Below the pieces are notes generated by a model. That model made no database searches and had not been told where the DNA came from. It saw nothing but the letters and a program-made list of their open reading frames with translations. A DNA stretch of 64,000 nucleotides, from NCBI RefSeq assembly GCF_027604915.1, contig NZ_JAJAQC010000008.1, positions 124,001-188,000 on the forward strand, in the 5' to 3' direction. A program made the translations under genes and the position numbers. Shown here piece after piece: positions 1 to 64,000 of the stretch; position 1 is the first letter of the stretch, and each line of letters starts with the position of its first letter. Source of the DNA: Streptomonospora mangrovi. GTDB lineage: Bacteria; Actinomycetota; Actinomycetes; Streptosporangiales; Streptosporangiaceae.

Positions 1-345
1 ATCGTCGACCGTCGGCGGTCCAGAGCGCGGCGCGGGTGCGGAGTCCCTCCCCGGCGCGGCGCGCGGCAGGGCGCGTATCCGCGGATCACGCCCCTGGAGG
101 CGGACCGGCCGGTGCTGACGGGCGCTGGGCAGGTGGTCCCCCGGCCGCCGGTGGGCGGACTGCTAGGCTGGGCCGCCACGATGACGGCGGCGCGCACGGC
201 GCGCCCGATACGAGGAGGTGAGCCCGATTCCCGCTGCACGGACAGGGCGCTCCCGCCTCGATGCCGTGCGGCCCGCTCGGCAGCGCTGACGCCGGGGGCC
301 GCCGGGGGAGTGCCTCCGGTCTCACCTGGAAGGTTCCACCGCGTC
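1..345. other. Non-coding region upstream of the first gene
   Basis: No convincing gene. A TAGGCT hexamer at 164-169 is a plausible actinobacterial -10 element for the methyltransferase gene at 346, which would give a leader of about 170 bases. A strong Shine-Dalgarno-like run, GAGGAGGTGA at 212-221, is followed by no well-spaced ATG or GTG; the only start in it, GTG at 218, opens a 24-codon frame with no spacing from the run. The reading frame of the next gene is open back to 112, but its composition there does not look coding. Confidence 0.4.
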
Positions 346-1221
346 ATGCCGACTTCTTCTTCCTCTTCCGCTTCTTCGTCTTCCTCGCCTTCCGGTTCCC
401 CCTCCTCCGGCACCGGCGTTGAGTCCGCCGTCACGGGCGCCGACGTGTCCGCTGCCGCCGAGCGCCTGCGCGCCGCCGGATGCGTGTTCGCCGAGGACGA
501 GGCGCGGCTGATCGCCGCCGCCGTCCGCACACCCCGCGACCTGCGCGCCCTGGTCGAGCGGCGCGCCTCCGGGCTGCCGCTGGAGCACGTGGTGGGGTGG
601 GCGGGGTTCCACGGCCTGCGGATCCTGGTCGACCCCGGGGTATTCGTGCCGCGCCGCAGGACCGAGTTCCTGGTCGAGCGCGCGGTGGCCGCCTCGGGCG
701 ACCGACCGGTGGTGGTGGACCTGTGCTGCGGCTCGGGCGCGCTGGGCGCCGCGCTGGCCGCCGCGCGGCCCGGCACTGAACTGCACGCCGCCGACGTCGA
801 CCCCGCCGCCGTGCGGTGCGCCCGCCGCAACGTCGAGCCGGTCGGCGGGCGGATCCACCAGGGCGACCTCTACGCCGCCCTGCCCGCGTCCCTGCGGGGC
901 CGGGTGGACGTCCTGCTGGCCAACGTGCCCTACGTGCCGACCGGAGACATCGCCGTGCTCCCGACCGAGGCGCGCGAGCACGAGGCCCGCGTCGCCCTGG
1001 ACGGCGGCGCGGACGGCCTGGCGGTCCTGCGCCGCGTGTCGGCACAGGCACCGGCCTGGCTGGCGCCGGGCGGCCGGTTGTTCGTGGAGGCGAGCGACCG
1101 CCAGGTGGACCGGGCGCTCGCGATCGTCCGCGCCGACGGCCTGGAAGCGGAGGCCGCCACCTCGGAGGAGTACGCCGCCACGGTCATCATCGCCACGCGC
1201 CCGAACCACCGAGCCCGGTGA
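346..1221 (+). CDS. PrmC/HemK-related protein N5-glutamine methyltransferase
   Basis: This is a SAM-dependent methyltransferase of the actinobacterial PrmC-related family, predicted to methylate a glutamine side chain in a protein; true PrmC modifies release-factor GGQ glutamines. It is 291 aa. A serine-rich tail (about residues 3-20) is followed by a PrmC-type helical region, a SAM-binding loop (VVDLCCGSGALG) and the catalytic-loop motif NVPYVP. Canonical PrmC has NPPY; the V in place of the first P fits the related subfamily rather than PrmC itself, so the substrate is unproven. ATG 346 is chosen because GGAAGG lies 12 bases upstream and the protein similarity begins after it. It is a single gene, with 250 bases before the kinase. 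Confidence 0.8.
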   Translation: MPTSSSSSASSSSSPSGSPSSGTGVESAVTGADVSAAAERLRAAGCVFAEDEARLIAAAVRTPRDLRALVERRASGLPLEHVVGWAGFHGLRILVDPGVFVPRRRTEFLVERAVAASGDRPVVVDLCCGSGALGAALAAARPGTELHAADVDPAAVRCARRNVEPVGGRIHQGDLYAALPASLRGRVDVLLANVPYVPTGDIAVLPTEAREHEARVALDGGADGLAVLRRVSAQAPAWLAPGGRLFVEASDRQVDRALAIVRADGLEAEAATSEEYAATVIIATRPNHRAR

Positions 1222-1471
1222 GGTGAGAGCGCCGAGCTGAGGGGCACCGGGAGCGGGGCTGGGCGCCGGTGTGCGGCCGCCTCGGTGCCCCGGCCACGGC
1301 CGCGGGGCGTGGGGCCGGTGGGCTGAGCCGCCCGTGCCGGCCACCCCGCGCTCGCCGCCGGCGGCCCGGCTGCCTCCCCGCCGCCCTCGTGGGGGATCGG
1401 CGCAGTCGCGCCTTTGGTCCGGTCTCTGGGATCATGACGCCGACCCCCACCCCCCTGACGGAAACGGTGCC

Positions 1472-3175
1472 ATGCCCCACTCCCTCCACACGGGCGATCC
1501 CACCCGCATCGGCCCCTACCGGCTGCACGCCCGCCTGGGCGGCGGCGGCATGGGGCAGGTCTACCTGGGTCGCTCTCCCGGTGGACGGTTGGTCGCCATC
1601 AAGGTCGTGCGCCCCGAACTGGCCGACGACGCCCACTTCCGGCACCGCTTCGCCGCCGAGATCGACGCCGCCCGCAAGGTCGGCGGGTTCTACACCGCCC
1701 CGGTGGTCGACGCCGACCCCCACGGCACCCCGCCCTGGCTGGCCACCGCCTACATCCCCGGCCCGTCCCTGCACCAGGCCGTCACCGACCACGGCCCGCT
1801 GCCCGTGGCGTCGGTCGCGGTCCTGGGGGCGGGGCTGGCCGAGGGGCTGGCCGCCGTGCACGACTGCGGCCTGGTCCACCGCGACCTCAAGCCCGGCAAC
1901 GTGATCCTGGCCGAGGACGGCCCCCGGCTGATCGACTTCGGTATCGCCCGCGCCCTGGACGCCACCAGCCACACCCACAGCGCGGCCGTACTGGGCACCG
2001 CCGCGTTCATGTCCCCCGAGCAGGCCCGCGCCGAAGCGGTGGGCACCGGGTCGGACGTGTTCTCCCTGGGCTGCGTGCTCGCCTTCGCCGCCACGGGGCG
2101 CAGTCCGTTCGGCCACGGCCCCGCCCACGCCGTTGCCTACCGGGTGGTCCACGCCGACCCCGACCTCTCGGGCGTGCCCGACGCCCTGTCCGGCCTGGTG
2201 GCGGCCTGCCTCGCCAAGGACCCCGCCGCCCGGCCGGACCTGGCGCGGATCCTGGACCACCTCACCGCCCTCACCGCCGCCGGGGACGCCCCCGCAGACG
2301 CCCGGTGGCTGCCCGAGACGCTCACCGAGGTGATCGCCCAGCGCCGGACCCTGGCGCTGACCGCCGTCCAGGCCCCGGCCGGGGAGCGCCATCCGGGCGG
2401 CGGCGGTGGTGGCGACGCCGACGCCGGCAGCGATGGCAGGGGCGACGGCGGCCGCCCGGCGCCCGCGCCTCCTCAGGGGCCGCACCCGGCCGCGCCGCCG
2501 CACGGGACGCACCCGCCCCTGCTGGCCAACGAGCGCCGCCTGGCGCGCGGCCGGCCCCCGCTGTACCCGGCCTCCGGATACCAGATCGCCGTCTACGTCG
2601 CGCTCACGCTGTTCACACTGTGCTCGGCGGTCACCGTCGTCGCACAGCTCCTCCTCCTGGACCACGTCCTAGGGCTGGATCCAAACGATGGCTACTACGA
2701 CCTTGGCGACGGCTACCTGAGTCTGCTGACCGTGCACGCGCTGAGCGGTGCGGGCGTGATCGCCTGCTGGCTGGCCTGGTTCGCCCGGGCGCGCGGCGTC
2801 GCCGAGCGGATCGCGCCCGGGCGGCTGCGCTACAGCCCCGCCATGGCGGTGTACGGCTGGTTCATCCCCGCGGCCAACCTGTACCTGCCCAAGCAGATCG
2901 CCAACGACGTCTGGCACGCCTCCAGCCCGCCCGGCCACGGCGGCGCGATGGCTCCGGCGGGGATACTGCACGCCTGGTGGGTGATGTGGCTCATCACCTT
3001 CGCGGGATGGCCCCTGTTCTGGTGGCCGTGGACGGAGTTCCTGCCGTACTACGGCCCCGACCCCTGGTTCTGGGGGAACATGGCCTTGCAGGTGCTGGTC
3101 CTGCCAGCGGCGATCGTCACCGCCCTGTACGTCCGGCGGCTCAGCGCCATGCAGGCGGCCCGGCTGACCGGCTGA
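1472..3175 (+). CDS. Membrane Ser/Thr protein kinase with C-terminal DUF4328
   Basis: A Hanks-type Ser/Thr kinase of 567 aa. The kinase domain covers roughly residues 8-270: glycine-rich loop GGGGMGQVYLG, catalytic lysine K44 (VAIKVV), catalytic loop HRDLKPGN (H136-D138), DFG in IDFGIAR, and SPEQAR in the activation segment. A Gly/Pro/Asp-rich linker follows. The last 200 or so residues hold several hydrophobic segments typical of DUF4328 (for example YVALTLFTLCSAVTVVAQ and the tryptophan-rich stretch near the end). The kinase domain precedes the membrane region and should be cytoplasmic; the signal sensed is unknown. ATG 1472 is the only ATG just before the kinase fold. An ATG at 1434 is in another frame. 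Confidence 0.9.
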   Translation: MPHSLHTGDPTRIGPYRLHARLGGGGMGQVYLGRSPGGRLVAIKVVRPELADDAHFRHRFAAEIDAARKVGGFYTAPVVDADPHGTPPWLATAYIPGPSLHQAVTDHGPLPVASVAVLGAGLAEGLAAVHDCGLVHRDLKPGNVILAEDGPRLIDFGIARALDATSHTHSAAVLGTAAFMSPEQARAEAVGTGSDVFSLGCVLAFAATGRSPFGHGPAHAVAYRVVHADPDLSGVPDALSGLVAACLAKDPAARPDLARILDHLTALTAAGDAPADARWLPETLTEVIAQRRTLALTAVQAPAGERHPGGGGGGDADAGSDGRGDGGRPAPAPPQGPHPAAPPHGTHPPLLANERRLARGRPPLYPASGYQIAVYVALTLFTLCSAVTVVAQLLLLDHVLGLDPNDGYYDLGDGYLSLLTVHALSGAGVIACWLAWFARARGVAERIAPGRLRYSPAMAVYGWFIPAANLYLPKQIANDVWHASSPPGHGGAMAPAGILHAWWVMWLITFAGWPLFWWPWTEFLPYYGPDPWFWGNMALQVLVLPAAIVTALYVRRLSAMQAARLTG

Positions 3176-3377
3176 CCCGCTGACCGGCCGGCCGGCTGAG
3201 GGAGCGGGGGCTGGCGGCCCCGGCCGTTTCCACCCCCGCCACCACGCCCGCGATCGGACGAGAGCACCGGCTGAGGGAGCCGAATCCTTTCCCGGATGCC
3301 CACTCATCCATTGGAAACGTCATCCCGCCCGATAGGCACTCCCTCCCCGCCCCCGGGGGTCGCGCGGGCTTCACCCC

Positions 3378-3407
3378 TTGACGGCGGGGAATGTTAGCGC
3401 TAACAAT
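3378..3407 (+). promoter_or_regulatory. lacI-type regulator promoter with overlapping operator
   Basis: TTGACG at 3378-3383 and TAACAA at 3401-3406, 17 bases apart, look like a sigma-70 promoter. A perfect 14-bp palindrome TGTTAGCGCTAACA (3392-3405) fills the end of the spacer and the -10 element. It resembles classic LacI-family operators centred on GCGC and is repeated with one change at araB, which suggests autorepression by the downstream LacI protein. The rest of 3176-3495 shows no gene; CCGGCTGAGGGAGC occurs twice there (3192 and 3267). Confidence 0.75.
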
Positions 3408-3495
3408 GTTGCCCACGTCACGTGGCAGCCCCTTCGGCGTCACACTCCTCCGGGCGTCTTCGGGCGCCCGCGACCCCTCAAGGACGGTGCGGAGC

Positions 3496-4524
3496 ATGCC
3501 GGTACCCGCTGGGCGCAGTCCGGTGATGGCGGACGTCGCGCGGTTGGCCGGTGTCTCCCACCAGACCGTGTCCCGGGTGCTCAACGGGCACCCCAACGTG
3601 CGCGCCGAGACGCAGGCGCGGGTCCAGGCCGCCATCGAGGAACTGGGCTACCGCCGCAACTCCTCGGCGCGGGCGCTGGTCACCCGGCGCACCGGTGTCA
3701 TCGGTGTCGTCGCCTTCGACACCACCCACTACGGCCCCGCCCAGACGCTCGCGGGCATCGAGCACGCCGCCCGCGCCGACGGGTACTTCCTCAGCGTCGT
3801 CACCCTCCAGACGGTCACCCCGGCGGCCGTGCGCGAGGCGATGGACTACCTCGCCCAGCAGTCGGTCGAGGGCTACGTCGTCATCGCGCCCAAGCGGGCC
3901 GTGGTCGAGGGCCTGGCCGACCAGCCCGCCGGTCGGCCGGTCGTGGCCGTGGAGGGGGGCGAGGCGCCCGACGTGCCGATGGTCTGCGTGGACCAGGTCG
4001 GCGGCGGCTACCTCGCGACCCGGCACCTGCTCGACCTCGGCCACCGCACGGTCCACCACATCGGTGGCCCGCGCGACTGGCTGGAGGCCGAGGGCCGCAT
4101 CGAGGGATGGCGCCGCGCGCTGGAGGAGGCCGGGGCCGAGATCCCCGAGCCGCACTTCGGCGACTGGCGGCCCCGGTCCGGCTACGACATCGGCGTGCGC
4201 CTGGCCGCCGACCCCGCCATCACCGCCGTCTTCGTCGCCAACGACCAGATGGCCCTGGGCACCCTGCGCGCGCTGGCCGAGGCCGGAGTGCGCGTGCCCG
4301 AGGACGTCAGCGTCGTCGGCTTCGACGACATCCCCGAGTCCGCGTTCTTCACCCCGCCGCTGACCACCGTGGCCCAGGACTTCACTGAGGTGGGCCGACG
4401 CGGCATCGGGCTGCTCATCGACCTGCTGGAGGAGTCCGGCGACGGCGCCGCCGCGCCCCCCGCGCGGCGGGTCGTGCCCGCCCGGCTGGTCACCCGCACC
4501 AGCACCGCACCCGCCCGCGCCTGA
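3496..4524 (+). CDS. LacI-family transcriptional regulator of arabinose genes
   Basis: A DNA-binding sugar-responsive repressor of 342 aa, normal for the family. The N-terminal helix-turn-helix is clear (VMADVARLAGVSHQTVSRVL, with hinge helix SSARALVTRR), followed by a periplasmic-binding-protein-like effector domain ending in the usual VVGFDDIPES and PPLTTV motifs. ATG 3496 lies after AAGGAC; the in-frame ATG inside the operator at 3391 is rejected because it would add 35 unrelated residues. The gene sits directly before araBDA, and the same operator occurs before this gene and at araB, so L-arabinose or an arabino-oligosaccharide is the likely inducer (inference). Actinobacterial arabinose regulators are often LacI rather than AraC proteins. 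Confidence 0.9.
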   Translation: MPVPAGRSPVMADVARLAGVSHQTVSRVLNGHPNVRAETQARVQAAIEELGYRRNSSARALVTRRTGVIGVVAFDTTHYGPAQTLAGIEHAARADGYFLSVVTLQTVTPAAVREAMDYLAQQSVEGYVVIAPKRAVVEGLADQPAGRPVVAVEGGEAPDVPMVCVDQVGGGYLATRHLLDLGHRTVHHIGGPRDWLEAEGRIEGWRRALEEAGAEIPEPHFGDWRPRSGYDIGVRLAADPAITAVFVANDQMALGTLRALAEAGVRVPEDVSVVGFDDIPESAFFTPPLTTVAQDFTEVGRRGIGLLIDLLEESGDGAAAPPARRVVPARLVTRTSTAPARA

Positions 4525-4826
4525 CCGCCCCTGATTGAGCCCGACCGAGTCCCCGGCCGCCACCGCCAACGCCGTCCACCCCGCACCCTCGACTCGCCGA
4601 CCGAGACGACCCCCGCCCGCCGCGACTCCCTCCGAAGCTCCGCCCTTCGACGCCCTGTCCGCCGCGACCCTCCGTCCGCGCTCCTGCCTGACCGCCGCCC
4701 CGCTCGGTCCCGCGACCACCCATCGGCCCTCCGCCTCCCGATCCGCCGCCCGCGCCGACACCCGTACCCGCCGACCCGCGTACCCGCCCGGCCCCCGCCC
4801 GCCCCTCGCCCCCCGTGGAGCCTTCC

Positions 4827-6512
4827 GTGACTCAGAATGTGAGCGCTAACAATTCCTCGGACGTCGTCATCGGCGTCGACTTCGGCACCCTCTCGGGCCG
4901 CGCCGTCGTCGTCCGGGTGAGCGACGGCGCCGAACTCGCCAGCGCGGTGCACACCTTCGAGCACGGCGTGGTCTCCACAGCCTTGCCCGGGGCCTCCAGC
5001 GTCGTCCTGCCCCCCGACACCGCCCTCCAGATCCCCGAGGACTACCGCGCCGTGCTCGGCAACGCCGTGCCCAAGGCGCTGGCCGCCGCCGGGGTCGCCC
5101 CCGAGCGCGTCATCGGGATCGGCACCGACTTCACCGCCTGCACCGTCCTGCCCACCACCGCCGACGGCACCCCGCTGTGCGAGCTGCCCGAGTTCGCCGA
5201 CCGCCCCCACGCCTACCCCAAGCTGTGGAAGCACCACGCCGCCCAGCGCGAGGCCGACGACATCAACGCCCTCGCCCGCGAGCGCGGGGAGTCCTGGCTG
5301 GCCCGCTACGGGGGCCGCATCTCCGCCGAGTGGGAGTTCGCCAAGGGCCTCCAGGTCCTGCGCGAGGACCCTGAGGTCTACGCCCGCGCCGACCGGTGGA
5401 TCGAGGCCGCCGACTGGATCGTGTGGGAGCTGTGCGGCCGCGAGACCCGCAACGTCTGCACCGCCGGCTACAAGGGCATCCACCAGGACGGCGCCTGGCC
5501 CGGCCGCGACTACCTCGCGGCCCTGGACCCCCGCTTCGCCGGGTTCGCCGAGGACAAGATCGCCCACCCGCTGTCCCAGCTCGGGGCGCCCGCCGGCCGG
5601 CTCTCCGCCCGCGCCGCCGCCCGCACGGGCCTGCCCGAGGGCGTCACCGTGGCCGTGGGCAACGTCGACGCCCACGTCACCGCGGCCGCCGCCCAGACCG
5701 TGGAGCCCGGCCGCATGCTCGCCGTGATGGGCACCAGCACCTGCCACGTCATGAACGCCGAGACCTTCGCCGAGGTCCCCGGCATGTGCGGAGCGGTCCT
5801 CGACGGCATCGTGCCCGGCCTGTGGGGCTACGAGGCCGGCCAGAGCGGGGTCGGCGACATCTTCGGCTGGCTTGCCGAGGGCTTGGTGCCCGCCGCCTAC
5901 CAGCGCGAGGCCGACGACCTGGGGATCTCCGTGCACGACCTGCTCTCGCGCAAGGCCGCAGGCCAGCCCGTCGGCGGCCACGGGCTCGTCGCCCTGGATT
6001 GGCACAGCGGCAACCGCTCCGTCCTGGTCGACCACCACCTCTCGGGGGTCGTCGCCGGCCTCACCCTGGCCACCCGCCCCGAGGAGGTGTACCGCGCGCT
6101 GGTGGAGTCCACCGCCTTCGGCACCCGCACCATCCTCGACGCCTTCGCCGCCTCGGGGGTGCCCGTCACCGAGTTCACGGTGGCCGGCGGCCTCAAGCGC
6201 AACGCGTTCGTGCTCCAGATCTACGCCGACGTGCTCAACCGCCCCCTGCACGTCACCGACTCCGACCAGGCGCCCGCGCTGGGCTCGGCCATCCACGCCG
6301 CCGTCGCCGCCGGCGCCTACCCCGACATCCGCACCGCCTCGGCGGCCATGGGCGGCGCCACCCGCGACGCCGTGCTGCCCGACCCCGCGCGCGCCGCCGC
6401 CTACGACGCCCTGTTCGAGGTCTACACCGACCTGCACGACCACTTCGGCCGCGGCGGCAGCGACGCGCTGCACCGCCTGCGCGCCATCCGCAACGAGAGC
6501 CTGACCCGGTGA
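4827..6512 (+). CDS. araB: L-ribulokinase
   Basis: Phosphorylates L-ribulose to L-ribulose 5-phosphate in the cytoplasm, the second step of L-arabinose catabolism. It is a 561-aa FGGY-family kinase: ATP/sugar-site opening VIGVDFGTLSGR, the AraB-typical segment near GTDFTACTVLP, the GTSTCH loop, and the C-terminal ATP-site motif AGGLKRN. The length is right for AraB. GTG 4827 is chosen because GGAG (4817-4820) lies six bases upstream. A GTG at 4815 overlaps that ribosome site, and GTG 4839 lies within the operator. The stop overlaps the region just before araD by a few bases, consistent with one araB-araD-araA transcript under the LacI operator. Confidence 0.93.
   Translation: MTQNVSANNSSDVVIGVDFGTLSGRAVVVRVSDGAELASAVHTFEHGVVSTALPGASSVVLPPDTALQIPEDYRAVLGNAVPKALAAAGVAPERVIGIGTDFTACTVLPTTADGTPLCELPEFADRPHAYPKLWKHHAAQREADDINALARERGESWLARYGGRISAEWEFAKGLQVLREDPEVYARADRWIEAADWIVWELCGRETRNVCTAGYKGIHQDGAWPGRDYLAALDPRFAGFAEDKIAHPLSQLGAPAGRLSARAAARTGLPEGVTVAVGNVDAHVTAAAAQTVEPGRMLAVMGTSTCHVMNAETFAEVPGMCGAVLDGIVPGLWGYEAGQSGVGDIFGWLAEGLVPAAYQREADDLGISVHDLLSRKAAGQPVGGHGLVALDWHSGNRSVLVDHHLSGVVAGLTLATRPEEVYRALVESTAFGTRTILDAFAASGVPVTEFTVAGGLKRNAFVLQIYADVLNRPLHVTDSDQAPALGSAIHAAVAAGAYPDIRTASAAMGGATRDAVLPDPARAAAYDALFEVYTDLHDHFGRGGSDALHRLRAIRNESLTR
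4836..4853 (+). promoter_or_regulatory. LacI-type operator at the start of araB
   Basis: AATGTGAGCGCTAACAAT matches the lacI upstream site (3390-3407) at 17 of 18 positions and resembles classic LacI operators. It lies just inside the araB reading frame, over codons 4-9 if translation starts at GTG 4827. The preceding 302-bp gap (4525-4826) is C-rich and shows no clear -35/-10 pair; CAGAAT at 4833-4838 is a weak -10 candidate. The operator could block initiation or act as a roadblock. Confidence 0.75.
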
Positions 6513-6520
6513 AGGACGCC

Positions 6521-7231
6521 ATGACCGCCATCCCTGCTCACCACGCCGACACCGTGGCCCGCCTGCGCCGCGAGGTCTGCGCGCTGCACGCCGAACTCAT
6601 CCGCTGGAACCTGGTCACCTGGACCAGCGGGAACATCTCGGCCCGGGTGCCCGGCGCCGACCTCATGGTGATCAAGCCCAGCGGCGTCACCTACGACGAC
6701 CTCACCCCCGAGTCGATGGTGGTGTGCGACCTGCACGGCACCCCGGTGGAGGGGGCGCACGCCCCCTCCAGCGACACCGACGCCCACGCCTACGTCTACC
6801 GCGCCATGCCCGAGGTCGGCGCGGTCGTGCACACCCACAGCACCTACGCCACCGCCTGGGCCGCCCGGGGCGAGCCGATCCCCTGCGCCATCACCGCGAT
6901 GGCCGACGAGTTCGGCGCCGACATCCCGGTGGGCCCCTTCGCCCTCATCGGCGGCGACGACATCGGCAAGGGCATCGCCGCGACCCTGGCCGGCCACCGC
7001 TCCCCGGCGGTGCTCATGCGCGGCCACGGCGTCTTCACCATCGGCAGGGACGCCAAGGCCGCCGTCAAGGCCGCGGTGATGTGCGAGGACGTCGCGCGCA
7101 CCGTGCACCTGGCGCGCGAGCACGGCCCCGTGGACCGCCTGCCCCAGCACCACATCGACGCCCTCTACGACCGCTACCAGAACGTCTACGGCCAGCGCGG
7201 CCCGCGCCAGGAAGAAGGAGCCGACTCGTGA
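6521..7231 (+). CDS. araD: L-ribulose-5-phosphate 4-epimerase
   Basis: Converts L-ribulose 5-phosphate to D-xylulose 5-phosphate, feeding arabinose carbon into the pentose phosphate pathway. It is 236 aa, a class II aldolase-fold protein. Metal-binding histidines are visible in VVHTHSTYA and in MRGHGVF; the phosphate-binding TSGNIS and KPSGV segments are also present. ATG 6521 has GAAGGA (6511-6516) four bases upstream; an in-frame GTG at 6509 overlaps the araB stop and is the alternative start. The araB-araD gap is eight bases, so the genes are almost certainly co-transcribed and translationally coupled. Confidence 0.93.
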   Translation: MTAIPAHHADTVARLRREVCALHAELIRWNLVTWTSGNISARVPGADLMVIKPSGVTYDDLTPESMVVCDLHGTPVEGAHAPSSDTDAHAYVYRAMPEVGAVVHTHSTYATAWAARGEPIPCAITAMADEFGADIPVGPFALIGGDDIGKGIAATLAGHRSPAVLMRGHGVFTIGRDAKAAVKAAVMCEDVARTVHLAREHGPVDRLPQHHIDALYDRYQNVYGQRGPRQEEGADS

Positions 7232-8625
7232 GCGAACGCCTCCCCAGCATCGGGATCCTCGGCATCATGCAGCCCCTCTACGACGACATGATCCCGGGCA
7301 TCACCGACCGCCAGGCCGGGTACGCGCGCGCCGTCGCCGAGAGCCTCGCCGAGGTCGCCGACTGCGTGGTCGCCGACCCGGTGCGGGGCCGCGCCGACGC
7401 CGAGCGGGCCATGCGCGCCTTCGAGAACGACGACCTCGACGGCGTCCTGGTGGTGATGCTGACCTACGGCCCCTCGCTGCGCGTCACCCGGGTGCTGCAC
7501 GAGGCGCGGCTGCCGCTGTGCCTGGCCAACATCCAGCCCGACCCGGTGGTCACCCCCGAGTGGGACATGGCCGACATGACCTACAACCAGGGCATCCACG
7601 GCGCGCAGGACACCGCCAACGCCATGGTCCGCGCCGGGCGCGCCTTCACCGTGGTCACCGAGGAGTGGCCGAGCGAGGCGTTCCGCGAGCGCGTGGGCCG
7701 CTGGGCGCGCGCCGCCCGCGCCGTCACCGCCTGGAAGCGGCTGCGGGTGGGGATCTTCGGCTACGCCATGAACGGCATGGGCGACGCCCGCTTCGACGAG
7801 ACCGCCTGGGCGCGCAAGCTCGGCCCCGAGGTCGAGGTCATCGCGCCGGGCGCGCTGCACCGGGCCATGGGGGAGCTGCCGGAGTCGGCCGTGGCCGAGC
7901 TGATGGCCGAGGAGGACGCCCGGTTCGCCGTGGACGAGCGGCTGTCCAAGGAGGAGCGCGAGGACCACGCCCGCATGCAGTTGGCCATCGAGCACCTGCT
8001 CACCGAGCGCGACTGCGGCGCCTACTCCACCCACTTCGACGCCATCGGCGAGGACGGCCGGTTCGCCCGGCTGCCGATGGCCGCGGCCTCCAGCCTCATG
8101 GCCAAGGGCTACGGGTTCGCCGGCGAGGGCGACGCGCTGGCCGCCTCGATCGTCTACGCCGGGCACCGGCTCGCCGGCGACGGCCACTTCACCGAGATGT
8201 ACGCCATGGACTTCCCGACCGACTCCATCCTCATGAGCCACATGGGGGAGGGCAACTGGAAGGTCGCCCGCGCCGACGAGCCGGTCCGGCTGATCAAGCG
8301 CCCGCTGGGCATCGGCGGCCTGGACGACCCGCCCACGCTGCTGTTCCGCATCCAGCCCGGCCCCGCCACCCTGGCCTCGCTGGTCGCGCTGGGCGGCGAG
8401 CGGTTCCGGCTGGTGGTGGCCGAGGGCGAGGTCCTGGACTCCCAGGAGCTGCCCGCGCTGGAGATGCCCTACGGCCAGTTCCGCCCCGACTCCGGGATCC
8501 GCGGCTGCATGGACGCCTGGCTGCGGGCGGGCGGCACCCACCACATGGTCATGAACCTGGGCCGCACGGCCGCCGACTGGGCGGTCTTCTGCGAGCTGGC
8601 CGGAATCGAGTACGTGCGGGTCTGA
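7228..8625 (+). CDS. araA: L-arabinose isomerase (divergent AraA-family)
   Basis: Interconverts L-arabinose and L-ribulose, the first step of the pathway. It is 465 aa, somewhat shorter than E. coli AraA and clearly divergent at the N-terminus, but C-terminal landmarks are kept: KGYGFAGEGD, MSHMGEGN, LGIGGLDDP and the final GTHHMVMN. The glutamates and histidines in these motifs, together with the acidic AIGEDGRF segment, correspond to the AraA metal ligands. GTG 7228 overlaps the araD stop (GTGA) and has a strong ribosome site, GAAGAAGGAG, seven bases upstream. It belongs to the L-fucose/L-arabinose isomerase superfamily. Its place after araB and araD supports arabinose as substrate, but sequence alone does not exclude another pentose. 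Confidence 0.85.
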   Translation: MSERLPSIGILGIMQPLYDDMIPGITDRQAGYARAVAESLAEVADCVVADPVRGRADAERAMRAFENDDLDGVLVVMLTYGPSLRVTRVLHEARLPLCLANIQPDPVVTPEWDMADMTYNQGIHGAQDTANAMVRAGRAFTVVTEEWPSEAFRERVGRWARAARAVTAWKRLRVGIFGYAMNGMGDARFDETAWARKLGPEVEVIAPGALHRAMGELPESAVAELMAEEDARFAVDERLSKEEREDHARMQLAIEHLLTERDCGAYSTHFDAIGEDGRFARLPMAAASSLMAKGYGFAGEGDALAASIVYAGHRLAGDGHFTEMYAMDFPTDSILMSHMGEGNWKVARADEPVRLIKRPLGIGGLDDPPTLLFRIQPGPATLASLVALGGERFRLVVAEGEVLDSQELPALEMPYGQFRPDSGIRGCMDAWLRAGGTHHMVMNLGRTAADWAVFCELAGIEYVRV

Positions 8626-8641
8626 CGGCCCCCTGACGCGG

Positions 8642-8676
8642 GGGCGGCCGGTCCCCGGCCCCAGGACCGGCCGCCC
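8642..8676 (+). terminator. Stem-loop after araA
   Basis: A perfect 13-bp inverted repeat (8642-8654 with 8664-8676) with a 9-base loop lies 17 bases after the araA stop. There is no T-run, as is common for actinobacterial terminators. It separates araBDA from the importer genes. The rest of the gap to 8885 is C-rich, and no copy of the LacI operator is seen in it. Confidence 0.6.
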
Positions 8677-8885
8677 GCCGCACCTCTTATCCCCACATCC
8701 CCATCCCCACCGCCCACCGCGACCGACCGCCGACACCACCGCGCGCGCCGCACCGGCGCGCCACACCGACCACGGGCCGGGCGCCCCCGTCGCCCGGCCG
8801 CGCGCCCCGCGCCACCGGCGCCCGGCGCACCGCCCGCGGCCCTCGGGGGAGGCCGCCCAGCGCAGCGCAACGCGAAGGAGTCGCC

Positions 8886-10193
8886 ATGCGCACCACCCAC
8901 CCCACCGCGCCCCCCGCACCGGGCCGCCGCGCGTTCCTCGCCGGCGGGCTCGCGGCCCTGGGCCTGGGCCTGGCCGGCTGCGGCCCGGCCGACACGGTCC
9001 TCAGCGGGCGCCGGCGCCTGCGCCAGTGGAACCTGTTCACCGGCGGCGACGGCGCCCGCATGGTCCAGATGCACGAGGACTACCGGCGCGAGCACCCCGA
9101 CATCGACTTCGAGCCCGCCACCTTCCTGTGGGGCAACCCCTTCTACACCAAGTTCGCCATGGGCGCCGCCGGAGGGCGCGCCTTCGACATCGCCACCCTG
9201 CACGTCTCGCGCATCCGCGGCATGGGCGCGGGCACCCTCATCGACCCGGTGCCCACCGACCTGCTCGCCGAGCACGGCATCACCCGCGACACCGTGCTGG
9301 CCAACGTGTGGGACAAGTGCACCGTCGACGGCGAGCTGTACGCCATCCCGCTGGACACCCACCTGGTCGTCACCTACTACAACCGCGAGGTCTGCGAGCG
9401 GGCGGGCGTGCTCCAGGCCGACGGCACGCTCACCCCCACCAGCGGCGAGGACGCGTTCTTCGACGTGCTGGCGGCGGTCAGGGAGGTCACCGGCCAGTAC
9501 GGGATCGCCATGGACACCACCCAGCCCTGGCGGCAGTTCTGGTCGCTGTACCGCCAGCTCGGCGGCGAGATGACCTTCGACGGCGACCTGGTCATGGACG
9601 ACGACAAGGCGCTGCGCAGCCTGGACTTTTTGCGCCGCGTCTCCGCCGAGGGCCTGGCGCCCAAGGCGTCGGACGCCCCCGGCACCCCCGCCAACTTCCA
9701 GAACGGCATCTGCGGCCTGATGTGGGCCGGCAACTGGGAGATCGCCACCTTCGCCGATGCCGGCATGGACTTCGGCATGCGGCCCTTCCCCGACGTCTAC
9801 GGCGCGGAACTGGGCCAGGGCGACTCCCACTGCTTCGTGCTGCCGCACCGCCGCGCGCCCGACGACGCCGCCGTGGCCGCCGCCGTGGAGTACGCCGCCT
9901 GGATGCTCAAGCACAGCATCACGTGGGCCGGCGGCGGCCACACCCCCGCCTACCTGCCGGTGACCCGCGGCGACGACTACGCCGCCCTGGAACCGCAGTC
10001 GGAGTACCGGCACGCCGCCGCCGACGTGCAGTTCGACCCCGAGGCGTGGTTCAGCGGCTCCGCCGCCCCCCTCCAGAACGAGGCCAACGCGGTCATGAGC
10101 GGCGTGCACAACGGCTCGGTCACCCCCGAGACCGCCCTGGAGCTGTTCAAGGCCGCCGCGCGCAAGCTCCTCGACACCCCTGAGCCGGTGTGA
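8886..10193 (+). CDS. CUT1 ABC sugar-binding lipoprotein (Tat type)
   Basis: Extracellular solute-binding protein of a carbohydrate uptake type 1 importer, 435 aa. The N-terminus carries a twin-arginine region (GRRAFLAGG), a hydrophobic stretch and a lipobox (LAGC), predicting Tat export and attachment to the membrane. The body has the family-1 binding-protein fold (LRQWNLFTGGDG, GICGLMWAGNWEI). ATG 8886 follows GAAGGAG. Its stop overlaps the first permease frame. The setting between araBDA and the arabinanase genes suggests arabino-oligosaccharides as ligand; the ligand is an inference. Confidence 0.88.
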   Translation: MRTTHPTAPPAPGRRAFLAGGLAALGLGLAGCGPADTVLSGRRRLRQWNLFTGGDGARMVQMHEDYRREHPDIDFEPATFLWGNPFYTKFAMGAAGGRAFDIATLHVSRIRGMGAGTLIDPVPTDLLAEHGITRDTVLANVWDKCTVDGELYAIPLDTHLVVTYYNREVCERAGVLQADGTLTPTSGEDAFFDVLAAVREVTGQYGIAMDTTQPWRQFWSLYRQLGGEMTFDGDLVMDDDKALRSLDFLRRVSAEGLAPKASDAPGTPANFQNGICGLMWAGNWEIATFADAGMDFGMRPFPDVYGAELGQGDSHCFVLPHRRAPDDAAVAAAVEYAAWMLKHSITWAGGGHTPAYLPVTRGDDYAALEPQSEYRHAAADVQFDPEAWFSGSAAPLQNEANAVMSGVHNGSVTPETALELFKAAARKLLDTPEPV

Positions 10194-10228
10194 CCGTGCC
10201 CGCCCCGCCGACCCCCTCGGAGCGTGAG

Positions 10229-11194
10229 ATGTCCCCGTCCACCGCGACCGGCCGCGCCGCCGGAGCGCCGGCCGCCGCGCCCGCGCCCCGGCCCGCGCGC
10301 CCCGCCCGCCCGGGGCGGCGCCGCGCCTCCCTGGCCGGGCTCTGGTTCGTCCTGCCCTTCGCCGCCCTGTTCGCCGTCTTCTTGGTGTGGCCCATGCTGG
10401 CCGGGCTGTGGACGAGCTTCACCGACCGCAGCCTGGCCAGCCCCGGCGCGGACTTCGTCGGCCTCGCCAACTGGCGGGAGATGCTGGGCGACTCCGCAGT
10501 CTGGCAGTCGCTCTGGACCACCCTGGTGTTCACCGCCATCAGCACCCCGCCGCTGGTGGCGATCGCCCTGGCCATGGCGCTGCTGACCAACCGCGCCGCC
10601 GCCGGGCTCGGGTGGTTCCTGCGGCTGTCCTACTTCGCGCCGTTCCTGCTTCCGGTGGCCGTGGTCGCGCTGATCTGGGAGTGGATGTACCAGCCCGGGT
10701 TCGGCATGGTCAACGGCCTGCTCACCGCCGCCGGCCTGGCCGAGGTCGCCTGGCTGACCGACCAGAACACCGTGCTCGCCGCGATCGCCATCACCACCGT
10801 GTGGTGGACGGTGGGCTTCAACTTCCTGCTCTACCTGGCCGCACTCCAGGGCATCCCCTCCTACGTCTACGAGGCGGCGGCCCTCGACGGCGCCGGGCCC
10901 TGGCAGCGGTTCACCCGGATCACCCTGCCGCTGCTGCGCCGCACCACCGGGCTCATCGTGCTGCTCCAGATCGTGGCGTCGCTGAAGCTGTTCGACCAGG
11001 CGTACATCATGACCAACGGCTCGGGCGGACCCGGCTACGCCGCCCGGCCCGCCATCGGCTACATCTTCGAGGCCGGGTTCACCGGCCTGCGGGTCGGCTA
11101 CGCCTCCGCCATCTCCTACCTGCTGTTCGCCGTGATCGTCGCGGTCTCGCTCGTCCAGTTCCGCCTGTTCTCGCGAAAGGGGGAGACGGCATGA
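10229..11194 (+). CDS. CUT1 ABC sugar permease, MalF-like
   Basis: Inner-membrane permease of the importer, 321 aa. After a Pro/Ala/Arg-rich cytoplasmic tail there are six predicted membrane segments, starting at LWFVLPFAALFAVFLVW. The cytoplasmic EAA loop that docks the ATPase is visible as EAAALDGAGPWQRFTRITLP. ATG 10229 is preferred, with GGAG six bases upstream; a GTG at 10190 that overlaps the previous stop would add 13 residues. It overlaps the next permease by four bases (ATGA). Confidence 0.9.
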   Translation: MSPSTATGRAAGAPAAAPAPRPARPARPGRRRASLAGLWFVLPFAALFAVFLVWPMLAGLWTSFTDRSLASPGADFVGLANWREMLGDSAVWQSLWTTLVFTAISTPPLVAIALAMALLTNRAAAGLGWFLRLSYFAPFLLPVAVVALIWEWMYQPGFGMVNGLLTAAGLAEVAWLTDQNTVLAAIAITTVWWTVGFNFLLYLAALQGIPSYVYEAAALDGAGPWQRFTRITLPLLRRTTGLIVLLQIVASLKLFDQAYIMTNGSGGPGYAARPAIGYIFEAGFTGLRVGYASAISYLLFAVIVAVSLVQFRLFSRKGETA

Positions 11195-12093
11195 GCGCCG
11201 CGACCCGCACCCCCCGCCCACCGCGCACCGCGCCCACCGGCCCCCCGCCCGCCGCCGCCCGGCCCCGGCGCCTGCCCCGGCCCACGCCCGGAGGCGTGCT
11301 CGCCGCCGTGCTGGGGGTGTTCCTGGCGGTGGTGTGGCTGATGCCGCTGGTGTGGGCGGTGCTGACCTCGCTCAAGCCCGAGGCCGAGACCACCGCCGTG
11401 CCGCTGCGCTGGCTGCCGCTGGAACCCACCTTCGCCGCCTACCAGGCGGTGATCGAACGCGGCGACCTCCAGCGCTGGCTGCTCAACAGCGTGGTGGTGT
11501 CGGTGCTGGTCACCGCGTTGACGCTGGTGGTGTGCGTGCTGGCCGCCTACGCCTTCTCCAAGACCGAGTTCCCCGGGCGCGCCTGGCTGTTCGCGCTGTT
11601 CGTCGCGGGCATCCTGGTGCCGCCCCAGGCGCTGATCGTGCCGCTGTTCGACCAGATGAGCGTGCTGGGCATGGTCGACACCTACTGGGGCGTGGCCCTG
11701 CCGCAGGTGGTGGCGCCGGTGATGGTGTTCATCCTCAAGCGGTTCTTCGACGCCATCCCGCGCGACTACGAGGAGGCCGCCCGCCTCGACGGTGCCGGGC
11801 ACCTGCGGGTGCTGTGGAGCGTGGTGGTGCCGATGTCGGGCCCGGTGCTGGCCGCCGTCGGGATCTTCACCTTCGTCCAGGCGTGGAACAACTTCCTGTG
11901 GCCCTTCGTGGCCACCGCCGACCCCGCCCTGATGACCGTGCCGGTGGGCCTGGGCACCGTCCAGGGCTCCTACGGCATCCAGTACGCCCAGGAGATGGCC
12001 GCCGCCGTGCTCGGCGCGCTCCCGCTCGTCGCCGTCTTCCTGCTCTTCCAGCGCCACGTGGTGCGCGGCGTCACCGACGCCGGGCTCAAGTAA
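11191..12093 (+). CDS. CUT1 ABC sugar permease, MalG-like
   Basis: Second permease of the importer, 300 aa. A proline-rich tail precedes six membrane segments. The EAA loop is EEAARLDGAGHLRVLWSVVV, and the end (VRGVTDAGLK) is typical of MalG-type subunits. The start ATG overlaps the upstream stop, with AAAGGGGGAG before it. No ATPase gene follows. Actinobacterial CUT1 importers commonly share one ATPase (MsiK) encoded elsewhere, which is the likely solution here. Confidence 0.9.
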   Translation: MSAATRTPRPPRTAPTGPPPAAARPRRLPRPTPGGVLAAVLGVFLAVVWLMPLVWAVLTSLKPEAETTAVPLRWLPLEPTFAAYQAVIERGDLQRWLLNSVVVSVLVTALTLVVCVLAAYAFSKTEFPGRAWLFALFVAGILVPPQALIVPLFDQMSVLGMVDTYWGVALPQVVAPVMVFILKRFFDAIPRDYEEAARLDGAGHLRVLWSVVVPMSGPVLAAVGIFTFVQAWNNFLWPFVATADPALMTVPVGLGTVQGSYGIQYAQEMAAAVLGALPLVAVFLLFQRHVVRGVTDAGLK

Positions 12094-12142
12094 CCCTCCG
12101 ACCTCGACCGTGCCCCCGTTCACGACCAGAGGAGTCCCCCAC

Positions 12143-13222
12143 ATGTCCACCACCGCTGCGACCCCCGGGCGCGCCGCCGCGCCCCCACCGCCGCCGACCC
12201 CGCCGACCCCGCCGGCTCAGCCGCGCGCCGGATTGCGCGCGCGGGCGGCCGCGCTCGCCGCCGCGGCCCTGCTGGTGCTGACGGCCGCCCCGGCCGCCGC
12301 CGACACCGCGCCCGCCGCCGCGCCCACCAACGTCGCCGTGCACGACCCCGCGCTGGTGACCGGGGGCGGCGGCCGCGACTGGTTCGTCTTCGGCACCGGC
12401 GACGCCGCCGTGGCCGACGGCAACATCACCGTCCACCGCTCGGCCAACGGCACCGACTGGCGCCCGGCCGGCCACGTCTGGACCACCAAGCCCGCCTGGC
12501 TGGCCCGCGAGGTGCCCGGCGTGACCAACCTGTGGGCGCCCGAGGTCTACGAGAACGACGGCACCTACTACCTCTACTACTCCGCCTCCACGTTCGGCTC
12601 CAACCGGTCGGTGATCGGGCTGGCCACCAACACCACGCTGGACCCGGCCGACCCCGACTACCGGTGGGTCGACCGCGGCAAGGTCTACGAGAGCACCACC
12701 TCAAGCGACTTCAACGCCATCGACCCGGGGATCGTCGAGGACGCCTCGGGCACCCCGTGGATGGCGTTCGGGTCGTTCTGGAGCGGCATCCGCATGGTGC
12801 GCCTGGAGTGGCCCAGCGGCAAGCCCGCCGCCGGGCAGGGCGCGCCGCTGCGGCTGGCCGCCGGGCACCCCGACGGCAACGCCGTGGAGGCGCCCTACAT
12901 CGTCCACCGCGCCGGCTACTTCTACCTGTTCGTGTCGCTGGGCCGGTGCTGCGCCGGCCTGGACAGCACCTACCGCATCGCCGTGGGGCGCTCCACCAGC
13001 GTCACCGGGCCCTACGTCGACCGCGCCGGCCGGCCCATGCTCCAGGGCGGCGGCACCGTCATCCGCGCCGCCCGCGGCGACTCCGTGGCCGCCGGCGGCC
13101 AGTCGCTGTCGCTGAGCCGGATGGCCTACCACTCCTACGGCCCCTACGGCACGCCCGGCGACTTCCGCCTGGAGATCGACCAGATCGGCTGGTCCGGCGG
13201 CTGGCCCGCGCCGATGGGCTGA
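12143..13222 (+). CDS. Secreted GH43 arabinan endo-1,5-alpha-L-arabinosidase
   Basis: Predicted to cut alpha-1,5-arabinan outside the cell. It is 359 aa with a proline-rich start, a hydrophobic signal segment (AAALAAAALLVLTAAPAAA) and a probable signal-peptidase site after APAAA. The five-bladed GH43 propeller residues are visible: catalytic base D68 in VHDPAL, pKa-modulating aspartate in AIDPGI, and acid E249 in NAVEAPY. The motif GRCCAGLDSTYRI is typical of endo-arabinanases. ATG 12143 follows AGAGGAG; a GTG at 12110 would add 11 residues and lacks a site. It is co-oriented with the importer that would take up its products. Confidence 0.88.
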   Translation: MSTTAATPGRAAAPPPPPTPPTPPAQPRAGLRARAAALAAAALLVLTAAPAAADTAPAAAPTNVAVHDPALVTGGGGRDWFVFGTGDAAVADGNITVHRSANGTDWRPAGHVWTTKPAWLAREVPGVTNLWAPEVYENDGTYYLYYSASTFGSNRSVIGLATNTTLDPADPDYRWVDRGKVYESTTSSDFNAIDPGIVEDASGTPWMAFGSFWSGIRMVRLEWPSGKPAAGQGAPLRLAAGHPDGNAVEAPYIVHRAGYFYLFVSLGRCCAGLDSTYRIAVGRSTSVTGPYVDRAGRPMLQGGGTVIRAARGDSVAAGGQSLSLSRMAYHSYGPYGTPGDFRLEIDQIGWSGGWPAPMG

Positions 13223-13235
13223 CCGGCCCCAGACC

Positions 13236-13267
13236 GGGTGCGCCCGGCGCCCGCGCCGGGCGCACCC
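13236..13267 (+). terminator. Strong hairpin after the arabinanase gene
   Basis: A perfect 15-bp inverted repeat (13236-13250 with 13253-13267) has only two bases between the arms, so the tip probably opens to a small loop. It begins 14 bases after the stop. There is no T-run. The rest of the gap to 13409 is a CACCG-rich low-complexity run without a gene. Confidence 0.55.
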
Positions 13268-13409
13268 CACCGGCCGCACCACCGCGACCGACCGCCACCG
13301 ACCCGATCGCCACCGCCTGCACCACCACCGCCCGCACCGCCACCGACCGCACCCGGCACCCGCACCACCGGCCACCGCGCCGCCACCGACCCCAGGGGGA
13401 GCACCGCCC

Positions 13410-14924
13410 ATGCTGACCGCGTCGATGACCCTCGACCCCGCCTTCCGCGTCGCACCCGTCCACCGCCGCACCTTCGGCTCGTTCGTGGAGCACATGGGCC
13501 GCTGCGTCTACACCGGCATCTACGAGCCCGGCCACCCCGCCGCCGACGCCGACGGGTTCCGCACCGACGTCGCCGACCTCGTCCGCGAACTGGGCGTGAC
13601 CACCGTGCGCTACCCCGGCGGCAACTTCGTCTCCGGCTACCGCTGGGAGGACGGGGTCGGCCCCAAGGACCGGCGGCCGGTGCGCCGCGACCTGGCCTGG
13701 CACAGCACCGAGACCAACCAGTTCGGCCTGGACGAGTTCGTCACCTGGACCCGCCGCATGGGCATCGAGCCGATGATGGCGGTCAACCTGGGCACCCGCG
13801 GCCTCCAGGAGGCCCTGGACCTGCTGGAGTACGCCAACCACCCCGGCGGCACCGCGCTGTCGGACCGGCGCGCCGCCAACGGCCACCCCGAGCCCCACGC
13901 CATCCGCATGTGGTGCCTGGGCAACGAGATGGACGGCCCCTGGCAGATCGGGCACAAGACCGCCCGCGAGTACGGGCGGCTGGCCGCCGAGGTCGCCCGC
14001 GCCATGCGCATGAGCGACCCCGGCCTCGAACTGGTGGCCTGCGGCAGCTCCGGGTCGTCCATGCCCACCTTCGGCGCCTGGGAGGCCGAGGTGCTGGAGC
14101 AGACCTATGACCTGGTCGACTACATCTCCCTGCACGCCTACTACGAGGAGCACGACGGCGACCTCGCCGGCTTCCTGGCCTCGGCCACCGACATGGACCA
14201 CTTCATCGAGTCGGTCGTGGCCACCGCCGACGCGGTGCGCGCCCGCCTGGGCGCCACCAAGCGCATCAACCTCTCCTTCGACGAGTGGAACGTGTGGTAC
14301 CTCAGCCGCCACCAGGCCGCCGAGCCCCGCACCGACTGGCCCACGGCGCCGCGCGTCATCGAGGACCGCTACCACCTCGCCGACGCGGTGGTGGTGGGCG
14401 GCCTGCTGATCTCCCTGCTGCGGCACAGCGACCGGGTGACCGCCGCCAGCCTGGCCCAGCTCGTCAACGTCATCGCGCCCATCATGACCGAGCCCGGCGG
14501 CCCGGCCTGGCGCCAGACCACGTTCCACCCCTTCGCCCTGACCGCCGCCACCGCCGCCGGGACCGTGCTGCGCGTGGAGCCGCAGAGCCCGCTGCGCGAG
14601 ACCGCCCGCTACGGGCCGGTGCCGGTCGTGGACGCCGTGGCCACCCACGACCCCGAGCACGGGCGGGCCGCCGTCTTCGTCGTCAACCGGGACGTGGCCG
14701 AGCCCGTGACCTTGGAGGTCGACCTGCGCGGCCTGGCCGCCGAGCGCGTCGTCTCCTGCCGCACCCTGCACGACCGCGACGTCTACGCGGTCAACACCGC
14801 CGAGCGGCCCGACCGCGTGGTCCCCGCCGACAACAAGGACGTGACCCTGGCCGAGGGCCGGCTGAGCGTGGTGCTGCCGCCGGTCTCCTGGACCGTCCTC
14901 AGCCTGGAGGTCCCCCGGGCCTGA
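13410..14924 (+). CDS. GH51 alpha-L-arabinofuranosidase
   Basis: Removes terminal alpha-L-arabinofuranosyl residues from arabino-oligosaccharides, releasing L-arabinose. It is 504 aa, the usual length for the intracellular GH51 enzymes, and shows no signal peptide, so imported oligosaccharides are probably its substrate. The N-terminal [19 protein letters not shown] segment, the acid/base E173 in LGNEMDG, and the nucleophile E292 in SFDEWNVWY are present; a C-terminal beta-sandwich follows. GGGGGAG lies ahead of ATG 13410. With the arabinanase and araBDA it completes a path from arabinan to pentose phosphates. Confidence 0.93.
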
Positions 14925-14991
14925 CCCGCGCGCACCCTCCCCCCATCACCTGTTTTCACCCACCCCCCATCCCGAGAACGAAGGTGACACG

Positions 14992-16083
14992 ATGAAGCGC
15001 ACCCCCGCCGCCCTCGCGGCGGCCCTGTCCCTGGTCATGGCCCTGCTGCTGACCGCGTGCGGCGGCGTCGGCGACGCCGCCCAGCCCGAGGGCGAGAACG
15101 GCACCATCGGCATCGCCATGCCCACCAAGTCCTCCGACCGCTGGGTCGCCGACGGCCAGAACATGGTCCGGCTGTTCGAGGAGGCCGGCTACGGCACCGA
15201 CCTCCAGTACGCCGAGGACGTGGTCGAGGACCAGGTCTCCCAGATCGAGAACATGATCACCCGCGGGGTGGACGCCCTGGTCATCGCCGCCATCGACGGC
15301 GAGGCGCTGACCGACACCCTCCAGATGGCCGCCGACAGCGACATCCCCGTCATCGCCTACGACCGCCTCATCAACGGCAGCGAGCACGTCGACTACTACG
15401 CCACCTTCGACAACTTCCAGGTGGGCGTGCTCCAGGCCGAGTACATCGAGCAGGCCCTGGACCTGGAGAACGAGGAGGGCCCCTTCAGCATCGAGCTGTT
15501 CGGCGGCTCGCCCGACGACAACAACGCCTACTTCTTCTACGACGGCGCGATGTCGGTGCTCCAGCCCTACATCGACGAGGGCGTGCTGGAGGTCCGCAGC
15601 GGCCAGACCGAGATGGACCAGATCGCCACCATGCGCTGGAGCGGCTCCGCCGCCCAGTCCCGCATGGACAACCTGCTCAGCTCCCACTACTCCGACGAGG
15701 AGGTCGACGCCGTGCTCTCCCCCTACGACGGAATCAGCATCGGCGTCATCTCCTCGCTGAAGGCCGTGGGCTACGGCACCGAGGAGCGGCCGCTGCCCGT
15801 GATCACCGGCCAGGACGCCGAGGTCGCCTCGGTCAAGTCGATCATCGCCGGCGAGCAGACCCAGACCGTCTTCAAGGACACCCGCGAACTCGCCGAGGTG
15901 GCCGTGGCCATGACCGACGCCGTGGTCCAGGGCGAGGAGCCCGAGGTCAACGACACCGAGAGCTACGACAACGGCGTCAAGGTCGTGCCCGCCTACCTCA
16001 TCGAGCCGGTGTCGGTGGACGCCGACAACTACCAGGAGGAGCTGATCGACAGCGGCTACTACGAGGCCGCGGAGCTGGAGTGA
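14992..16083 (+). CDS. chvE: ChvE-type multiple-monosaccharide-binding lipoprotein
   Basis: Substrate-binding protein of a CUT2 importer, 363 aa. It has a short signal peptide ending in a lipobox (LLTAC), then a type I periplasmic-binding fold: [13 protein letters not shown], the [18 protein letters not shown] segment, and a ligand-site aspartate/arginine pair in AYDRLI. This resembles ChvE and related proteins that bind arabinose, xylose, glucose and galactose. ATG 14992 follows GAAGGTGA. The downstream ATPase and permease lie close behind, so the three form one operon. L-arabinose is the natural guess for the ligand given the locus. Confidence 0.92.
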
Positions 16084-16120
16084 GGCGAGTGCGGTGGTGG
16101 CTGTGCCGAAGGAGACCGCC

Positions 16121-17653
16121 ATGGACGACCTGATCCTGCACATGCGCGGCATCTCCAAGGAGTTCCCCGGCGTCAAGGCGCTGGACGCGGTGGACCTGCG
16201 GGTCCGGCGCGGCGAGATCCACGCCCTGATGGGCGAGAACGGCGCCGGCAAGTCCACGCTGATGAAGGTGCTCAGCGGGGTCTACCCGCGCGGCTCCTAC
16301 ACCGGTGACATCCTCGTGGACGGGCACGTGCGCGCGTTCTCCGGCATCCGCGACAGCGAGCGCGCCGGGATCGCGATCATCCACCAGGAGCTGGCGCTGG
16401 TGCCGGAGCTGTCCGTCGCCGAGAACATCTTCCTGGGCAACGAGCGCACGCGGGGGTTCGGCCTGATCGACTGGGGCCGGACCGCCGCGGCGGCCCGCGA
16501 CCTGCTGCGCCGGGTCGGCCTGGAGGAGGACCCCACCGCGCCGGTCGCCGCGCTCAGCGTGGGCCGGCGCCAGCTCGTGGAGATCGCCAAGGCGCTGTCC
16601 AAGCGGGTGCGGCTGCTCATCCTGGACGAGCCGACCTCGGCGCTCACCGAGACCGAGAGCGACAACCTGCTGGCCCTGCTGCTGGAGCTGAAGGCGCAAG
16701 GCATCACCTCCATCCTGATCTCGCACAAGCTCGGCGAGGTCACCCGGGTCGCCGACACCATCACGGTGCTGCGCGACGGGCGCACGGTGGAGACCATGGA
16801 CACCGCCGGGGGCGGGGTGGAGGAGGACCGCGTCATCCGCGCGATGGTCGGCCGCGACCTCGACCACCGCTATCCGCCGCGCACCGCCGAGATCGGCCCG
16901 GTGCGGTTCGCCGTCGCCGACTGGACCGTGGACCACCCCACCCAGGCGGGCCGCCGCGTGGTCGACAACGCCGCGCTGGAGATCCGCCGGGGCGAGATCG
17001 TGGGCCTGGCGGGGCTGATGGGCGCCGGGCGCACCGAACTCGCGATGAGCGTGTTCGGCCGCTCCTACGGCCGCTACGTGTCGGGGACCGTCTACAAGGA
17101 CGGCCGCCCGCTGCGGGTGCGCGACGTCGGCGACGCCATCGCCGGCGGCATCGCCTATGTGCCCGAGGACCGCAAGGAGCTGGGGCTCATCCTCGACGAC
17201 GACATCCGCCGCAACCTCACCCTGGCCGCGCTGGGCCGCGTCAGCCGGGCGACCGTCATCGACCCGGCCCGCGAGGCGGTGGCCGCGGCCGAGATGAGCC
17301 GCAGCATGCGCGTCAAGAGCAGCGGCGTGCTCCAGCCCACGGGCGAGCTGAGCGGCGGCAACCAGCAGAAGGTCGTGCTGGGCAAGTGGATGTTCGCCGA
17401 GCCCGAGCTACTCATCCTGGACGAGCCCACGCGCGGCATCGACGTCGGCGCCAAGTACGAGATCTACCTGATCGTGCGGCGCCTGGCGGCCGAGGGCGCG
17501 AGCGTGCTGCTCATCTCCTCGGAGCTGCCCGAGCTGCTGGGCATGTGCGACCGGATCTACGCCATGTGCGCCGGGCGCATCACCGGCCAGCTCCCCGGAC
17601 CCGAGGCCGACCAGGAGTCCCTGATGAAGCTGATGACCCAGACGGGGGCGTGA
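16121..17653 (+). CDS. gguA: Multiple-monosaccharide ABC importer ATPase (GguA/MmsA)
   Basis: A 510-aa ATPase with two fused nucleotide-binding domains. The first has Walker A GENGAGKST, a degenerate signature SVGRRQLVEIAKAL and Walker B LLILDEPTSALT. The second has a degenerate Walker A (GLMGAGRTEL, no lysine) but an intact signature LSGGNQQK and Walker B LILDEPTRGID. This asymmetry is normal for CUT2 ATPases. ATG 16121 has GAAGGAG upstream; GTG 16094 is an unneeded upstream frame start. The gap to the permease is six bases. Confidence 0.94.
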   Translation: MDDLILHMRGISKEFPGVKALDAVDLRVRRGEIHALMGENGAGKSTLMKVLSGVYPRGSYTGDILVDGHVRAFSGIRDSERAGIAIIHQELALVPELSVAENIFLGNERTRGFGLIDWGRTAAAARDLLRRVGLEEDPTAPVAALSVGRRQLVEIAKALSKRVRLLILDEPTSALTETESDNLLALLLELKAQGITSILISHKLGEVTRVADTITVLRDGRTVETMDTAGGGVEEDRVIRAMVGRDLDHRYPPRTAEIGPVRFAVADWTVDHPTQAGRRVVDNAALEIRRGEIVGLAGLMGAGRTELAMSVFGRSYGRYVSGTVYKDGRPLRVRDVGDAIAGGIAYVPEDRKELGLILDDDIRRNLTLAALGRVSRATVIDPAREAVAAAEMSRSMRVKSSGVLQPTGELSGGNQQKVVLGKWMFAEPELLILDEPTRGIDVGAKYEIYLIVRRLAAEGASVLLISSELPELLGMCDRIYAMCAGRITGQLPGPEADQESLMKLMTQTGA

Positions 17654-17659
17654 CCACCC

Positions 17660-18958
17660 ATGGAGGCAATCCGCGAGCTGCTGCGCGGCAACGCGCGGCA
17701 GTACGGCATGGTGATCGCGCTGGCGGTCATCGTGGTGCTGTTCCAGATCCTCACCGGCGGGCTGCTGCTGCGCCCGCTCAACATCACCAACGTCATCATG
17801 CAGAACTCCTACGTGCTGATCCTGGCGATCGGCATGATGCTGGTGATCGTCACCGGCAACATCGACCTGTCGGTGGGGTCGGTGGTGGCGTTCACCGGCG
17901 CGGTGGCGGCGGTGCTGCTCACCGACGTGGGGCTGCCCGTCTACGTGGTGATACCGCTGGCCCTGGCCATGGGCGGGCTCATCGGCGCCTGGCAGGGGTT
18001 CTGGATCGCCTACGTGCACATACCGGCGTTCATCGTCACCCTGGCCGGCATGCTGATCTTCCGCGGCGCCACCCTCATCGTGCTGGGCGGGCGCTCGGTG
18101 GGTCCGCTGCCCGACTCCCTGCGGATGTGGGCCAGCGGGTTCGTGCCCGACGTCACCCCCGACGGGCCGCACCTGCTGACCCTGGCGCTGGGCGCGGCCG
18201 GGGCGGCGGCGCTGGTGTGGATCCAGTGGCGGGTGCGCGCCCGCAGCCTGCGCCACGGGCTGCCCGCGCCGGCGGCCGGGCTCACCGCGGCGCAGTCGGC
18301 GGCCACCGTGGTCGTGGTCATGCTGTTCGCCTACGCCCTGGCCGACTACAACGGCATCCCGGTGGTGGGCCTGCTGCTGCTCGTGCTGATCGTGGGCTAC
18401 TCGTTCCTGATGAAGTCCACCACCATCGGACGGCGCGTCTACGCGGTGGGCGGCAGCGAGAAGGCGGCCCGGCTGTCGGGGGTCAAGACCCAGCGCACCA
18501 CGTTCTGGGTGTTCGTCAACATGGGCGTGCTCTCGGCCCTGGCCGGGCTGGTGTTCACCGGGCGGCTCAACGCCGCCACGCCCGGCGCCGGCGAGATGTT
18601 CGAGCTGGACGCCATCGCGGCCGCGTTCATCGGCGGCGCCTCGGCCTCGGGCGGGGTGGGCACGGTCATGGGCGCCATCGTGGGCGCGCTGGTCATGGGC
18701 GTGATGAACAACGGCATGTCCATCATCGGGCTGGGCGTGGACTGGCAGCAGGCCATCAAGGGCCTGGTGCTGCTGGCGGCCGTGGCCTTCGACATCTACA
18801 ACAAGAGGAGGCTGGGGTTCGGGCGGGGCGGCGGCGTGCCGGCGTTCCTGCGCTCCTCCCGCGGCCGGCCCGACGGCCCCCCGGCGGCGCAGGCCGAGCC
18901 GCCCGAGCCGCCCGAGCGGCCCGAGGAGCCGGCGGCCGCGCCCGGGCGCGGCCGGTGA
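17660..18958 (+). CDS. gguB: Multiple-monosaccharide ABC importer permease (GguB/MmsB)
   Basis: Integral-membrane subunit of the CUT2 importer, 432 aa. It is mostly hydrophobic, with the family signature in GNIDLSVGSVVAFTGA and the ATPase-contact region near GRRVYAVGGSEKAARLSGV. The C-terminal 45 or so residues are a charged Pro/Glu tail (PPAAQAEPPEPPERPEE) not expected to be membrane-embedded. It ends the arabinose locus and is followed five bases later by a strong intrinsic terminator. Confidence 0.93.
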   Translation: MEAIRELLRGNARQYGMVIALAVIVVLFQILTGGLLLRPLNITNVIMQNSYVLILAIGMMLVIVTGNIDLSVGSVVAFTGAVAAVLLTDVGLPVYVVIPLALAMGGLIGAWQGFWIAYVHIPAFIVTLAGMLIFRGATLIVLGGRSVGPLPDSLRMWASGFVPDVTPDGPHLLTLALGAAGAAALVWIQWRVRARSLRHGLPAPAAGLTAAQSAATVVVVMLFAYALADYNGIPVVGLLLLVLIVGYSFLMKSTTIGRRVYAVGGSEKAARLSGVKTQRTTFWVFVNMGVLSALAGLVFTGRLNAATPGAGEMFELDAIAAAFIGGASASGGVGTVMGAIVGALVMGVMNNGMSIIGLGVDWQQAIKGLVLLAAVAFDIYNKRRLGFGRGGGVPAFLRSSRGRPDGPPAAQAEPPEPPERPEEPAAAPGRGR

Positions 18959-18963
18959 GGCGG

Positions 18964-19007
18964 GGGCGGGCGGCTCCTGTGCAGGAGGAGCCGCCCGCCC
19001 CTCTTTT
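18964..19007 (+). terminator. Intrinsic terminator of the arabinose locus
   Basis: A perfect 14-bp GC-rich stem (18964-18977 with 18987-19000), a 9-base loop and a CTCTTTT tail. It closes the chvE-gguA-gguB operon and insulates dnaG. Confidence 0.9.
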
Positions 19008-19051
19008 CCACAGCCGAGGCACTGCCGTGGCCGAGCGCTCAGGCGGAGAAC

Positions 19052-19057
19052 TAGGCT
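19052..19057 (+). promoter_or_regulatory. -10 element of dnaG (leaderless type)
   Basis: TAGGCT ends eight bases before the GTG start of dnaG, so transcription should begin at or next to the start codon. No good -35 is visible; TGGCCG at 19028 is the nearest candidate. The start has no convincing ribosome site, which fits a leaderless transcript. Confidence 0.55.
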
Positions 19058-19065
19058 GAGGAACC

Positions 19066-20949
19066 GTGGCAGGCAGGATCAGAGACGAAGACGTCGCGCT
19101 CGTGCGCGAACGCTCACCCATCGCCGACGTGGTGGGGGAGTACCTTCAGCTCCGCAGCGCCGGCGGCGGCTCGCTGAAGGGTTTGTGCCCCTTCCACGAC
19201 GAGAAGTCGCCGTCCTTCAACGTCACCCCCGCCCGGGGGCTGTACTACTGCTTCGGCTGCGGCGAGGGCGGCGACGTCATCCGCTTCATCCAGGAGATCG
19301 AGCACCTCAGCTTCGTCGACGCGGTGGAGTCCCTCGCCCAGCAGGCCGGCATCCAGTTGCGCTACGAGCAGGGCGGCCGCTCCACCGCCCGCCACGACCA
19401 GGGCCAGCGCCAGCGGCTCATCGAGGCCCACCGCGAGGCCCAGCGCTTCTACGCCGAGCAACTGCTCACCCCCGCCGCCCAGGAGGGCCGCCGCTTCCTC
19501 GCCGAACGCGGGTTCGGCCGGGCCGACGCCGAGCACTTCGGGGTGGGCTACGCCCCCGGCGGCTGGGAGGCGCTGACCACCCACCTGCGCGGCAAGGGGT
19601 TCACCGACCACGAGCTGATCACCGCCGGGCTGGCCAGCCAGGGCCGGCGCGGCGCCTACGACCGCTTCCGCAACCGCCTGGTGTGGCCGGTGCGCGAGGT
19701 CACCGGCGACGTCGTGGGCTTCGGCGCCCGCAAGCTCGACCCCGCCACCGACGACGGCCCCAAGTACCTCAACACCCCCGAGACCCCGATCTTCAAGAAG
19801 GGCCACCTGCTCTACGGCCTCGACCTCGCCAAGCGCGACATCTCCCGCGAGCGCCGCGCCGTCATCGTCGAGGGCTACACCGACGTCATGGCCTGCCACC
19901 TGGCGGGCGTCACCACGGCGGTGGCCACCTGCGGCACCTCCTTCGGCGAGGAGCACCTGAAGATCCTGCGCCGCATGCTGCTGGGCCGCTCCAACCAGGG
20001 CGGCGAGGTCGTGTTCACCTTCGACGGCGACGCCGCCGGGCAGAAGGCGGCGGTGCGCGCCTTCGCCGAGGAGCACGGGTTCGCCTCCGAGACCTTCGTC
20101 GCCGTGCAGCCCGACGGCCTGGACCCCTGCGACCTCCGCCAGCGCGGCGGCGACGCCGCCGTGCGCGACCTCGTGGCCAACCGCAAACCGCTGTACGAGT
20201 TCATGATCCGCACGGTCATCCAGCAGTACGACCTCGACACCGCCGAGGGCCGCATGGCCGGGCTCGACGCCGCCGCCGAGATCGTCGCCAGCATCCGCAA
20301 CGAAGGCGTGCGCAAGCTCTACGGCGTCAACCTCGACCACTGGCTGGGCATCATGGACGAGGCGTTCGTGCAGCGCCGCGTGGCCCAGCACGTGGCCCGC
20401 CACCGCTCGGGCGGCCCGGCCCGCCGGCCCGCGCCCCCGGCGCCGCCCGGCGCGGCCGACGCCGCGCCCTACGACCTGCGCGACCCCTCGCTCCAGCGCG
20501 AACGCCAGGCGCTGAAGATCGCGGTGCAGTACCCCGGCCTGGCCGCGGAGTTCGACGACCTCGACTCCGAGTCCTTCACCGTGCCCCAGCACCGCGCCGT
20601 GCACGAGCTGATCACGGGCCTGGGCGGGGTGCGTGCGGTGGCCGAGCCCCACCAGTGGGCCACCCGGCTGCGCGACGCCGCGCCCAACGACCCCCAGCGG
20701 GCGTTCGTGACCCGGCTGGCGGTGGAGCCGATCGAGGTCTATGGAGAACTTGACGAGCATTACGCCCGGGAAATTCTGGGCACGATCAAGGTTCATTCCA
20801 TCAATCGCCAAGTCGCAAACCTGAAATCCCGGCTCGCCAGGCTCGACCCCGCCGCCCAAGCCGATGAGTACCAGGCGGTTTTCGCCGAACTCATGACCGT
20901 TGAGCAGCAGAGACGGCTGATGCGCGAGCGCGCAGCGGGGGCGCCGTAG
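19066..20949 (+). CDS. dnaG: DNA primase
   Basis: Makes RNA primers for chromosome replication. It is 627 aa, normal for actinobacterial DnaG. The N-terminal zinc finger is complete (CPFHDEKSPSF ... YYCFGCGEGGD); the TOPRIM catalytic core shows the EGYTDVM and FDGDAAGQ acidic motifs; the C-terminal helical DnaB-binding domain follows an Ala/Pro linker near residue 450. GTG 19066 is supported by the -10 element just upstream and by the family start. A sigma-70 gene follows 59 bases later, an arrangement recalling the dnaG-rpoD pairing of other bacteria. Confidence 0.96.
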   Translation: MAGRIRDEDVALVRERSPIADVVGEYLQLRSAGGGSLKGLCPFHDEKSPSFNVTPARGLYYCFGCGEGGDVIRFIQEIEHLSFVDAVESLAQQAGIQLRYEQGGRSTARHDQGQRQRLIEAHREAQRFYAEQLLTPAAQEGRRFLAERGFGRADAEHFGVGYAPGGWEALTTHLRGKGFTDHELITAGLASQGRRGAYDRFRNRLVWPVREVTGDVVGFGARKLDPATDDGPKYLNTPETPIFKKGHLLYGLDLAKRDISRERRAVIVEGYTDVMACHLAGVTTAVATCGTSFGEEHLKILRRMLLGRSNQGGEVVFTFDGDAAGQKAAVRAFAEEHGFASETFVAVQPDGLDPCDLRQRGGDAAVRDLVANRKPLYEFMIRTVIQQYDLDTAEGRMAGLDAAAEIVASIRNEGVRKLYGVNLDHWLGIMDEAFVQRRVAQHVARHRSGGPARRPAPPAPPGAADAAPYDLRDPSLQRERQALKIAVQYPGLAAEFDDLDSESFTVPQHRAVHELITGLGGVRAVAEPHQWATRLRDAAPNDPQRAFVTRLAVEPIEVYGELDEHYAREILGTIKVHSINRQVANLKSRLARLDPAAQADEYQAVFAELMTVEQQRRLMRERAAGAP

Positions 20950-20963
20950 CACCGGGGTGACAA

Positions 20964-20981
20964 AAATAGTTCTCACTATTT
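20964..20981. repeat. AT-rich inverted repeat between dnaG and the sigma gene
   Basis: AAATAGT-TCTC-ACTATTT is a perfect 7-bp inverted repeat lying 14 bases after the dnaG stop and 27 bases before the GTG of the sigma-factor gene. An AT-rich palindrome is rare in this genome. It could be an operator or part of the sigma gene's promoter; it is too weak for a terminator. No confident -35/-10 pair is seen nearby. Confidence 0.5.
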
Positions 20982-21008
20982 CGCGAGGGGATCAGGCACA
21001 CTGTAGGG

Positions 21009-22190
<1,182 letters not shown>

Positions 22191-22385
22191 TGCGGAGGAC
22201 CGGGAGCCGGGAGGGCAGCGGCCTCGGGCGGTGCCCGCGCGGCGGTGCCACGGCGGACGCGGGGGCGCGGCCGGGGCGGACCGGGCGGCGCAGCCCAGGA
22301 CAACGCCCGCGGCGGGCCGCGAGTTCCGGCGGGGGCGGGGTCGGCCTGATGTGGTCGCACCGGCCACCCGCGCGCCGAGCCCGGT

Positions 22386-22391
22386 TACGTT
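22386..22391 (+). promoter_or_regulatory. Possible -10 element of the GH18 gene
   Basis: TACGTT fits TANNNT and ends seven bases before GTG 22399, the leaderless spacing seen at dnaG. No -35 is obvious. The upstream 195 bases contain no gene. Confidence 0.4.
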
Positions 22392-22398
22392 GGCCCGT

Positions 22399-23751
22399 GT
22401 GACTCCTTCGCGGCGGCGCCACGCGCGGACCCTCCGGCCGCCGGGCCGGTGGCGCCGGCTGCTGCTGGGCTGCGCGGCCGGCGCGGGGGCGCTCGCGCTC
22501 GTGGCCGGCGCCCTGGTGGCCGTCGACGCCGTACGGGGGGAGTCCGTGCACCGCATCGCCTACTTCGCCGACTGGAACACCGCCAACCGGGGCTACCGCA
22601 TCAAGGACGTCGCCGACAGCGGCGCGGCCGACCGCCTCACCCGGCTGATGTGGGCCTTCGGCGAGATCTCGCCCGAGGGCCGCTGCCACATCCCCGTCGC
22701 GGACAGCCGCGCGTGGGAGGTCTACCAGCGGCGCTACTCCGCCGAGGACAGCGTCGACGGGCGGGCCGACACCTACGAGCAGCCGCTGGCCGGCGGCCTC
22801 AACCAGTTGCGCAAGCTGCGCGAGAGCCACCCCCGGTTGGGCGCCAGCATTTCGCTGGGCGGCTGGAACACCTCCACGCACTTCTCCACGGCGGCGCGCA
22901 CCGAGGAGTCGCGGCGCGAGCTGGTGCGCTCGTGCGTCAACCTGTGGCTGCGGGGCGACCTGCCGGTGGTCGACGGCGAGCCGCAGGGCGGCGAAGGCGC
23001 GGCGGCCGGGGTGTTCGACGGCGTGGACCTGGACTGGGAGTGGCCGGGCGGGGGCGGGCACCCCGACAACACCGAGCACCCCGCCGACCGGCGCAACTTC
23101 ACGCTGCTGGTGGCGGAGTTCCGGCGGCAGTTGGACGCGCTCGCGGAGGAGACGGGGCGCGAGTACACGCTGTCGGTGTCCGTGGCGGGCGACGCGGAGC
23201 GGATGCGGGAGAGCTACGAGCCGGAGGTGTTCGGGCCGGTGGACTTCGCGACGGTGCAGGGCTACGACCTCACCGGGCCGTGGAGCGACACCACCGGGCA
23301 CCACTCCCAGCTCTACGCCCCCGAGGGCGCGCCCGAGGAGGAGAGCGTCCACAGCGTGGTGCGCGCCTACCTGGACCACGGCCTGCCCGCCGAGAAGCTG
23401 GTGGTGGGCTTCCCCGGGTTCGGGCGGGGCTGGGAGGGGGTGGAGACGGGCGAGGACGCGTCGTTCGGCCGCTTCGCCCCGGCGCCCGCACCGGCCGAGG
23501 GCGACTACGGCGAGGGCGCGGCCTCCTACGCCGAGCTGGAACGGCGGTCGGGGCGGCGGTTCCACGACGCGGAGAGCGCCAGCCAGTGGCTGGTGAGCGG
23601 GGACGAGTGGTGGTCCTACGACACGCCCCAGGTGGTCGCGCAGAAGGCGGACTACGTGCGGCACTACGAGCTGGGCGGGCTGATGCTGTGGAACCTCGAC
23701 ATGGACCCCGAGGCGGAGCTGGTGCGGGCGATGGACGAGCACCTGGGGTGA
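22399..23751 (+). CDS. GH18 (chitinase-like) glycoside hydrolase, N-terminally anchored
   Basis: Predicted beta-N-acetylglucosaminide hydrolase of family 18, 450 aa. An arginine-rich start is followed by one hydrophobic segment (LLLGCAAGAGALALVAGALVA), suggesting a membrane anchor or signal peptide with an outward-facing domain. The catalytic motif DGVDLDWEW carries the acid E214, and the second-strand SISLGGWN motif and the C-terminal LGGLMLWNLDMD motif are typical of chitinases. No chitin-binding domain is present. GTG 22399 is chosen for the positively charged start and the -10 element upstream. Substrate (chitin, peptidoglycan or glycoprotein) cannot be read from the sequence. Confidence 0.85.
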   Translation: MTPSRRRHARTLRPPGRWRRLLLGCAAGAGALALVAGALVAVDAVRGESVHRIAYFADWNTANRGYRIKDVADSGAADRLTRLMWAFGEISPEGRCHIPVADSRAWEVYQRRYSAEDSVDGRADTYEQPLAGGLNQLRKLRESHPRLGASISLGGWNTSTHFSTAARTEESRRELVRSCVNLWLRGDLPVVDGEPQGGEGAAAGVFDGVDLDWEWPGGGGHPDNTEHPADRRNFTLLVAEFRRQLDALAEETGREYTLSVSVAGDAERMRESYEPEVFGPVDFATVQGYDLTGPWSDTTGHHSQLYAPEGAPEEESVHSVVRAYLDHGLPAEKLVVGFPGFGRGWEGVETGEDASFGRFAPAPAPAEGDYGEGAASYAELERRSGRRFHDAESASQWLVSGDEWWSYDTPQVVAQKADYVRHYELGGLMLWNLDMDPEAELVRAMDEHLG

Positions 23752-23784
23752 GCGCGCTCGGGTGAGAGACCTCGGGTGAGGGTC
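23743..23784. repeat. 14-bp tandem repeat, three units
   Basis: Three adjacent 14-base units share the core CTSGGGTGAG, at 23743, 23757 and 23771; a fourth, degraded copy may follow at 23785. The first unit contains the stop codon of the GH18 gene. Function is unknown; it may be a replication-slippage product. Confidence 0.55.
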
Positions 23785-23903
23785 CGGGGGTGCGCTTTTG
23801 GGCCGCGTCTGGGCGGGTAGTGCAGCGGGTCGGCACCGGTCGGCCCCCAGCGACCCGGTGCCCGGACACTGACGCCAACGGCCTGAGGAGCAGTCTCCCA
23901 CCC

Positions 23904-24752
23904 ATGACACGGCGACCGACAGAGGCAGCGACCCAGCCCGAGACGAAGCCCGGCATCCAGCCCGAGGCAGCACCCGCGAGGGAGCCGTCGGCACAGACCG
24001 AAGGCGTATCGGGGGCGGCGGCAGCCGGACCCCCCGTGGCGGCTCCGTCCGCGAAGCCGACCCGCGTCGACCGCGCGCCGCGCCGCACCCGAGCCGGGGC
24101 GGTGCTGTGGATCCTGGGCGCGGTGCAGTTGCTCACGGCCCATCTGGTGGTGCAGTCCGCCTGGCCCGAGCCCTACAGTTGGGCGCGCCACAACGTCAGC
24201 GATTTGGGCGCGGTCTCCTGCGGCACGGGCGGCGACGCACCCCAACTGCGCTATGTCTGCTCGCCCCTGCACGACCTCATGAACGTGTCGTTCGTGCTGG
24301 AGGGGGTGCTGCTGATGGCGGGCGTGGCGCTGGTGACGTCGCTGTGGCCGCGCCGGGGGCGGCTCACGGCGTGGCTGGGCGGTGCGCTGCTGCTGGTCCA
24401 GGCCGTCGGCTGGGTCGTGATCGGTCTCGCGCCTTCGGACGTCCACTCGGCCGAGCACGCCGTGGGCGCGCTGCTGCTGGCGGTCGGCAACGGCGGCCTG
24501 ATCGCCCTGGCGGCGGGCGCCTCGGGCGGCCCGCTGCGCGCCCTGCGCCTGTCGGCCCTGGTGGCGGGCGCGGTAGGGGTGACGGCGAGCCTGCTGTACT
24601 CCGTCGAGGCCGGCCTCGGCCTGGGCCTGGGCGGCATGGAAAGGCTGTGGGTGTTCCCCGTGGTGGTCTGGACGGCCTACGCCGCCGTCCGCCTCCTCGC
24701 CGCCCCGGCAGCCCGGCCCGCCGAGCGGCGGTCCCCGTCCGCTGTCCCGTAG
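23904..24752 (+). CDS. DUF998-family membrane protein
   Basis: A 282-aa membrane protein of unknown function. The first 65 residues are a Pro/Ala/Glu-rich soluble tail. Then come about six hydrophobic segments (AVLWILGAVQLLTAHLVV first), with the DUF998-like loop WARHNVSDLGAVSC and a short cysteine-containing extracytoplasmic loop (SCGTG ... RYVCSPLHDLMN). GAGGAG lies 13 bases before ATG 23904; a GTG at 23790 would add 38 residues. It stands alone and converges on the PPOx gene. Confidence 0.65.
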   Translation: MTRRPTEAATQPETKPGIQPEAAPAREPSAQTEGVSGAAAAGPPVAAPSAKPTRVDRAPRRTRAGAVLWILGAVQLLTAHLVVQSAWPEPYSWARHNVSDLGAVSCGTGGDAPQLRYVCSPLHDLMNVSFVLEGVLLMAGVALVTSLWPRRGRLTAWLGGALLLVQAVGWVVIGLAPSDVHSAEHAVGALLLAVGNGGLIALAAGASGGPLRALRLSALVAGAVGVTASLLYSVEAGLGLGLGGMERLWVFPVVVWTAYAAVRLLAAPAARPAERRSPSAVP

Positions 24753-24861
24753 CCCACGCGCTCGGGAGAGCAAGGGCGGCGGGTGCCCGGGCTCGGCGGT
24801 CAGCGGCTCGGCGTGGATCTGGCCGGGGCGACGGGGCGGCGGCGGGGTGCCGGGCCGGGGC

Positions 24862-25443
24862 TCAGCCCGCGCGGCGGATTTCGCGCAGGCCCGTCGAGGG
24901 GCGCCAGGTGCGGACGACCAGTTCCTCGCCCTCCACGGTCGTCAGCACGGCATCGGTGAGGAGCAGGCGGAAGACGTGGACGCCTTCGCCGACCTCCTCG
25001 TCCGCGGCGAGGACGCGGGCCAGCTCCGCCGTGTCGCGCACCTCCAGGGCCAGCCCCGACACCTTCACATCGCCCGGCTCCATCGAGGTGTCGCCGGGCA
25101 TGGCGTGCAGCGCGAAGCGCGGATCGCGTTGCAGGTCGCGCGCCTTGCGCGCGCCGGGCATGGAGCCGAACAGCATCTCGTCGCCGCGGAAGTCCACCTC
25201 GGTGCCGCTGACCCGGGGCGCGCCGTCCTTGCGGAGGGTCGCCAGCACGTGGTGCTTGGCCGCGCGGAACGCCGCGCCCACCACCTCCGCGAAGTCGGGA
25301 TCCGCCCGGGAGAACTCGCCCCAGGTGGCCGCGCGGTCGGCGGCGGGGCGGAGGTCGTCGGTGGTGCGGGCGGGGCCGGTCGCACGGGCGGCCGCCTGGG
25401 CGGGCACGCCGGTGGAGGTGGTGGAGTCGGGAGTCGTCGCCAT
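24862..25443 (-). CDS. Pyridoxamine 5'-phosphate oxidase-fold protein
   Basis: A 193-aa split-barrel flavin/F420-binding protein of the PPOx superfamily. The barrel runs from about residue 40: FAEVVGAAFRAAKHHVLATL, then RVSGTEVDFRGDEMLFGSMPG, then ARDLQRDPRFALHAMP. These match the cofactor-binding strands of general-stress and F420-dependent members. The final part (WRPSTGLREIRRAG) is typical of actinobacterial homologues. ATG 25443 is preferred over an upstream frame start whose extension is low-complexity. It is divergent from the FAD/Fe-S gene. Substrate unknown. Confidence 0.75.
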   Translation of the reverse strand: MATTPDSTTSTGVPAQAAARATGPARTTDDLRPAADRAATWGEFSRADPDFAEVVGAAFRAAKHHVLATLRKDGAPRVSGTEVDFRGDEMLFGSMPGARKARDLQRDPRFALHAMPGDTSMEPGDVKVSGLALEVRDTAELARVLAADEEVGEGVHVFRLLLTDAVLTTVEGEELVVRTWRPSTGLREIRRAG

Positions 25444-25610
25444 GCCACCAGTCTGCGCGGAGTGGCTGCCATCCGCTGTCAGGTAGGCAACGGCGGCGCG
25501 CCCCCGCCCGCCCCACCGTCCGCCGCACCCCCGCCCTCTCCACGCTTCCCGCCGCGAATCGGCGGTACGCATCTGTTGTCACTCCAGGCGCGGCGCGCCA
25601 CGCTGGTGAC

Positions 25611-28571
25611 ATGCCCGACATGATCTCCCCAGCGACTCCGCACGACGACACCGACCTCGACGGCTTCGAGCGCGCGCTGCGCCGCGACGTATCGGGGACG
25701 GTGGCCTTCGACGCGGGTACGCGGGCCCTCTACACCGCCGACGCCTCCAACTACCGGCACGTCCCCCTGGGCGTGGTGCGGCCGCGCACCGTGGACGACG
25801 TCGTCGCCGCCGTCGCGGCCTGCTCCGCCTACGGCGTGCCGCTGACCACGCGCGGCGGCGGCACCAGCATCGCCGGGAACTCCATCGGCCCCGGCCTGGT
25901 CGTGGACACCTCCCGGTACCTCACCGCGATAGAGGAGGTCGACCCGCGCACCCGCACCGCCCGCGTGCAGCCCGGGGTGGTGCTGGACCACCTGCGCGCG
26001 GCCGCCGCGCCGCACGGGCTGACGTTCGGCCCCGACCCCTCCACCCACAGCAGGTGCACGCTGGGCGGCATGATCGGCAACAACTCCTGCGGCTCCCACT
26101 CGGTGGCCTGGGGCACCACTGCCGACAACGTGGAGTCGCTGGACGTGCTGCTGCACGACGGCACGCGCATGACGGTCGGCGCGACCGGCCGCGACGACCT
26201 GCTCCGGCTGGCGGCCCAACCCACGCGCGAGGGGCAGGTCTACGCGGCCCTGCGCGATCTGGTCGACACCTACATGGGCGACCTGCGGACCGGAATGCCC
26301 CGCCTGCGGCGCCGCGTCTCCGGCTACTCCCTGGACCGCCTGCTGCCGGAGAACGGCGGCCACCTCGCCCGCGCCCTCACCGGCACCGAGGGCACGTGCG
26401 TGACCGTGCTCGGCGCCACGGTCAAGCTCGTCGAGGCGCCGGCCGCGCGGATCCTGGTGGTCCTGGGCTACCCCGACGCCCCGGCCGCCGCCGACGCCGT
26501 CCCCGAGCTGCTGGGGCACGGGCCGCTCACCGTCGAGGGCCTCAACGAGCACCTGCTGGCCAGCGTGCGCCGCCCGGGCGCCCGCACCCCGCTGCCCGAG
26601 GGCGGCGCCTGGCTGATGGTGGAGGTCGGCGGCGCCTCCGTTGACGAGGCCGCCGAGAAGGGCCGGGCCATGCTGCGCGGGCTCACCGGCGCGGCCCGGC
26701 CGGTGGACTCGGCGGTGGTCGCCGACCCCGCCCACATGCGGGCGCTGTGGCGCATCCGCGAGGAGGGCTCGGGCCTGGCCACCCGGGCGCCCGACGGCAC
26801 CGAGGCGTGGCCGGGCTGGGAGGACGCGGCGGTGCCGCCGGAGAACCTCGGCTCCTACCTGCGGGCCTACGACCGCCTCATGGCCGACCACGGGTACCGG
26901 GGCGTGGTCTACGGGCACTTCGGCGAGGGCTGCCTGCACGTGCGCGTGGACTTCGACCTGGCCGGCGAGCAGGGGCGGCGCCGCTTCCGCGCGTTCATGG
27001 AGGAGGCCGCCGACCTGGTGGCCGCGCACGGGGGGTCGGTGTCCGGCGAGCACGGCGACGGCCAGGCGCGCTCGGAGCTGCTGCCCCGGATGTACGGCGA
27101 GCGGCTGATGCGCGCGTTCGGCGAGTTCAAGGCCGTCTTCGACCCGCGCAACCTGATGAATCCGGGCAACATCGTCGACCCCCGGCCGCTGGACGCCGAC
27201 CTGCGCGTGGCGACGGTGACGCGGGGGCCGCTGACCGTGCTGGCCTACCCCGAGGACCAGGGCGACTTCGCGCGGGCGATGCGCCGGTGCGTGGGCGTGG
27301 GCAAGTGCCGCCGCCACGAGGGGTCGGGCGTGATGTGCCCGAGCTACATGGTGACCAAGGAGGAGCGCCACTCCACGCGCGGGCGCGCCCGGATGCTGTT
27401 CGAGATGGTCAACGGCGAGGTCATCACCGACGGGTGGGACTCCGAGGAGGTGCGCGACAGCCTCGACCTGTGCCTGTCGTGCAAGGGCTGCCGCAGCGAC
27501 TGCCCGGTCAACGTCGACATGGCGGCCTACAAGGCGGAGTTCCTGCACCACCACTACCGGCGGCGGGTGCGGCCGGCGTCGCACTACTCGATGGGGTGGC
27601 TGCCGCTGTGGGCGCGGTTCGCGGCGCTGGCCCCGGCCGAGGTCAACCGGGTGGGCGCGGCGCGGGGGCTGGGCGACCTGGTCAAGCGGGTCGGGGGGAT
27701 CGCGCCGCAGCGCTCCATCCCGGAGTTCGCCCGCACGACGTTCACCCGCTGGTTCCGCCGCAGGGAGCGGCGCGCGGCGGCGGGCGGCGGCGCGGCGCGG
27801 GCCGCCGGGGCGGCCCGGGGCGCGCGGCCCGCGGCGGGCGCCGAGCGCGGCCAGGTGGTGCTGTGGCCCGACACCTTCGGCAACTACCTCAACCCGCGCG
27901 TGCCGGCGGCGGCCGTGCGGGTGCTGGAGGACGCCGGGTTCCGCGTCGTGCTGCCGCAGGGCCAGGTGTGCTGCGGGCTGACGTGGGTGTCGACCGGCCA
28001 GCTCAACGTCGCCAAGGCGGTGATGCGCCGCTCGCTGCGCGCGCTGGCCCCGCACGTGGCGGCCGGGACGCCCATCGTGGGGCTGGAGCCCAGTTGCACG
28101 GCGGCGCTGCGCTCGGACCTGGTGGAACTCCTGCCGGGGGCGCCGAGCCAGCGCGTGGCGAAGTCGGTGTACACCCTGGCCGAGTTCCTCAACGAGTTCG
28201 CCCCCGACTGGGAGCCGCCGCGCCTGGACGCCGCCGCCATCAGCCAGGTGCACTGCCACCAGCACGCCGTGATCGGCTTCGACGCCGACCGGGCGCTGAT
28301 GGCGCGCGCCGGGATCGACGGCGAGGTGCTGGACTCGGGCTGCTGCGGGCTGGCCGGCAACTTCGGGTTCGAGGCCGAGCACTACGAGGTGTCCAAGGCG
28401 GTGGGGGAGCGCGTCCTCCTCCCGGCCGTGCGGGAGGCACCGCCGGAGACGCTGGTGCTGGCCGACGGCTTTAGCTGCCGCACCCAGATCGACCAGGAGA
28501 CGGACCGCCCGGCCGTCCACCTGGCCGAGGCACTGGCGGAGGGCATCGCCCGCCGCGACCGCGAGGGCTGA
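25611..28571 (+). CDS. FAD-linked / Fe-S 2-hydroxyacid dehydrogenase (GlcD-GlcF-like fusion)
   Basis: A 986-aa fused oxidoreductase. Residues about 40-210 are a PCMH-type FAD-binding domain (TTRGGGTSIAGNSIG, GGMIGNNSCGSHS); an FAD-oxidase C-terminal domain follows, with the GHFGEGCLHVRVDF and GEHGDGQARS metal/active-site segments. Next is a ferredoxin-like region with cysteine clusters (CVGVGKCRRH ... MCPSY and CLSCKGCRSDCPVN), and then a CCG-domain region (VCCGLTW, SGCCGLAGNF). This is the architecture of YdiJ and related D-lactate or D-2-hydroxyglutarate dehydrogenases feeding electrons to the respiratory chain; the exact substrate is not decidable. A possible leaderless promoter is TTGTCA (25576) with CACGCT (25599). 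Confidence 0.88.
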   Translation: MPDMISPATPHDDTDLDGFERALRRDVSGTVAFDAGTRALYTADASNYRHVPLGVVRPRTVDDVVAAVAACSAYGVPLTTRGGGTSIAGNSIGPGLVVDTSRYLTAIEEVDPRTRTARVQPGVVLDHLRAAAAPHGLTFGPDPSTHSRCTLGGMIGNNSCGSHSVAWGTTADNVESLDVLLHDGTRMTVGATGRDDLLRLAAQPTREGQVYAALRDLVDTYMGDLRTGMPRLRRRVSGYSLDRLLPENGGHLARALTGTEGTCVTVLGATVKLVEAPAARILVVLGYPDAPAAADAVPELLGHGPLTVEGLNEHLLASVRRPGARTPLPEGGAWLMVEVGGASVDEAAEKGRAMLRGLTGAARPVDSAVVADPAHMRALWRIREEGSGLATRAPDGTEAWPGWEDAAVPPENLGSYLRAYDRLMADHGYRGVVYGHFGEGCLHVRVDFDLAGEQGRRRFRAFMEEAADLVAAHGGSVSGEHGDGQARSELLPRMYGERLMRAFGEFKAVFDPRNLMNPGNIVDPRPLDADLRVATVTRGPLTVLAYPEDQGDFARAMRRCVGVGKCRRHEGSGVMCPSYMVTKEERHSTRGRARMLFEMVNGEVITDGWDSEEVRDSLDLCLSCKGCRSDCPVNVDMAAYKAEFLHHHYRRRVRPASHYSMGWLPLWARFAALAPAEVNRVGAARGLGDLVKRVGGIAPQRSIPEFARTTFTRWFRRRERRAAAGGGAARAAGAARGARPAAGAERGQVVLWPDTFGNYLNPRVPAAAVRVLEDAGFRVVLPQGQVCCGLTWVSTGQLNVAKAVMRRSLRALAPHVAAGTPIVGLEPSCTAALRSDLVELLPGAPSQRVAKSVYTLAEFLNEFAPDWEPPRLDAAAISQVHCHQHAVIGFDADRALMARAGIDGEVLDSGCCGLAGNFGFEAEHYEVSKAVGERVLLPAVREAPPETLVLADGFSCRTQIDQETDRPAVHLAEALAEGIARRDREG

Positions 28572-28586
28572 CGGGGGAGGAAGCCC

Positions 28587-28627
28587 GGCCAGGGGGAGGG
28601 CGCCGCCGGGCGCCCTCCCCGCTGGCC
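28587..28627. terminator. Stem-loop between convergent genes
   Basis: A perfect 12-bp stem (28593-28604 with 28609-28620) is extended by an outer 5-bp arm (28587-28591 with 28623-28627). It begins 15 bases after the dehydrogenase stop and can serve both convergent transcripts. There is no T-run. Confidence 0.6.
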
Positions 28628-28718
28628 AGGGGAGGGGACGCCGTCGCGAGGGACGGTCGAGGTCCCTGTTGCAGGTACGCGCTCAGGAGCGCTGACGTGC
28701 GCCGCCGGCCCGCCGCCC

Positions 28719-29255
28719 CTACACGCCCATCTGCTCCCGCAGCGCCGCCAGGGCCGGCGCCACCCGCGCCGCCACGTGCGGGTCCTTGGGGTCGACTCCC
28801 TCGTCCATGTGCACCTGCCAGGTGACCTCGGAGCCGCCCGGCGGCCGCCGCGCCACCAGCCGGAAGCCGCGCCCGGCGGCCCCCGGGGCGGCGGCGGTGT
28901 CTGCGCCGGGGTCCGTGCCGGAGCCGGCGCCGGAGACCAGCGGCACGTGCCGGCTGACGAGGATGGTCGCGGTCACCCGCTCGTAGACGACTTCGGCGAG
29001 CCGCCCGGGCTCGGCGACGGCGAACCGGTGCTCGCCCCGGCCCTCCTCAACGAACGTGAAGGCGTCCTCGGTCCACCGCGCGCGGTCGACGTGCTCCCAG
29101 GGCACGGCGCGGCCGTCGGGCAGGTGCAGGGCGCGGTCGGTGGCCACCAGGGCGCCTTCGGCCGCGCCGGTGTGGGCGAGCACGCGCTCGCCGCGTGCCA
29201 GCCGCATCCGGGCGCGGACGTCGGCGGGCAGCGCGGCGCGGCCGGGTAGGCGCAT
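28719..29255 (-). CDS. Conserved actinobacterial protein of unknown function
   Basis: A 178-aa protein I do not recognise by function. The first half (GERVLAHTGAAEGALVATDRALHLPDG, then VPWEHVDRARW) has the rhythm of a PH-like domain, in which beta strands alternate with a conserved W. The middle is a low-complexity Gly/Ala/Pro insert. The C-terminus is charged and ends in a short helix. No signal or membrane segment. It starts five bases after the stop of the upstream small membrane protein, so the two are co-transcribed. Confidence 0.6.
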   Translation of the reverse strand: MRLPGRAALPADVRARMRLARGERVLAHTGAAEGALVATDRALHLPDGRAVPWEHVDRARWTEDAFTFVEEGRGEHRFAVAEPGRLAEVVYERVTATILVSRHVPLVSGAGSGTDPGADTAAAPGAAGRGFRLVARRPPGGSEVTWQVHMDEGVDPKDPHVAARVAPALAALREQMGV

Positions 29256-29260
29256 CGGGG

Positions 29261-29617
29261 TCAGCGGTCCTTCCCGGGGGAGTCGGGCCCCGCCCCGTTG
29301 AGCCGGTTGTCGCTCGACCCGCTGGTGGGCATGCCCTCGACCACGGTGGGGTCGAGTTCGTCGGCCTCCTCCTCGGTGGGCCGGGCCAGGAAGTCCTTCA
29401 GCGACGTGACCGGCAGCCGGTCGCTGATCCGGTGGTAGGCGGCCTTGCCCGCCCCCGCGACCTGGGCTCCCACCACTCCGGCGGTCTCCTGCACCGCGGG
29501 ACTGTCGACCACACTGCGCGCGAGGCGCACGATCTGCTCGTAACGGGCCTTTCCGGCCTTGGCCCCGAGGACGTACCCCACGGCGAGTCCGGCGACGAAC
29601 GTGATCCGGTAACGCAT
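29261..29617 (-). CDS. Small YtxH-like membrane protein
   Basis: A 118-aa protein with one N-terminal membrane segment (ITFVAGLAVGYVLGAKAGKARYEQI), a pattern typical of actinobacterial YtxH-like proteins. The rest is soluble: an amphipathic helical part, then an acidic segment (PTEEEADELDP) and a Gly/Ser/Asp tail. Function is unknown; such proteins are often linked to envelope stress. ATG 29617 follows GAGAGGGA and precedes the membrane segment; an earlier ATG at 29701 would add 28 residues. It heads a two-gene operon with the PH-like protein. Confidence 0.65.
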   Translation of the reverse strand: MRYRITFVAGLAVGYVLGAKAGKARYEQIVRLARSVVDSPAVQETAGVVGAQVAGAGKAAYHRISDRLPVTSLKDFLARPTEEEADELDPTVVEGMPTSGSSDNRLNGAGPDSPGKDR

Positions 29618-29705
29618 AGGTCCCTCTCCGGTCGACGGTGCTGCCGTCAGCGACGTTACCCCGTGCCAGCGGAAAAACCTGTCACGAGCACGTCCGGGCA
29701 TGCGC

Positions 29706-29711
29706 TAGTCT
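29706..29711 (+). promoter_or_regulatory. -10 element for tRNA-Asn
   Basis: TAGTCT lies 56 bases before the tRNA and matches TANNNT. No clear -35 is seen. The 150 bases between the YtxH-like gene and the tRNA otherwise hold nothing recognisable. Confidence 0.4.
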
Positions 29712-29767
29712 ATTTCCTGTCGCCACGGGGGCGACGGAACCCCCGACCCCGAGGCGCCGAGCAACCA

Positions 29768-29840
29768 TCCCGCGTAGCTCAATTGGCAGAGCAGCCGGCT
29801 GTTAACCGGCAGGTTACTGGTTCGAGTCCAGTCGCGGGAG
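29768..29840 (+). tRNA. tRNA-Asn (GTT)
   Basis: A 73-base cloverleaf: acceptor TCCCGCG (29768-29774) pairs with CGCGGGA (29833-29839); D stem GCTC/GAGC; anticodon stem GCCGG/CCGGC around loop CTGTTAA with anticodon GTT at 29801-29803; T stem ACTGG/CCAGT with TTCGAGT loop. Discriminator G at 29840. CCA is not encoded. Confidence 0.97.
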
Positions 29841-29855
29841 CACACCGCACACCAC

Positions 29856-29887
29856 AAGCCCCGGCAATGCCGGGGCTTTGTTGTATT
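29856..29887 (+). terminator. Terminator of tRNA-Asn
   Basis: A 10-bp perfect stem AAGCCCCGGC / GCCGGGGCTT (29856-29865 with 29869-29878), a 3-base loop, and a T-rich tail TGTTGTATT. Confidence 0.85.
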
Positions 29888-30009
29888 CCCATGTCTGGGC
29901 CGATCACCACGGCAGCCAGGTCCCGGCGAGATGCCGGGGGCAGCCGCAAAGAAGCACGGACACACCGGACGCCATTTTCGTTTTTTTCGAATGTTGCTAC
30001 CATGGTGGC

Positions 30010-30480
30010 ATGGCCAGCACACTGTACGAACGCACGGTCCTGCCGCCTGAGGACCGAACGGCTCTCACCAGGCTGGCTCGTGAGCTGGGAGGATCCGCCT
30101 GCCAGGGGCGGGCCCGACTGGTGGGCCCGGACGGTTCTGAGGTCGAGGTCCCTGACGAGCTGTACGGTGTCCTCTGCGATGCCGTGGCCGCCCTGTCCCA
30201 AGGCATGGCGGTGTCGATCGCCCCGCACAACACCATGCTGACCACGCAGGAAGCCGCCGACCTGCTCAACATTTCCCGGCCTACCCTGGTGCGGTTGCTG
30301 ACCGAGGGAGAAATCCCTTTCACCATGCGCGGCCGGCACCGCAGAGTCATGCTCCGCGACGTCCTGGACTACCGCGAGCGCACTCGCCGCGAACGCCGCC
30401 AGACACTCGACGACATGGCGGCCGAAGGCGAGGAATCCGGACTCTACGACGCCACATCCCTCCCCCGCGAAACCCGGTGA
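30010..30480 (+). CDS. Antitoxin-like protein with excisionase-type HTH
   Basis: A 156-aa protein placed 12 bases before a PIN-domain toxin gene. Residues 1-70 are a helical, poorly conserved domain; residues 76-125 form a MerR/excisionase-type helix-turn-helix (TTQEAADLLNISRPTLVRLL, then GRHRRVMLRDVLDYRERTRR). The tail is acidic and likely disordered (DDMAAEGEESG), as expected of an antitoxin that wraps its partner. It probably neutralises the PIN toxin and represses the operon. ATG 30010 has GGTGGC ahead of it and the frame upstream is not protein-like. Local base composition is visibly lower in GC than neighbouring genes, a hint of acquisition. Confidence 0.75.
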   Translation: MASTLYERTVLPPEDRTALTRLARELGGSACQGRARLVGPDGSEVEVPDELYGVLCDAVAALSQGMAVSIAPHNTMLTTQEAADLLNISRPTLVRLLTEGEIPFTMRGRHRRVMLRDVLDYRERTRRERRQTLDDMAAEGEESGLYDATSLPRETR

Positions 30481-30492
30481 AAGCGTCCCTCC

Positions 30493-31044
30493 GTGGCTTA
30501 CCCTGCATTTCTTGACACGTGTGTCCTCTATCCGGCATACCTGTCCGACACTCTTTTGCGGCTTGCCGAGGCGGAAACCTACCGTCCCCTCTGGTCCGAA
30601 CACGTCCTGGCGGAACTTCGCAGGAACCTGGTCGGGCGCGGGCTGCCGACCGGACCCGTCGATCGCCGGATCAGGCAGATGGCGGGCGCTTTTCCGGACG
30701 CACTCGTGACCGGTTACGAGGCACTTATCGACGGCATGGAGAACGACCGCAAGGACCGCCACGTCCTCGCTGCGGCGGTGCGCGCCAACGCGGAAGTCGT
30801 CGTTACCTTCAATCTCAAGGATTTCCCCGATACGGCGCTGAAACCCTATGACATCCTCGCGGTCAGCCCGGACGATTTCCTGCTGGACCAACTCGACCTC
30901 TACCCGGGGTTGACTCTGGGGGTCTTGGAAGGCCAAGCCGCTTCATACCGGCGGGAACCCACCACGGTCGCGGGCGTACTGGCATTGCTGGAACGCAGCG
31001 GAGTCCCCCAGTTCGCCGCCGAGGTACGGCGTCACCTGCGATAG
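30493..31044 (+). CDS. PIN-domain ribonuclease toxin
   Basis: A 183-aa PIN-domain protein, presumably a metal-dependent RNase. Acidic active-site residues can be placed: D8 (FLDTCVLYPAY), E41 (LWSEHVLAEL), the DRKDRH motif near residue 85-90, and a late N/D in VTFNLKDFP. About 60 residues of C-terminal extension (DFLLDQLDLYPG ...) go beyond the minimal VapC fold; this form is common in PIN proteins paired with excisionase-type antitoxins. GTG 30493 is 12 bases after the antitoxin stop, so the pair is one operon. RNA target unknown. Confidence 0.82.
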   Translation: MAYPAFLDTCVLYPAYLSDTLLRLAEAETYRPLWSEHVLAELRRNLVGRGLPTGPVDRRIRQMAGAFPDALVTGYEALIDGMENDRKDRHVLAAAVRANAEVVVTFNLKDFPDTALKPYDILAVSPDDFLLDQLDLYPGLTLGVLEGQAASYRREPTTVAGVLALLERSGVPQFAAEVRRHLR

Positions 31045-31187
31045 CGGCCGGGCCGGTGGCCGCCCGGCTCACGCGCATGTCCGGCCACGCAGGCGAGTCA
31101 CCAGCGCGGCCCCCGGCCGCCGCAACGCCACAGGACCGCCGGTCGGCGAATACTCTCACTTCGAACTTCCGGTATTCCCGCCTCGAT

Positions 31188-31204
31188 TGTGCGATCATCG
31201 CACA
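31188..31204. promoter_or_regulatory. Perfect operator abutting the XRE-ImmA start
   Basis: TGTGCGATCATCGCACA is a 17-bp perfect palindrome (8-bp arms around one C) ending one base before ATG 31206. A weak -10 (GATTGT 31185) overlaps it. Its place strongly suggests autorepression by the XRE protein encoded next. Confidence 0.8.
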
Positions 31205-31205
31205 T

Positions 31206-32300
31206 ATGGAGGACCTGAGTTGGTCGCGGATCGGGGAGCGCGTGCGCGCGAGCAGGGCCGCCGCTGGGCTGTCTCAGCAGGCTCTCGCCGACACGGTGGG
31301 TCTGGAGCGCAGCATGGTCTCCAAGCTGGAGAGCGGTGACCGCCGCATCGACGCGGTGGAGCTGACGCGGATCGCGCGCGCCCTGGGCGTACCGGTCTCC
31401 CACCTGCTGAATCCGCTGCCGGAGGTGGTCTCCCGGCGGGCGTCCATCGCCGACAGTGAGGACGTCGGCGACAGCGATGCCGCGCGCAGCGCCTACACCA
31501 CCGAGGTCCTGCTCTCCGAGTGGCTGCGGGACGTGCGCCAGCTCGTGCAGGACGGCTTCCTCCTGCCGCGCCCGCTTCTGCGGTACCGGGAGAAGGTGAG
31601 CGGCCCCGAGGACGGCGGCCGGGCGGCGCTGTGGGTGCGGCACGAGCTGGGCTTGGGCACCGAGCCGATCGACTCCGTCGCCGACGCCTCCGAGCGTGCC
31701 GGCCAGTTCGTCGCGGTCCTGGCCCTCGCCTCCGACGGCGCCTCGCTGGTCGACGGCGACATCGCCGTTGCCGTGGTCGGCACGGACCAGGCGCCGGGGC
31801 GTCGGCGCAGCACCGCCGCACACGAGTTGGGGCACATGGTCCTGGGCGACGAGTTCTCCAGCGACCTGGGCGTCCACGCGTCCCGCGAGGAGCGCGAGAA
31901 GACCGTGGAGGCGTTCGCCGCGGAGTTCCTGCTGCCGAGCAGCGCGGTGGGCGCCGTCGCCGGGGAGAGCGGCGAACAGGCGCGCCGCCTCGCACTCGTC
32001 CGCGTCTCGGCCACCTACCGGGTGTCCTGGAGCCTGGCCGTCACCCAGTACAAGCGCGCGGCCTCCGCCCCGCCCGACGAGGTGCGGCGGCTGCGCGCCC
32101 GCACGCCCACGGACGTGGAGTTCCGGGACGCGGTGGGGTGGAAGCCGCAGCCGGACCTGTCGTCGGTGCTGGTCCCGCCGCGCTACGCCTCAGCCGTGGT
32201 GGCGGCGCTGCGCGCCCGCGCGATCACCCCCGCCCGAGCGGTGGAGATGCTGCGCGGCCAGGTCTCCGCCGAACAACTCACCGAGGAAGCGGCGGATTGA
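31206..32300 (+). CDS. XRE regulator with ImmA/IrrE metallopeptidase domain
   Basis: A 364-aa protein. Residues about 8-66 are a Cro/CI-type helix-turn-helix (SRIGERVRASRAAAGLSQQALADTVGLERS, in part). The C-terminal half is an ImmA/IrrE-family zinc peptidase with the HELGH motif at 206-210 and a distal acidic segment (EEREKTVEAFAAEFLLPSSAV) that supplies the third ligand. In this family the peptidase cleaves a repressor or antitoxin in response to stress; here the DNA-binding and protease domains are fused. The tail (VVAALRARAITPARAVEML) is helical. ATG 31206 directly follows the operator, with no spaced ribosome site, so the mRNA may be leaderless. The role, such as mobile-element control or antitoxin cleavage, is not shown by sequence. 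Confidence 0.85.
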   Translation: MEDLSWSRIGERVRASRAAAGLSQQALADTVGLERSMVSKLESGDRRIDAVELTRIARALGVPVSHLLNPLPEVVSRRASIADSEDVGDSDAARSAYTTEVLLSEWLRDVRQLVQDGFLLPRPLLRYREKVSGPEDGGRAALWVRHELGLGTEPIDSVADASERAGQFVAVLALASDGASLVDGDIAVAVVGTDQAPGRRRSTAAHELGHMVLGDEFSSDLGVHASREEREKTVEAFAAEFLLPSSAVGAVAGESGEQARRLALVRVSATYRVSWSLAVTQYKRAASAPPDEVRRLRARTPTDVEFRDAVGWKPQPDLSSVLVPPRYASAVVAALRARAITPARAVEMLRGQVSAEQLTEEAAD

Positions 32301-32334
32301 CTTTCCCACCCCAGCGCCTCCTGTTCGACGCGCG

Positions 32335-32372
32335 CGGCGGCGGCCCCGTCCTTTTCGGGGGAGCCGTCGCCG
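32335..32372. terminator. Stem-loop between convergent genes
   Basis: An imperfect GC-rich stem with one G-T pair and a small bulge, loop TCCTTTT at 32349-32355, between the XRE-ImmA stop and the stop of the metallo-hydrolase gene. A plausible bidirectional terminator. Confidence 0.45.
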
Positions 32373-32388
32373 CGGGTGTGGGGGCCGG

Positions 32389-33486
32389 TCAGCAGCACGA
32401 CCGGGTGGTGGAGGCGGGTGCGGCTGCGGGGGTGGGGGATTCCTCGTCGGTGGCGATGCGGCCGCGGATCATGGAGTCCATGACGTCCATGAAGCGCTGG
32501 GCGCGGGCGCGGCCGATGAGGAACGGGTTTTCCGCCGCTCCCGCGCGGAGCTGCTCCATGCGGGCCACGCCGTAGTCGGCGCCGGGGTGGTTGTTGAGTT
32601 CGGCCACCACGCCCGCCGCGCGCATGCGCTCGGCGAAGGTGCGGACCGAGGACAGGTAGATCCGCTTGTCCTCGGTCGCGGCGGGCGGGTTGGTGCCGCC
32701 CCACAGCATCGCCGGGTGGCGGGTGCCCTTCCACAGCGCCGGGAACACCGGCGAGACGGTCCCCGGCGTGTGGCCGGGGGTGTGGTGGAGGGTGATCGTG
32801 GTGTCTCCCACGGTCAGCCGCTGGCCGTCGTGGATCTCCAGGTCGCGCACCGGCGCGTTGGGCGGGGCGTCGGCGGCGACGAAGTCCCAGTCGGCCGGGG
32901 ACATCATCACCCGGGCGCCGTAGTGGTCGGCCAGGTACTGGGCGCCGCCGAAGTGGTCGTAGTGGGCCTGGGTGACGACCACGTGGGTGATGCGCGCCGG
33001 GTCGATGTCCACCGCGCGCAGCCCCGGCAGGAGGACCTGCTCGGCCTCCTCCGGTGTGCTGAGCGCGTCGAGGAGCACGACGCCCGCCGACGTGGTGATC
33101 GCCGTGGCCGAGACCATCTTGGTGTTGACCATCGCGACGTTGTCGAAGACCCGGATCGGCTCGGGCGCCTGGCCGGGCGGGAACACGGCGTCCGGCGACA
33201 GCGCCTTGATCAGGGCCAGCAGCACCGGGTCGTCGCCGGCGATCCGGGCCGCGCGGTCGTAGTGGCGCTGGGCGTCGCCGGAGGCGTGCGGTGCCCGGCC
33301 GCCCGGCGCGGTGGCCGAGGCGGCGGCCGGACCGGCCGCCGCGCCCGCCGCCGCCCCCGCCGCCACGGGCAGCAGGGCGGCGGCGAGCAGCAGGGAGCGG
33401 CGGGAGGGGCCGGAGCGGTCGGCCGCTTCGGCGGTGGCGGAGGTGGAGTTGGCGGTGAGGGAGGTGTGGGTCGGCCCGGCGGACAT
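32389..33486 (-). CDS. Tat-exported metallo-beta-lactamase-fold hydrolase (B3-like)
   Basis: A 365-aa secreted MBL-fold protein. A Tat signal (PSRRSLLLAAALLPVAAG) follows a 25-residue leader. Zinc-site motifs: TQAHYDHFGG, where the usual HxHxDH is QxHxDH; HHTPGHTPG for the second-domain histidine; and NNHPGADYG for the last histidine. Spacing and motifs resemble subclass B3 enzymes, some of which (GOB type) also have Q in the first position. Related proteins without lactamase activity are common in actinobacteria, so the substrate is open. ATG 33486 is chosen as the nearest start before the Tat motif. Confidence 0.78.
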   Translation of the reverse strand: MSAGPTHTSLTANSTSATAEAADRSGPSRRSLLLAAALLPVAAGAAAGAAAGPAAASATAPGGRAPHASGDAQRHYDRAARIAGDDPVLLALIKALSPDAVFPPGQAPEPIRVFDNVAMVNTKMVSATAITTSAGVVLLDALSTPEEAEQVLLPGLRAVDIDPARITHVVVTQAHYDHFGGAQYLADHYGARVMMSPADWDFVAADAPPNAPVRDLEIHDGQRLTVGDTTITLHHTPGHTPGTVSPVFPALWKGTRHPAMLWGGTNPPAATEDKRIYLSSVRTFAERMRAAGVVAELNNHPGADYGVARMEQLRAGAAENPFLIGRARAQRFMDVMDSMIRGRIATDEESPTPAAAPASTTRSCC

Positions 33487-33802
33487 GGCGGTACCTGCTT
33501 TCACGTGAACAGGGGTGGGACAGGCCCGATGGCGCCCTCGGGTGAAGCGTCGACGCGGCTCAGCACACCAGAGCCGGTCATGCCTGTCCAATACGGAAGT
33601 GGCCGCTAACCCCCAGGTCCGGTATGAGCCCTGGTGGCGCCGCCCCGTCGGCGGGGGTCCGGTAACGGATCGGGGGAGGAGGAGACGTCCGTTGGCGGAC
33701 CGGCGGCGGATCGGGGGGCCGTTGGTTTACCGGCGGCGGTCCCCTGCCGGACCATCGGCGAATCCTCGGCGGAGCGTCGGTGCCGGATGGCATGCTGGCG
33801 CC
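33487..33802. other. Divergent intergenic region, hydrolase / NUDIX
   Basis: No gene is supported. The right half (about 33650-33780) is built of imperfect repeats of CCGGCGGCGG-like units. CATGCT at 33791-33796 lies six bases before the NUDIX ATG and could be a -10 element giving a leaderless mRNA. Confidence 0.35.
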
Positions 33803-34267
33803 ATGACGAGGCTGAGCGCCGGGCTGCTGCTCCACCGCGAGGGCGGCGAGGACGGCCTGGAGGTCCTGCTCGCCCACATGGGCGGGCCGTTCTGGGCGAA
33901 GAAGGACGAGCGGGCGTGGTCGGTGCCCAAGGGGGAGTACGCCGAGGGCGAGGAGCCCCTGGCGGCGGCCTACCGGGAGTTCGCCGAGGAGATGGGCCGG
34001 CCCGCGCCCGAGGGCCGGGTGGTGGACCTGGGGCAGGTGCGGCAGTCGGGCAAGGTGGTCACCTGTTTCGCGCTGGCGGCGGACTTCGACGCCGCCAGGA
34101 TCTCCAGCAACACCTTCACCCTGGAGTGGCCGCCGCGCTCGGGCCGGACCGAGGAGTTCCCCGAGGTCGACCGGGCGGAGTGGTTCGGGCTGGCGGCGGC
34201 GCGTCTGAAGCTGGTCAAAGGCCAGGTGCCGTTCCTGGACCGGTTGGTGGAAGCCGTGCGCGGCTGA
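33803..34267 (+). CDS. NUDIX hydrolase
   Basis: A 154-aa NUDIX-fold pyrophosphohydrolase. The NUDIX box is complete (GEYAEGEEPLAAAYREFAEEMG, about residues 45-66, in parts: GEYAEGEE, REFAEEMG). An N-terminal AGLLLHRE strand and the SVPKGEY approach fit MutT-like proteins that act on nucleoside diphosphate derivatives or diadenosine polyphosphates. ATG 33803 is chosen from the fold start; the longer frame to 33515 is not protein-like. It converges on the DUF574 gene. Substrate unknown. Confidence 0.82.
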   Translation: MTRLSAGLLLHREGGEDGLEVLLAHMGGPFWAKKDERAWSVPKGEYAEGEEPLAAAYREFAEEMGRPAPEGRVVDLGQVRQSGKVVTCFALAADFDAARISSNTFTLEWPPRSGRTEEFPEVDRAEWFGLAAARLKLVKGQVPFLDRLVEAVRG

Positions 34268-34450
34268 GCCCGGAAGGGCGGGCGTGGCGGGGAGTGGCCG
34301 GGGAAAGCCGGGGGCTGGGAGGGCGAAAGAGGGGGCGGGGACGGGATTCGGGAGGCGGCATCGGGATGGCCGCACGGCTGTGGCGACGCATCGCGATGGC
34401 GCCCGCCCGGACCGGCCGGGGCTCCGCCGCGCACGGGACGACCGCTGGGG

Positions 34451-35356
34451 CTACGGCTCCTTGACGGCGACTCCCCCGATGATCAGGCGCATGTTGCGGG
34501 CGGGCATGAGGTAGGAGCCGGGGACCTTGGCGCTGGGCGGCAGGGGCCGCCAGTTGTTGAGCGGGACCAGACCGGGCTCCACCAGCGACCAGTCGCCGAA
34601 GTAGGCGCGGACCTGCTCGGTGGAGCGCCAGCGGCCCGCCTTCAGCTTGGCCATGAACGCCACCTCCAGGCGGCGGGCGTGGTCGGCGTCCTCGGGGAAA
34701 TCCGCTTCGTCGGGGCGGCAGAAGTGGCTGATAACCAGGTACGACCCCGGACACAGCGCCGCGCACAGGCGCCGGGTGAGCCCGGCGGGGTCGTCGTGGT
34801 CCTCGATGTGGTGCAGGATCCCGCCGAGCATCAGGGCGACCGGCTTGGTCAGGTCGATCAGGCCGCTGCGCTCGGCCTCCGCGAGGATCGTCTCGGGCTG
34901 GAGGAGGTCCTCGGCGAGGACCGTGGTGGTGGCGTTGTCGGCGAGCAGCGCGCGGGCGTGCGCCTGCACGATCGGGTCCTTGTCGATGTAGACCACGCGG
35001 GCTTCGCGGGTGGACTCGTGCGCGATCTCGTGGACGTTGCCGTCGGTGGGCAGGCCCGAGCCGATGTCCAGGAACTGGCGCAGGCCGCGCTCGGCCGCCA
35101 GGTAGCGGGTGGCGCGCTGGACGAAGGCCCGGTTGCCCAGCGCCAGCTCGGTGACGCCGGGGACGACGTCCTCGGCGTAGTTGGCCATCTCGCGGTCGAC
35201 CGGGAAGTGGTCCTTGCCGCCCAGGTAGTAGGAGTACACCCGCGCGATACTGGCCTTGGTGGTGTCGATGGTGGGTTCGCGGGGGGCGTACCGCCGGCTG
35301 GCGTTCTTCATGAACGCGCCGGCTCTTTGCAGGTAGGAGGAGTCGGGAGCAGGCAT
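34451..35356 (-). CDS. DUF574 (SAV2177-family) SAM-dependent methyltransferase
   Basis: A 301-aa class I methyltransferase of a family found mainly in actinomycetes. Recognisable blocks: ASIARVYSYYLGGKDHFPVD (family signature), QFLDIGSGLPTDGNVHEIA (SAM motif), VVYIDKDPIVQAHARALL, and the late ALMLGGILHHIEDHDDP. The family has many paralogues per genome and no settled substrate. GAAGAGGA lies before ATG 35356. It is preceded by a promoter with a wide inverted repeat. Confidence 0.88.
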   Translation of the reverse strand: MPAPDSSYLQRAGAFMKNASRRYAPREPTIDTTKASIARVYSYYLGGKDHFPVDREMANYAEDVVPGVTELALGNRAFVQRATRYLAAERGLRQFLDIGSGLPTDGNVHEIAHESTREARVVYIDKDPIVQAHARALLADNATTTVLAEDLLQPETILAEAERSGLIDLTKPVALMLGGILHHIEDHDDPAGLTRRLCAALCPGSYLVISHFCRPDEADFPEDADHARRLEVAFMAKLKAGRWRSTEQVRAYFGDWSLVEPGLVPLNNWRPLPPSAKVPGSYLMPARNMRLIIGGVAVKEP

Positions 35357-35399
35357 GGCGTCGCTGTCCTCTTCGGGGGGTTGAAGCAGGCAGGTCGTC

Positions 35400-35441
35400 G
35401 GTAACCTCGGAGTCTATGCCTGTCGCCTCGCGAGGGTTACC
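35400..35441 (-). promoter_or_regulatory. Promoter region of the DUF574 gene
   Basis: On the minus strand TAGACT (35411-35416) matches TANNNT about 55 bases before the start. GGTAACC (35400-35406) and GGTTACC (35435-35441) form a 7-bp inverted repeat that brackets the -10 and reaches the -35 position. A bound dimer could control the gene (inference). The remaining 35442-35790 shows no gene; a 128-codon frame there is arginine/proline-rich and without any family resemblance. Confidence 0.4.
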
Positions 35442-35790
35442 TGTTCGCCTCGCTCCGTGATCGTTTACGGAGGCACGGGCATGTCGACGCACGTCAACGA
35501 GAGAGCGCCGGAGTGTCCGCATCCGGCCGCCGGTGCTGATGGGAACCGAGGTGCGTGCGCGCGCCGTGCCGTGGGTGTTTTCCCGAGCGGTCAGCGGCCG
35601 TCGCGGCGGGGGCGGCGACGGAAGGGCCGGCACCCCGCTGCCGTTGCCGCCTTTGCCGCCACCTCAGCCCTCCGACGTGAGTACCGGTGGCCATGCCGTG
35701 TGCCTGGGCCGGAGGCCGGCCCATGGGGATGGGTGCCTCAGGCGGCACGGCCACCGGTTCCCCGCTTCCCGCTTCCCCGCTGCCCGGCGG

Positions 35791-36243
35791 TCAGCCGATC
35801 GCGCGGCCCGCGTAGTCGGGGGCGGGTTCGACCAGGCGGGTGAGGTGGTCGGCGACCTCGGGTGGGAACGGGGTGGCCGCGCCCGCCTCCTGGTCGACGT
35901 GGAGGGCCATCAGCTCCTCGGTGGCGCGCAGGTCGCCGTCCAGGAGCATCTCGTGGCAGAAGCGCACCTTCTTGGCGCCCACCGACAGGATCCGGGTGCG
36001 CACCTCCACCTCGGTGTCGGCGGGGACCTCGCGCAGGTAGCGGACGTGGGCCTCCACCGTGTACAGCGACCGGCCGGTCGCCTCGCGGTAGGCGGCGTCC
36101 AGCCCCACCCGCTCCATCAGGGCGTCGGTGGCGAAGCCGAACACCAGCACGTAGTACGCCTCGCTGAGGTGGCCGTTGTAGTCGATCCACTCCGGGCGGA
36201 CCGGCTGGCGGAGCACCACGGGCCCGGTGTCGGCGGCCGTCAC
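35791..36243 (-). CDS. cdhB: Thioesterase, likely betainyl-CoA thioesterase (CdhB-like)
   Basis: A 150-aa hot-dog-fold acyl-CoA thioesterase. The core motif EWIDYNGHLSEAYYVLVF, the SLYTVEAHVRYLREV strand and KVRFCHEMLLDGD match the 4-hydroxybenzoyl-CoA thioesterase-like group. Its start overlaps the end of the carnitine dehydrogenase gene, and a BKACE gene comes before that. In Pseudomonas the same three activities turn L-carnitine into glycine betaine, the thioesterase releasing betaine from betainyl-CoA. The role is therefore inferred mainly from neighbours. GTG 36243 is the start. Confidence 0.78.
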   Translation of the reverse strand: MTAADTGPVVLRQPVRPEWIDYNGHLSEAYYVLVFGFATDALMERVGLDAAYREATGRSLYTVEAHVRYLREVPADTEVEVRTRILSVGAKKVRFCHEMLLDGDLRATEELMALHVDQEAGAATPFPPEVADHLTRLVEPAPDYAGRAIG

Positions 36244-37427
36244 GCCCGCACCTGCGCGGCCGCCCGGTCTTCCCGGTCCCCGCCGACCGCCCGCGCCTCC
36301 GCTGACCGGCCCTCCGCCTCCCGCGCCTCCGCCGCTTCCGCCGCCTCCTCGGCCTCCACCTCCGCCAGGGCGCGCATGACCGCGATCAGGCGGCGGTCGC
36401 GCTGGGCGATCAGCTCGGCGTTGCTGCGCCCGGCGGCGACCTCGTCGGTCTCCCGCACCATCGCGTCGCGCAGCTCCGGTGTCAGCTCGGGGGATTCCAG
36501 GCGCGTCCACGGCGACTTCAGCGACGGGCCGAAGTGGTCGAGCATGTGCGCCATCCCGCCCTCGCCCCCGGCCAGGTGGAAGGTCAGGCACGGGCCGAAG
36601 AACGCCCACCGCAGCCCCGGCCCCGCCGTCATGGCCAGGTCGATCTGCTCGGCCGTGGCCTCGCCGTTGGCGACCATGTGCAGCGCCTCCCGCCAGGCCG
36701 CCTCCTGGATGCGGTTGCCGATGAACCCCGGCAGCTCCCGGTCCATGGTGATGACCGACTTGCCCGCCGCCCGGTAGAACTCCGACGCCCACTCCACCGC
36801 CCACGCGTCCGTGGCCGCGCCGCCGACGACCTCCACCAGCGGCACCAGGTAGGGCGGGTTGAACGGGTGGCCCACCACGAGCCGGCCCGGTCGCGCCGCC
36901 CGCACCTGCATCTCCGACATGGAGTAGCCCGAGGTGGAGGACCCGACGACCACGTGCGCGGGCGCCGCCGCGTCGATCTCGGCGAGCAGGTCGACCTTCA
37001 GCTCCAGCCGCTCCGGCGCGCTCTCCTGCACGAAGTCGGCGCCGGCGACCGCCTCGGCCAGGGTGGGCGCCACCGTCAGGTCGGCCGTCGACGCCCCCTC
37101 GGCCAGGCCCAGCCGCGTCAGCGCCGGCCACGCGGAGTCGACCAGGTCGCGCAGCCGCCGCTCCGCGTCGGGCGCCGGGTCCCAGGCGGTCACCCGGTAG
37201 CCGCGCGCCAGGAAGTGCGCCACCCAGCCGCCGCCGATCACGCCCGCGCCCACGCAGGCGACGGTGCGCACCCGCTCGGGGGCGACGACGCCGGCCGGGC
37301 GGTCGGCGGCCGCCGGGGCGCCCGAGGACTCCGAGGCGCCCGGAGCCTCCACGGCCTCCGGGACCGCCGGTGCGCCCGGCGCGCCCTGCGGTCGGCTACG
37401 GGCGGGCTGCTGGTCGGGTGGTGTCAC
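36240..37427 (-). CDS. cdhA: L-carnitine 3-dehydrogenase
   Basis: Oxidises L-carnitine to 3-dehydrocarnitine with NAD. It is 395 aa, belonging to the 3-hydroxyacyl-CoA dehydrogenase fold. About 50 residues of Pro/Ala tail precede the NAD site CVGAGVIGGGWVAHFLARGY. Catalytic and substrate motifs follow: VQESAPERLELK, SSTSGYSMSEMQ, GHPFNPPYLVPLVEVVGG and the C-terminal domain MDRELPGFIGNRIQEA. The VVGG and GLRWAFFGP segments are typical of carnitine dehydrogenases. A Glu/Ala-rich tail ends the protein. GTG 37427 has AGGGGGA seven bases upstream. It overlaps the thioesterase start by four bases and follows the BKACE gene by 89 bases. Confidence 0.85.
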   Translation of the reverse strand: MTPPDQQPARSRPQGAPGAPAVPEAVEAPGASESSGAPAAADRPAGVVAPERVRTVACVGAGVIGGGWVAHFLARGYRVTAWDPAPDAERRLRDLVDSAWPALTRLGLAEGASTADLTVAPTLAEAVAGADFVQESAPERLELKVDLLAEIDAAAPAHVVVGSSTSGYSMSEMQVRAARPGRLVVGHPFNPPYLVPLVEVVGGAATDAWAVEWASEFYRAAGKSVITMDRELPGFIGNRIQEAAWREALHMVANGEATAEQIDLAMTAGPGLRWAFFGPCLTFHLAGGEGGMAHMLDHFGPSLKSPWTRLESPELTPELRDAMVRETDEVAAGRSNAELIAQRDRRLIAVMRALAEVEAEEAAEAAEAREAEGRSAEARAVGGDREDRAAAQVRA

Positions 37428-37516
37428 GGTGGTCCCCCTCCGGGTGTCGGCTGCGTGCCAGTGCATGCCAGTGCGTGTCAGGTGCGGGTCGGCGGCGTGC
37501 GGTCGCGCGGCGCGGT

Positions 37517-38419
37517 TCAGCGGGCGGCGCTGCGCAGCTTGAGCTTGGCGCGGGTCTCCTCGGGCGTGGCCACGCGGGCGCCCAGCGACTCGATGATCCC
37601 CACCGCCTTCTCCACGAGCTGGGCGTTGGTGGCCTTCACCCCCCGGCTCAGGTACAGGTTGTCCTCCAGCCCCACGCGGGCATGCCCGCCGAGCAGGATC
37701 GACTGCGCCACCCACGGCATCTGCATGCGCCCGATGGCGAAGCTCGCCCACTGCGCGCCCTCGGGCAGCAGCCGCACCATCGACTGGAGCACGCCGGGGT
37801 CGGCCGGGGCGCCGTAGGGGATGCCGGTGCACAACTGGAACAGCGCGGGGTCGTCGATCAGCCCCTCGGCGTACATCTGCTTGGCGAACCAGAGCTGCCC
37901 GGTGTCGAAGATCTCCAGCTCCGGGCGCACGCCCAGCTCCTGGATGCGCTTGGCGCCGGCGCGCAGCATGTCGGGCGTGGAGACGTAGACCAGGCTGCCG
38001 TCGCCGAAGTTGAGGCTGCCGCAGTCCAGCGTGCAGATGTCGGGCAGCAGCTCCTCCACGTGCGGCAGCCGGTCCAGCCCGTTGACCAGGTCGGTGCCCT
38101 CGCCGAACGCCAGCGGGTCGTCCTGGCCGATCACCAGGTCGCCGCCCATGCCGGCGGTCAGGTTGATGACGATGTCGACGCCGGTCTCCTTGATGCGCTC
38201 CACCACCTCGCGGTAGAGGGCGTTGTCGCGGGAGGGCGCGCCGGTCTCGGGGTCGCGGACGTGGATGTGCACCGCGCTGGCGCCGGCCTCGGCGGCGGCC
38301 ACCGCCGACTCCGCGATCTGGCGCGGGGTCACCGGCACGTGCTCGCTCTTGCGGACGGTGTCGCCCGCGCCGGTCAGCGCGGCGGTCAGGATGACGTCGG
38401 TGTTCATGGTCTCGTTCAC
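37517..38419 (-). CDS. cdhC: BKACE-family 3-keto acid cleavage enzyme (dehydrocarnitine cleavage)
   Basis: A 300-aa enzyme of the beta-keto acid cleavage family. It uses acetyl-CoA to split a 3-keto acid. Zinc ligands lie in [11 protein letters not shown] and the late [11 protein letters not shown] motif; the acetyl-CoA region [10 protein letters not shown] is also clear. In carnitine catabolism the homologue converts dehydrocarnitine and acetyl-CoA into betainyl-CoA and acetoacetate; the adjacent dehydrogenase and thioesterase make this assignment likely. GTG 38419 is preferred, since GAAGGAGG lies nine bases upstream and the codon overlaps the regulator's stop (GTGA); ATG 38407 is the alternative. 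Confidence 0.85.
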
Positions 38420-39324
38420 GGCTGGGAGCCTCCTTCGATGGCGGTGGCGACGAACTCGCGCAGGGCGTCGCGCATGGCCTCCACCGTGCGGCCGGGCCGC
38501 CCGGTCATGACCTGGATGCCGAGGCCGTCGATGAGCGCGGTCAGCCGCGTCGCCATGGCCTCCGCGTCGAACTCGCGGAACTGGCCCGCCTCGATCCCCT
38601 CGCGCAGGGTGCGGGCGATGGTGTCGTGCCAGCGCTGGTAGTGGGCGGCGTGCAGCTCGCGCAGTTGCGGGTTGAGCGCGGACTCCGTCCACACCTGAAG
38701 CCAGATCGACCACTCTCGGCGCAGCAGCCCGGGGTAGGGCAGTTGCAGCTCGATCAGCCGGTGCAGCCGGGTCCGGGCGCAGGGCACGGTGTGCAGCACC
38801 GCGACCTGCCGGTCGAACGCCTGCTTGGCGGCCGAGCGCAGCGCCTCGTCGAGCAGGTCGCGCAGGGCCGGGAAGTGGTAGTGGATGGTGGCGCTGGAGG
38901 TGCCGCAGGCGCGCGCGATGTCCACCGTGCGCACGCTGTGGTAGCCGTGCACCGCGATGAGGCGGTGCGCGGCCTCGATGATCTGGCGGCGGCGCTCGGC
39001 GCCGGCGGCGCGTTCGGCGCCCCGCTCGGCGGGCGGGGCCGGTGCGCGGACCTTGGGGGGCACGGCCACGACGGTGGCCGCGTCGTCGCTGCCGTGCAGC
39101 AGCCAGTTGACGGTGACCCCGGCGACCTCGGCGACGCGGATCAGCTCCTCGGCCGACAGCCGCCGCGTGCCCTTCAGCGACTTCGACAGCTTGGAGGGCT
39201 CCAGCCCGATGAGGTCGGCGAACTCCCGCTGGGAGCGCCCCGAGCGCACGATCAGCTCGCGGACCCGCTGCCGCAGGCCCTCAAGGGGATCGGGGGCGCC
39301 GCCCGCCGCGTTCGTCGCGCTCAC
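38416..39324 (-). CDS. XRE-TetR fusion transcriptional regulator
   Basis: A 302-aa regulator with two DNA-binding modules. Residues about 13-68 are a Cro/CI helix-turn-helix ([20 protein letters not shown], then [16 protein letters not shown]). After an Ala/Pro/Arg linker, residues about 107-160 form a TetR helix-turn-helix ([20 protein letters not shown], then [12 protein letters not shown]). A TetR ligand domain follows, resembling BetI-type C-terminal domains. It is the first gene of the carnitine operon, its stop overlapping the BKACE start, so it likely regulates carnitine use. GTG 39324 lies eight bases after a TACGGT -10, predicting a leaderless mRNA. Confidence 0.85.
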
Positions 39325-39332
39325 GAGTGGCG

Positions 39333-39436
39333 ACCGTACCAGGGCGCTGGCGAAAATCGCAACGGTGCATGCGCCCTGCCACGGGTTATCGCAACATGAC
39401 TGACTCGGTGATCAGTCGGGGTGGCGGTGTCGCAAC
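39333..39436 (-). promoter_or_regulatory. Promoter and compound operator of the carnitine operon
   Basis: Reading the minus strand, -35 TTGCGA (39357-39362) and -10 TACGGT (39333-39338) are 18 bases apart. GTTGCGA occurs three times in the same direction (39357-39363, 39389-39395, 39430-39436); the first is the -35. Separately, GACTGA-N8-TCAGTC (39398-39417) is a 6-bp inverted repeat with TetR-operator geometry. Two kinds of site match two DNA-binding modules in the regulator. The rest of the gap to 39558 is GC-rich without a gene. Confidence 0.65.
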
Positions 39437-39558
39437 GCGCCGGGCCGGCGCCCCACGCACCGGCCCGGGGGCGCGGCCGCCCGGCGGGGCCGTCCGGCGG
39501 TCCGGCGGCCGGGGCGGGCACCGGACCGCCGCCTCCCGCCGGGCGCGCACCCGCCGCT

Positions 39559-40737
39559 TCACACCGACGGCAGCCCCGTGTAGTTCTCCGCGAGCGCGGC
39601 GGCGGCCGGCTCGCAGGCGGCGATGTGCTCCAGGTGGGAGATCTGGAGCCGGCGGTCGAACTCCGAGCCCTCCGGGTCCAGGTGCAGCAGCGTCGTCATC
39701 CAGTAGGAGAAGTGCTCGGCCCGCCACACCCGCCGCAGCGCGGTCGCCGAGTAGGCGTCCAGCCCGGCGGCGTCGCCCTTGGCGAACCACGCGCGCAGCC
39801 CCTCGGCCAGCAGCAGCACGTCGCGCATCGCCAGGTTGAGGCCCTTGGCGCCGGTGGGCGGCACGATGTGGGCGGCGTCGCCGGCCAGGAACAGCCGCCC
39901 GTGGCGCATCGGCTCGGTGACGAAGCTGCGCATCGGCGTGATGCCCACGTCGGTGATGGGTCCTTCAGCCAGGCTCCAGCCGCCGTCGCGCAGCGCGAAC
40001 CGGGCGGCCAGCTCCGACCAGATCCGGTCGTCGGACCACTGCTTCGGGTCGGTGCCGGCGGGCACCTGGAGGTAGAGCCGGCTGACCGTCTCCGAGCGCA
40101 TGCTGTGCAGCGCGAAGCCCCGGTCGCTGTGGGCGTAGATCAGCTCGTCGCAGGAGGGCGCGACGTCGGCGAGGATCCCCAGCCAGGCGAAGGGGTAGAC
40201 CTTCTCGAAGGTGCGCACCACCTCGGCGGGCAGGCTGGCGCGGCCGATGCCGTGGAAGCCGTCGCAGGCCACCACGTAGTCGCACTCCAGCACCTCCTCG
40301 GCGCCGCCGCGCGTGAACCGGATCCGGGGCCGTTCGGACACCGCGTCCTCGATGGCGGTGGCCTCGGCCTCGAACAGGATCTGCCCGCCGTCGGCCAGGC
40401 GGCGCGCGATGAGGTCCTTGACGATCTCGGTCTGCGCCCAGATCAGCACGCTGCGCCCCCCGGTGAGCGCGGGGAAGTCGACGCGGTGGCCGCGCCCGTC
40501 GAAGCGCAGCTCGATGCCCTCGTGCACGAACCCCTCGCGGTCCATCCGCTCGCCCAGGCCGGTGGCGCGCAGCGCCTCGGCCACGCCGTGCTCCACCACG
40601 CCGGCGCGCTGGCGCTTCTCGCAGTAGGCGCGGTCGCGCCGCTCCAGCACGACCGACTCGATCCCGTGCAGGTGCAGCAGGTGGGAGAGGAACAGGCCGG
40701 CGGGGCCGGCTCCGACAATGCCGACGGGGGTGCGCAT
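39559..40737 (-). CDS. pobA: 4-hydroxybenzoate 3-monooxygenase
   Basis: Hydroxylates 4-hydroxybenzoate to protocatechuate using FAD and NAD(P)H. It is 392 aa, the normal length. The N-terminal dinucleotide fold has GAGPAGLFLSHLL, ERRDRAYCEKRQRAGVVEHG covers the PobA-typical loop, CDYVVACDGFHG is the DG motif, and GDAAHIVPPTGAKGLNLAMRD is the flavin-phosphate site. ATG 40737 is at the start of the Rossmann fold. It is last in the pca cluster, 161 bases after pcaC; that gap contains CTGAC-N3-CTGAC direct repeats and may hold its own promoter. Confidence 0.95.
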   Translation of the reverse strand: MRTPVGIVGAGPAGLFLSHLLHLHGIESVVLERRDRAYCEKRQRAGVVEHGVAEALRATGLGERMDREGFVHEGIELRFDGRGHRVDFPALTGGRSVLIWAQTEIVKDLIARRLADGGQILFEAEATAIEDAVSERPRIRFTRGGAEEVLECDYVVACDGFHGIGRASLPAEVVRTFEKVYPFAWLGILADVAPSCDELIYAHSDRGFALHSMRSETVSRLYLQVPAGTDPKQWSDDRIWSELAARFALRDGGWSLAEGPITDVGITPMRSFVTEPMRHGRLFLAGDAAHIVPPTGAKGLNLAMRDVLLLAEGLRAWFAKGDAAGLDAYSATALRRVWRAEHFSYWMTTLLHLDPEGSEFDRRLQISHLEHIAACEPAAAALAENYTGLPSV

Positions 40738-40898
40738 AACCGGGTCCGCGGCACCGGGCGCCGGCCGCGCGGGGCGGCCGGGGGGCGCCGCTTGCCTCCC
40801 TTGCAGAGGTGGGTGGTCAGTGAGTCAGAGGGGGTCGAGCGGGTGGAGCGGATGGCGCGGGCGGGGGAGCGGGGCGGGGCCGGGACGCGGTCCCCGGC

Positions 40899-41330
40899 TC
40901 AGCGGGCGGGGCCGTCCCCGGGTGCCGGACCGGTCGCGGGCGCGGCGCCGGACTCGGCCAGCACGCGCTGGGCGATCCCGAACGCCTTGTTGGCGGCGGG
41001 CACCCCGCAGTAGATCGCCGCCTGGAGGAACACCTCGGCGATCTCCTCGGCGGTCAGGCCGTTGCGCAGCGCCGCGCGCACGTGCATGGCCAGCTCGTCC
41101 CAGTGGCCCTTGGCCGTGAGCGCGGTCAGCACCATGCAGCTACGGGTCCGCCGGTCCAGGCCGGGCCGGGTCCAGACCTCGCCCCAGGCGTAGCGGGTGA
41201 TCAGGTCCTGGAACGGCGCGGTGAACGGGGTCGTGGCCGCCTCGGCGCGGTCGACGTGGGCGTCGCCCAGCACCTCCCGGCGCACGGCCATGCCCTCGGC
41301 GCGGCGGGCGGTGTCGTCGCCCACGGTCAT
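40899..41330 (-). CDS. pcaC: 4-carboxymuconolactone decarboxylase
   Basis: Decarboxylates 4-carboxymuconolactone to 3-oxoadipate enol-lactone. It is 143 aa, a CMD/AhpD-fold protein. Family blocks: REVLGDAHVDRAEAATTPF, the YAWGEVWTRPGLDRRTRS segment, LAMHVRAALRNGLT and EVFLQAAIYCGVPAANKAF. Its ATG overlaps the pcaD stop. In Streptomyces and relatives this domain is commonly fused to PcaD as PcaL; here they are two overlapping genes. Confidence 0.94.
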   Translation of the reverse strand: MTVGDDTARRAEGMAVRREVLGDAHVDRAEAATTPFTAPFQDLITRYAWGEVWTRPGLDRRTRSCMVLTALTAKGHWDELAMHVRAALRNGLTAEEIAEVFLQAAIYCGVPAANKAFGIAQRVLAESGAAPATGPAPGDGPAR

Positions 41331-42145
41331 GGTGCCTCCTCGGTCTCGGTGCCCGCCTCGGCGCCGCCGGGCAGGGCGGTGCCGCCGAAGTGGGCGAGCA
41401 GCAGGTCGTTGAGCGCCGCCGCGCACTCCCAGCTCGCCAGGTGCGCGCCGGGCAGCGCGCGCAGGCGCGCGCCGGGGATCCCCGCCGCGATCGTGCGGGC
41501 GTGCTCGGGCGGCATGGCGGGGTCGGCCGAGCCGCCGACCACCAGGGTCGGCGCGGTCACGCGCGGCAGGTCGCCGCGCAGGTCCATGTGCTCGATGGCG
41601 GCGCAGCAGCCGGCGTAGCCCTCGGCGGGGGTGGCCGCGACCATCTCGCGCATCCACCGCACCGTCCGCGGCTCGCGCTCGGCGTAACCGGGGGTCAGCC
41701 AGCGGTCCACGACCGCCTCGGCGATCGCGGCGGTGCCCGAGGCGCGCACGGTGGCGGCGCGCGCCGCCCAGTCCTGCGGGCGCATCCGCGCCGACGTGCA
41801 CACCAGCGCCAGCCGGTCGATCCGCTCGGGGGCGTGCGCGGCCAGCCACATACCGGTCATGCCGCCCAACGACACCCCGGCGAAGTGGGCGCGCTCGGTG
41901 CCGAGGCGGTCCAGCAGCCGCAGGACGTCGCCGCCCAGGTCGGCCAGCCGGTAGGGGCCGGGCGGCACCGGGGAGGCGCCGTGGCCGCGCGTGTCGTAGC
42001 GCACCACCCGGTAGCGGGCGGCCAGCGCGGCGACCTGGGGCTCCCACATCGCCAGCGTGCTGCCCAGCGAACCCGACAGCACCACCAGCGGCGCGTCGGG
42101 CGGCCCCTCGGCCACGTGGTGCACCTCGACGGTCTCGGCGTTCAC
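41327..42145 (-). CDS. pcaD: 3-oxoadipate enol-lactonase
   Basis: Hydrolyses 3-oxoadipate enol-lactone to 3-oxoadipate. It is a 272-aa alpha/beta hydrolase. The oxyanion strand LVVLSGSLGSTLAMWEP, the nucleophile elbow GVSLGGMTG, the late GSADPAMP aspartate and the PGAHLASWE histidine give the triad. GTG 42145 has GAGGAGGGA upstream and overlaps pcaB's stop. It also overlaps pcaC, so the three are one transcript. Confidence 0.94.
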   Translation of the reverse strand: MNAETVEVHHVAEGPPDAPLVVLSGSLGSTLAMWEPQVAALAARYRVVRYDTRGHGASPVPPGPYRLADLGGDVLRLLDRLGTERAHFAGVSLGGMTGMWLAAHAPERIDRLALVCTSARMRPQDWAARAATVRASGTAAIAEAVVDRWLTPGYAEREPRTVRWMREMVAATPAEGYAGCCAAIEHMDLRGDLPRVTAPTLVVGGSADPAMPPEHARTIAAGIPGARLRALPGAHLASWECAAALNDLLLAHFGGTALPGGAEAGTETEEAP

Positions 42146-43548
42146 CGTGCTTCGTCCCTCCTCGGCGTCGTTGCGGCCGGCGGGCGCGCGGCCCGCTCGG
42201 CGGCGCGCCGCCGGTGGGCGGCCAGGGCGCGGTCGATCAGCGGCGCGGCCGAGCCCAGGTAGCCGGCCGGGTCCAGCAGCGCGGCGATGCGCGCGCGGTC
42301 GCGGCGGCCCGCCAGGCGCTCGGCCAGCACCTCCTCCAGCGGGCGGCCCGCGCGCGCGGCCTCGGCGCAGGCGTCGGCGACCAGGGCGTGCGCCTGGCCG
42401 CGGCCCAGCTCCCCGGCGAGGTCGGTGGTGACCCGCTCGGCCAGCGGGAACCCGCCCGAGGCGGCGAGGTTGGCGCGCATCGCCTCGGGGCGGACCTCCA
42501 GCCGTTCCAGGCTGGTGCGCAGCCACGCCACGGCCGAGCCGGTGGTGCGCAGCAGGTCGCTCAGCGCAGGCCACTCGGCGTGCCAGGCGCCGGCGGCCCG
42601 CTGGTGCTGCTGGTCCTGGGCGCCCAGCAGGGTCGCGGCCAGGCCGGGTGCGCGCCGGGCGCACGCCGCCGCCTGCACGGCCGCGATCGGGTTGCGCTTG
42701 TGCGGCAGGGTGGAGGACCCGCCGGTGCCCGGACCGCCGGCCTCGACCACCTCGCCGACCTCGGTCTGGGCCAGCAGCGCGATGTCGCCAGCCGGCTTGG
42801 CCACCGCACCGCACACCCGCGCCAGGGCGCCGGCCAGCTCGGCGATCCGGCCGCGCTCGGTGTGCCAGGGCAGGTCCGGTTCGGCCAGCCCGGTCTCGGC
42901 GGCGAACGCCGCCACCACCGCGAGCCCGTCGCCGCGCAGCGACGCCAGGGTGCCGGCCGCGCCGCCGAGCTGGGCGGCGGCGCGGTGGGCCAGCACGTGC
43001 TCCAGGGCCGCGACGGACTCCTCCAGCCCGGTCAGCCAGGTGGCGGCCACCAGTCCGAAGGTGGTGGGCAGCGCCTGCTGGAGGAGCGTGCGCCCGGCCA
43101 TCACCGTGTCGCGGTGGGCGGCGGCCAGTCCCGCCAGCGACTCCGCCGCCGCGGCGGCGTCGGCGGAGATGGCCGCGCCCGCGCGGCGCGCCACCAGCAT
43201 CGCGGCGGTGTCCATGATGTCCTGGCTGGTGGCGCCTTGGTGGATGTGGCGAGCGGCCTCGCCGCCGACCGCGCGGGTCAGCTCGGCCACCAGCGGCACC
43301 ACCGGGTTGCCCGCGCCGGTGGCGGCGGCCCCCAGCGCGGCGGCGTCGAACCGGTCGGGGTCGCAGGCGGCCGTGATCGCCTCGGCGTGCTCGGGCGCCA
43401 CCAGCCCGATGCGGGCGTGGGCGCGCGCCAGCGCCGCCTCGGCGTCCAGCAGCGCGCGCAGCCACGCCCGGTCGCCGGTCTCCTCGGCGGCCGGCCCGGC
43501 GGCGAAGACGCCGCCGAACAGGCCGACCGCCGCCTGCGCACCGGTCAC
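42142..43548 (-). CDS. pcaB: 3-carboxy-cis,cis-muconate cycloisomerase
   Basis: Cyclises 3-carboxy-cis,cis-muconate to 4-carboxymuconolactone. It is 468 aa and belongs to the fumarase/aspartase superfamily. The signature GSSTLPHKRNP is intact, preceded by QTEVGEVVE, and HIHQGATSQDIMDTA is the N-terminal active-site region. The start is GTG 43548, 27 bases after the pcaG stop. A C-terminal Ala/Arg tail extends a little beyond the usual end. Confidence 0.95.
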   Translation of the reverse strand: MTGAQAAVGLFGGVFAAGPAAEETGDRAWLRALLDAEAALARAHARIGLVAPEHAEAITAACDPDRFDAAALGAAATGAGNPVVPLVAELTRAVGGEAARHIHQGATSQDIMDTAAMLVARRAGAAISADAAAAAESLAGLAAAHRDTVMAGRTLLQQALPTTFGLVAATWLTGLEESVAALEHVLAHRAAAQLGGAAGTLASLRGDGLAVVAAFAAETGLAEPDLPWHTERGRIAELAGALARVCGAVAKPAGDIALLAQTEVGEVVEAGGPGTGGSSTLPHKRNPIAAVQAAACARRAPGLAATLLGAQDQQHQRAAGAWHAEWPALSDLLRTTGSAVAWLRTSLERLEVRPEAMRANLAASGGFPLAERVTTDLAGELGRGQAHALVADACAEAARAGRPLEEVLAERLAGRRDRARIAALLDPAGYLGSAAPLIDRALAAHRRRAAERAARPPAATTPRRDEAR

Positions 43549-43575
43549 GACGCCTCCCCAGCAGCTCGGTGGACC

Positions 43576-44139
43576 TCACACATCGAAGAAGACCGTCTCA
43601 TCCTCTCCCTGGAGGCGGATGTCGAAGCGGTAGCCGTCCTCGGCGGGTCGGGCCACCAGCGTGGCGCGCTCGGGCTCGGGCACGCTCGACAGCACCGGGT
43701 CGGCGGCGTTGGCCGCGGCCTCCTCGGGGAAGTAGACGCGGGTGACCGTGCGGTGGAGCATGCCGCGCGCGAACACCGACACGTCGATGTGGGGCGCCTG
43801 GAGCGTGCCGCCGGGGCCGGGCACCGGGCCGGGCTTGAGGGTGAAGATCCCGTACTCGCCGTTGGCGTCGGTGGGGCAGCGCCCGAACGCGCGGAACCCG
43901 GGCCGGGCCACCGCGCCGCGCGGGTCGTCGGGGTGGTCGAACCGGCCCTCGGGGTCGGCCTGCCAGGTCTCGATGAGCCCGTCGGGCACGGGCGCGCCAG
44001 CGCCGTCGTAGAGGACGCCGCGGATCCAGACCCCCTCGGGCGTGCCCTCGGCGACGGCGAAGGGGCCGTCGGGCCAGGGCAGCCCGATGTGCAGGTAGGG
44101 GCCGACGGTCTGGGAGGGGGTGGTCGCGTAGCGGGCCAT
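43576..44139 (-). CDS. pcaG: Protocatechuate 3,4-dioxygenase alpha subunit
   Basis: Non-iron subunit of the intradiol dioxygenase that opens protocatechuate. It is 187 aa with the intradiol fold: SQTVGPYLHIGLPW, ETWQADPEGRFDHP, FGRCPTDANGEYGIFTLKPG and APHIDVSVFARGML. The metal-binding tyrosines and histidines of PcaH are not conserved, as expected of the alpha chain. Its ATG overlaps the pcaH stop. Confidence 0.95.
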   Translation of the reverse strand: MARYATTPSQTVGPYLHIGLPWPDGPFAVAEGTPEGVWIRGVLYDGAGAPVPDGLIETWQADPEGRFDHPDDPRGAVARPGFRAFGRCPTDANGEYGIFTLKPGPVPGPGGTLQAPHIDVSVFARGMLHRTVTRVYFPEEAAANAADPVLSSVPEPERATLVARPAEDGYRFDIRLQGEDETVFFDV

Positions 44140-44876
44140 CAGTCCTCGTCCACCTCGTCCTCGAACACGGTGGCCTCGCGGCCGCGCAGCACGATGTCCC
44201 ACTCGTAGGCCAGCGCCCACTCCGGCGCGGTGTTGGCGTAGTCGAACCGCGCCACCAGCCGCTCGCGCGCCTTCTCGTCGGGGATGGAGTTCCACATGGG
44301 GTCCTGGAAGAACAGCGGGTCGCCCGGGAAGTACATCTGGGTGACCAGCCGCTGGGTGAAGGCCCGCCCGAACAGGGAGAAGTGGATGTGGGCTGGCCGC
44401 CAGGCGTTGTCGTGGTTGCGCCAGGGGTAGGCGCCGGGCCGGATCGTGGTGAACCGGTAGCGGCCCTGGTCGTCGGTGAGGGTGCGGCCCACGCCGGAGA
44501 AGTTGGGGTCCAGCGGGCAGGGCCAGTTGTCGCCGGTGTGGCGGTAGCGCCCGCCGGCGTTGGCCTGCCAAATCTCCACCAGGGTGTGGGGCACGGGGCG
44601 GCCGTCGCCGTCGCGCACCTGGCCGTGCACGATGATGCGCTGGCCCTGGGGCTCGCCGTCGTGCTGGCGGGTGAGGTCGCTGTCGTTCTCGCTGATGCGG
44701 TCCTCGCCCAGCAGCGGGCCGGTGACCTCGGTCAGCAGGTGCGGCAGCAGCCGCAGGCCGCGCTTGGGGTGGCGCAGCGCGGTGCTGCGGTAGCCGGGGT
44801 AGTCCAGCGGCGGGTGCACCTCGGCGTCGCGCGCGTAGGCGGGCGGCGCCGGGCGGGTGGTGGGGTCGGTGCTCAT
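44139..44876 (-). CDS. pcaH: Protocatechuate 3,4-dioxygenase beta subunit
   Basis: Iron-containing subunit of protocatechuate 3,4-dioxygenase, 245 aa. Fe(III) ligands are readable: tyrosine in GGRYRHTGDNW, tyrosine in RPGAYPWRNHDNAW, and the two histidines of RPAHIHFSLF. The N-terminal HPPLDYPGYRSTALRHP segment is characteristic. It starts 40 bases after the pcaF stop and overlaps pcaG. Confidence 0.96.
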   Translation of the reverse strand: MSTDPTTRPAPPAYARDAEVHPPLDYPGYRSTALRHPKRGLRLLPHLLTEVTGPLLGEDRISENDSDLTRQHDGEPQGQRIIVHGQVRDGDGRPVPHTLVEIWQANAGGRYRHTGDNWPCPLDPNFSGVGRTLTDDQGRYRFTTIRPGAYPWRNHDNAWRPAHIHFSLFGRAFTQRLVTQMYFPGDPLFFQDPMWNSIPDEKARERLVARFDYANTAPEWALAYEWDIVLRGREATVFEDEVDED

Positions 44877-44916
44877 GGGGGCGGTGCCTCCTCCCGGTCT
44901 GCGGGGGTGGTGGGGG

Positions 44917-46092
44917 TCAGGCGTGCAGCACGACGGCCAGGCCCTGGCCGACGCCGATGCAGATCGCGGCCAGGCCCCAGCCGCCGCCGCGCCGGTGCAG
45001 CTCGTGGGCCAGGGAGCCGAGGATGCGCGCGCCGGAGGCGCCCAGGGGGTGTCCGATGGCGATCGCGCCGCCGTTGGGGTTGACGATCGCGGGGTCCAGC
45101 TCGGGCCACAGCCGCAGGCAGGCCAGCGACTGGGCGGCGAACGCCTCGTTCAGCTCGACCACCGCCAGGTCCGCCCAGCCGATCCCGGCGCGGCGCAGCG
45201 CCGTCTCTGCGGCCTGGACCGGGCCGATGCCGAAGCGGTGCGGCTCCACGGCGGCCACCCCGCGGCTGACGATGCGCGCCAGCGGGGCGCGGCCGGCGGC
45301 CTGGGCCGCCGCCTCGTCGCCGATGAGCAGGGCCGCCGCGCCGTCGTTGAGCGGCGAGGCGTTGCCGGCGGTGACCGTGCCGTCGGGGCGGAAGGCCGGC
45401 TTGAGGCCGGCGAGCTTGTCCAGGGAGGTCGCGCGGATGCTCTCGTCGCGCTCCAGTTCCACGCCCGGCACGGGCACGACCTCGGCGTCGAAGACGCCCT
45501 TCTCCCAGGCCGCGGCGGCGTTGACGTGGGACTGGAGCGCGAAGGCGTCCTGCTCGGCGCGGCCCACGCCGTGCAGCTCGGCGAGCTGCTCGGTGGCCTC
45601 GCCCAGCGACACCGTCCACTCCGCCGGCATGGCGGGGTTGACCATGCGCCAGCCCAGGGTGGTGGAGTGCAGGGTCTCGTGGCTGGCGGGGAAGCCCTTG
45701 GCCGGTTTCTGGAGCACCCAGGGGGCGCGGCTCATCGACTCCACGCCGCCGGCCACCACCAGGGAGGCGTCGCCCACGGCCACGGCGCGGTTGGCGGCGA
45801 TGACCGCCTCCAGGCCCGAGCCGCACAGCCGGTTGAGGGTGGCGCCGGGCACCGAGGTGGGCAGCCCGGCCAGCAGCGCGGCCATGCGGGCGACGTCGCG
45901 GTTGTCCTCGCCGGCGCCGTTGGCGTCGCCGAAGTAGACGTCGTCGATCGCGGCGGGGTCCAGGCCGGGGGAGCGGTCCACCAGCCCGCGCACGGCGTGG
46001 GCGGCGAGGTCGTCGGGGCGGACTCCGGACAGCGCGCCCCCGTACTTGCCGAAGGGCGTGCGCACCGCGTCCAGGACGTATACGTCGGTCAT
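44917..46092 (-). CDS. pcaF: 3-oxoadipyl-CoA thiolase
   Basis: Splits 3-oxoadipyl-CoA with CoA into succinyl-CoA and acetyl-CoA, ending the pathway. It is 391 aa. The acyl-accepting cysteine is in LNRLCGSGLEA, the histidine in NGGAIAIGHPLGASGARI, and the second cysteine in AAICIGVGQG. FGDANGAGEDNRDVARMA is typical of PcaF/PaaJ. ATG 46092 has AGAAGG eight bases upstream; a GTG at 46098 is too close to that site. Confidence 0.95.
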   Translation of the reverse strand: MTDVYVLDAVRTPFGKYGGALSGVRPDDLAAHAVRGLVDRSPGLDPAAIDDVYFGDANGAGEDNRDVARMAALLAGLPTSVPGATLNRLCGSGLEAVIAANRAVAVGDASLVVAGGVESMSRAPWVLQKPAKGFPASHETLHSTTLGWRMVNPAMPAEWTVSLGEATEQLAELHGVGRAEQDAFALQSHVNAAAAWEKGVFDAEVVPVPGVELERDESIRATSLDKLAGLKPAFRPDGTVTAGNASPLNDGAAALLIGDEAAAQAAGRAPLARIVSRGVAAVEPHRFGIGPVQAAETALRRAGIGWADLAVVELNEAFAAQSLACLRLWPELDPAIVNPNGGAIAIGHPLGASGARILGSLAHELHRRGGGWGLAAICIGVGQGLAVVLHA

Positions 46093-46196
46093 GTCCACTG
46101 CCTTCTCTGTGCGGTGGGGGAGCCGCCGGCGCGGGCGCGGGCGGCGCCGTGGGTGGCGGCCGGGGCGGGCGGGCGCGGCCGGCGCCGCTGCCGTTT

Positions 46197-46955
46197 CTAC
46201 ACCCCGTCGGCTCCGGTGAGCGAGCGCAGCACCTTCAGCTCCTCAGGGGTGGGCTCGGGGGTGGTGGCCAGATCGGGGGCCACGGCCAGGTCCCAGCCGG
46301 TGGCGGCGCGCGCGTCCTCGGCGCTCACCCCGGGGTGCACCTGGACCAGGGTCAGCTCGCGGGTGGCGGGGTCGGGCTCCAGGACGCCCAGGTCGGTGAT
46401 GACGCGGGTGGGGCCGGCGCCGCGCAGGCCCAGCCGCTCGCGGTCGCCGGGGCCCGCGCCGTGGCCCACCGAGGTCACGAAGTCGACCCGCTCCACGAAC
46501 GCGCGCCGGCTCTGCCGCACGATCACCACGACCTCGCGGCAGGAGGCGGCGATCTCGGGGGCGCCGCCGGCGCCGGGCAGCCGCACCTTGGGGTCGGTGT
46601 AGTCGCCGATGACGGTGGTGTTGATGTTGGCGTAGCGGTCGATCTGGGCGGCGCCGAGGAACCCGACGTCGATGCGGCCGGGCTGGAGCCAGTAGTTGAA
46701 GACCTCGGGCACCGACACCACGGTGTCGGCGGTCTCGGCGAGCACGCCATCGCCGATGGACAGCGGCAGGGTGTCGGGCCGGGTGCCCAGGGTGCCGGAC
46801 TCGTAGATCATCCACAGGCCGGGGGCGTGGGTGCGCACGGCCAGGTTGGCGGCGGTGCTGGGCAGGCCGATGCCCACGAAGCACGCCGTCTGGGAGGTCA
46901 GGCAGCGGGCGGCGGCGACCGTCATGATCTCGTCGGAGGTGTAGCCGGTCGTCAT
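46197..46955 (-). CDS. pcaJ: 3-oxoadipate CoA-transferase beta subunit
   Basis: With PcaI moves CoA from succinyl-CoA to 3-oxoadipate. It is 252 aa, a family I CoA-transferase of the glutaconate-transferase-like branch common in actinobacteria. IYESGTLG carries the probable catalytic glutamate; FVGIGLPSTAANLA, VGFLGAAQIDRYANINTT and RLPGAGGAPEIA are family landmarks. It begins one base after the pcaI stop, and the pair are co-translated. Confidence 0.92.
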   Translation of the reverse strand: MTTGYTSDEIMTVAAARCLTSQTACFVGIGLPSTAANLAVRTHAPGLWMIYESGTLGTRPDTLPLSIGDGVLAETADTVVSVPEVFNYWLQPGRIDVGFLGAAQIDRYANINTTVIGDYTDPKVRLPGAGGAPEIAASCREVVVIVRQSRRAFVERVDFVTSVGHGAGPGDRERLGLRGAGPTRVITDLGVLEPDPATRELTLVQVHPGVSAEDARAATGWDLAVAPDLATTPEPTPEELKVLRSLTGADGV

Positions 46956-46956
46956 G

Positions 46957-47781
46957 TCATCCTGCCTTTCCGGGCAGCGGCGCCGGCGCGCCGATCTCGT
47001 CGGCCAGCCACCGGGCGAACGCGTCGCGGTCGCGGCTGACGGCGTCCCACGCCTGGTAGGCGGCGTTGTCGCGGGCGTAGTAGCCGTGGGCGTAGGAGGG
47101 GCGGGCGCCGCCGGGCACCACGGAGACGGCGGTGACCACGCGGGAGGGCAGCAGCACCTGGCCGGGCACCGGCTCCAGGCGGTCCACGACCTCCTCGACG
47201 GTGACCAGGCTGCGGCGCGCGGCCAGCACGGCCTCCTTCTGGATGCCGGTGATGCCCCACAACTGCACGTTGCCGGCGCGGTCGGCGCGCTGGGCGTGGA
47301 TCACGGTGACGTCGGGGTTGAGCGCGGGCACGGCAGCCAGCCGCTCACCGGTGAAGGGGCACTCCACGGTCTTGATGGTGGGGGTCTGGTCGACCAGGTC
47401 GGTGCCGGCGTAGCCGCGCAGCACCGCGAACGGCACGCCCGAGGCCCCCGCGACGTAGCGGTTGGCCATGCCGGCGTGGCTGTGCTCCTCGATCTCCAGG
47501 GGGCGCGGCCAGCCGTTCTGGATGGCGTCGCGGAAGCGGTGCAGCGAGCCCACGCCGGGGTTGCCGCCCCAGGAGAACACCAGGCGGGCGGCGCAGCCGG
47601 CGCCGATCACCTGGTCGTAGACCACGTCGGGGGTCATCCGGACGAGGGTGAGGTCGCGCCGGCCCTGCCGGATGATCTCGTGGCCGGCGGCCACGGGGAT
47701 CAGGTGGGTGAAACCCTCCAGCGCGACCGTGTCCCCGTCGTGGACGAGTTCGCGGACCCCCTCGTCCAGCGGCACGATCAT
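46957..47781 (-). CDS. pcaI: 3-oxoadipate CoA-transferase alpha subunit
   Basis: Alpha partner of PcaJ, 274 aa. Landmarks: ELVHDGDTVALEGFTHLIPV, GRRDLTLVRMTPDVVYDQ, GAGCAARLVFSWGGNPGVGS and IHAQRADRAGNVQLWG. ATG 47781 matches the family start; an in-frame ATG at 47835 would start inside the presumed operator. It is the first structural gene of the operon and has its own regulated promoter. Confidence 0.92.
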   Translation of the reverse strand: MIVPLDEGVRELVHDGDTVALEGFTHLIPVAAGHEIIRQGRRDLTLVRMTPDVVYDQVIGAGCAARLVFSWGGNPGVGSLHRFRDAIQNGWPRPLEIEEHSHAGMANRYVAGASGVPFAVLRGYAGTDLVDQTPTIKTVECPFTGERLAAVPALNPDVTVIHAQRADRAGNVQLWGITGIQKEAVLAARRSLVTVEEVVDRLEPVPGQVLLPSRVVTAVSVVPGGARPSYAHGYYARDNAAYQAWDAVSRDRDAFARWLADEIGAPAPLPGKAG

Positions 47782-47796
47782 GAGCGGTCCAAATCT

Positions 47797-47860
47797 GTTC
47801 GGATGGCGAATGCGTGTTCTTAGTTCGCACATCATTGCCGACAGTCGTCCCGAGGGTCAA
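47797..47860 (-). promoter_or_regulatory. pcaIJ promoter with PcaR-type box
   Basis: On the minus strand TTGACC (47855-47860) and AATGAT (47831-47836) are 18 bases apart. TGTTCTTAGTTCGCACA (47815-47831, plus-strand reading) adjoins the -10. Its core GTTCTTAGTTCGCAC matches the Pseudomonas PcaR box as I recall it (GTTCGATAATCGCAC) at 10 of 15 positions. A second short inverted repeat, TTCG-N5-CGAA, lies at 47798-47810. Confidence 0.65.
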
Positions 47861-47896
47861 GGGTCCCGAAGCGGGCGCGGGGGCCGCCGGGGCGGC

Positions 47897-48706
47897 TCAG
47901 CCCTGGCCCGAGGCCCGCCGCGCGATGTCGAGGTCGGCCTCGATGCGCGCGGCCGTGGCCAGCAGCGGCGGCAGCAGGTCGCGCCGGATGTCCTCCACCG
48001 TGGACCGGCTGGCGTGCGCCGAGACGTTGACCGAGGCCACCACCCGGCCCTCGCGGTCGCGCACGGGCGCCGCCACCGAGCGCAGCCCCTCCTCCAGTTC
48101 CTGGTCCACCAGCGCCCAGCCCTGGGCGGCCACCCGCTCCAGTTCGGCCCGCAGCCGCGCCGGGGTGGTCAGCGTGAAGGCGGTGAGCCGGCGCATCTCG
48201 ACCCGGCGCAGGTAGGCGTCGATCTCGGGCTCGGGCAGGCCGGCCAGCAGCACCCGGCCCATCGAGGTGGCGTAGGCGGGGAAGCGGGTGCCCACGCTGA
48301 TGGCCACGTGCATGATGCGCGAGGTGGGCACGCGGGCCACGTAGACGACGTCGTCGCCGTCGAGCACCGACACCGACGACGACTCCCGCAGTTCGGCCGC
48401 CAGCCGCTCCAGGTGCGGCTGGGCGACCTCGGGAAGTCCGGCCGAGGACAGGTAGGCGTAACCCAGTTCCAGCACCCTGGGCGTCAGCGCGAACATCCGG
48501 CCGTCGGTGCGCACGTAGCCCATGTCGGTCAGGGTGAGCAGGAACCGGCGGGCCGCGGCCCGGGTCAGGCCCGTCACGCGGGCGACGTCGCTGAGCGTCA
48601 TCGACGGCTGCTGGGCGGTGAACGCCCGGATGACGGCGAGGCCGCGCTCCAGCGACTGCACGAAGTGCTCGGGCTTGGGCTGGACAGCGGTCGGGTCCGT
48701 GCTCAT
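47897..48706 (-). CDS. pcaR: IclR-family regulator of the pca genes
   Basis: A 269-aa IclR-type regulator. The winged HTH is clear (SLERGLAVIRAFTAQQPSMT and DVARVTGLTRAAARRFLLTL). The effector domain follows (SVLDGDDVVYVARVPTSRIM, then TSMGRVLLAGLPEPE), with the PcaR/PcaU/PobR-group feel. It heads the pca cluster on the same strand, 115 bases before pcaI, and has a matching box at its own promoter. Protocatechuate or 3-oxoadipate would be the expected effector. ATG 48706 is chosen over a longer frame that is Pro/Arg-rich. Confidence 0.9.
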   Translation of the reverse strand: MSTDPTAVQPKPEHFVQSLERGLAVIRAFTAQQPSMTLSDVARVTGLTRAAARRFLLTLTDMGYVRTDGRMFALTPRVLELGYAYLSSAGLPEVAQPHLERLAAELRESSSVSVLDGDDVVYVARVPTSRIMHVAISVGTRFPAYATSMGRVLLAGLPEPEIDAYLRRVEMRRLTAFTLTTPARLRAELERVAAQGWALVDQELEEGLRSVAAPVRDREGRVVASVNVSAHASRSTVEDIRRDLLPPLLATAARIEADLDIARRASGQG

Positions 48707-48820
48707 GGTCTCCCCACATGCGGTGCGCGGGTGGCGGACGCGGCGCGGTGCGCGCCTGCGCGGCGGGGGCGCCGCGCGGGGCGGCGGGGGTGGGCCCTCC
48801 GCCGCCGGTCCTCGGGGCGA

Positions 48821-48855
48821 TGTTCTCATACCGCACAGGGCTGCGGAGGTGTCCA
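48821..48855 (-). promoter_or_regulatory. Promoter of the IclR gene with PcaR-type box
   Basis: On the minus strand TGGACA (48850-48855) and TATGAG (48825-48830) are 19 bases apart. TGTTCTCATACCGCACA (48821-48837, plus reading) overlaps the -10. It shares TGTTCT and CGCACA, with identical spacing, with the site before pcaI, suggesting autoregulation. The region 48707-48820 holds only GC-rich sequence. Confidence 0.6.
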
Positions 48856-48894
48856 TCCCTACCAGGACCGGGGGACATAACCGGGGGCGGGGGG

Positions 48895-48955
48895 TTGACG
48901 TCGGTGATCGCAGTCACCTAGGTTCGCTCAAAGAACGCTCGTTCGTACTTCGTAC
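48895..48955 (+). promoter_or_regulatory. Promoter of the MetE-like/ABC/ALDH operon with operator sites
   Basis: TTGACG (48895-48900) and TAGGTT (48919-48924) are 18 bases apart, a good promoter. Overlapping and following it are GTTC-N7-GAAC (48922-48936), GAACG-CT-CGTTC (48932-48943) and GTTCGTACTTCGTAC (48941-48955). The last fits the pattern of the pcaI and pcaR boxes. The leader from about 48931 to 49188 is long (about 260 bases) and contains no recognised gene. Confidence 0.65.
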
Positions 48956-49188
48956 ACAGGTTCGCGGCAGGTGCGCCCCTCGCGTGCGCGCCCACGACGG
49001 ACCGGGCGCCGTCGCCGCCGGCCCGCCCCGGCGGCACCGGACGGCACGGGACGGCGCCGAGCGGCACTGGACTGCGCGCTCGCCGTCCGCGTCCCCGGCA
49101 CGGCCCCGCCCGCCGCCGGTCCGCGGCGGCCGGACGCCCCCGAGCCGGTGCGCGCGGCAGGACAGGACGAAGGGAAAACCGGGAGACC

Positions 49189-50319
49189 ATGACCCAGCCC
49201 GCGCTCGGGCGGCCGACCCCGCCGTTCCGCGCCGACCACGTCGGCAGCCTCCTGCGCCCAGCCGCCCTGCGGGAGGCCCGCGACCGCCACGCCCGAGGAC
49301 TGATCGACGCGGCCGAACTGCGCGCCGCCGAGGACGCCGCCGTGGTCGAGGCGGTCCGCGCCCAGGAGGAGATCGGCCTGCGCTCGGCCACCGACGGGGA
49401 GTTCCGCCGCGCCTCCTGGCACATGGACTTCATCTACCAACTCGGCGGAATCTCCCGCGCCCAGGACGAGATCCAGGTCACGTTCCACAACGAGCGGGGC
49501 GACATCAGCTTCACCCCCGCCGCGCTCCAGGTCACCGGCCGGATCGGGCTGGAGCACACGATCTTCGCCGACGCGTTCTCCTTCCTGCGCGACACGGTCG
49601 CCACGGCCACGCCCAAGCTGACCATCCCCTCGCCCAGCATGGTCCACTACCGGGGCGGACAGGCCGCGATCGACCGCTCGGTCTACCCCGACCCGGCGGA
49701 GTTCTGGAGCGACCTGTCGGCGGCCTACGCCGAGCAGATCCGGCGCCTGGGCGAGCTGGGCTGCGCCTACCTGCAACTGGACGACACCAGCCTGGCCTAC
49801 CTCAACGACCCGCGCCAGCGCGCGATGCTCCAGGAACGCGGCGAGAACAGCACCGACCTGCACAAACGCTACATCTCCCAGATCAACGCGGCACTGGCCG
49901 GGCGGCCCGAGGGCATGCGGGTCACCACCCACCTGTGCCGCGGCAACTTCCGCTCGTCCTGGGTGGCCGAAGGCGGCTACGATTTCGTCGCCGAGGAACT
50001 CTTCGGCACCCTCGGCGTCGACGGGTTCTTCCTGGAGTTCGACGACGCCCGCTCCGGCGGGTTCGCACCACTGCGCTTCGTCCCGCCCGGCAAGCAGGTC
50101 GTCCTGGGCCTGGTCACCACCAAGCGTGGTGCCCTGGAAAGCAAGGACGACCTCAAGCGCCGCATCGACGAGGCGAGCCGGTACGTCCCCCTGGAACAGC
50201 TCTGCCTCGCGCCGCAGTGCGGTTTCTCCAGCACGCTGGAGGGCAACCGGCTCAGCCACGACGAGCAGTTCGCCAAGCTGCGGCTGATCGTCGAGACCGC
50301 GGCCGAGGTGTGGGGTTGA
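49189..50319 (+). CDS. MetE C-terminal-domain-like methyltransferase
   Basis: A 376-aa protein related to the catalytic C-terminal half of cobalamin-independent methionine synthase. Zinc ligands are conserved: H and C in TTHLCRGN, E in FFLEFDDARS, C in LAPQCGFSS; the methyl-acceptor region reads YLQLDDTSLAYL. The N-terminal half of MetE is absent, which in stand-alone homologues (YxjG/YxjH type) usually means a different methyl donor. RADHVGSLLRP and ATDGEFRR are typical of that group. It heads an operon with an ABC importer and an aromatic aldehyde dehydrogenase next to pca genes, so a methyl-transfer step in aromatic use (for example demethylation) is conceivable but unproven. ATG 49189 follows GAAGGG. 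Confidence 0.8.
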   Translation: MTQPALGRPTPPFRADHVGSLLRPAALREARDRHARGLIDAAELRAAEDAAVVEAVRAQEEIGLRSATDGEFRRASWHMDFIYQLGGISRAQDEIQVTFHNERGDISFTPAALQVTGRIGLEHTIFADAFSFLRDTVATATPKLTIPSPSMVHYRGGQAAIDRSVYPDPAEFWSDLSAAYAEQIRRLGELGCAYLQLDDTSLAYLNDPRQRAMLQERGENSTDLHKRYISQINAALAGRPEGMRVTTHLCRGNFRSSWVAEGGYDFVAEELFGTLGVDGFFLEFDDARSGGFAPLRFVPPGKQVVLGLVTTKRGALESKDDLKRRIDEASRYVPLEQLCLAPQCGFSSTLEGNRLSHDEQFAKLRLIVETAAEVWG

Positions 50320-50405
50320 CCCGCATCCCCGCTCACCCCGCGGGGCCTCCCCGACCCGCTATTCCCACTACCCCCTCACCCCCACTCACCCACTGGAGAC
50401 CCACC

Positions 50406-51365
50406 ATGCGCCGGATGATCCTCCCCGTGGCCGCGACGGTCACACTGCTCGCCACCTCCGCCTGCGGCGGGGGCGGCGGTGAAGGCGGTGGTGACGGAGA
50501 CGGCCCGCAAAGCATCACCGTCGGCGCCATCCCCATCGTCGACGTCGCTCCGCTGCACCTCGGCGTCGACCAGGGCATCTTCGAAAAGCACGGCATCGAG
50601 TTGACGATCGAGAACACCACCGGCGGCGCCCAGGCCGTGCCCAGCGTGGTCAGCGGCGAGTTCGACTTCGCCTTCGGCAACACCACCTCGCTGCTGGTCG
50701 CCCAGGAGCAGGACCTCCCGGTGCGGATCGTCGCCAACGGCGTCACCAGCACCGGCGAGGAGGGCAACGACTTCGGCGGGGTCGTGGTGCCCGAGGGCAG
50801 CGACATCGCCGAGCCCCGGGACCTCGAGGACGCCACCATCGCGGTGAACAACCTGGAGAACATCGGCGACACCACCGTGCGCAACACGGTGCGCCAGGCC
50901 GGTGGCGACTCCGACACCATCGAGTTCGTGGAGCTGCCGTTCCCGGAGATGCCCGCGGCCCTGGAGCGGGGCGACGTGGACGCCGCCTGGGTGGTCGAGC
51001 CGTTCCTGACGGCGGCCAAGGCCGGCGGCGCCACCGAGATCGCCTCCAACTTCGTGGACGCCCACGAGTCGCTGTCGGTGGCCTACTACTTCACCACCGA
51101 GCAGGTGATCCAGGAGGACCCCGAGCTGGTGGAGAACTTCACCGCCGCCATGGAGGAGTCCCTGACCTACGCCAACGACAACCCCGACGAGGTGCGCCGG
51201 ATCCTCGGCGAGTACACCGAGATCGAGGAGTCGGTGGCCCAGGAGATCGTGCTGCCGACCTGGCCGACCGACCTCAACCGGGAGTCGACCCAGGCCGTGG
51301 CCGACCTGATGGTGCACGACGGTGTCCTGGAGGACAAGCCCGACCTGGACGAACTGTACCGATGA
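50406..51365 (+). CDS. NitT/TauT-type ABC substrate-binding lipoprotein
   Basis: A 319-aa solute-binding protein of the nitrate/sulfonate/taurine class. Signal peptide and lipobox (LLATSAC) are followed by a Gly-rich linker and the fold ITVGAIPIVDVAPLHLGVDQ, GGAQAVPSVVSGEFDFAFGN and the RGDVDAAWVVEPFL hinge region. In this class ligands include sulfonates, thiamine precursors and aromatic acids; nothing in the sequence fixes it. ATG 50406 has GGAG upstream. The stop overlaps the first permease start (ATGA). Confidence 0.9.
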   Translation: MRRMILPVAATVTLLATSACGGGGGEGGGDGDGPQSITVGAIPIVDVAPLHLGVDQGIFEKHGIELTIENTTGGAQAVPSVVSGEFDFAFGNTTSLLVAQEQDLPVRIVANGVTSTGEEGNDFGGVVVPEGSDIAEPRDLEDATIAVNNLENIGDTTVRNTVRQAGGDSDTIEFVELPFPEMPAALERGDVDAAWVVEPFLTAAKAGGATEIASNFVDAHESLSVAYYFTTEQVIQEDPELVENFTAAMEESLTYANDNPDEVRRILGEYTEIEESVAQEIVLPTWPTDLNRESTQAVADLMVHDGVLEDKPDLDELYR

Positions 51366-52210
51366 GCACCGACATCGCCGATCCGGCCCGCCCCTCCGCC
51401 GCCCCCGCGGCGGGGGGCGGGCCCCGCGCCCCCAAGCGGGCCCCCAACCGCCTCCTGCTGGGCGCCGCGGGCGTGGCGGGCTTCCTGCTGCTGTGGGAGG
51501 CCGTGCCCCGCCTGGGCATCATCCCCGGCCGGTTCCTGCCGCCCGCCTCCGAGGTCCTGCTGACCCTGGGCGAACGGGTGCTGCTGCCCGAGTTCTGGAT
51601 CGCGGTCTGGGACACCCTCGTCGCCTGGGGCCTGGGCCTGGCCATCGCGTTCGCCGCCGCCGTCGTGCTGGGGTTCGTCGTGGGCGCCGTGCCGGCGCTG
51701 CGCCGGTTCACCTCCTCCACGGTGGAGTTCCTGCGGCCCATCCCCTCGGTGGCGCTCATCCCGCTGGCCATCCTGCTGTACGGCACCGACCTGGCCTCCA
51801 CGCTGATGCTGGTCATCTACGCCGCCTTCTGGCAGATCTACATCCAGGTCCTCTACGGGGTGGGCGACATCGACCCCGTGGCCGAGCAGACCGCCCGCTC
51901 CTACGGGCTGGGCCGCTTCGCGCGGCTGCGCTACGTCGCCTGGCCCTCGGCGCTGCCCTACCTGCTGACCGGGCTGCGGCTGGGCGCCTCGGTCGCGCTG
52001 ATCCTCGCCGTCACCGGCCAGCTCATCATCGGCACCCCCGGCCTCGGCGAGCAGATCGCCGTCGCCCAGGCCAGCGGCGCCACCGCCCTGGTCTACGCGC
52101 TGATCATCGCCACCGGCGCCCTCGGCGTCGCCGTCAACGTCGGCCTGCGCGCCCTGGAGCGGCGCGCGCTGCGCTGGCACGTCTCGGTCCGCGGAGAGGA
52201 GATCGCGTGA
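51362..52210 (+). CDS. NitT/TauT-type ABC permease 1
   Basis: A 282-aa permease with a Pro/Ala-rich tail and about six membrane segments (LLLGAAGVAGFLLLWEAVP first). The ATPase-contact loop is AEQTARSYGLGRFARLRYVA, and PSVALIPLAILLYG is the usual SsuC/TauC motif. A four-base overlap at each end with its neighbours points to coupled translation. It pairs with a second distinct permease, so the channel is a heterodimer. Confidence 0.9.
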   Translation: MSTDIADPARPSAAPAAGGGPRAPKRAPNRLLLGAAGVAGFLLLWEAVPRLGIIPGRFLPPASEVLLTLGERVLLPEFWIAVWDTLVAWGLGLAIAFAAAVVLGFVVGAVPALRRFTSSTVEFLRPIPSVALIPLAILLYGTDLASTLMLVIYAAFWQIYIQVLYGVGDIDPVAEQTARSYGLGRFARLRYVAWPSALPYLLTGLRLGASVALILAVTGQLIIGTPGLGEQIAVAQASGATALVYALIIATGALGVAVNVGLRALERRALRWHVSVRGEEIA

Positions 52211-53031
52211 GCGCCCAGAGCACCCGCCCCGCGCGGGCCACGGCGGGCGGCGGCGTCCTGCGCGCCGGCCTGCGCGTCCTCGAAGTGGTGCTGCTGCCCG
52301 CCGTGCTCATCGCGGTGTGGTGGATCGCCAGCATCACCTCGGGGCTGTACTACCTGCCCACGCCCGGCGAGATCGCGGCCACGTTCGCCGAGCTGTGGTT
52401 CTCCGAGCGCTTCTTCGAGGACGTCCTGCCCAGCGTGGCGCGGCTGCTGGGCGGCTTCGCCCTGGCCGGCGTGCTGGGGGTCGGCCTGGGGATCGTGCTC
52501 GGCCTGTCCCCGCGCCTGCGCGCGGTGGTCGAGCCGGTCCTGGAGTTCTTCCGGGCCATCCCGCCGCCCGTGCTGGTGCCGCTGCTGATGCTGCTCGTGG
52601 GCGTCAGCACCTCGATGAAGCTCGCCGTCATCGTCTCCGGCGCGATCTGGCCGATCCTGCTCAACACCATCGAGGGCGTGCGCGCCGTCGAACCCGTGCT
52701 CATCGACACCTGCCGCTGCTACGGCATCCGCGGCCGGCGCTGGCTGACCACGCTGGTGCTGCGCTCGGCCAGCCCGCAGATCATGGCGGGCCTGCGCCAG
52801 GGGCTGTCCATCGCGATCATCCTCATGGTCATCAGCGAGATGTTCGCCAGCTCCAGCGGCCTGGGCTACAGCATCATCCAGTTCCAGCGCGGCTTCGCCA
52901 TCCCCGAGATGTGGAGCGGCATCGTGCTCCTGGGCCTGCTCGGGTTCCTGCTGGCGCTGCTGTTCGGCCTGGTCGAGCGGCGCGTCCTGAACTGGTACCA
53001 CGGCGTGCGCGCCGCGGCGAAGGGGGAGTGA
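52207..53031 (+). CDS. NitT/TauT-type ABC permease 2
   Basis: A 274-aa permease. GTG 52207 overlaps the upstream stop (GTGA). Segments include VLLPAVLIAVWWIASITSG and the motif PPPVLVPLLMLLVGVSTSMK; the contact loop is IDTCRCYGIRGRRWLTTLVL. It is only distantly similar to permease 1. The stop lies just before the ATPase start. Confidence 0.9.
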   Translation: MSAQSTRPARATAGGGVLRAGLRVLEVVLLPAVLIAVWWIASITSGLYYLPTPGEIAATFAELWFSERFFEDVLPSVARLLGGFALAGVLGVGLGIVLGLSPRLRAVVEPVLEFFRAIPPPVLVPLLMLLVGVSTSMKLAVIVSGAIWPILLNTIEGVRAVEPVLIDTCRCYGIRGRRWLTTLVLRSASPQIMAGLRQGLSIAIILMVISEMFASSSGLGYSIIQFQRGFAIPEMWSGIVLLGLLGFLLALLFGLVERRVLNWYHGVRAAAKGE

Positions 53032-53036
53032 GCGCC

Positions 53037-53885
53037 ATGGCCGCGTCCCCGGCGCCCTCCCCGACCCGATCCACCGCTCCGCACGAGAAGGCACCCATGC
53101 TCGACGTCTCCGGACTGAAGAAGATCTACCCAGGCCAGCACGGCTCCGTCGAGGCCCTGCGCGACCTCACCTTCACGCTCGGCGACGGCGAGCTGGCCTG
53201 CCTGGTCGGCCCCTCCGGCTGCGGCAAAACGACCCTGCTCAAGTGCGTCGCCGGGCTCATGCAGCCCACCTCGGGCACCGTCACGCTGGCCGGCACGCGC
53301 GTGGCCGGGCCGCCGCCGGACATGGCGGTGGTGTTCCAGGAGTACGGCCGCAGCCTGTTCCCGTGGCTGAGCGTGCGCGACAACGTCGAGCTGCCGCTGA
53401 AGGAGAAGCGGCTGGCGCCGGCCCGCCGCCGCGAGCTGTCCGACGAGGCGCTGGAGGCGGTGGGCCTCACCAAGTTCGCCGGCGCCTACCCCTGGCAGCT
53501 CTCCGGCGGCATGCAGCAGCGCGTGGCCATCGCGCGGGCCATCGCCTACGAGCCGCGCGTGCTGCTGATGGACGAGCCGTTCGCGGCCGTGGACGCCCAG
53601 ACCCGCGCCGACCTGGAAGACCTCATCCGGGTGCTGTGGAAGCGGTTCAACATGACCGTCCTGTTCGTCACCCACGACATCGACGAGGCGGTCTACCTGG
53701 GCCAGCGGGTGCTGGTGATGTCGTCCTCGCCCACGGTCATCCAGGACGACGTCACCGTGGACCTGCCCGAGGAGCGCGACCAGATCGGCACCCGCGCCGA
53801 GCACCGGTTCGCCGAGCTTCGCTCCCACATCTACGCCGAGATCCGCAACGCCGCCCGGCCGCAGGCCGCGGCCACCGCCGACTGA
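53037..53885 (+). CDS. NitT/TauT-type ABC ATPase
   Basis: A 282-aa ATPase. Walker A GPSGCGKTT, Q-loop VVFQEYGRSLFPW, signature LSGGMQQR, Walker B VLLMDEPF and switch histidine FVTHDIDEA are all intact. A 20-residue Ser/Pro tail precedes the fold. ATG 53037 has AGGGGGAG eight bases upstream; a GTG at 53028 overlaps the previous stop but is inside that site. Confidence 0.93.
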   Translation: MAASPAPSPTRSTAPHEKAPMLDVSGLKKIYPGQHGSVEALRDLTFTLGDGELACLVGPSGCGKTTLLKCVAGLMQPTSGTVTLAGTRVAGPPPDMAVVFQEYGRSLFPWLSVRDNVELPLKEKRLAPARRRELSDEALEAVGLTKFAGAYPWQLSGGMQQRVAIARAIAYEPRVLLMDEPFAAVDAQTRADLEDLIRVLWKRFNMTVLFVTHDIDEAVYLGQRVLVMSSSPTVIQDDVTVDLPEERDQIGTRAEHRFAELRSHIYAEIRNAARPQAAATAD

Positions 53886-53932
53886 CCCGGGGCGCGCGCC
53901 GCGCGCCCCGCCCAACCGCCCGGGAGCAGCAC

Positions 53933-55393
53933 ATGACCCTTCTCAACGACCGCGAGTGGCGCGGCAACGTCTTCACCGGCGGGTGGCGCCCCGCCAAGGG
54001 CGGCGACGCCCCCGTCGTCTCGCCCACCACCGGCTCGGAGCTGGGCCGGATCGGCGTGGCCAACGCCGCCGACGTCGCCGAGGCCGCCGAGAACGCCGCC
54101 GAGGCCCAGCGGGACTGGGCCCGGGCCTCGTTCGAGGAGCGGGCCGCCGTGCTGCGCCGGGCGGGCGCGAAGTTCGAGGAGGAGGCCGACGAGATCGCCG
54201 ACTGGCTGATGCGCGAGGCCGGCTCGGCGCGCGGCAAGGCGGGCTTCGAGGTCCACCTGGCCGTGACCGAGGCCTACGAGTGCGCCGCGCTCGCCTCCCA
54301 GCCCACCGGCGAGGTGCTGCGCAGCGCCCAGCCCCGGCTGAGCCTGGCCCGGCGGGTGCCGGTGGGTGTCGTCGGCGTGATCTCGCCGTTCAACTTCCCG
54401 CTGATCCTGGGCATGCGCTCGGTGGCGCCCGCGCTGGCCCTGGGCAACGCGGTGCTGCTCAAGCCCGACCCCCGCACGGCGGTCTCGGGCGGCGCGGTGA
54501 TCGCGGAGGTCTTCCGCGAGGCCGGCCTGCCCGAGGGGCTGCTCCAGATGCTGCCCGGCGGTGCCGAGGCGGGGGAGGCGCTGGTGGCCGACCGGCACGT
54601 GCGGGTCGTGTCCTTCACCGGCTCCACGGCGGCGGGCCGCAAGGTCGGCGAGGCCGCCGGCCGCCACCTCAAGCGGGCGCACCTGGAGCTGGGCGGCAAC
54701 TCCCCGCTGATCGTGCTGGAGGACGCCGACGTCGACCGCGCGGCGTCGGTGGGCGCGTGGGGGTCGTTCCTGCACCAGGGGCAGATCTGCATGACCACCG
54801 GCCGGCACATCGTGCACGAGTCGCTGGCCGACGCCTACGTGGAGCGGCTGGCGGCCAAGGCCGAGGCGCTGACGGTGGGCGACCCCGAGCAGGAGGGCAC
54901 GGCGCTGGGGCCGATCATCGACATCGGCCAGCGCGACCGCATCCACGACCTGGTCACGCGCAGCGTGGAGGCGGGTGCGGAGCTGCGCGCCGGGGGCACC
55001 TACGACGCGCAGTTCTACCGGCCCACGGTGCTGGACAAGGTCACCCGCGACACCCCCGCCTACTCCGAGGAGGTGTTCGGGCCGGTGGCGCCGGTCATCC
55101 GGTTCTCGACCCTGGACGAGGCGGCGGAGATCGCGGCGGCCAGCGACTACGGGCTGTCCCTGGGCATCCTCACCGGCAACCCCATGCGGGGCATGGAGTT
55201 GGCCGACCGGATCCCCAGCGGCATCGTGCACATCAACGACCAGACGGTGGACGACGAGTCCGTGGCCCCCTTCGGCGGCGTGGGCGCGTCGGGCACGGGC
55301 GCCCGCTTCGGCGGTACCCGCGCCAACCTGGAGGCGTTCACCGAGACGCAGTGGGTGACCATGCAGAGCGAGATCAAGCGGTATCCGTTCTAA
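53933..55393 (+). CDS. Benzaldehyde / vanillin-type aldehyde dehydrogenase
   Basis: A 486-aa NAD(P)-dependent aldehyde dehydrogenase. Catalytic cysteine C286 (GQICMTTGR) and general base E252 (LELGGNSP) are present, with the cofactor motif FTGSTAAGR. The N-terminal VGVVGVISPFNFPLILGMRS and FLHQGQICM closely resemble benzaldehyde and vanillin dehydrogenases. Its product, an aromatic acid, would enter the neighbouring pob/pca pathway if the aldehyde is 4-hydroxybenzaldehyde or vanillin-like. ATG 53933 has CGGGAG upstream. It ends the operon at an intrinsic terminator. Confidence 0.87.
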   Translation: MTLLNDREWRGNVFTGGWRPAKGGDAPVVSPTTGSELGRIGVANAADVAEAAENAAEAQRDWARASFEERAAVLRRAGAKFEEEADEIADWLMREAGSARGKAGFEVHLAVTEAYECAALASQPTGEVLRSAQPRLSLARRVPVGVVGVISPFNFPLILGMRSVAPALALGNAVLLKPDPRTAVSGGAVIAEVFREAGLPEGLLQMLPGGAEAGEALVADRHVRVVSFTGSTAAGRKVGEAAGRHLKRAHLELGGNSPLIVLEDADVDRAASVGAWGSFLHQGQICMTTGRHIVHESLADAYVERLAAKAEALTVGDPEQEGTALGPIIDIGQRDRIHDLVTRSVEAGAELRAGGTYDAQFYRPTVLDKVTRDTPAYSEEVFGPVAPVIRFSTLDEAAEIAAASDYGLSLGILTGNPMRGMELADRIPSGIVHINDQTVDDESVAPFGGVGASGTGARFGGTRANLEAFTETQWVTMQSEIKRYPF

Positions 55394-55464
55394 GAACGGA
55401 AACAAATCCGCTTCAGGTCTGTTCTGGACTTCCGCTCTGGATCTCGCTTGCGCATACGGAATCG

Positions 55465-55499
55465 CGGCGGCCCGCCGAAGGCGGGTCGCCGGTTTTTTT
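55465..55499 (+). terminator. Intrinsic terminator of the MetE-like/ABC/ALDH operon
   Basis: A 12-bp stem with one G-T pair (55465-55476 with 55480-55491), a 3-base GAA loop and seven Ts. The best-formed terminator in the window. The region on to 55659 has no gene. Confidence 0.92.
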
Positions 55500-55659
55500 G
55501 GGGACTGGGACCGGGGCTCGGGGCGGGGGCGTGCGGTCATCGCGGCGGAGGCGGAGGGTCGGCATGGCGACGGGGCGGCGAGGGCCGCGGGGACGCGGAT
55601 AGGCGGGTGCAGAACGCCCTCGCCCGACCGCGCCCGGGGCCGGGGCCGTGGGTGGCCGC

Positions 55660-55665
55660 TAGGCT
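55660..55665 (+). promoter_or_regulatory. -10 element for the reductase-deaminase pair
   Basis: TAGGCT ends six bases before ATG 55672, so the mRNA should start at the A of ATG. The same hexamer and spacing occur at dnaG. Confidence 0.55.
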
Positions 55666-55671
55666 GGCGGC

Positions 55672-56469
55672 ATGCCGGATCGACCGTTGCCGTACACGAT
55701 TCTGAGCTGGGCGATGTCGCTCGACGGGTACATCGACGACACCAGCCCGGAGCGGCTGCGGTTGTCCTCGGAAGCCGACTTCGACGAGATCGACGCGCTT
55801 CGCGCGGAGTGCGACGCGATCCTCGTCGGCGCGGGGACCATACGCAGCGACAACCCCCGGCTGCTCGTGCGGTCGGCGCGGCGGCGTGAGCGGCGGTCGG
55901 CGCTGGGCAAGACCGGCGACATCGTCAAGGTCGTCCTCAGCGAGCGCGGCAGCGTGGACCCGGCCGCACGCGTCTTCACCACCGGCGACGCGGCCAAGCT
56001 GGTGTACGTGGCCAGCGCCGCCCATCCCGCGACCGCCCGCCGGTTCGCCACGCCCGCCCCCGCGTCGACCACCGCTCCCACCCCCGCCGACGCCGACGCC
56101 GGGACGGCGGCCGCGGCGGACGTCACCGTGGTGGACGCCGGGCCGGACTGCGACCTCGCTGGCATCCTCGCCGACCTCGCCGAACGCGGCGTCGGCCGCC
56201 TCCTGGTGGAGGGCGGCACCGGCGTGCACACCCGGTTCCTCACCGCCGGACTGGCCGACGAGGTCCGCGTGGCCATCGCCCCGTTCTTCGTGGGCGACCC
56301 CGGCGCACCGCGCTTCGTGGGAGCGGGCGACTTCGCCAACCACCCCCGCCGCCCCATGCGGCTCGCCGAGGCGCGGGCCCTGGGCGACATGGCCGTGCTG
56401 CGCTACCTTCCACAGGCGCCGCTCACGCCCGAGTCGGCGTCCCCCTCGCCTGCCGGGAGCGACCGGTGA
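55672..56469 (+). CDS. RibD C-terminal-domain (dihydrofolate reductase-fold) protein
   Basis: A 265-aa reductase of the RibD-C / dihydrofolate reductase fold. Motifs: YTILSWAMSLDGYIDD, ILVGAGTIRSDNPRLLVRS, and RLLVEGGTGVHTRFL. In riboflavin synthesis this domain reduces the ribose of the pyrimidine intermediate with NADPH. An Ala/Pro-rich insert (about residues 128-148) is unusual. It overlaps the start of the deaminase gene. The order reductase then deaminase is reversed from fused RibD. No other rib gene is near, so a paralogous or specialised role is possible. Confidence 0.78.
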   Translation: MPDRPLPYTILSWAMSLDGYIDDTSPERLRLSSEADFDEIDALRAECDAILVGAGTIRSDNPRLLVRSARRRERRSALGKTGDIVKVVLSERGSVDPAARVFTTGDAAKLVYVASAAHPATARRFATPAPASTTAPTPADADAGTAAAADVTVVDAGPDCDLAGILADLAERGVGRLLVEGGTGVHTRFLTAGLADEVRVAIAPFFVGDPGAPRFVGAGDFANHPRRPMRLAEARALGDMAVLRYLPQAPLTPESASPSPAGSDR

Positions 56470-56963
56470 ACCCGTCGCCCTCCGCGGCGGCCCCGGTCCC
56501 GGGGACCGGCCCCGACGCCACCGCCGCCGACCGCGAGTGGCTGGAGCGCGCCATCGCGCTGTCGTGGAAGTGCCCGCCCTCGCAGACGGCGTTCTCGGTC
56601 GGCGCGATCGTGGTGGACGCCCGAGGGGCGGTCGTCACCGACGGCTACTCCCGCCGCGACCACCCCCACGACCACGCCGAGGAGGCGGCGCTGCGCGCCG
56701 TCGACCCCGAGGACCCCCGGCTCGTCGGCGCCACCGTCTACAGCTCCCTGGAGCCCTGCACCCGCCGCGCGTCGCGGGTGCGCTCCTGCACGCGGCTCAT
56801 CCTGGACACGCCCATCGCCCGCGTGGTGTTCGCCTGGCGCGAGCCGGAGATCTTCGTGACCGGCGAGGGCGCCGAGGAGCTGCGCCTCGCCGGGCGCACC
56901 GTGGTGGAGGTGCCCGACCTCGCCCTGCGCGCGCGCGAGGTCAACGAGCACCTGCTGCGCTGA
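56466..56963 (+). CDS. RibD N-terminal-domain-like pyrimidine deaminase
   Basis: A 165-aa cytidine-deaminase-fold protein. Zinc site: HAEEAALRAV and SSLEPCTRRASRVRSC. The PPSQTAFSVGAIVVDARGAV segment precedes it. This matches the deaminase half of RibD, including the GYSRRDHPHDHAEE lead-in. GTG 56466 overlaps the reductase stop (GTGA), so the two are translationally coupled and probably act in sequence. Confidence 0.8.
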   Translation: MNPSPSAAAPVPGTGPDATAADREWLERAIALSWKCPPSQTAFSVGAIVVDARGAVVTDGYSRRDHPHDHAEEAALRAVDPEDPRLVGATVYSSLEPCTRRASRVRSCTRLILDTPIARVVFAWREPEIFVTGEGAEELRLAGRTVVEVPDLALRAREVNEHLLR

Positions 56964-57040
56964 CCTTCAGCCGCACACCGCCTCAGCCGCCCCGGTACCT
57001 CAGCGGCCCCGGGAACCCCGGCCACCACCGGCCCCCGGCG

Positions 57041-59563
57041 CTACAGCCGGTTGACGTCCACCACCCGCACCACCGCGTGCCCCGCCTCGTCGGAGGCCGC
57101 GAGGTCGACCTCGGCGGTGATGCCCCAGTCGCGGTGGCCCGCCGGGTCGTCGAAGACCTGGCGGACCTCCCACACCTCGGGGTTCTCGGAGATCTGGAGC
57201 ATGGCGGGGCCACGGGCGTCGGGGCCGATGCCGAGGTCGTCGTGCTCGGCGAAGTAGGCGTCCATGGCCTCCTCCCACGCCTCGGCGTCCCAGCCGTCCT
57301 CGGCGTCCAGCGCGCCCAGGTCGGAGTAGCGGCCCAGCGCCGCCAGCTCGACCCGGCGGAACATGGCGTTGCGCACCAGCACCCGGAAGGCCCGGTGATT
57401 GGCGGTGACCGGCTTGACGCGCTCCTCGACCTCGGCGGCCTCGCCCTCGCCGGCGCGGGCGGCACTGGGGTTGGTCAGCTCCTCCCACTCGTCGAGCAGG
57501 CTGGAGTCGACCTGCCGGACGAGTTCGCCCAGCCATTCGATGAGGTCGCGCAGCTCCTCGGTCTTGGCGTCCTCGGGCACGGTCTGGCTGACCGCCTTGT
57601 AGGCGCTCGCCAGGTAGCGCAGCACCAGCCCCTCGGAGCGCGCCAGCTCGTAGAAGCCGACGTAGTCGGAGAACGTCATGGCGCGCTCGTAGAGGTCGCG
57701 CGCCACCGACTTGGGCCGCAGCGGGTGGTCGCCGACCCACGGGTGGCCGCGCCGGTAGACCTCGTAGGCGTGGTCGAGCAGGTCCTCCAGCGGCTTGGGG
57801 TAGTCGACCTCCTCCAGCCGCTCCATGCGCTCGTCGTACTCGATGCCGTCGGCCTTCATCTGGGCCACGGCCTCGCCCCGCGCCTTGTTGAGCTGGGCGG
57901 CGAGGATCTGGCGGGGGTCGTCCAGCGTGGACTCCACCACCGTGAGGACGTCCAGCGCGTAGGTGGGCGAGGCGGGGTCGAGGAGTTCCAGGGCCGCCAG
58001 GGCGAAGGTGGACAGCGGCTGGTTCAGCGCGAAGTCGGGCTGGAGGTCGACGGTCAGCCGGGCGATGCGGCCGTTGGAGTCGGGTTCGGCCAGCCGCTCC
58101 ACGATGCCGCCGTCGATCAGCGACCGGTAGATGGCGATGGCCTCGCGGATGTGGCGGCGCTGGGTGGGGCGGTCGTCGTGGTTGTCGGTGAGCAGGTGGC
58201 GCATGCCCGCGAAGCAGTCGCCGGGGCGGGCGATGACGCTCAGCAGCATGGCGTTGCTGACCCGGAACCGCGACTTGAGCGGCTCGGGCTCGGCCGCGAT
58301 CAGCTTCTCGAAGGTGCTCTGGTCCCAGCTCACGAACCCCTCGGGCGCCTTCTTGCGCACCACCTTGCGCCGCTTCTTGGGGTCGTCGCCAGCCTTGGCC
58401 AGCGCTTTCTCGTTCTCGATGACGTGCTCGGGCGCCTGCGCGACCACGTTGCCGACGGTGTCGAACCCGGCCCGCCCGGCCCGCCCGGCGATCTGGTGGA
58501 ACTCGCGCGCGCCCAGCCGCCGCACCCGGGAGCCGTCGTACTTGCTGAGGGCGGTGAACAGCACCGTGCGGATGGGGACGTTGACCCCCACGCCCAGGGT
58601 GTCGGTGCCGCAGATGACCTTGAGCAGGCCGCGCTGCGCCAGGCGTTCGACCAGGCGGCGGTACTTGGGCAGCATGCCCGCGTGGTGGACGCCGATGCCG
58701 TGGCGGACGTAGCGCGAGAGGTTGCGGCCGAAGCGGGTGGTGAAGCGGAACCGGCCGATCTCGGCGGCGATGGCGTCCTTCTCGGCGCGGGAGCACATGT
58801 TGATGCTGGTCAGCGACTGCGCGCGCTCGACCGCCTGCGCCTGGGTGAAGTGCACGATGTAGACCGGCGCCTCGCGGGTCTCCAGCAGCTCCTCAAGGGT
58901 CTCGTGCAGGGGGGTGGTGCGGTAGGAGTAGTACAGCGGCACGGGGCGCTCGGCCGAGGAGACCACGGTGGTGGCGCGGCCGGTGCGGCGGGTGAGGTCG
59001 TCCTCGAAGCGGGTGACGTCGCCCAGGGTGGCCGACATCAGCAGGAACTGCACCTGGGGGAGTTCGAGCAGCGGCACCTGCCAGGCCCAGCCGCGGTCGG
59101 GGTCGCCGTAGAAGTGGAACTCGTCCATGACGACGGTGCCGATGTCGGCCTCGGCGCCGTCGCGCAGCGCGATGTTGGCCAGGACCTCGGCGGTGCAGCA
59201 GACGATGGGGGCGTCGGCGTTGACGCTGGCGTCGCCGGTCATCATGCCGACGTTGTCGTGGCCGAAGACGGCGCACAGCTCGAAGAACTTCTCCGACACC
59301 AGCGCCTTGATGGGCGCGGTGTAGAACGCGCACTCGTCGCGGCCCAGGGCGGCGAACAGCGCTCCGGCGGCCACCAGGCTCTTGCCCGAGCCGGTGGGGG
59401 TGCTCAGGATGACGTTGGACCCCGAGACGACCTCGATGAGGGCTTCCTCCTGGTGGGGGTAGAGCGTGAGCCCGCGGTCCTCGGCCCACGAGGCGAACGC
59501 CTCGTACAGGGAGTCGGGTTCGGGGTGGGCGGGAAGACGATCAATGAGACTCACGCATTCCAT
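57041..59563 (-). CDS. Ski2-like DEAD/DEAH helicase with DUF3516
   Basis: An 840-aa superfamily 2 helicase found widely in actinobacteria. Walker A STPTGSGKSL, Walker B VMDEFHFYGD (DEFH box), motif III LMSATLGD, a RecA2 domain with ICGTDTLGVGVNVPIRTV and motif VI HQIAGRAGRAGFD. The long C-terminal half is DUF3516, which includes KKRRKVVRKKAPEGFVSWDQ. Function is probably RNA or DNA unwinding; no specific role is established that I can state. ATG 59563 is preceded by GGGGAG at eight bases. An upstream frame to 59644 is not protein-like. Confidence 0.92.
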   Translation of the reverse strand: MECVSLIDRLPAHPEPDSLYEAFASWAEDRGLTLYPHQEEALIEVVSGSNVILSTPTGSGKSLVAAGALFAALGRDECAFYTAPIKALVSEKFFELCAVFGHDNVGMMTGDASVNADAPIVCCTAEVLANIALRDGAEADIGTVVMDEFHFYGDPDRGWAWQVPLLELPQVQFLLMSATLGDVTRFEDDLTRRTGRATTVVSSAERPVPLYYSYRTTPLHETLEELLETREAPVYIVHFTQAQAVERAQSLTSINMCSRAEKDAIAAEIGRFRFTTRFGRNLSRYVRHGIGVHHAGMLPKYRRLVERLAQRGLLKVICGTDTLGVGVNVPIRTVLFTALSKYDGSRVRRLGAREFHQIAGRAGRAGFDTVGNVVAQAPEHVIENEKALAKAGDDPKKRRKVVRKKAPEGFVSWDQSTFEKLIAAEPEPLKSRFRVSNAMLLSVIARPGDCFAGMRHLLTDNHDDRPTQRRHIREAIAIYRSLIDGGIVERLAEPDSNGRIARLTVDLQPDFALNQPLSTFALAALELLDPASPTYALDVLTVVESTLDDPRQILAAQLNKARGEAVAQMKADGIEYDERMERLEEVDYPKPLEDLLDHAYEVYRRGHPWVGDHPLRPKSVARDLYERAMTFSDYVGFYELARSEGLVLRYLASAYKAVSQTVPEDAKTEELRDLIEWLGELVRQVDSSLLDEWEELTNPSAARAGEGEAAEVEERVKPVTANHRAFRVLVRNAMFRRVELAALGRYSDLGALDAEDGWDAEAWEEAMDAYFAEHDDLGIGPDARGPAMLQISENPEVWEVRQVFDDPAGHRDWGITAEVDLAASDEAGHAVVRVVDVNRL

Positions 59564-59684
59564 ACTGCCTGCTCCCCGCAACTCCCCGGGCCACTTGTCC
59601 ACAGCCCCGGCCCGCAGGCCGCGGACCTCGGCCCGCCGATACACGGCGGAGGGGGTGAGGGACTCCGGCTCCGGACCCGGCCGG

Positions 59685-59728
59685 GGGCGCCGACCGGGTC
59701 CGGTGCGGGACGGACCCGGTCGGCGCCC
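59685..59728. terminator. Perfect 18-bp hairpin between mdh and the helicase gene
   Basis: Arms 59685-59702 and 59711-59728 are perfectly complementary, with an 8-base loop. It lies 94 bases past the mdh stop on the minus strand. No T-run is present. A likely terminator for mdh, or a stable RNA structure upstream of the helicase. No other feature is seen in 59564-59821. Confidence 0.6.
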
Positions 59729-59821
59729 GGAACCCGGGCGGGCCGCGCCGGTGCGGGCGCGGACCGCCGGGGCGGTCGCCGACCGGCCGCCGAGCGGTCG
59801 TCGGACGGCCGTGGACGGCCG

Positions 59822-61130
<1,309 letters not shown>

Positions 61131-61193
61131 GACTCGCCGGAGACCATCGGCCGGGCGGCCGCCGCGTTCGGGGGACGACCCGTTGGAGGGGCC

Positions 61194-62330
61194 ATGGCCG
61201 ACAGCAACCCGCACCGTCCAGACGACCGGGTGGATGCGCCCGAGCACGACGCCCGCGCCGGCCGGGACAACGGAGGTAGCGGGAGCGACCGGAACAACCG
61301 GAACAGCCGGGGTGCTCGGGAGGCCACGAACGTTGGGGCGGCACCGGCCCCCGGGCGCGGCCCGCGCCGGCGGCGCCCCCGGACCCGCACGGTCGCCGTC
61401 ACCGCCCTCGCCGTGATCGCGGTGCTGGTCGCCGCCCTCGTGGTACGCCAGCCCGCCCCGGTCGGCCACTTCACCTCGGGGCCGGCCAAGACCGAGTTCG
61501 CGGCGGCCTACCGCGCGGCCATGGCCGAGCTGCCCGAGCCCGACACCGTGCACGACCTGCGTACCGACTACGGGATCGTCCGCGCCTACCACTTCGACGG
61601 CCCCGCCGAGGGCGACCCGCTGCTGCTCCTGCCGGGCCGCGCCGCCGCCTCGCCGGTGTGGGCCGACAACCTGCCGTCCCTCCTGCGCCACCGCGACGTC
61701 TACACCATGGACCTGCTGGGCGAACCCGGCATGAGCGTGCAGGACCGGCCCATCACCGGCGACGCCGACCAGGCGCGCTGGCTGCACCAGGCCGTGCGCG
61801 CCCTGCCGGAGGAGCGCGTGCACCTGCTGGGGCTGTCCATCGGCGGGTGGACGGCGGTGAACCTCGCCATGCGCGAGCCCGCCGGGATCGGCGGCGTGGC
61901 CCTGGTCGACCCGGTGTACGTGCTGGACGGCATGCCGCTGGAGACGGTGGCGCGGTCGGTGCCGGCCGCGGTCCCGTGGCTGCCCCGGAGTTGGCGGGAG
62001 AGCTTCAACTCCTACACGGCCGGGGGCGCGCCGGCCGACGACTCAGCGGTGGGCGTGCTGATCGAGGCGGGCATGCGCACCTACGCGCTGCGGCTGCCCC
62101 AGCCGGGCCGGATCCCCGAAGAGCGGCTGGCCGGGCTGCGCCCGCCGGTGATGGTGCTCATCGCGGGGGAGTCGGTGATGCACGACCCCGCCACGGCCGA
62201 GGCCACCGCCCGCCGGGCGCTGCCGGAGGACCGCGTGAAGGTCTACCCTGATGCCTCCCACGCCATCAACGGCGAGTACCCCGAGGAGATCGCGGCGGAC
62301 GTCGCCGCGTTCCTGGACGAGGTCGAGTGA
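61194..62330 (+). CDS. Alpha/beta hydrolase with N-terminal membrane anchor
   Basis: A 378-aa protein. About 65 residues of polar, Asn/Gly/Arg-rich tail precede one hydrophobic segment (VAVTALAVIAVLVAALVV), then an alpha/beta-hydrolase domain outside or at the membrane. Nucleophile elbow GLSIGGWTAV, a PGRAA oxyanion loop and the late DASHAINGEYP histidine region give a plausible triad. The enzyme's substrate is not evident. ATG 61194 has GGAGG upstream. It is controlled by the operator pair just upstream and is followed by a TetR gene, so it may be a detoxification or lipid-type hydrolase (inference). Confidence 0.78.
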   Translation: MADSNPHRPDDRVDAPEHDARAGRDNGGSGSDRNNRNSRGAREATNVGAAPAPGRGPRRRRPRTRTVAVTALAVIAVLVAALVVRQPAPVGHFTSGPAKTEFAAAYRAAMAELPEPDTVHDLRTDYGIVRAYHFDGPAEGDPLLLLPGRAAASPVWADNLPSLLRHRDVYTMDLLGEPGMSVQDRPITGDADQARWLHQAVRALPEERVHLLGLSIGGWTAVNLAMREPAGIGGVALVDPVYVLDGMPLETVARSVPAAVPWLPRSWRESFNSYTAGGAPADDSAVGVLIEAGMRTYALRLPQPGRIPEERLAGLRPPVMVLIAGESVMHDPATAEATARRALPEDRVKVYPDASHAINGEYPEEIAADVAAFLDEVE

Positions 62331-62435
62331 CGAGCGTCCGGGCGCGGGCCGCGCGGGTGGCATGACCCGCTGGGACCGCGCGTCACCGCCGTCCCCGCCC
62401 GCGCGGGCCGCGCCCCCGCCCGCGGGGCAAGCAGC

Positions 62436-62480
62436 GCACAGAGTCAGCAGAGCACAGAGCAGAGCACAGAGTCAGCACAG
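62436..62480. repeat. Short direct repeats before the TetR gene
   Basis: GCACAGAGTCAGCA occurs twice (62436-62449 and 62464-62477), 28 bases apart; its first eight bases, GCACAGAG, recur a third time at 62452-62459 between the copies. The tract is A/G/C-rich with little T, so it would be a single-stranded mRNA leader ending in the TetR ribosome site. Function unknown. Confidence 0.6.
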
Positions 62481-62494
62481 CAAGAGGAGTCGAG

Positions 62495-63106
62495 CTGCCC
62501 CGCCGCCCCGCCGCCGAGTCCCGGCGGCCCACCATCACCGAGCGCGCCCGCCGCGAGCAGTTGATCGAGGTGACCGTCGCGCTCATCGCCGAACACGGCC
62601 ACGCCGCCACCTCCCTGGCCCGCATCGCCGAGGCCGCCGAGATCTCCAAGGCGGCGGTGCTCTACCACTTCTCCACCAAGAACGCGGTTGTGGAGGCCGC
62701 CTACCGCGCGGTCCTGGACGCCCTGGTCGGCCGCGTGGCGGCGGCGGTGGAGGCCGCCCCCGGCCCCGGCGCGGCGGTGGAGGCGTACGTGACGGCGATG
62801 ATCGGCCACCTGGCCGAGCACCCGGGCCACGGCCGCGTCATCTCCGAGGCGCTGCGCCAGGGCGAGCGGATCGGCGTCACCGATGCCCCGACGTCGGAGG
62901 CGCGCTGGCGCCCTCTCGCCGACCTCGTGTCCCGCGCGCAGGAGGCGGGGGAGTACCGCGCGGACATCGACCCGCGCACCTTCGCCCTCGTAATCAACGG
63001 CGCCATCGACGCGGTGGTCGCCGAATCCCTGGAGGACCCCGCCTACACGCTGACCACCGCCGCCCCGCAGGTGGTCGATCTCCTGTCCCACGCCGCCCGC
63101 CCGTGA
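62495..63106 (+). CDS. TetR-family transcriptional regulator
   Basis: A 203-aa TetR protein. The HTH is intact: RREQLIEVTVALIAEHGHAA, ARIAEAAEISKAAVLYHFS. The C-terminal domain is all-helical and typical of the family. The start appears to be CTG 62495: AGAGGAG lies five bases upstream, no in-frame ATG or GTG is near, and starting there gives a usual TetR N-terminus (PRRPAAESRRPTITERARRE). A TTG at 62561 would cut into the first HTH helix. It probably represses the promoter at 61083. Confidence 0.85.
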   Translation: MPRRPAAESRRPTITERARREQLIEVTVALIAEHGHAATSLARIAEAAEISKAAVLYHFSTKNAVVEAAYRAVLDALVGRVAAAVEAAPGPGAAVEAYVTAMIGHLAEHPGHGRVISEALRQGERIGVTDAPTSEARWRPLADLVSRAQEAGEYRADIDPRTFALVINGAIDAVVAESLEDPAYTLTTAAPQVVDLLSHAARP

Positions 63107-63183
63107 GCGCCCTCCGCCCGCCGGCCGATCCACCGGTCCGCCCGCCCCCGGACGGGCGCGAGGTCCGCAATGCCCCGTGCTGC

Positions 63184-63189
63184 TAGGAT
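63184..63189 (+). promoter_or_regulatory. -10 element for the CAU-anticodon tRNA
   Basis: TAGGAT lies 67 bases before the tRNA. No -35 is clear. Confidence 0.4.
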
Positions 63190-63227
63190 GTCGAGGTCCC
63201 CGGCCCCACGCAGGCCGGGCGGCCACC

Positions 63228-63248
63228 GGCGGGACCCCGGGTCCCGCC
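63228..63248 (+). other. Palindrome in the 5' leader of the CAU tRNA
   Basis: A 21-base sequence of two perfect 10-base arms around one C ends eight bases before the mature tRNA. It may fold in the precursor or simply be a processing feature. Confidence 0.45.
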
Positions 63249-63256
63249 CCCCTGGC

Positions 63257-63330
63257 GGGGCGGTAGCTCAGCTGGTCAGAGCAGCGGACTCATAATCCGT
63301 GGGTCGCGGGTTCGAGCCCCGCCCGCCCTA
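63257..63330 (+). tRNA. tRNA with CAT anticodon (Met, or Ile2)
   Basis: A 74-base cloverleaf: acceptor GGGGCGG (63257-63263) with CCGCCCT (63323-63329), first pair G-U; anticodon loop CTCATAA with CAT at 63291-63293; T stem GCGGG/CCCGC. Discriminator A; CCA is not encoded. Initiator Met is unlikely because the anticodon stem lacks the three G-C pairs. Elongator Met and lysidine-modified Ile2 cannot be told apart by eye. Confidence 0.9.
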
Positions 63331-63438
63331 CCCACTCCCACCTGCGCGGGCACCCGCGCCAGTGGCCGCTGAGCGCGTCCGGCGCCAGCCGATCCGCCGG
63401 CCAACGGCCCGCACGCCGATTGCGGCCGGGTTGCCGCT

Positions 63439-64000
63439 CTAGCCGCCTGGTGCGGGCTGACTGTAGGCGGGTAGCAGGATCCGCTCGTGCCAGCGGTTTA
63501 CCGTGCCGTCCTTGCGCACTGTCAAGGGCAGGGACAGTTCCGACCAGATCTTGTACCCGTCCTCCCTGTACAGGAGGATCCACAGGGTCCCGGCCCCGAC
63601 CCCGTGTGCCACGTCCGCGACGGGTCCTTCGATCACCTCATCCGCGAAAAAGAGCGGAAGTTGGGATTCGTAGCGGTCACGGTTCCGTTCGATGGCCTTG
63701 AGAGTCACGATCCCTCGTGGTCGGCGGGTGCTGGGAGAGGAGAAGCTCCGAACACCGGTGTGCTCGTCGCCGGTCACCGCCACAATGCCGACGGTACGGT
63801 CCGGAGAAAGGGTCACGGGTAGGTTCCCGGGGTTGTCGATCCCCCACCCCGCAGGTGCCAGGCGGTCGCGCAACCCCCGCACCGTTCCGGCCCATCGGGC
63901 GAGCCCCGGCATGTTCGGCGGGTCGTGCTTGGTCAGGTAGCGGCGGGACTCGCGGTCCCCGGCCGCCAGGGCGTGGGCGAGGTCGTCCAGGGTGAGGGAG
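63439..64000 (-). CDS. Unrecognised protein, cut by the window edge
   Basis: The frame is open to position 64000, so the 5' end lies outside the window; at least 186 codons are seen. The visible part shows DDLAHALAAGDRESRRYLTK, then WGIDNPGNLPVTLSPDRTVG, VGIVAVTGDE, a basic segment and a C-terminal strand-rich part (TLWILLYREDGYKIWSELSL). No family is recognised. The internal ATG at 63912 is not taken as the start because the reading frame and amino-acid pattern continue upstream of it. Confidence 0.6.
   Translation of the reverse strand, partial: SLTLDDLAHALAAGDRESRRYLTKHDPPNMPGLARWAGTVRGLRDRLAPAGWGIDNPGNLPVTLSPDRTVGIVAVTGDEHTGVRSFSSPSTRRPRGIVTLKAIERNRDRYESQLPLFFADEVIEGPVADVAHGVGAGTLWILLYREDGYKIWSELSLPLTVRKDGTVNRWHERILLPAYSQPAPGG

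Follow-up and report, generated by a model that had tools for sequence, protein, structure and literature searches.

A predicted PcaR regulon spanning protocatechuate genes and a MetE-like/ABC/aldehyde dehydrogenase operon in Streptomonospora mangrovi and relatives

In Pseudomonas putida, PcaR is an activator. For Rhodococcus opacus, PcaR, which like the regulator described here is an IclR protein encoded in the pca cluster, was shown to repress the pca promoters PpcaH and PpcaI, and two other IclR proteins of this organism were identified as activators of aromatic funnelling (PMC9582017). In Corynebacterium glutamicum, PcaR is also an IclR regulator encoded in the pca cluster, as here, and its box is given as GTTCGC-N3-GCGAAC (PMC8222616). 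Binding as tetramers to tandem palindromes with a distance of 18-22 nt is common among IclR proteins, and tandem IclR operators are described across 94 orthologous groups (PMC8222616). No PcaR from Streptomonospora-type genera occurred among the literature matches listed. In the locus presented here, the predicted regulon also spans an operon for a MetE-like protein, an ABC transporter and an aldehyde dehydrogenase (ALDH), reached through a tandem operator; in the available text of PMC8222616 and PMC9582017, no such extension was seen for the PcaR proteins of C. glutamicum and R. opacus. The terms "COG0620", "benzoylformate" and "methionine synthase" are absent from the main text of PMC8222616.

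The window analysed is a stretch of 64,000 nucleotides from Streptomonospora mangrovi (contig NZ_JAJAQC010000008.1, positions 124,001 to 188,000). It contains a pca cluster, an IclR-family gene and, divergent from these, the operon beginning with the MetE-like gene, here called metL. The IclR protein matches TIGR02431, the family of the PcaR/PcaU/PobR regulators, with 348.3 bits (cut-off 284.75) over residues 13-259, which is nearly its full length, and is the sole match at E<=1e-80 in the S. mangrovi genome. Its gene is linked to genes of the branch for protocatechuate, a plant-derived compound, and a palindrome of the type GTNCG-N5-6-CGNAC, as expected for TIGR02431 regulators, is present at a pca promoter. 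Among the catabolic genes, pobA (NF006091) and pcaB (TIGR02426) exceed their family cut-offs, and pcaJ, pcaF, pcaH, pcaG and the pcaD/C-like gene were named by eye from the translations and the conserved order. The genes are as follows.

39559-46955, reverse strand: pobA, pcaD/C-like, pcaB, pcaG, pcaH, pcaF and pcaJ (family cut-offs or by eye)
46957-47781, reverse strand: pcaI-like CoA-transferase subunit (PF01144; TIGR02429 below cut-off; named from its position in the cluster)
47897-48706, reverse strand: pcaR, IclR-family regulator, 269 aa (TIGR02431)
49189-50319, forward strand: metL, MetE-like protein, 376 aa (NF005085, PF01717)
50406-51365, forward strand: ABC substrate-binding protein of the NMT1/SsuA type (PF09084; below the SsuA family cut-off)
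51362-52210 and 52207-53031, forward strand: two ABC permeases (PF00528)
53037-53885, forward strand: ABC ATPase (PF00005)
53933-55393, forward strand: aldehyde dehydrogenase of aromatic type (PF00171)

Beside pobA, at 35791-39324, genes were assigned by eye to a 3-hydroxyacyl-CoA-dehydrogenase-type enzyme with a thioesterase, a BKACE-type cleavage enzyme and a TetR-type regulator; by look, this is a carnitine-like set.

The earlier note had proposed a shared box of the form GTTC-N6-YCGYAC and quoted three 15-mers fitting it. These 15-mers are present on the forward strand at 47816-47830, 48822-48836 and 48941-48955, but the spacer was miscounted: the pattern with N6 has no match in the window, and the real spacer is N5. 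In this corrected form, the pattern occurs four times in the window (0.56 expected), a count that none of 100 shuffles reached, and 73 times in the 6.36 Mb of the genome. Three of the four lie inside 1159 bp, for which the Poisson chance is about 4e-7, calculated for a stretch that was picked after the sites had been sighted. The fourth, GTTCATGATCCGCAC at 20199-20213, is located outside the pca cluster and has an identical match on contig C92.

The number of sites had to be raised from three to five, since GTTCGCTCAAAGAAC and GTTCGGATGGCGAAT had been overlooked. Both surfaced in an alignment of relatives, and both begin exactly 19 bp ahead of a quoted site, so that tandems are present at pcaI and at the operon and a single site at the regulator gene. 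The ranks in the following list refer to a matrix scan of all 15-mers of the window.

47797-47811, forward strand: PcaR-type site forming the second half of the tandem at pcaI, GTTCGGATGGCGAAT, matrix rank 4
47816-47830, forward strand: PcaR-type site at pcaI, GTTCTTAGTTCGCAC, matrix rank 3
48822-48836, forward strand: single PcaR-type site before pcaR, GTTCTCATACCGCAC, matrix rank 2
48895-48924, forward strand: putative operon promoter, TTGACG at 48895-48900, an 18-bp spacer and TAGGTT at 48919-48924 (by eye, conserved)
48904-48917, no strand assigned: GTGA-N6-TCAC palindrome in the spacer between the operon -35 and -10, with an exact copy in 11 of the 33 promoters that carry a tandem
48922-48936, forward strand: site A of the operon tandem, GTTCGCTCAAAGAAC, matrix rank 1, conserved
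48941-48955, forward strand: site B of the operon tandem, GTTCGTACTTCGTAC, matrix rank 7

The matrix was derived from 25 pcaI and pcaR sites of nine family loci and four Nocardiopsis loci; it is free of operon sites and of sites from the S. mangrovi genome, with the qualification that the sister locus L061 has the same pcaR-side site as the window. The five sites rank 1, 2, 3, 4 and 7, and ranks 5 and 6, at 12382 and 20199, lie outside the pca cluster and come ahead of site B. The P. putida PcaR box GTTCGATAATCGCAC (PMC12455658) has 10 of 15 letters in common with the pcaI site; both are 15-bp palindromes with GTTC and CGCAC ends, whereas their centres differ.

Absence of the motif upstream of the operon in relatives had been named beforehand as an outcome that would refute shared control. 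In ten of 40 stretches fetched around metL, pcaR and the operon are divergently arranged (L061-L068, L073 and L077), and all ten carry the tandem before the operon. The pcaR-side site was identified in nine of these ten (not found in L073), and the pcaI site in all nine relatives whose pcaI start falls inside the stretch. In the same nine, the second pcaI site at 47797 keeps 8-9 of its 10 core letters, and in eight sequences an offset of -19 was the best for a pcaI partner (mean score 8.9, against 4.3 for the next). The pcaR-side site has no partner at 19 bp, its next best offset reaching 5.0 in eight sequences. Paired centres 19 nt apart are present at pcaI and the operon but absent at pcaR, and the window tandems form a new instance within the 18-22 nt range for IclR operators (PMC8222616). 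An additional GTTCTCATACCGCAC box was found at position 10485 of L067 (metL on the forward strand), between metL and a second substrate-binding protein gene.

For a wider scan, the tandem search pattern GTTCNNTNNNRGAACNNNNGTKCGNNNNNCGNAC was derived from 13 genomes. This string matches in 33 of 150 family genomes, once per genome, and nowhere in a reversed control over the same 150 genomes. In 32 of the 33 cases, a recognised gene (pcaR, pca, ABC, ALDH, decarboxylase, pobA or MetE-like) lies within 700 bp. Given as divergent and downstream neighbour, pcaR is paired with sbp in 11 cases, with metL in six, with bfdc in three, with aldh in two and with pcaF in one; the others are sbp/pcaI (two), pobA/pcaI (one), aldh only (four), pobA only (one) and pcaI only (one). 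The exception is L117 in G014, which runs to a contig end and has no recognised neighbour. In genomes that had not been used for writing the pattern, 19 of 20 tandems have the expected neighbours. PcaR (E<=1e-80) was identified in all 33 tandem genomes, and none of the 53 genomes without PcaR contains a tandem (p 6e-8), a test that is partly circular because pcaR adjoins the tandem in 23 of the 33. The converse does not hold, the exact tandem being absent from 64 of 97 PcaR genomes. With a cut at E 1e-120, which keeps 69 of 78 metL genomes, pobA was found in 67 of 69 metL genomes versus 62 of 81 others (p 2e-4) and PcaR in 53 of 69 versus 44 of 81 (p 0.006).

In L082 and L091, a tandem precedes aldh-pobA-metL with no pcaR adjoining. 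Together with the GTNCG-type half-sites common to IclR members (PMC8222616), this might indicate that another IclR-type regulator acts on the operon tandem and that the shared half-sites reflect family similarity only. We regard this as very unlikely, since the S. mangrovi genome encodes a single protein of the TIGR02431 type at E<=1e-80, the matrix made from pcaI and pcaR sites ranks site A first, and no tandem occurs in the 53 genomes lacking PcaR.

The connection of tandem and metL is also seen where the regulator gene is located elsewhere. In Nocardiopsis, tandems were identified at L133, L145 and L146 and a weaker tandem-like pair at L138; downstream of the pair lie sbp-bfdc-metL in L133 and metL in the other three. 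The same four assemblies contain a pcaR gene with its own single site on a contig other than that of metL, at a distance from the operon of at least about 200 kb in the genome of L133 and at least about 70 kb in that of L145, L138 and L146 being on short contigs. In three of the four assemblies (L230, L231 and L234), pcaR is divergent from pcaI, and the PcaR frame in the genome of L145 (Nocardiopsis coralli) contains one stop. When the 350 bp upstream of 80 named metL loci were scored, four loci reached 16 or more (L138, L145, L146 and L131, the last being the linked PA3 locus), against none of 1600 single-letter shuffles. With the threshold lowered to 15, five of the 80 loci stand against 3 of 1600 shuffles.

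The genomes are related and the half-sites short, so that the operon sites might have no regulatory role and be kept by inherited promoter sequence or by chance. This appears most improbable: the half-sites and the 19-bp spacing stay while centre and flank letters of the tandems vary, the tandem remains with its neighbour genes where another gene comes first or where pcaR is unlinked, and the reversed control gave 0 of 150. Many relatives retain the same paired signal at these genes, and therefore one PcaR very probably controls both gene sets. The proposal that a single IclR protein links the pca genes, its own gene and the operon is thus supported by the kept sites, the tandem scan and the unlinked Nocardiopsis cases.

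Further sites were sought in the S. mangrovi genome. Allowing up to three mismatches, GTTCTCATACCGMAC gave 122 matches versus 57 in the reversed control. Inspection covered 59 loci, made up of 30 of the 73 GTTC-N5-YCGYAC matches and 30 of the 122 GTTCTCATACCGMAC matches with one in common; eleven of them score 12 or more, one being the pcaR site itself. At none of these eleven was a 19-bp partner scoring above -3.2 identified. Two single 15-mers, L253 and L265, lie outside predicted ORFs and score 18.5 and 17.1, without a 19-bp partner.

The promoter elements were called by eye and by conservation, with no mapped transcription starts. At the operon, site A overlaps the putative -10 TAGGTT and site B lies downstream of it; in the relatives the arrangement is TTGAC, a spacer, a TAwGTT-like -10 overlapping site A, and then site B. 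The pcaI promoter reads TTGACC, 18 bp, AATGAT and then the box. TATGAG was found within the pcaR-side box, which lies 115 bp upstream of 48706, the position chosen as the IclR start. The GTGA-N6-TCAC palindrome of the operon promoter, also present in Nocardiopsis L133, could be the site of a second regulator, of a CRP-like type.

Since site A overlaps the putative -10 and site B follows it, the arrangement is read most simply as repression. PcaR very likely controls the pca genes, its own gene and the metL-ABC-ALDH feeder operon through the five sites, probably by repression; the binding of PcaR, the repression, the inducer and the substrate are what we infer from sequence comparison. PcaR would recognise the five 15-bp palindromic sites, namely the pcaI tandem, the single pcaR site and the operon tandem, and, without inducer, PcaR dimers (a tetramer on the tandems) would cover the -10 or start regions and repress. 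A pathway intermediate would free PcaR, so that ring cleavage, regulator and feeder operon would rise together. The operon would most likely import an aromatic compound, the ALDH would oxidise an aldehyde of the 4-hydroxybenzaldehyde or vanillin type to the acid, and this acid would feed PobA and PcaHG.

The main rival is that PcaR activates the operon as its P. putida namesake is an activator, the inducer-bound protein on the tandem recruiting or positioning RNA polymerase in the manner of PcaU and PobR. The three-box sites of PcaU (PMC8222616) would be in line with it, as would the activation of aromatic funnelling by two R. opacus IclR proteins (PMC9582017). The overlap of site A with the putative -10 and the downstream position of site B argue against activation, as does the fact that the R. 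opacus PcaR itself represses (PMC9582017), and we consider it unlikely.

The nearest solved chains to the ALDH of the operon are 4-hydroxybenzaldehyde dehydrogenases, followed by benzaldehyde, salicylaldehyde and vanillin dehydrogenases. In relatives, the module also contains a protein nearest to benzoylformate decarboxylase (for example in L073, L077, L132, L133, L204, L212, L215, L216 and L222), which suggests a route there from a ketoacid to the aldehyde and the acid, followed by PobA and the pca gene products. No close benzoylformate decarboxylase was identified in the S. mangrovi genome, the best proteins being 30% and 28% identical, which favours an acid or an aldehyde as the compound imported here. 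What had been described as an uncharacterised import operon can be narrowed, on the ALDH and the decarboxylase-like gene of the relatives, to a probable aromatic feeder into 4-hydroxybenzoate/protocatechuate, whose substrate we infer.

The first gene of the operon codes for a protein that matches NF005085 with 454.9 bits (cut-off 313) and has 1ypx as its nearest structure, a subfamily which we take to be YxjG-like. It comprises the MetE catalytic domain but no folate half, PF01717 alone being found in its 376 aa. Of the expected zinc ligands His, Cys, Glu and Cys, the H-x-C motif and a late Cys align with those of 1xpg, and the Glu falls in a poorly aligned stretch. MetH above its cut-off is present in the S. 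mangrovi genome, and metL is therefore not required as a housekeeping methionine synthase; VanA_C had no match in this genome. The core methionine synthases (core-MetE and MesA-D; PMC7005905, PMC7857596) likewise consist of the catalytic MetE domain alone, whereas metL belongs to the NF005085/1ypx subfamily and sits among aromatic-catabolism genes. The term "YxjG" is absent from the available text of these two papers.

For 15 of the 80 named metL loci, a pca, pobA or ALDH relative with at least 45% identity was identified in the fetched stretch, compared with two of 80 for the unrelated control query ribD; among the 15, L152 rests on one thiolase-like gene and six match contigs of the family set. 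Against a strict link between metL and aromatic catabolism, 25 of the 40 family stretches around metL contain no such relative at this threshold. Outside Streptomonospora, metL adjoins or lies near pobA, with or without ALDH, in G024, G055, G078, G093, G117 and G137, which represent two genera and have pobA within 100 bp of metL; metL next to or near pobA was likewise seen at L143, L161, L174, L177, L181, L188, L193, L198 and L201.

A speculative and rather doubtful reading is that metL is a PcaR-controlled zinc methyltransferase, passing methyl groups of methoxylated aromatics of the vanillate/anisate type to homocysteine or another thiol and replacing VanAB independently of oxygen. Grounds for it are that several lineages have pobA-metL or aldh-pobA-metL as neighbours, that the H-x-C and late Cys of the putative zinc motif are kept, that Nocardiopsis carries a PcaR-type tandem directly at metL, and that VanA_C had no match in the S. 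mangrovi genome whereas MetH is present. The neighbours of metL, MetH and the missing VanA_C are compatible with a transfer of methyl groups from methoxy-aromatics but do not demonstrate it. Among literature searched by titles and abstract openings, no MetE-like aromatic demethylase was found.

The locus would represent a known kind of PcaR regulon, in which the feeder operon is the unexpected part, and the role of the MetE-like enzyme is its more novel point. It offers a comparative case in which one PcaR would govern both ring cleavage and an operon for uptake and aldehyde oxidation in Streptomonospora and relatives, with the operators corrected to two 19-bp tandems and one single site. The tandem pattern, with one match per genome where found, is a very specific search string for this regulon. 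The proposed placement of metL in an aromatic pathway makes its function directly testable.
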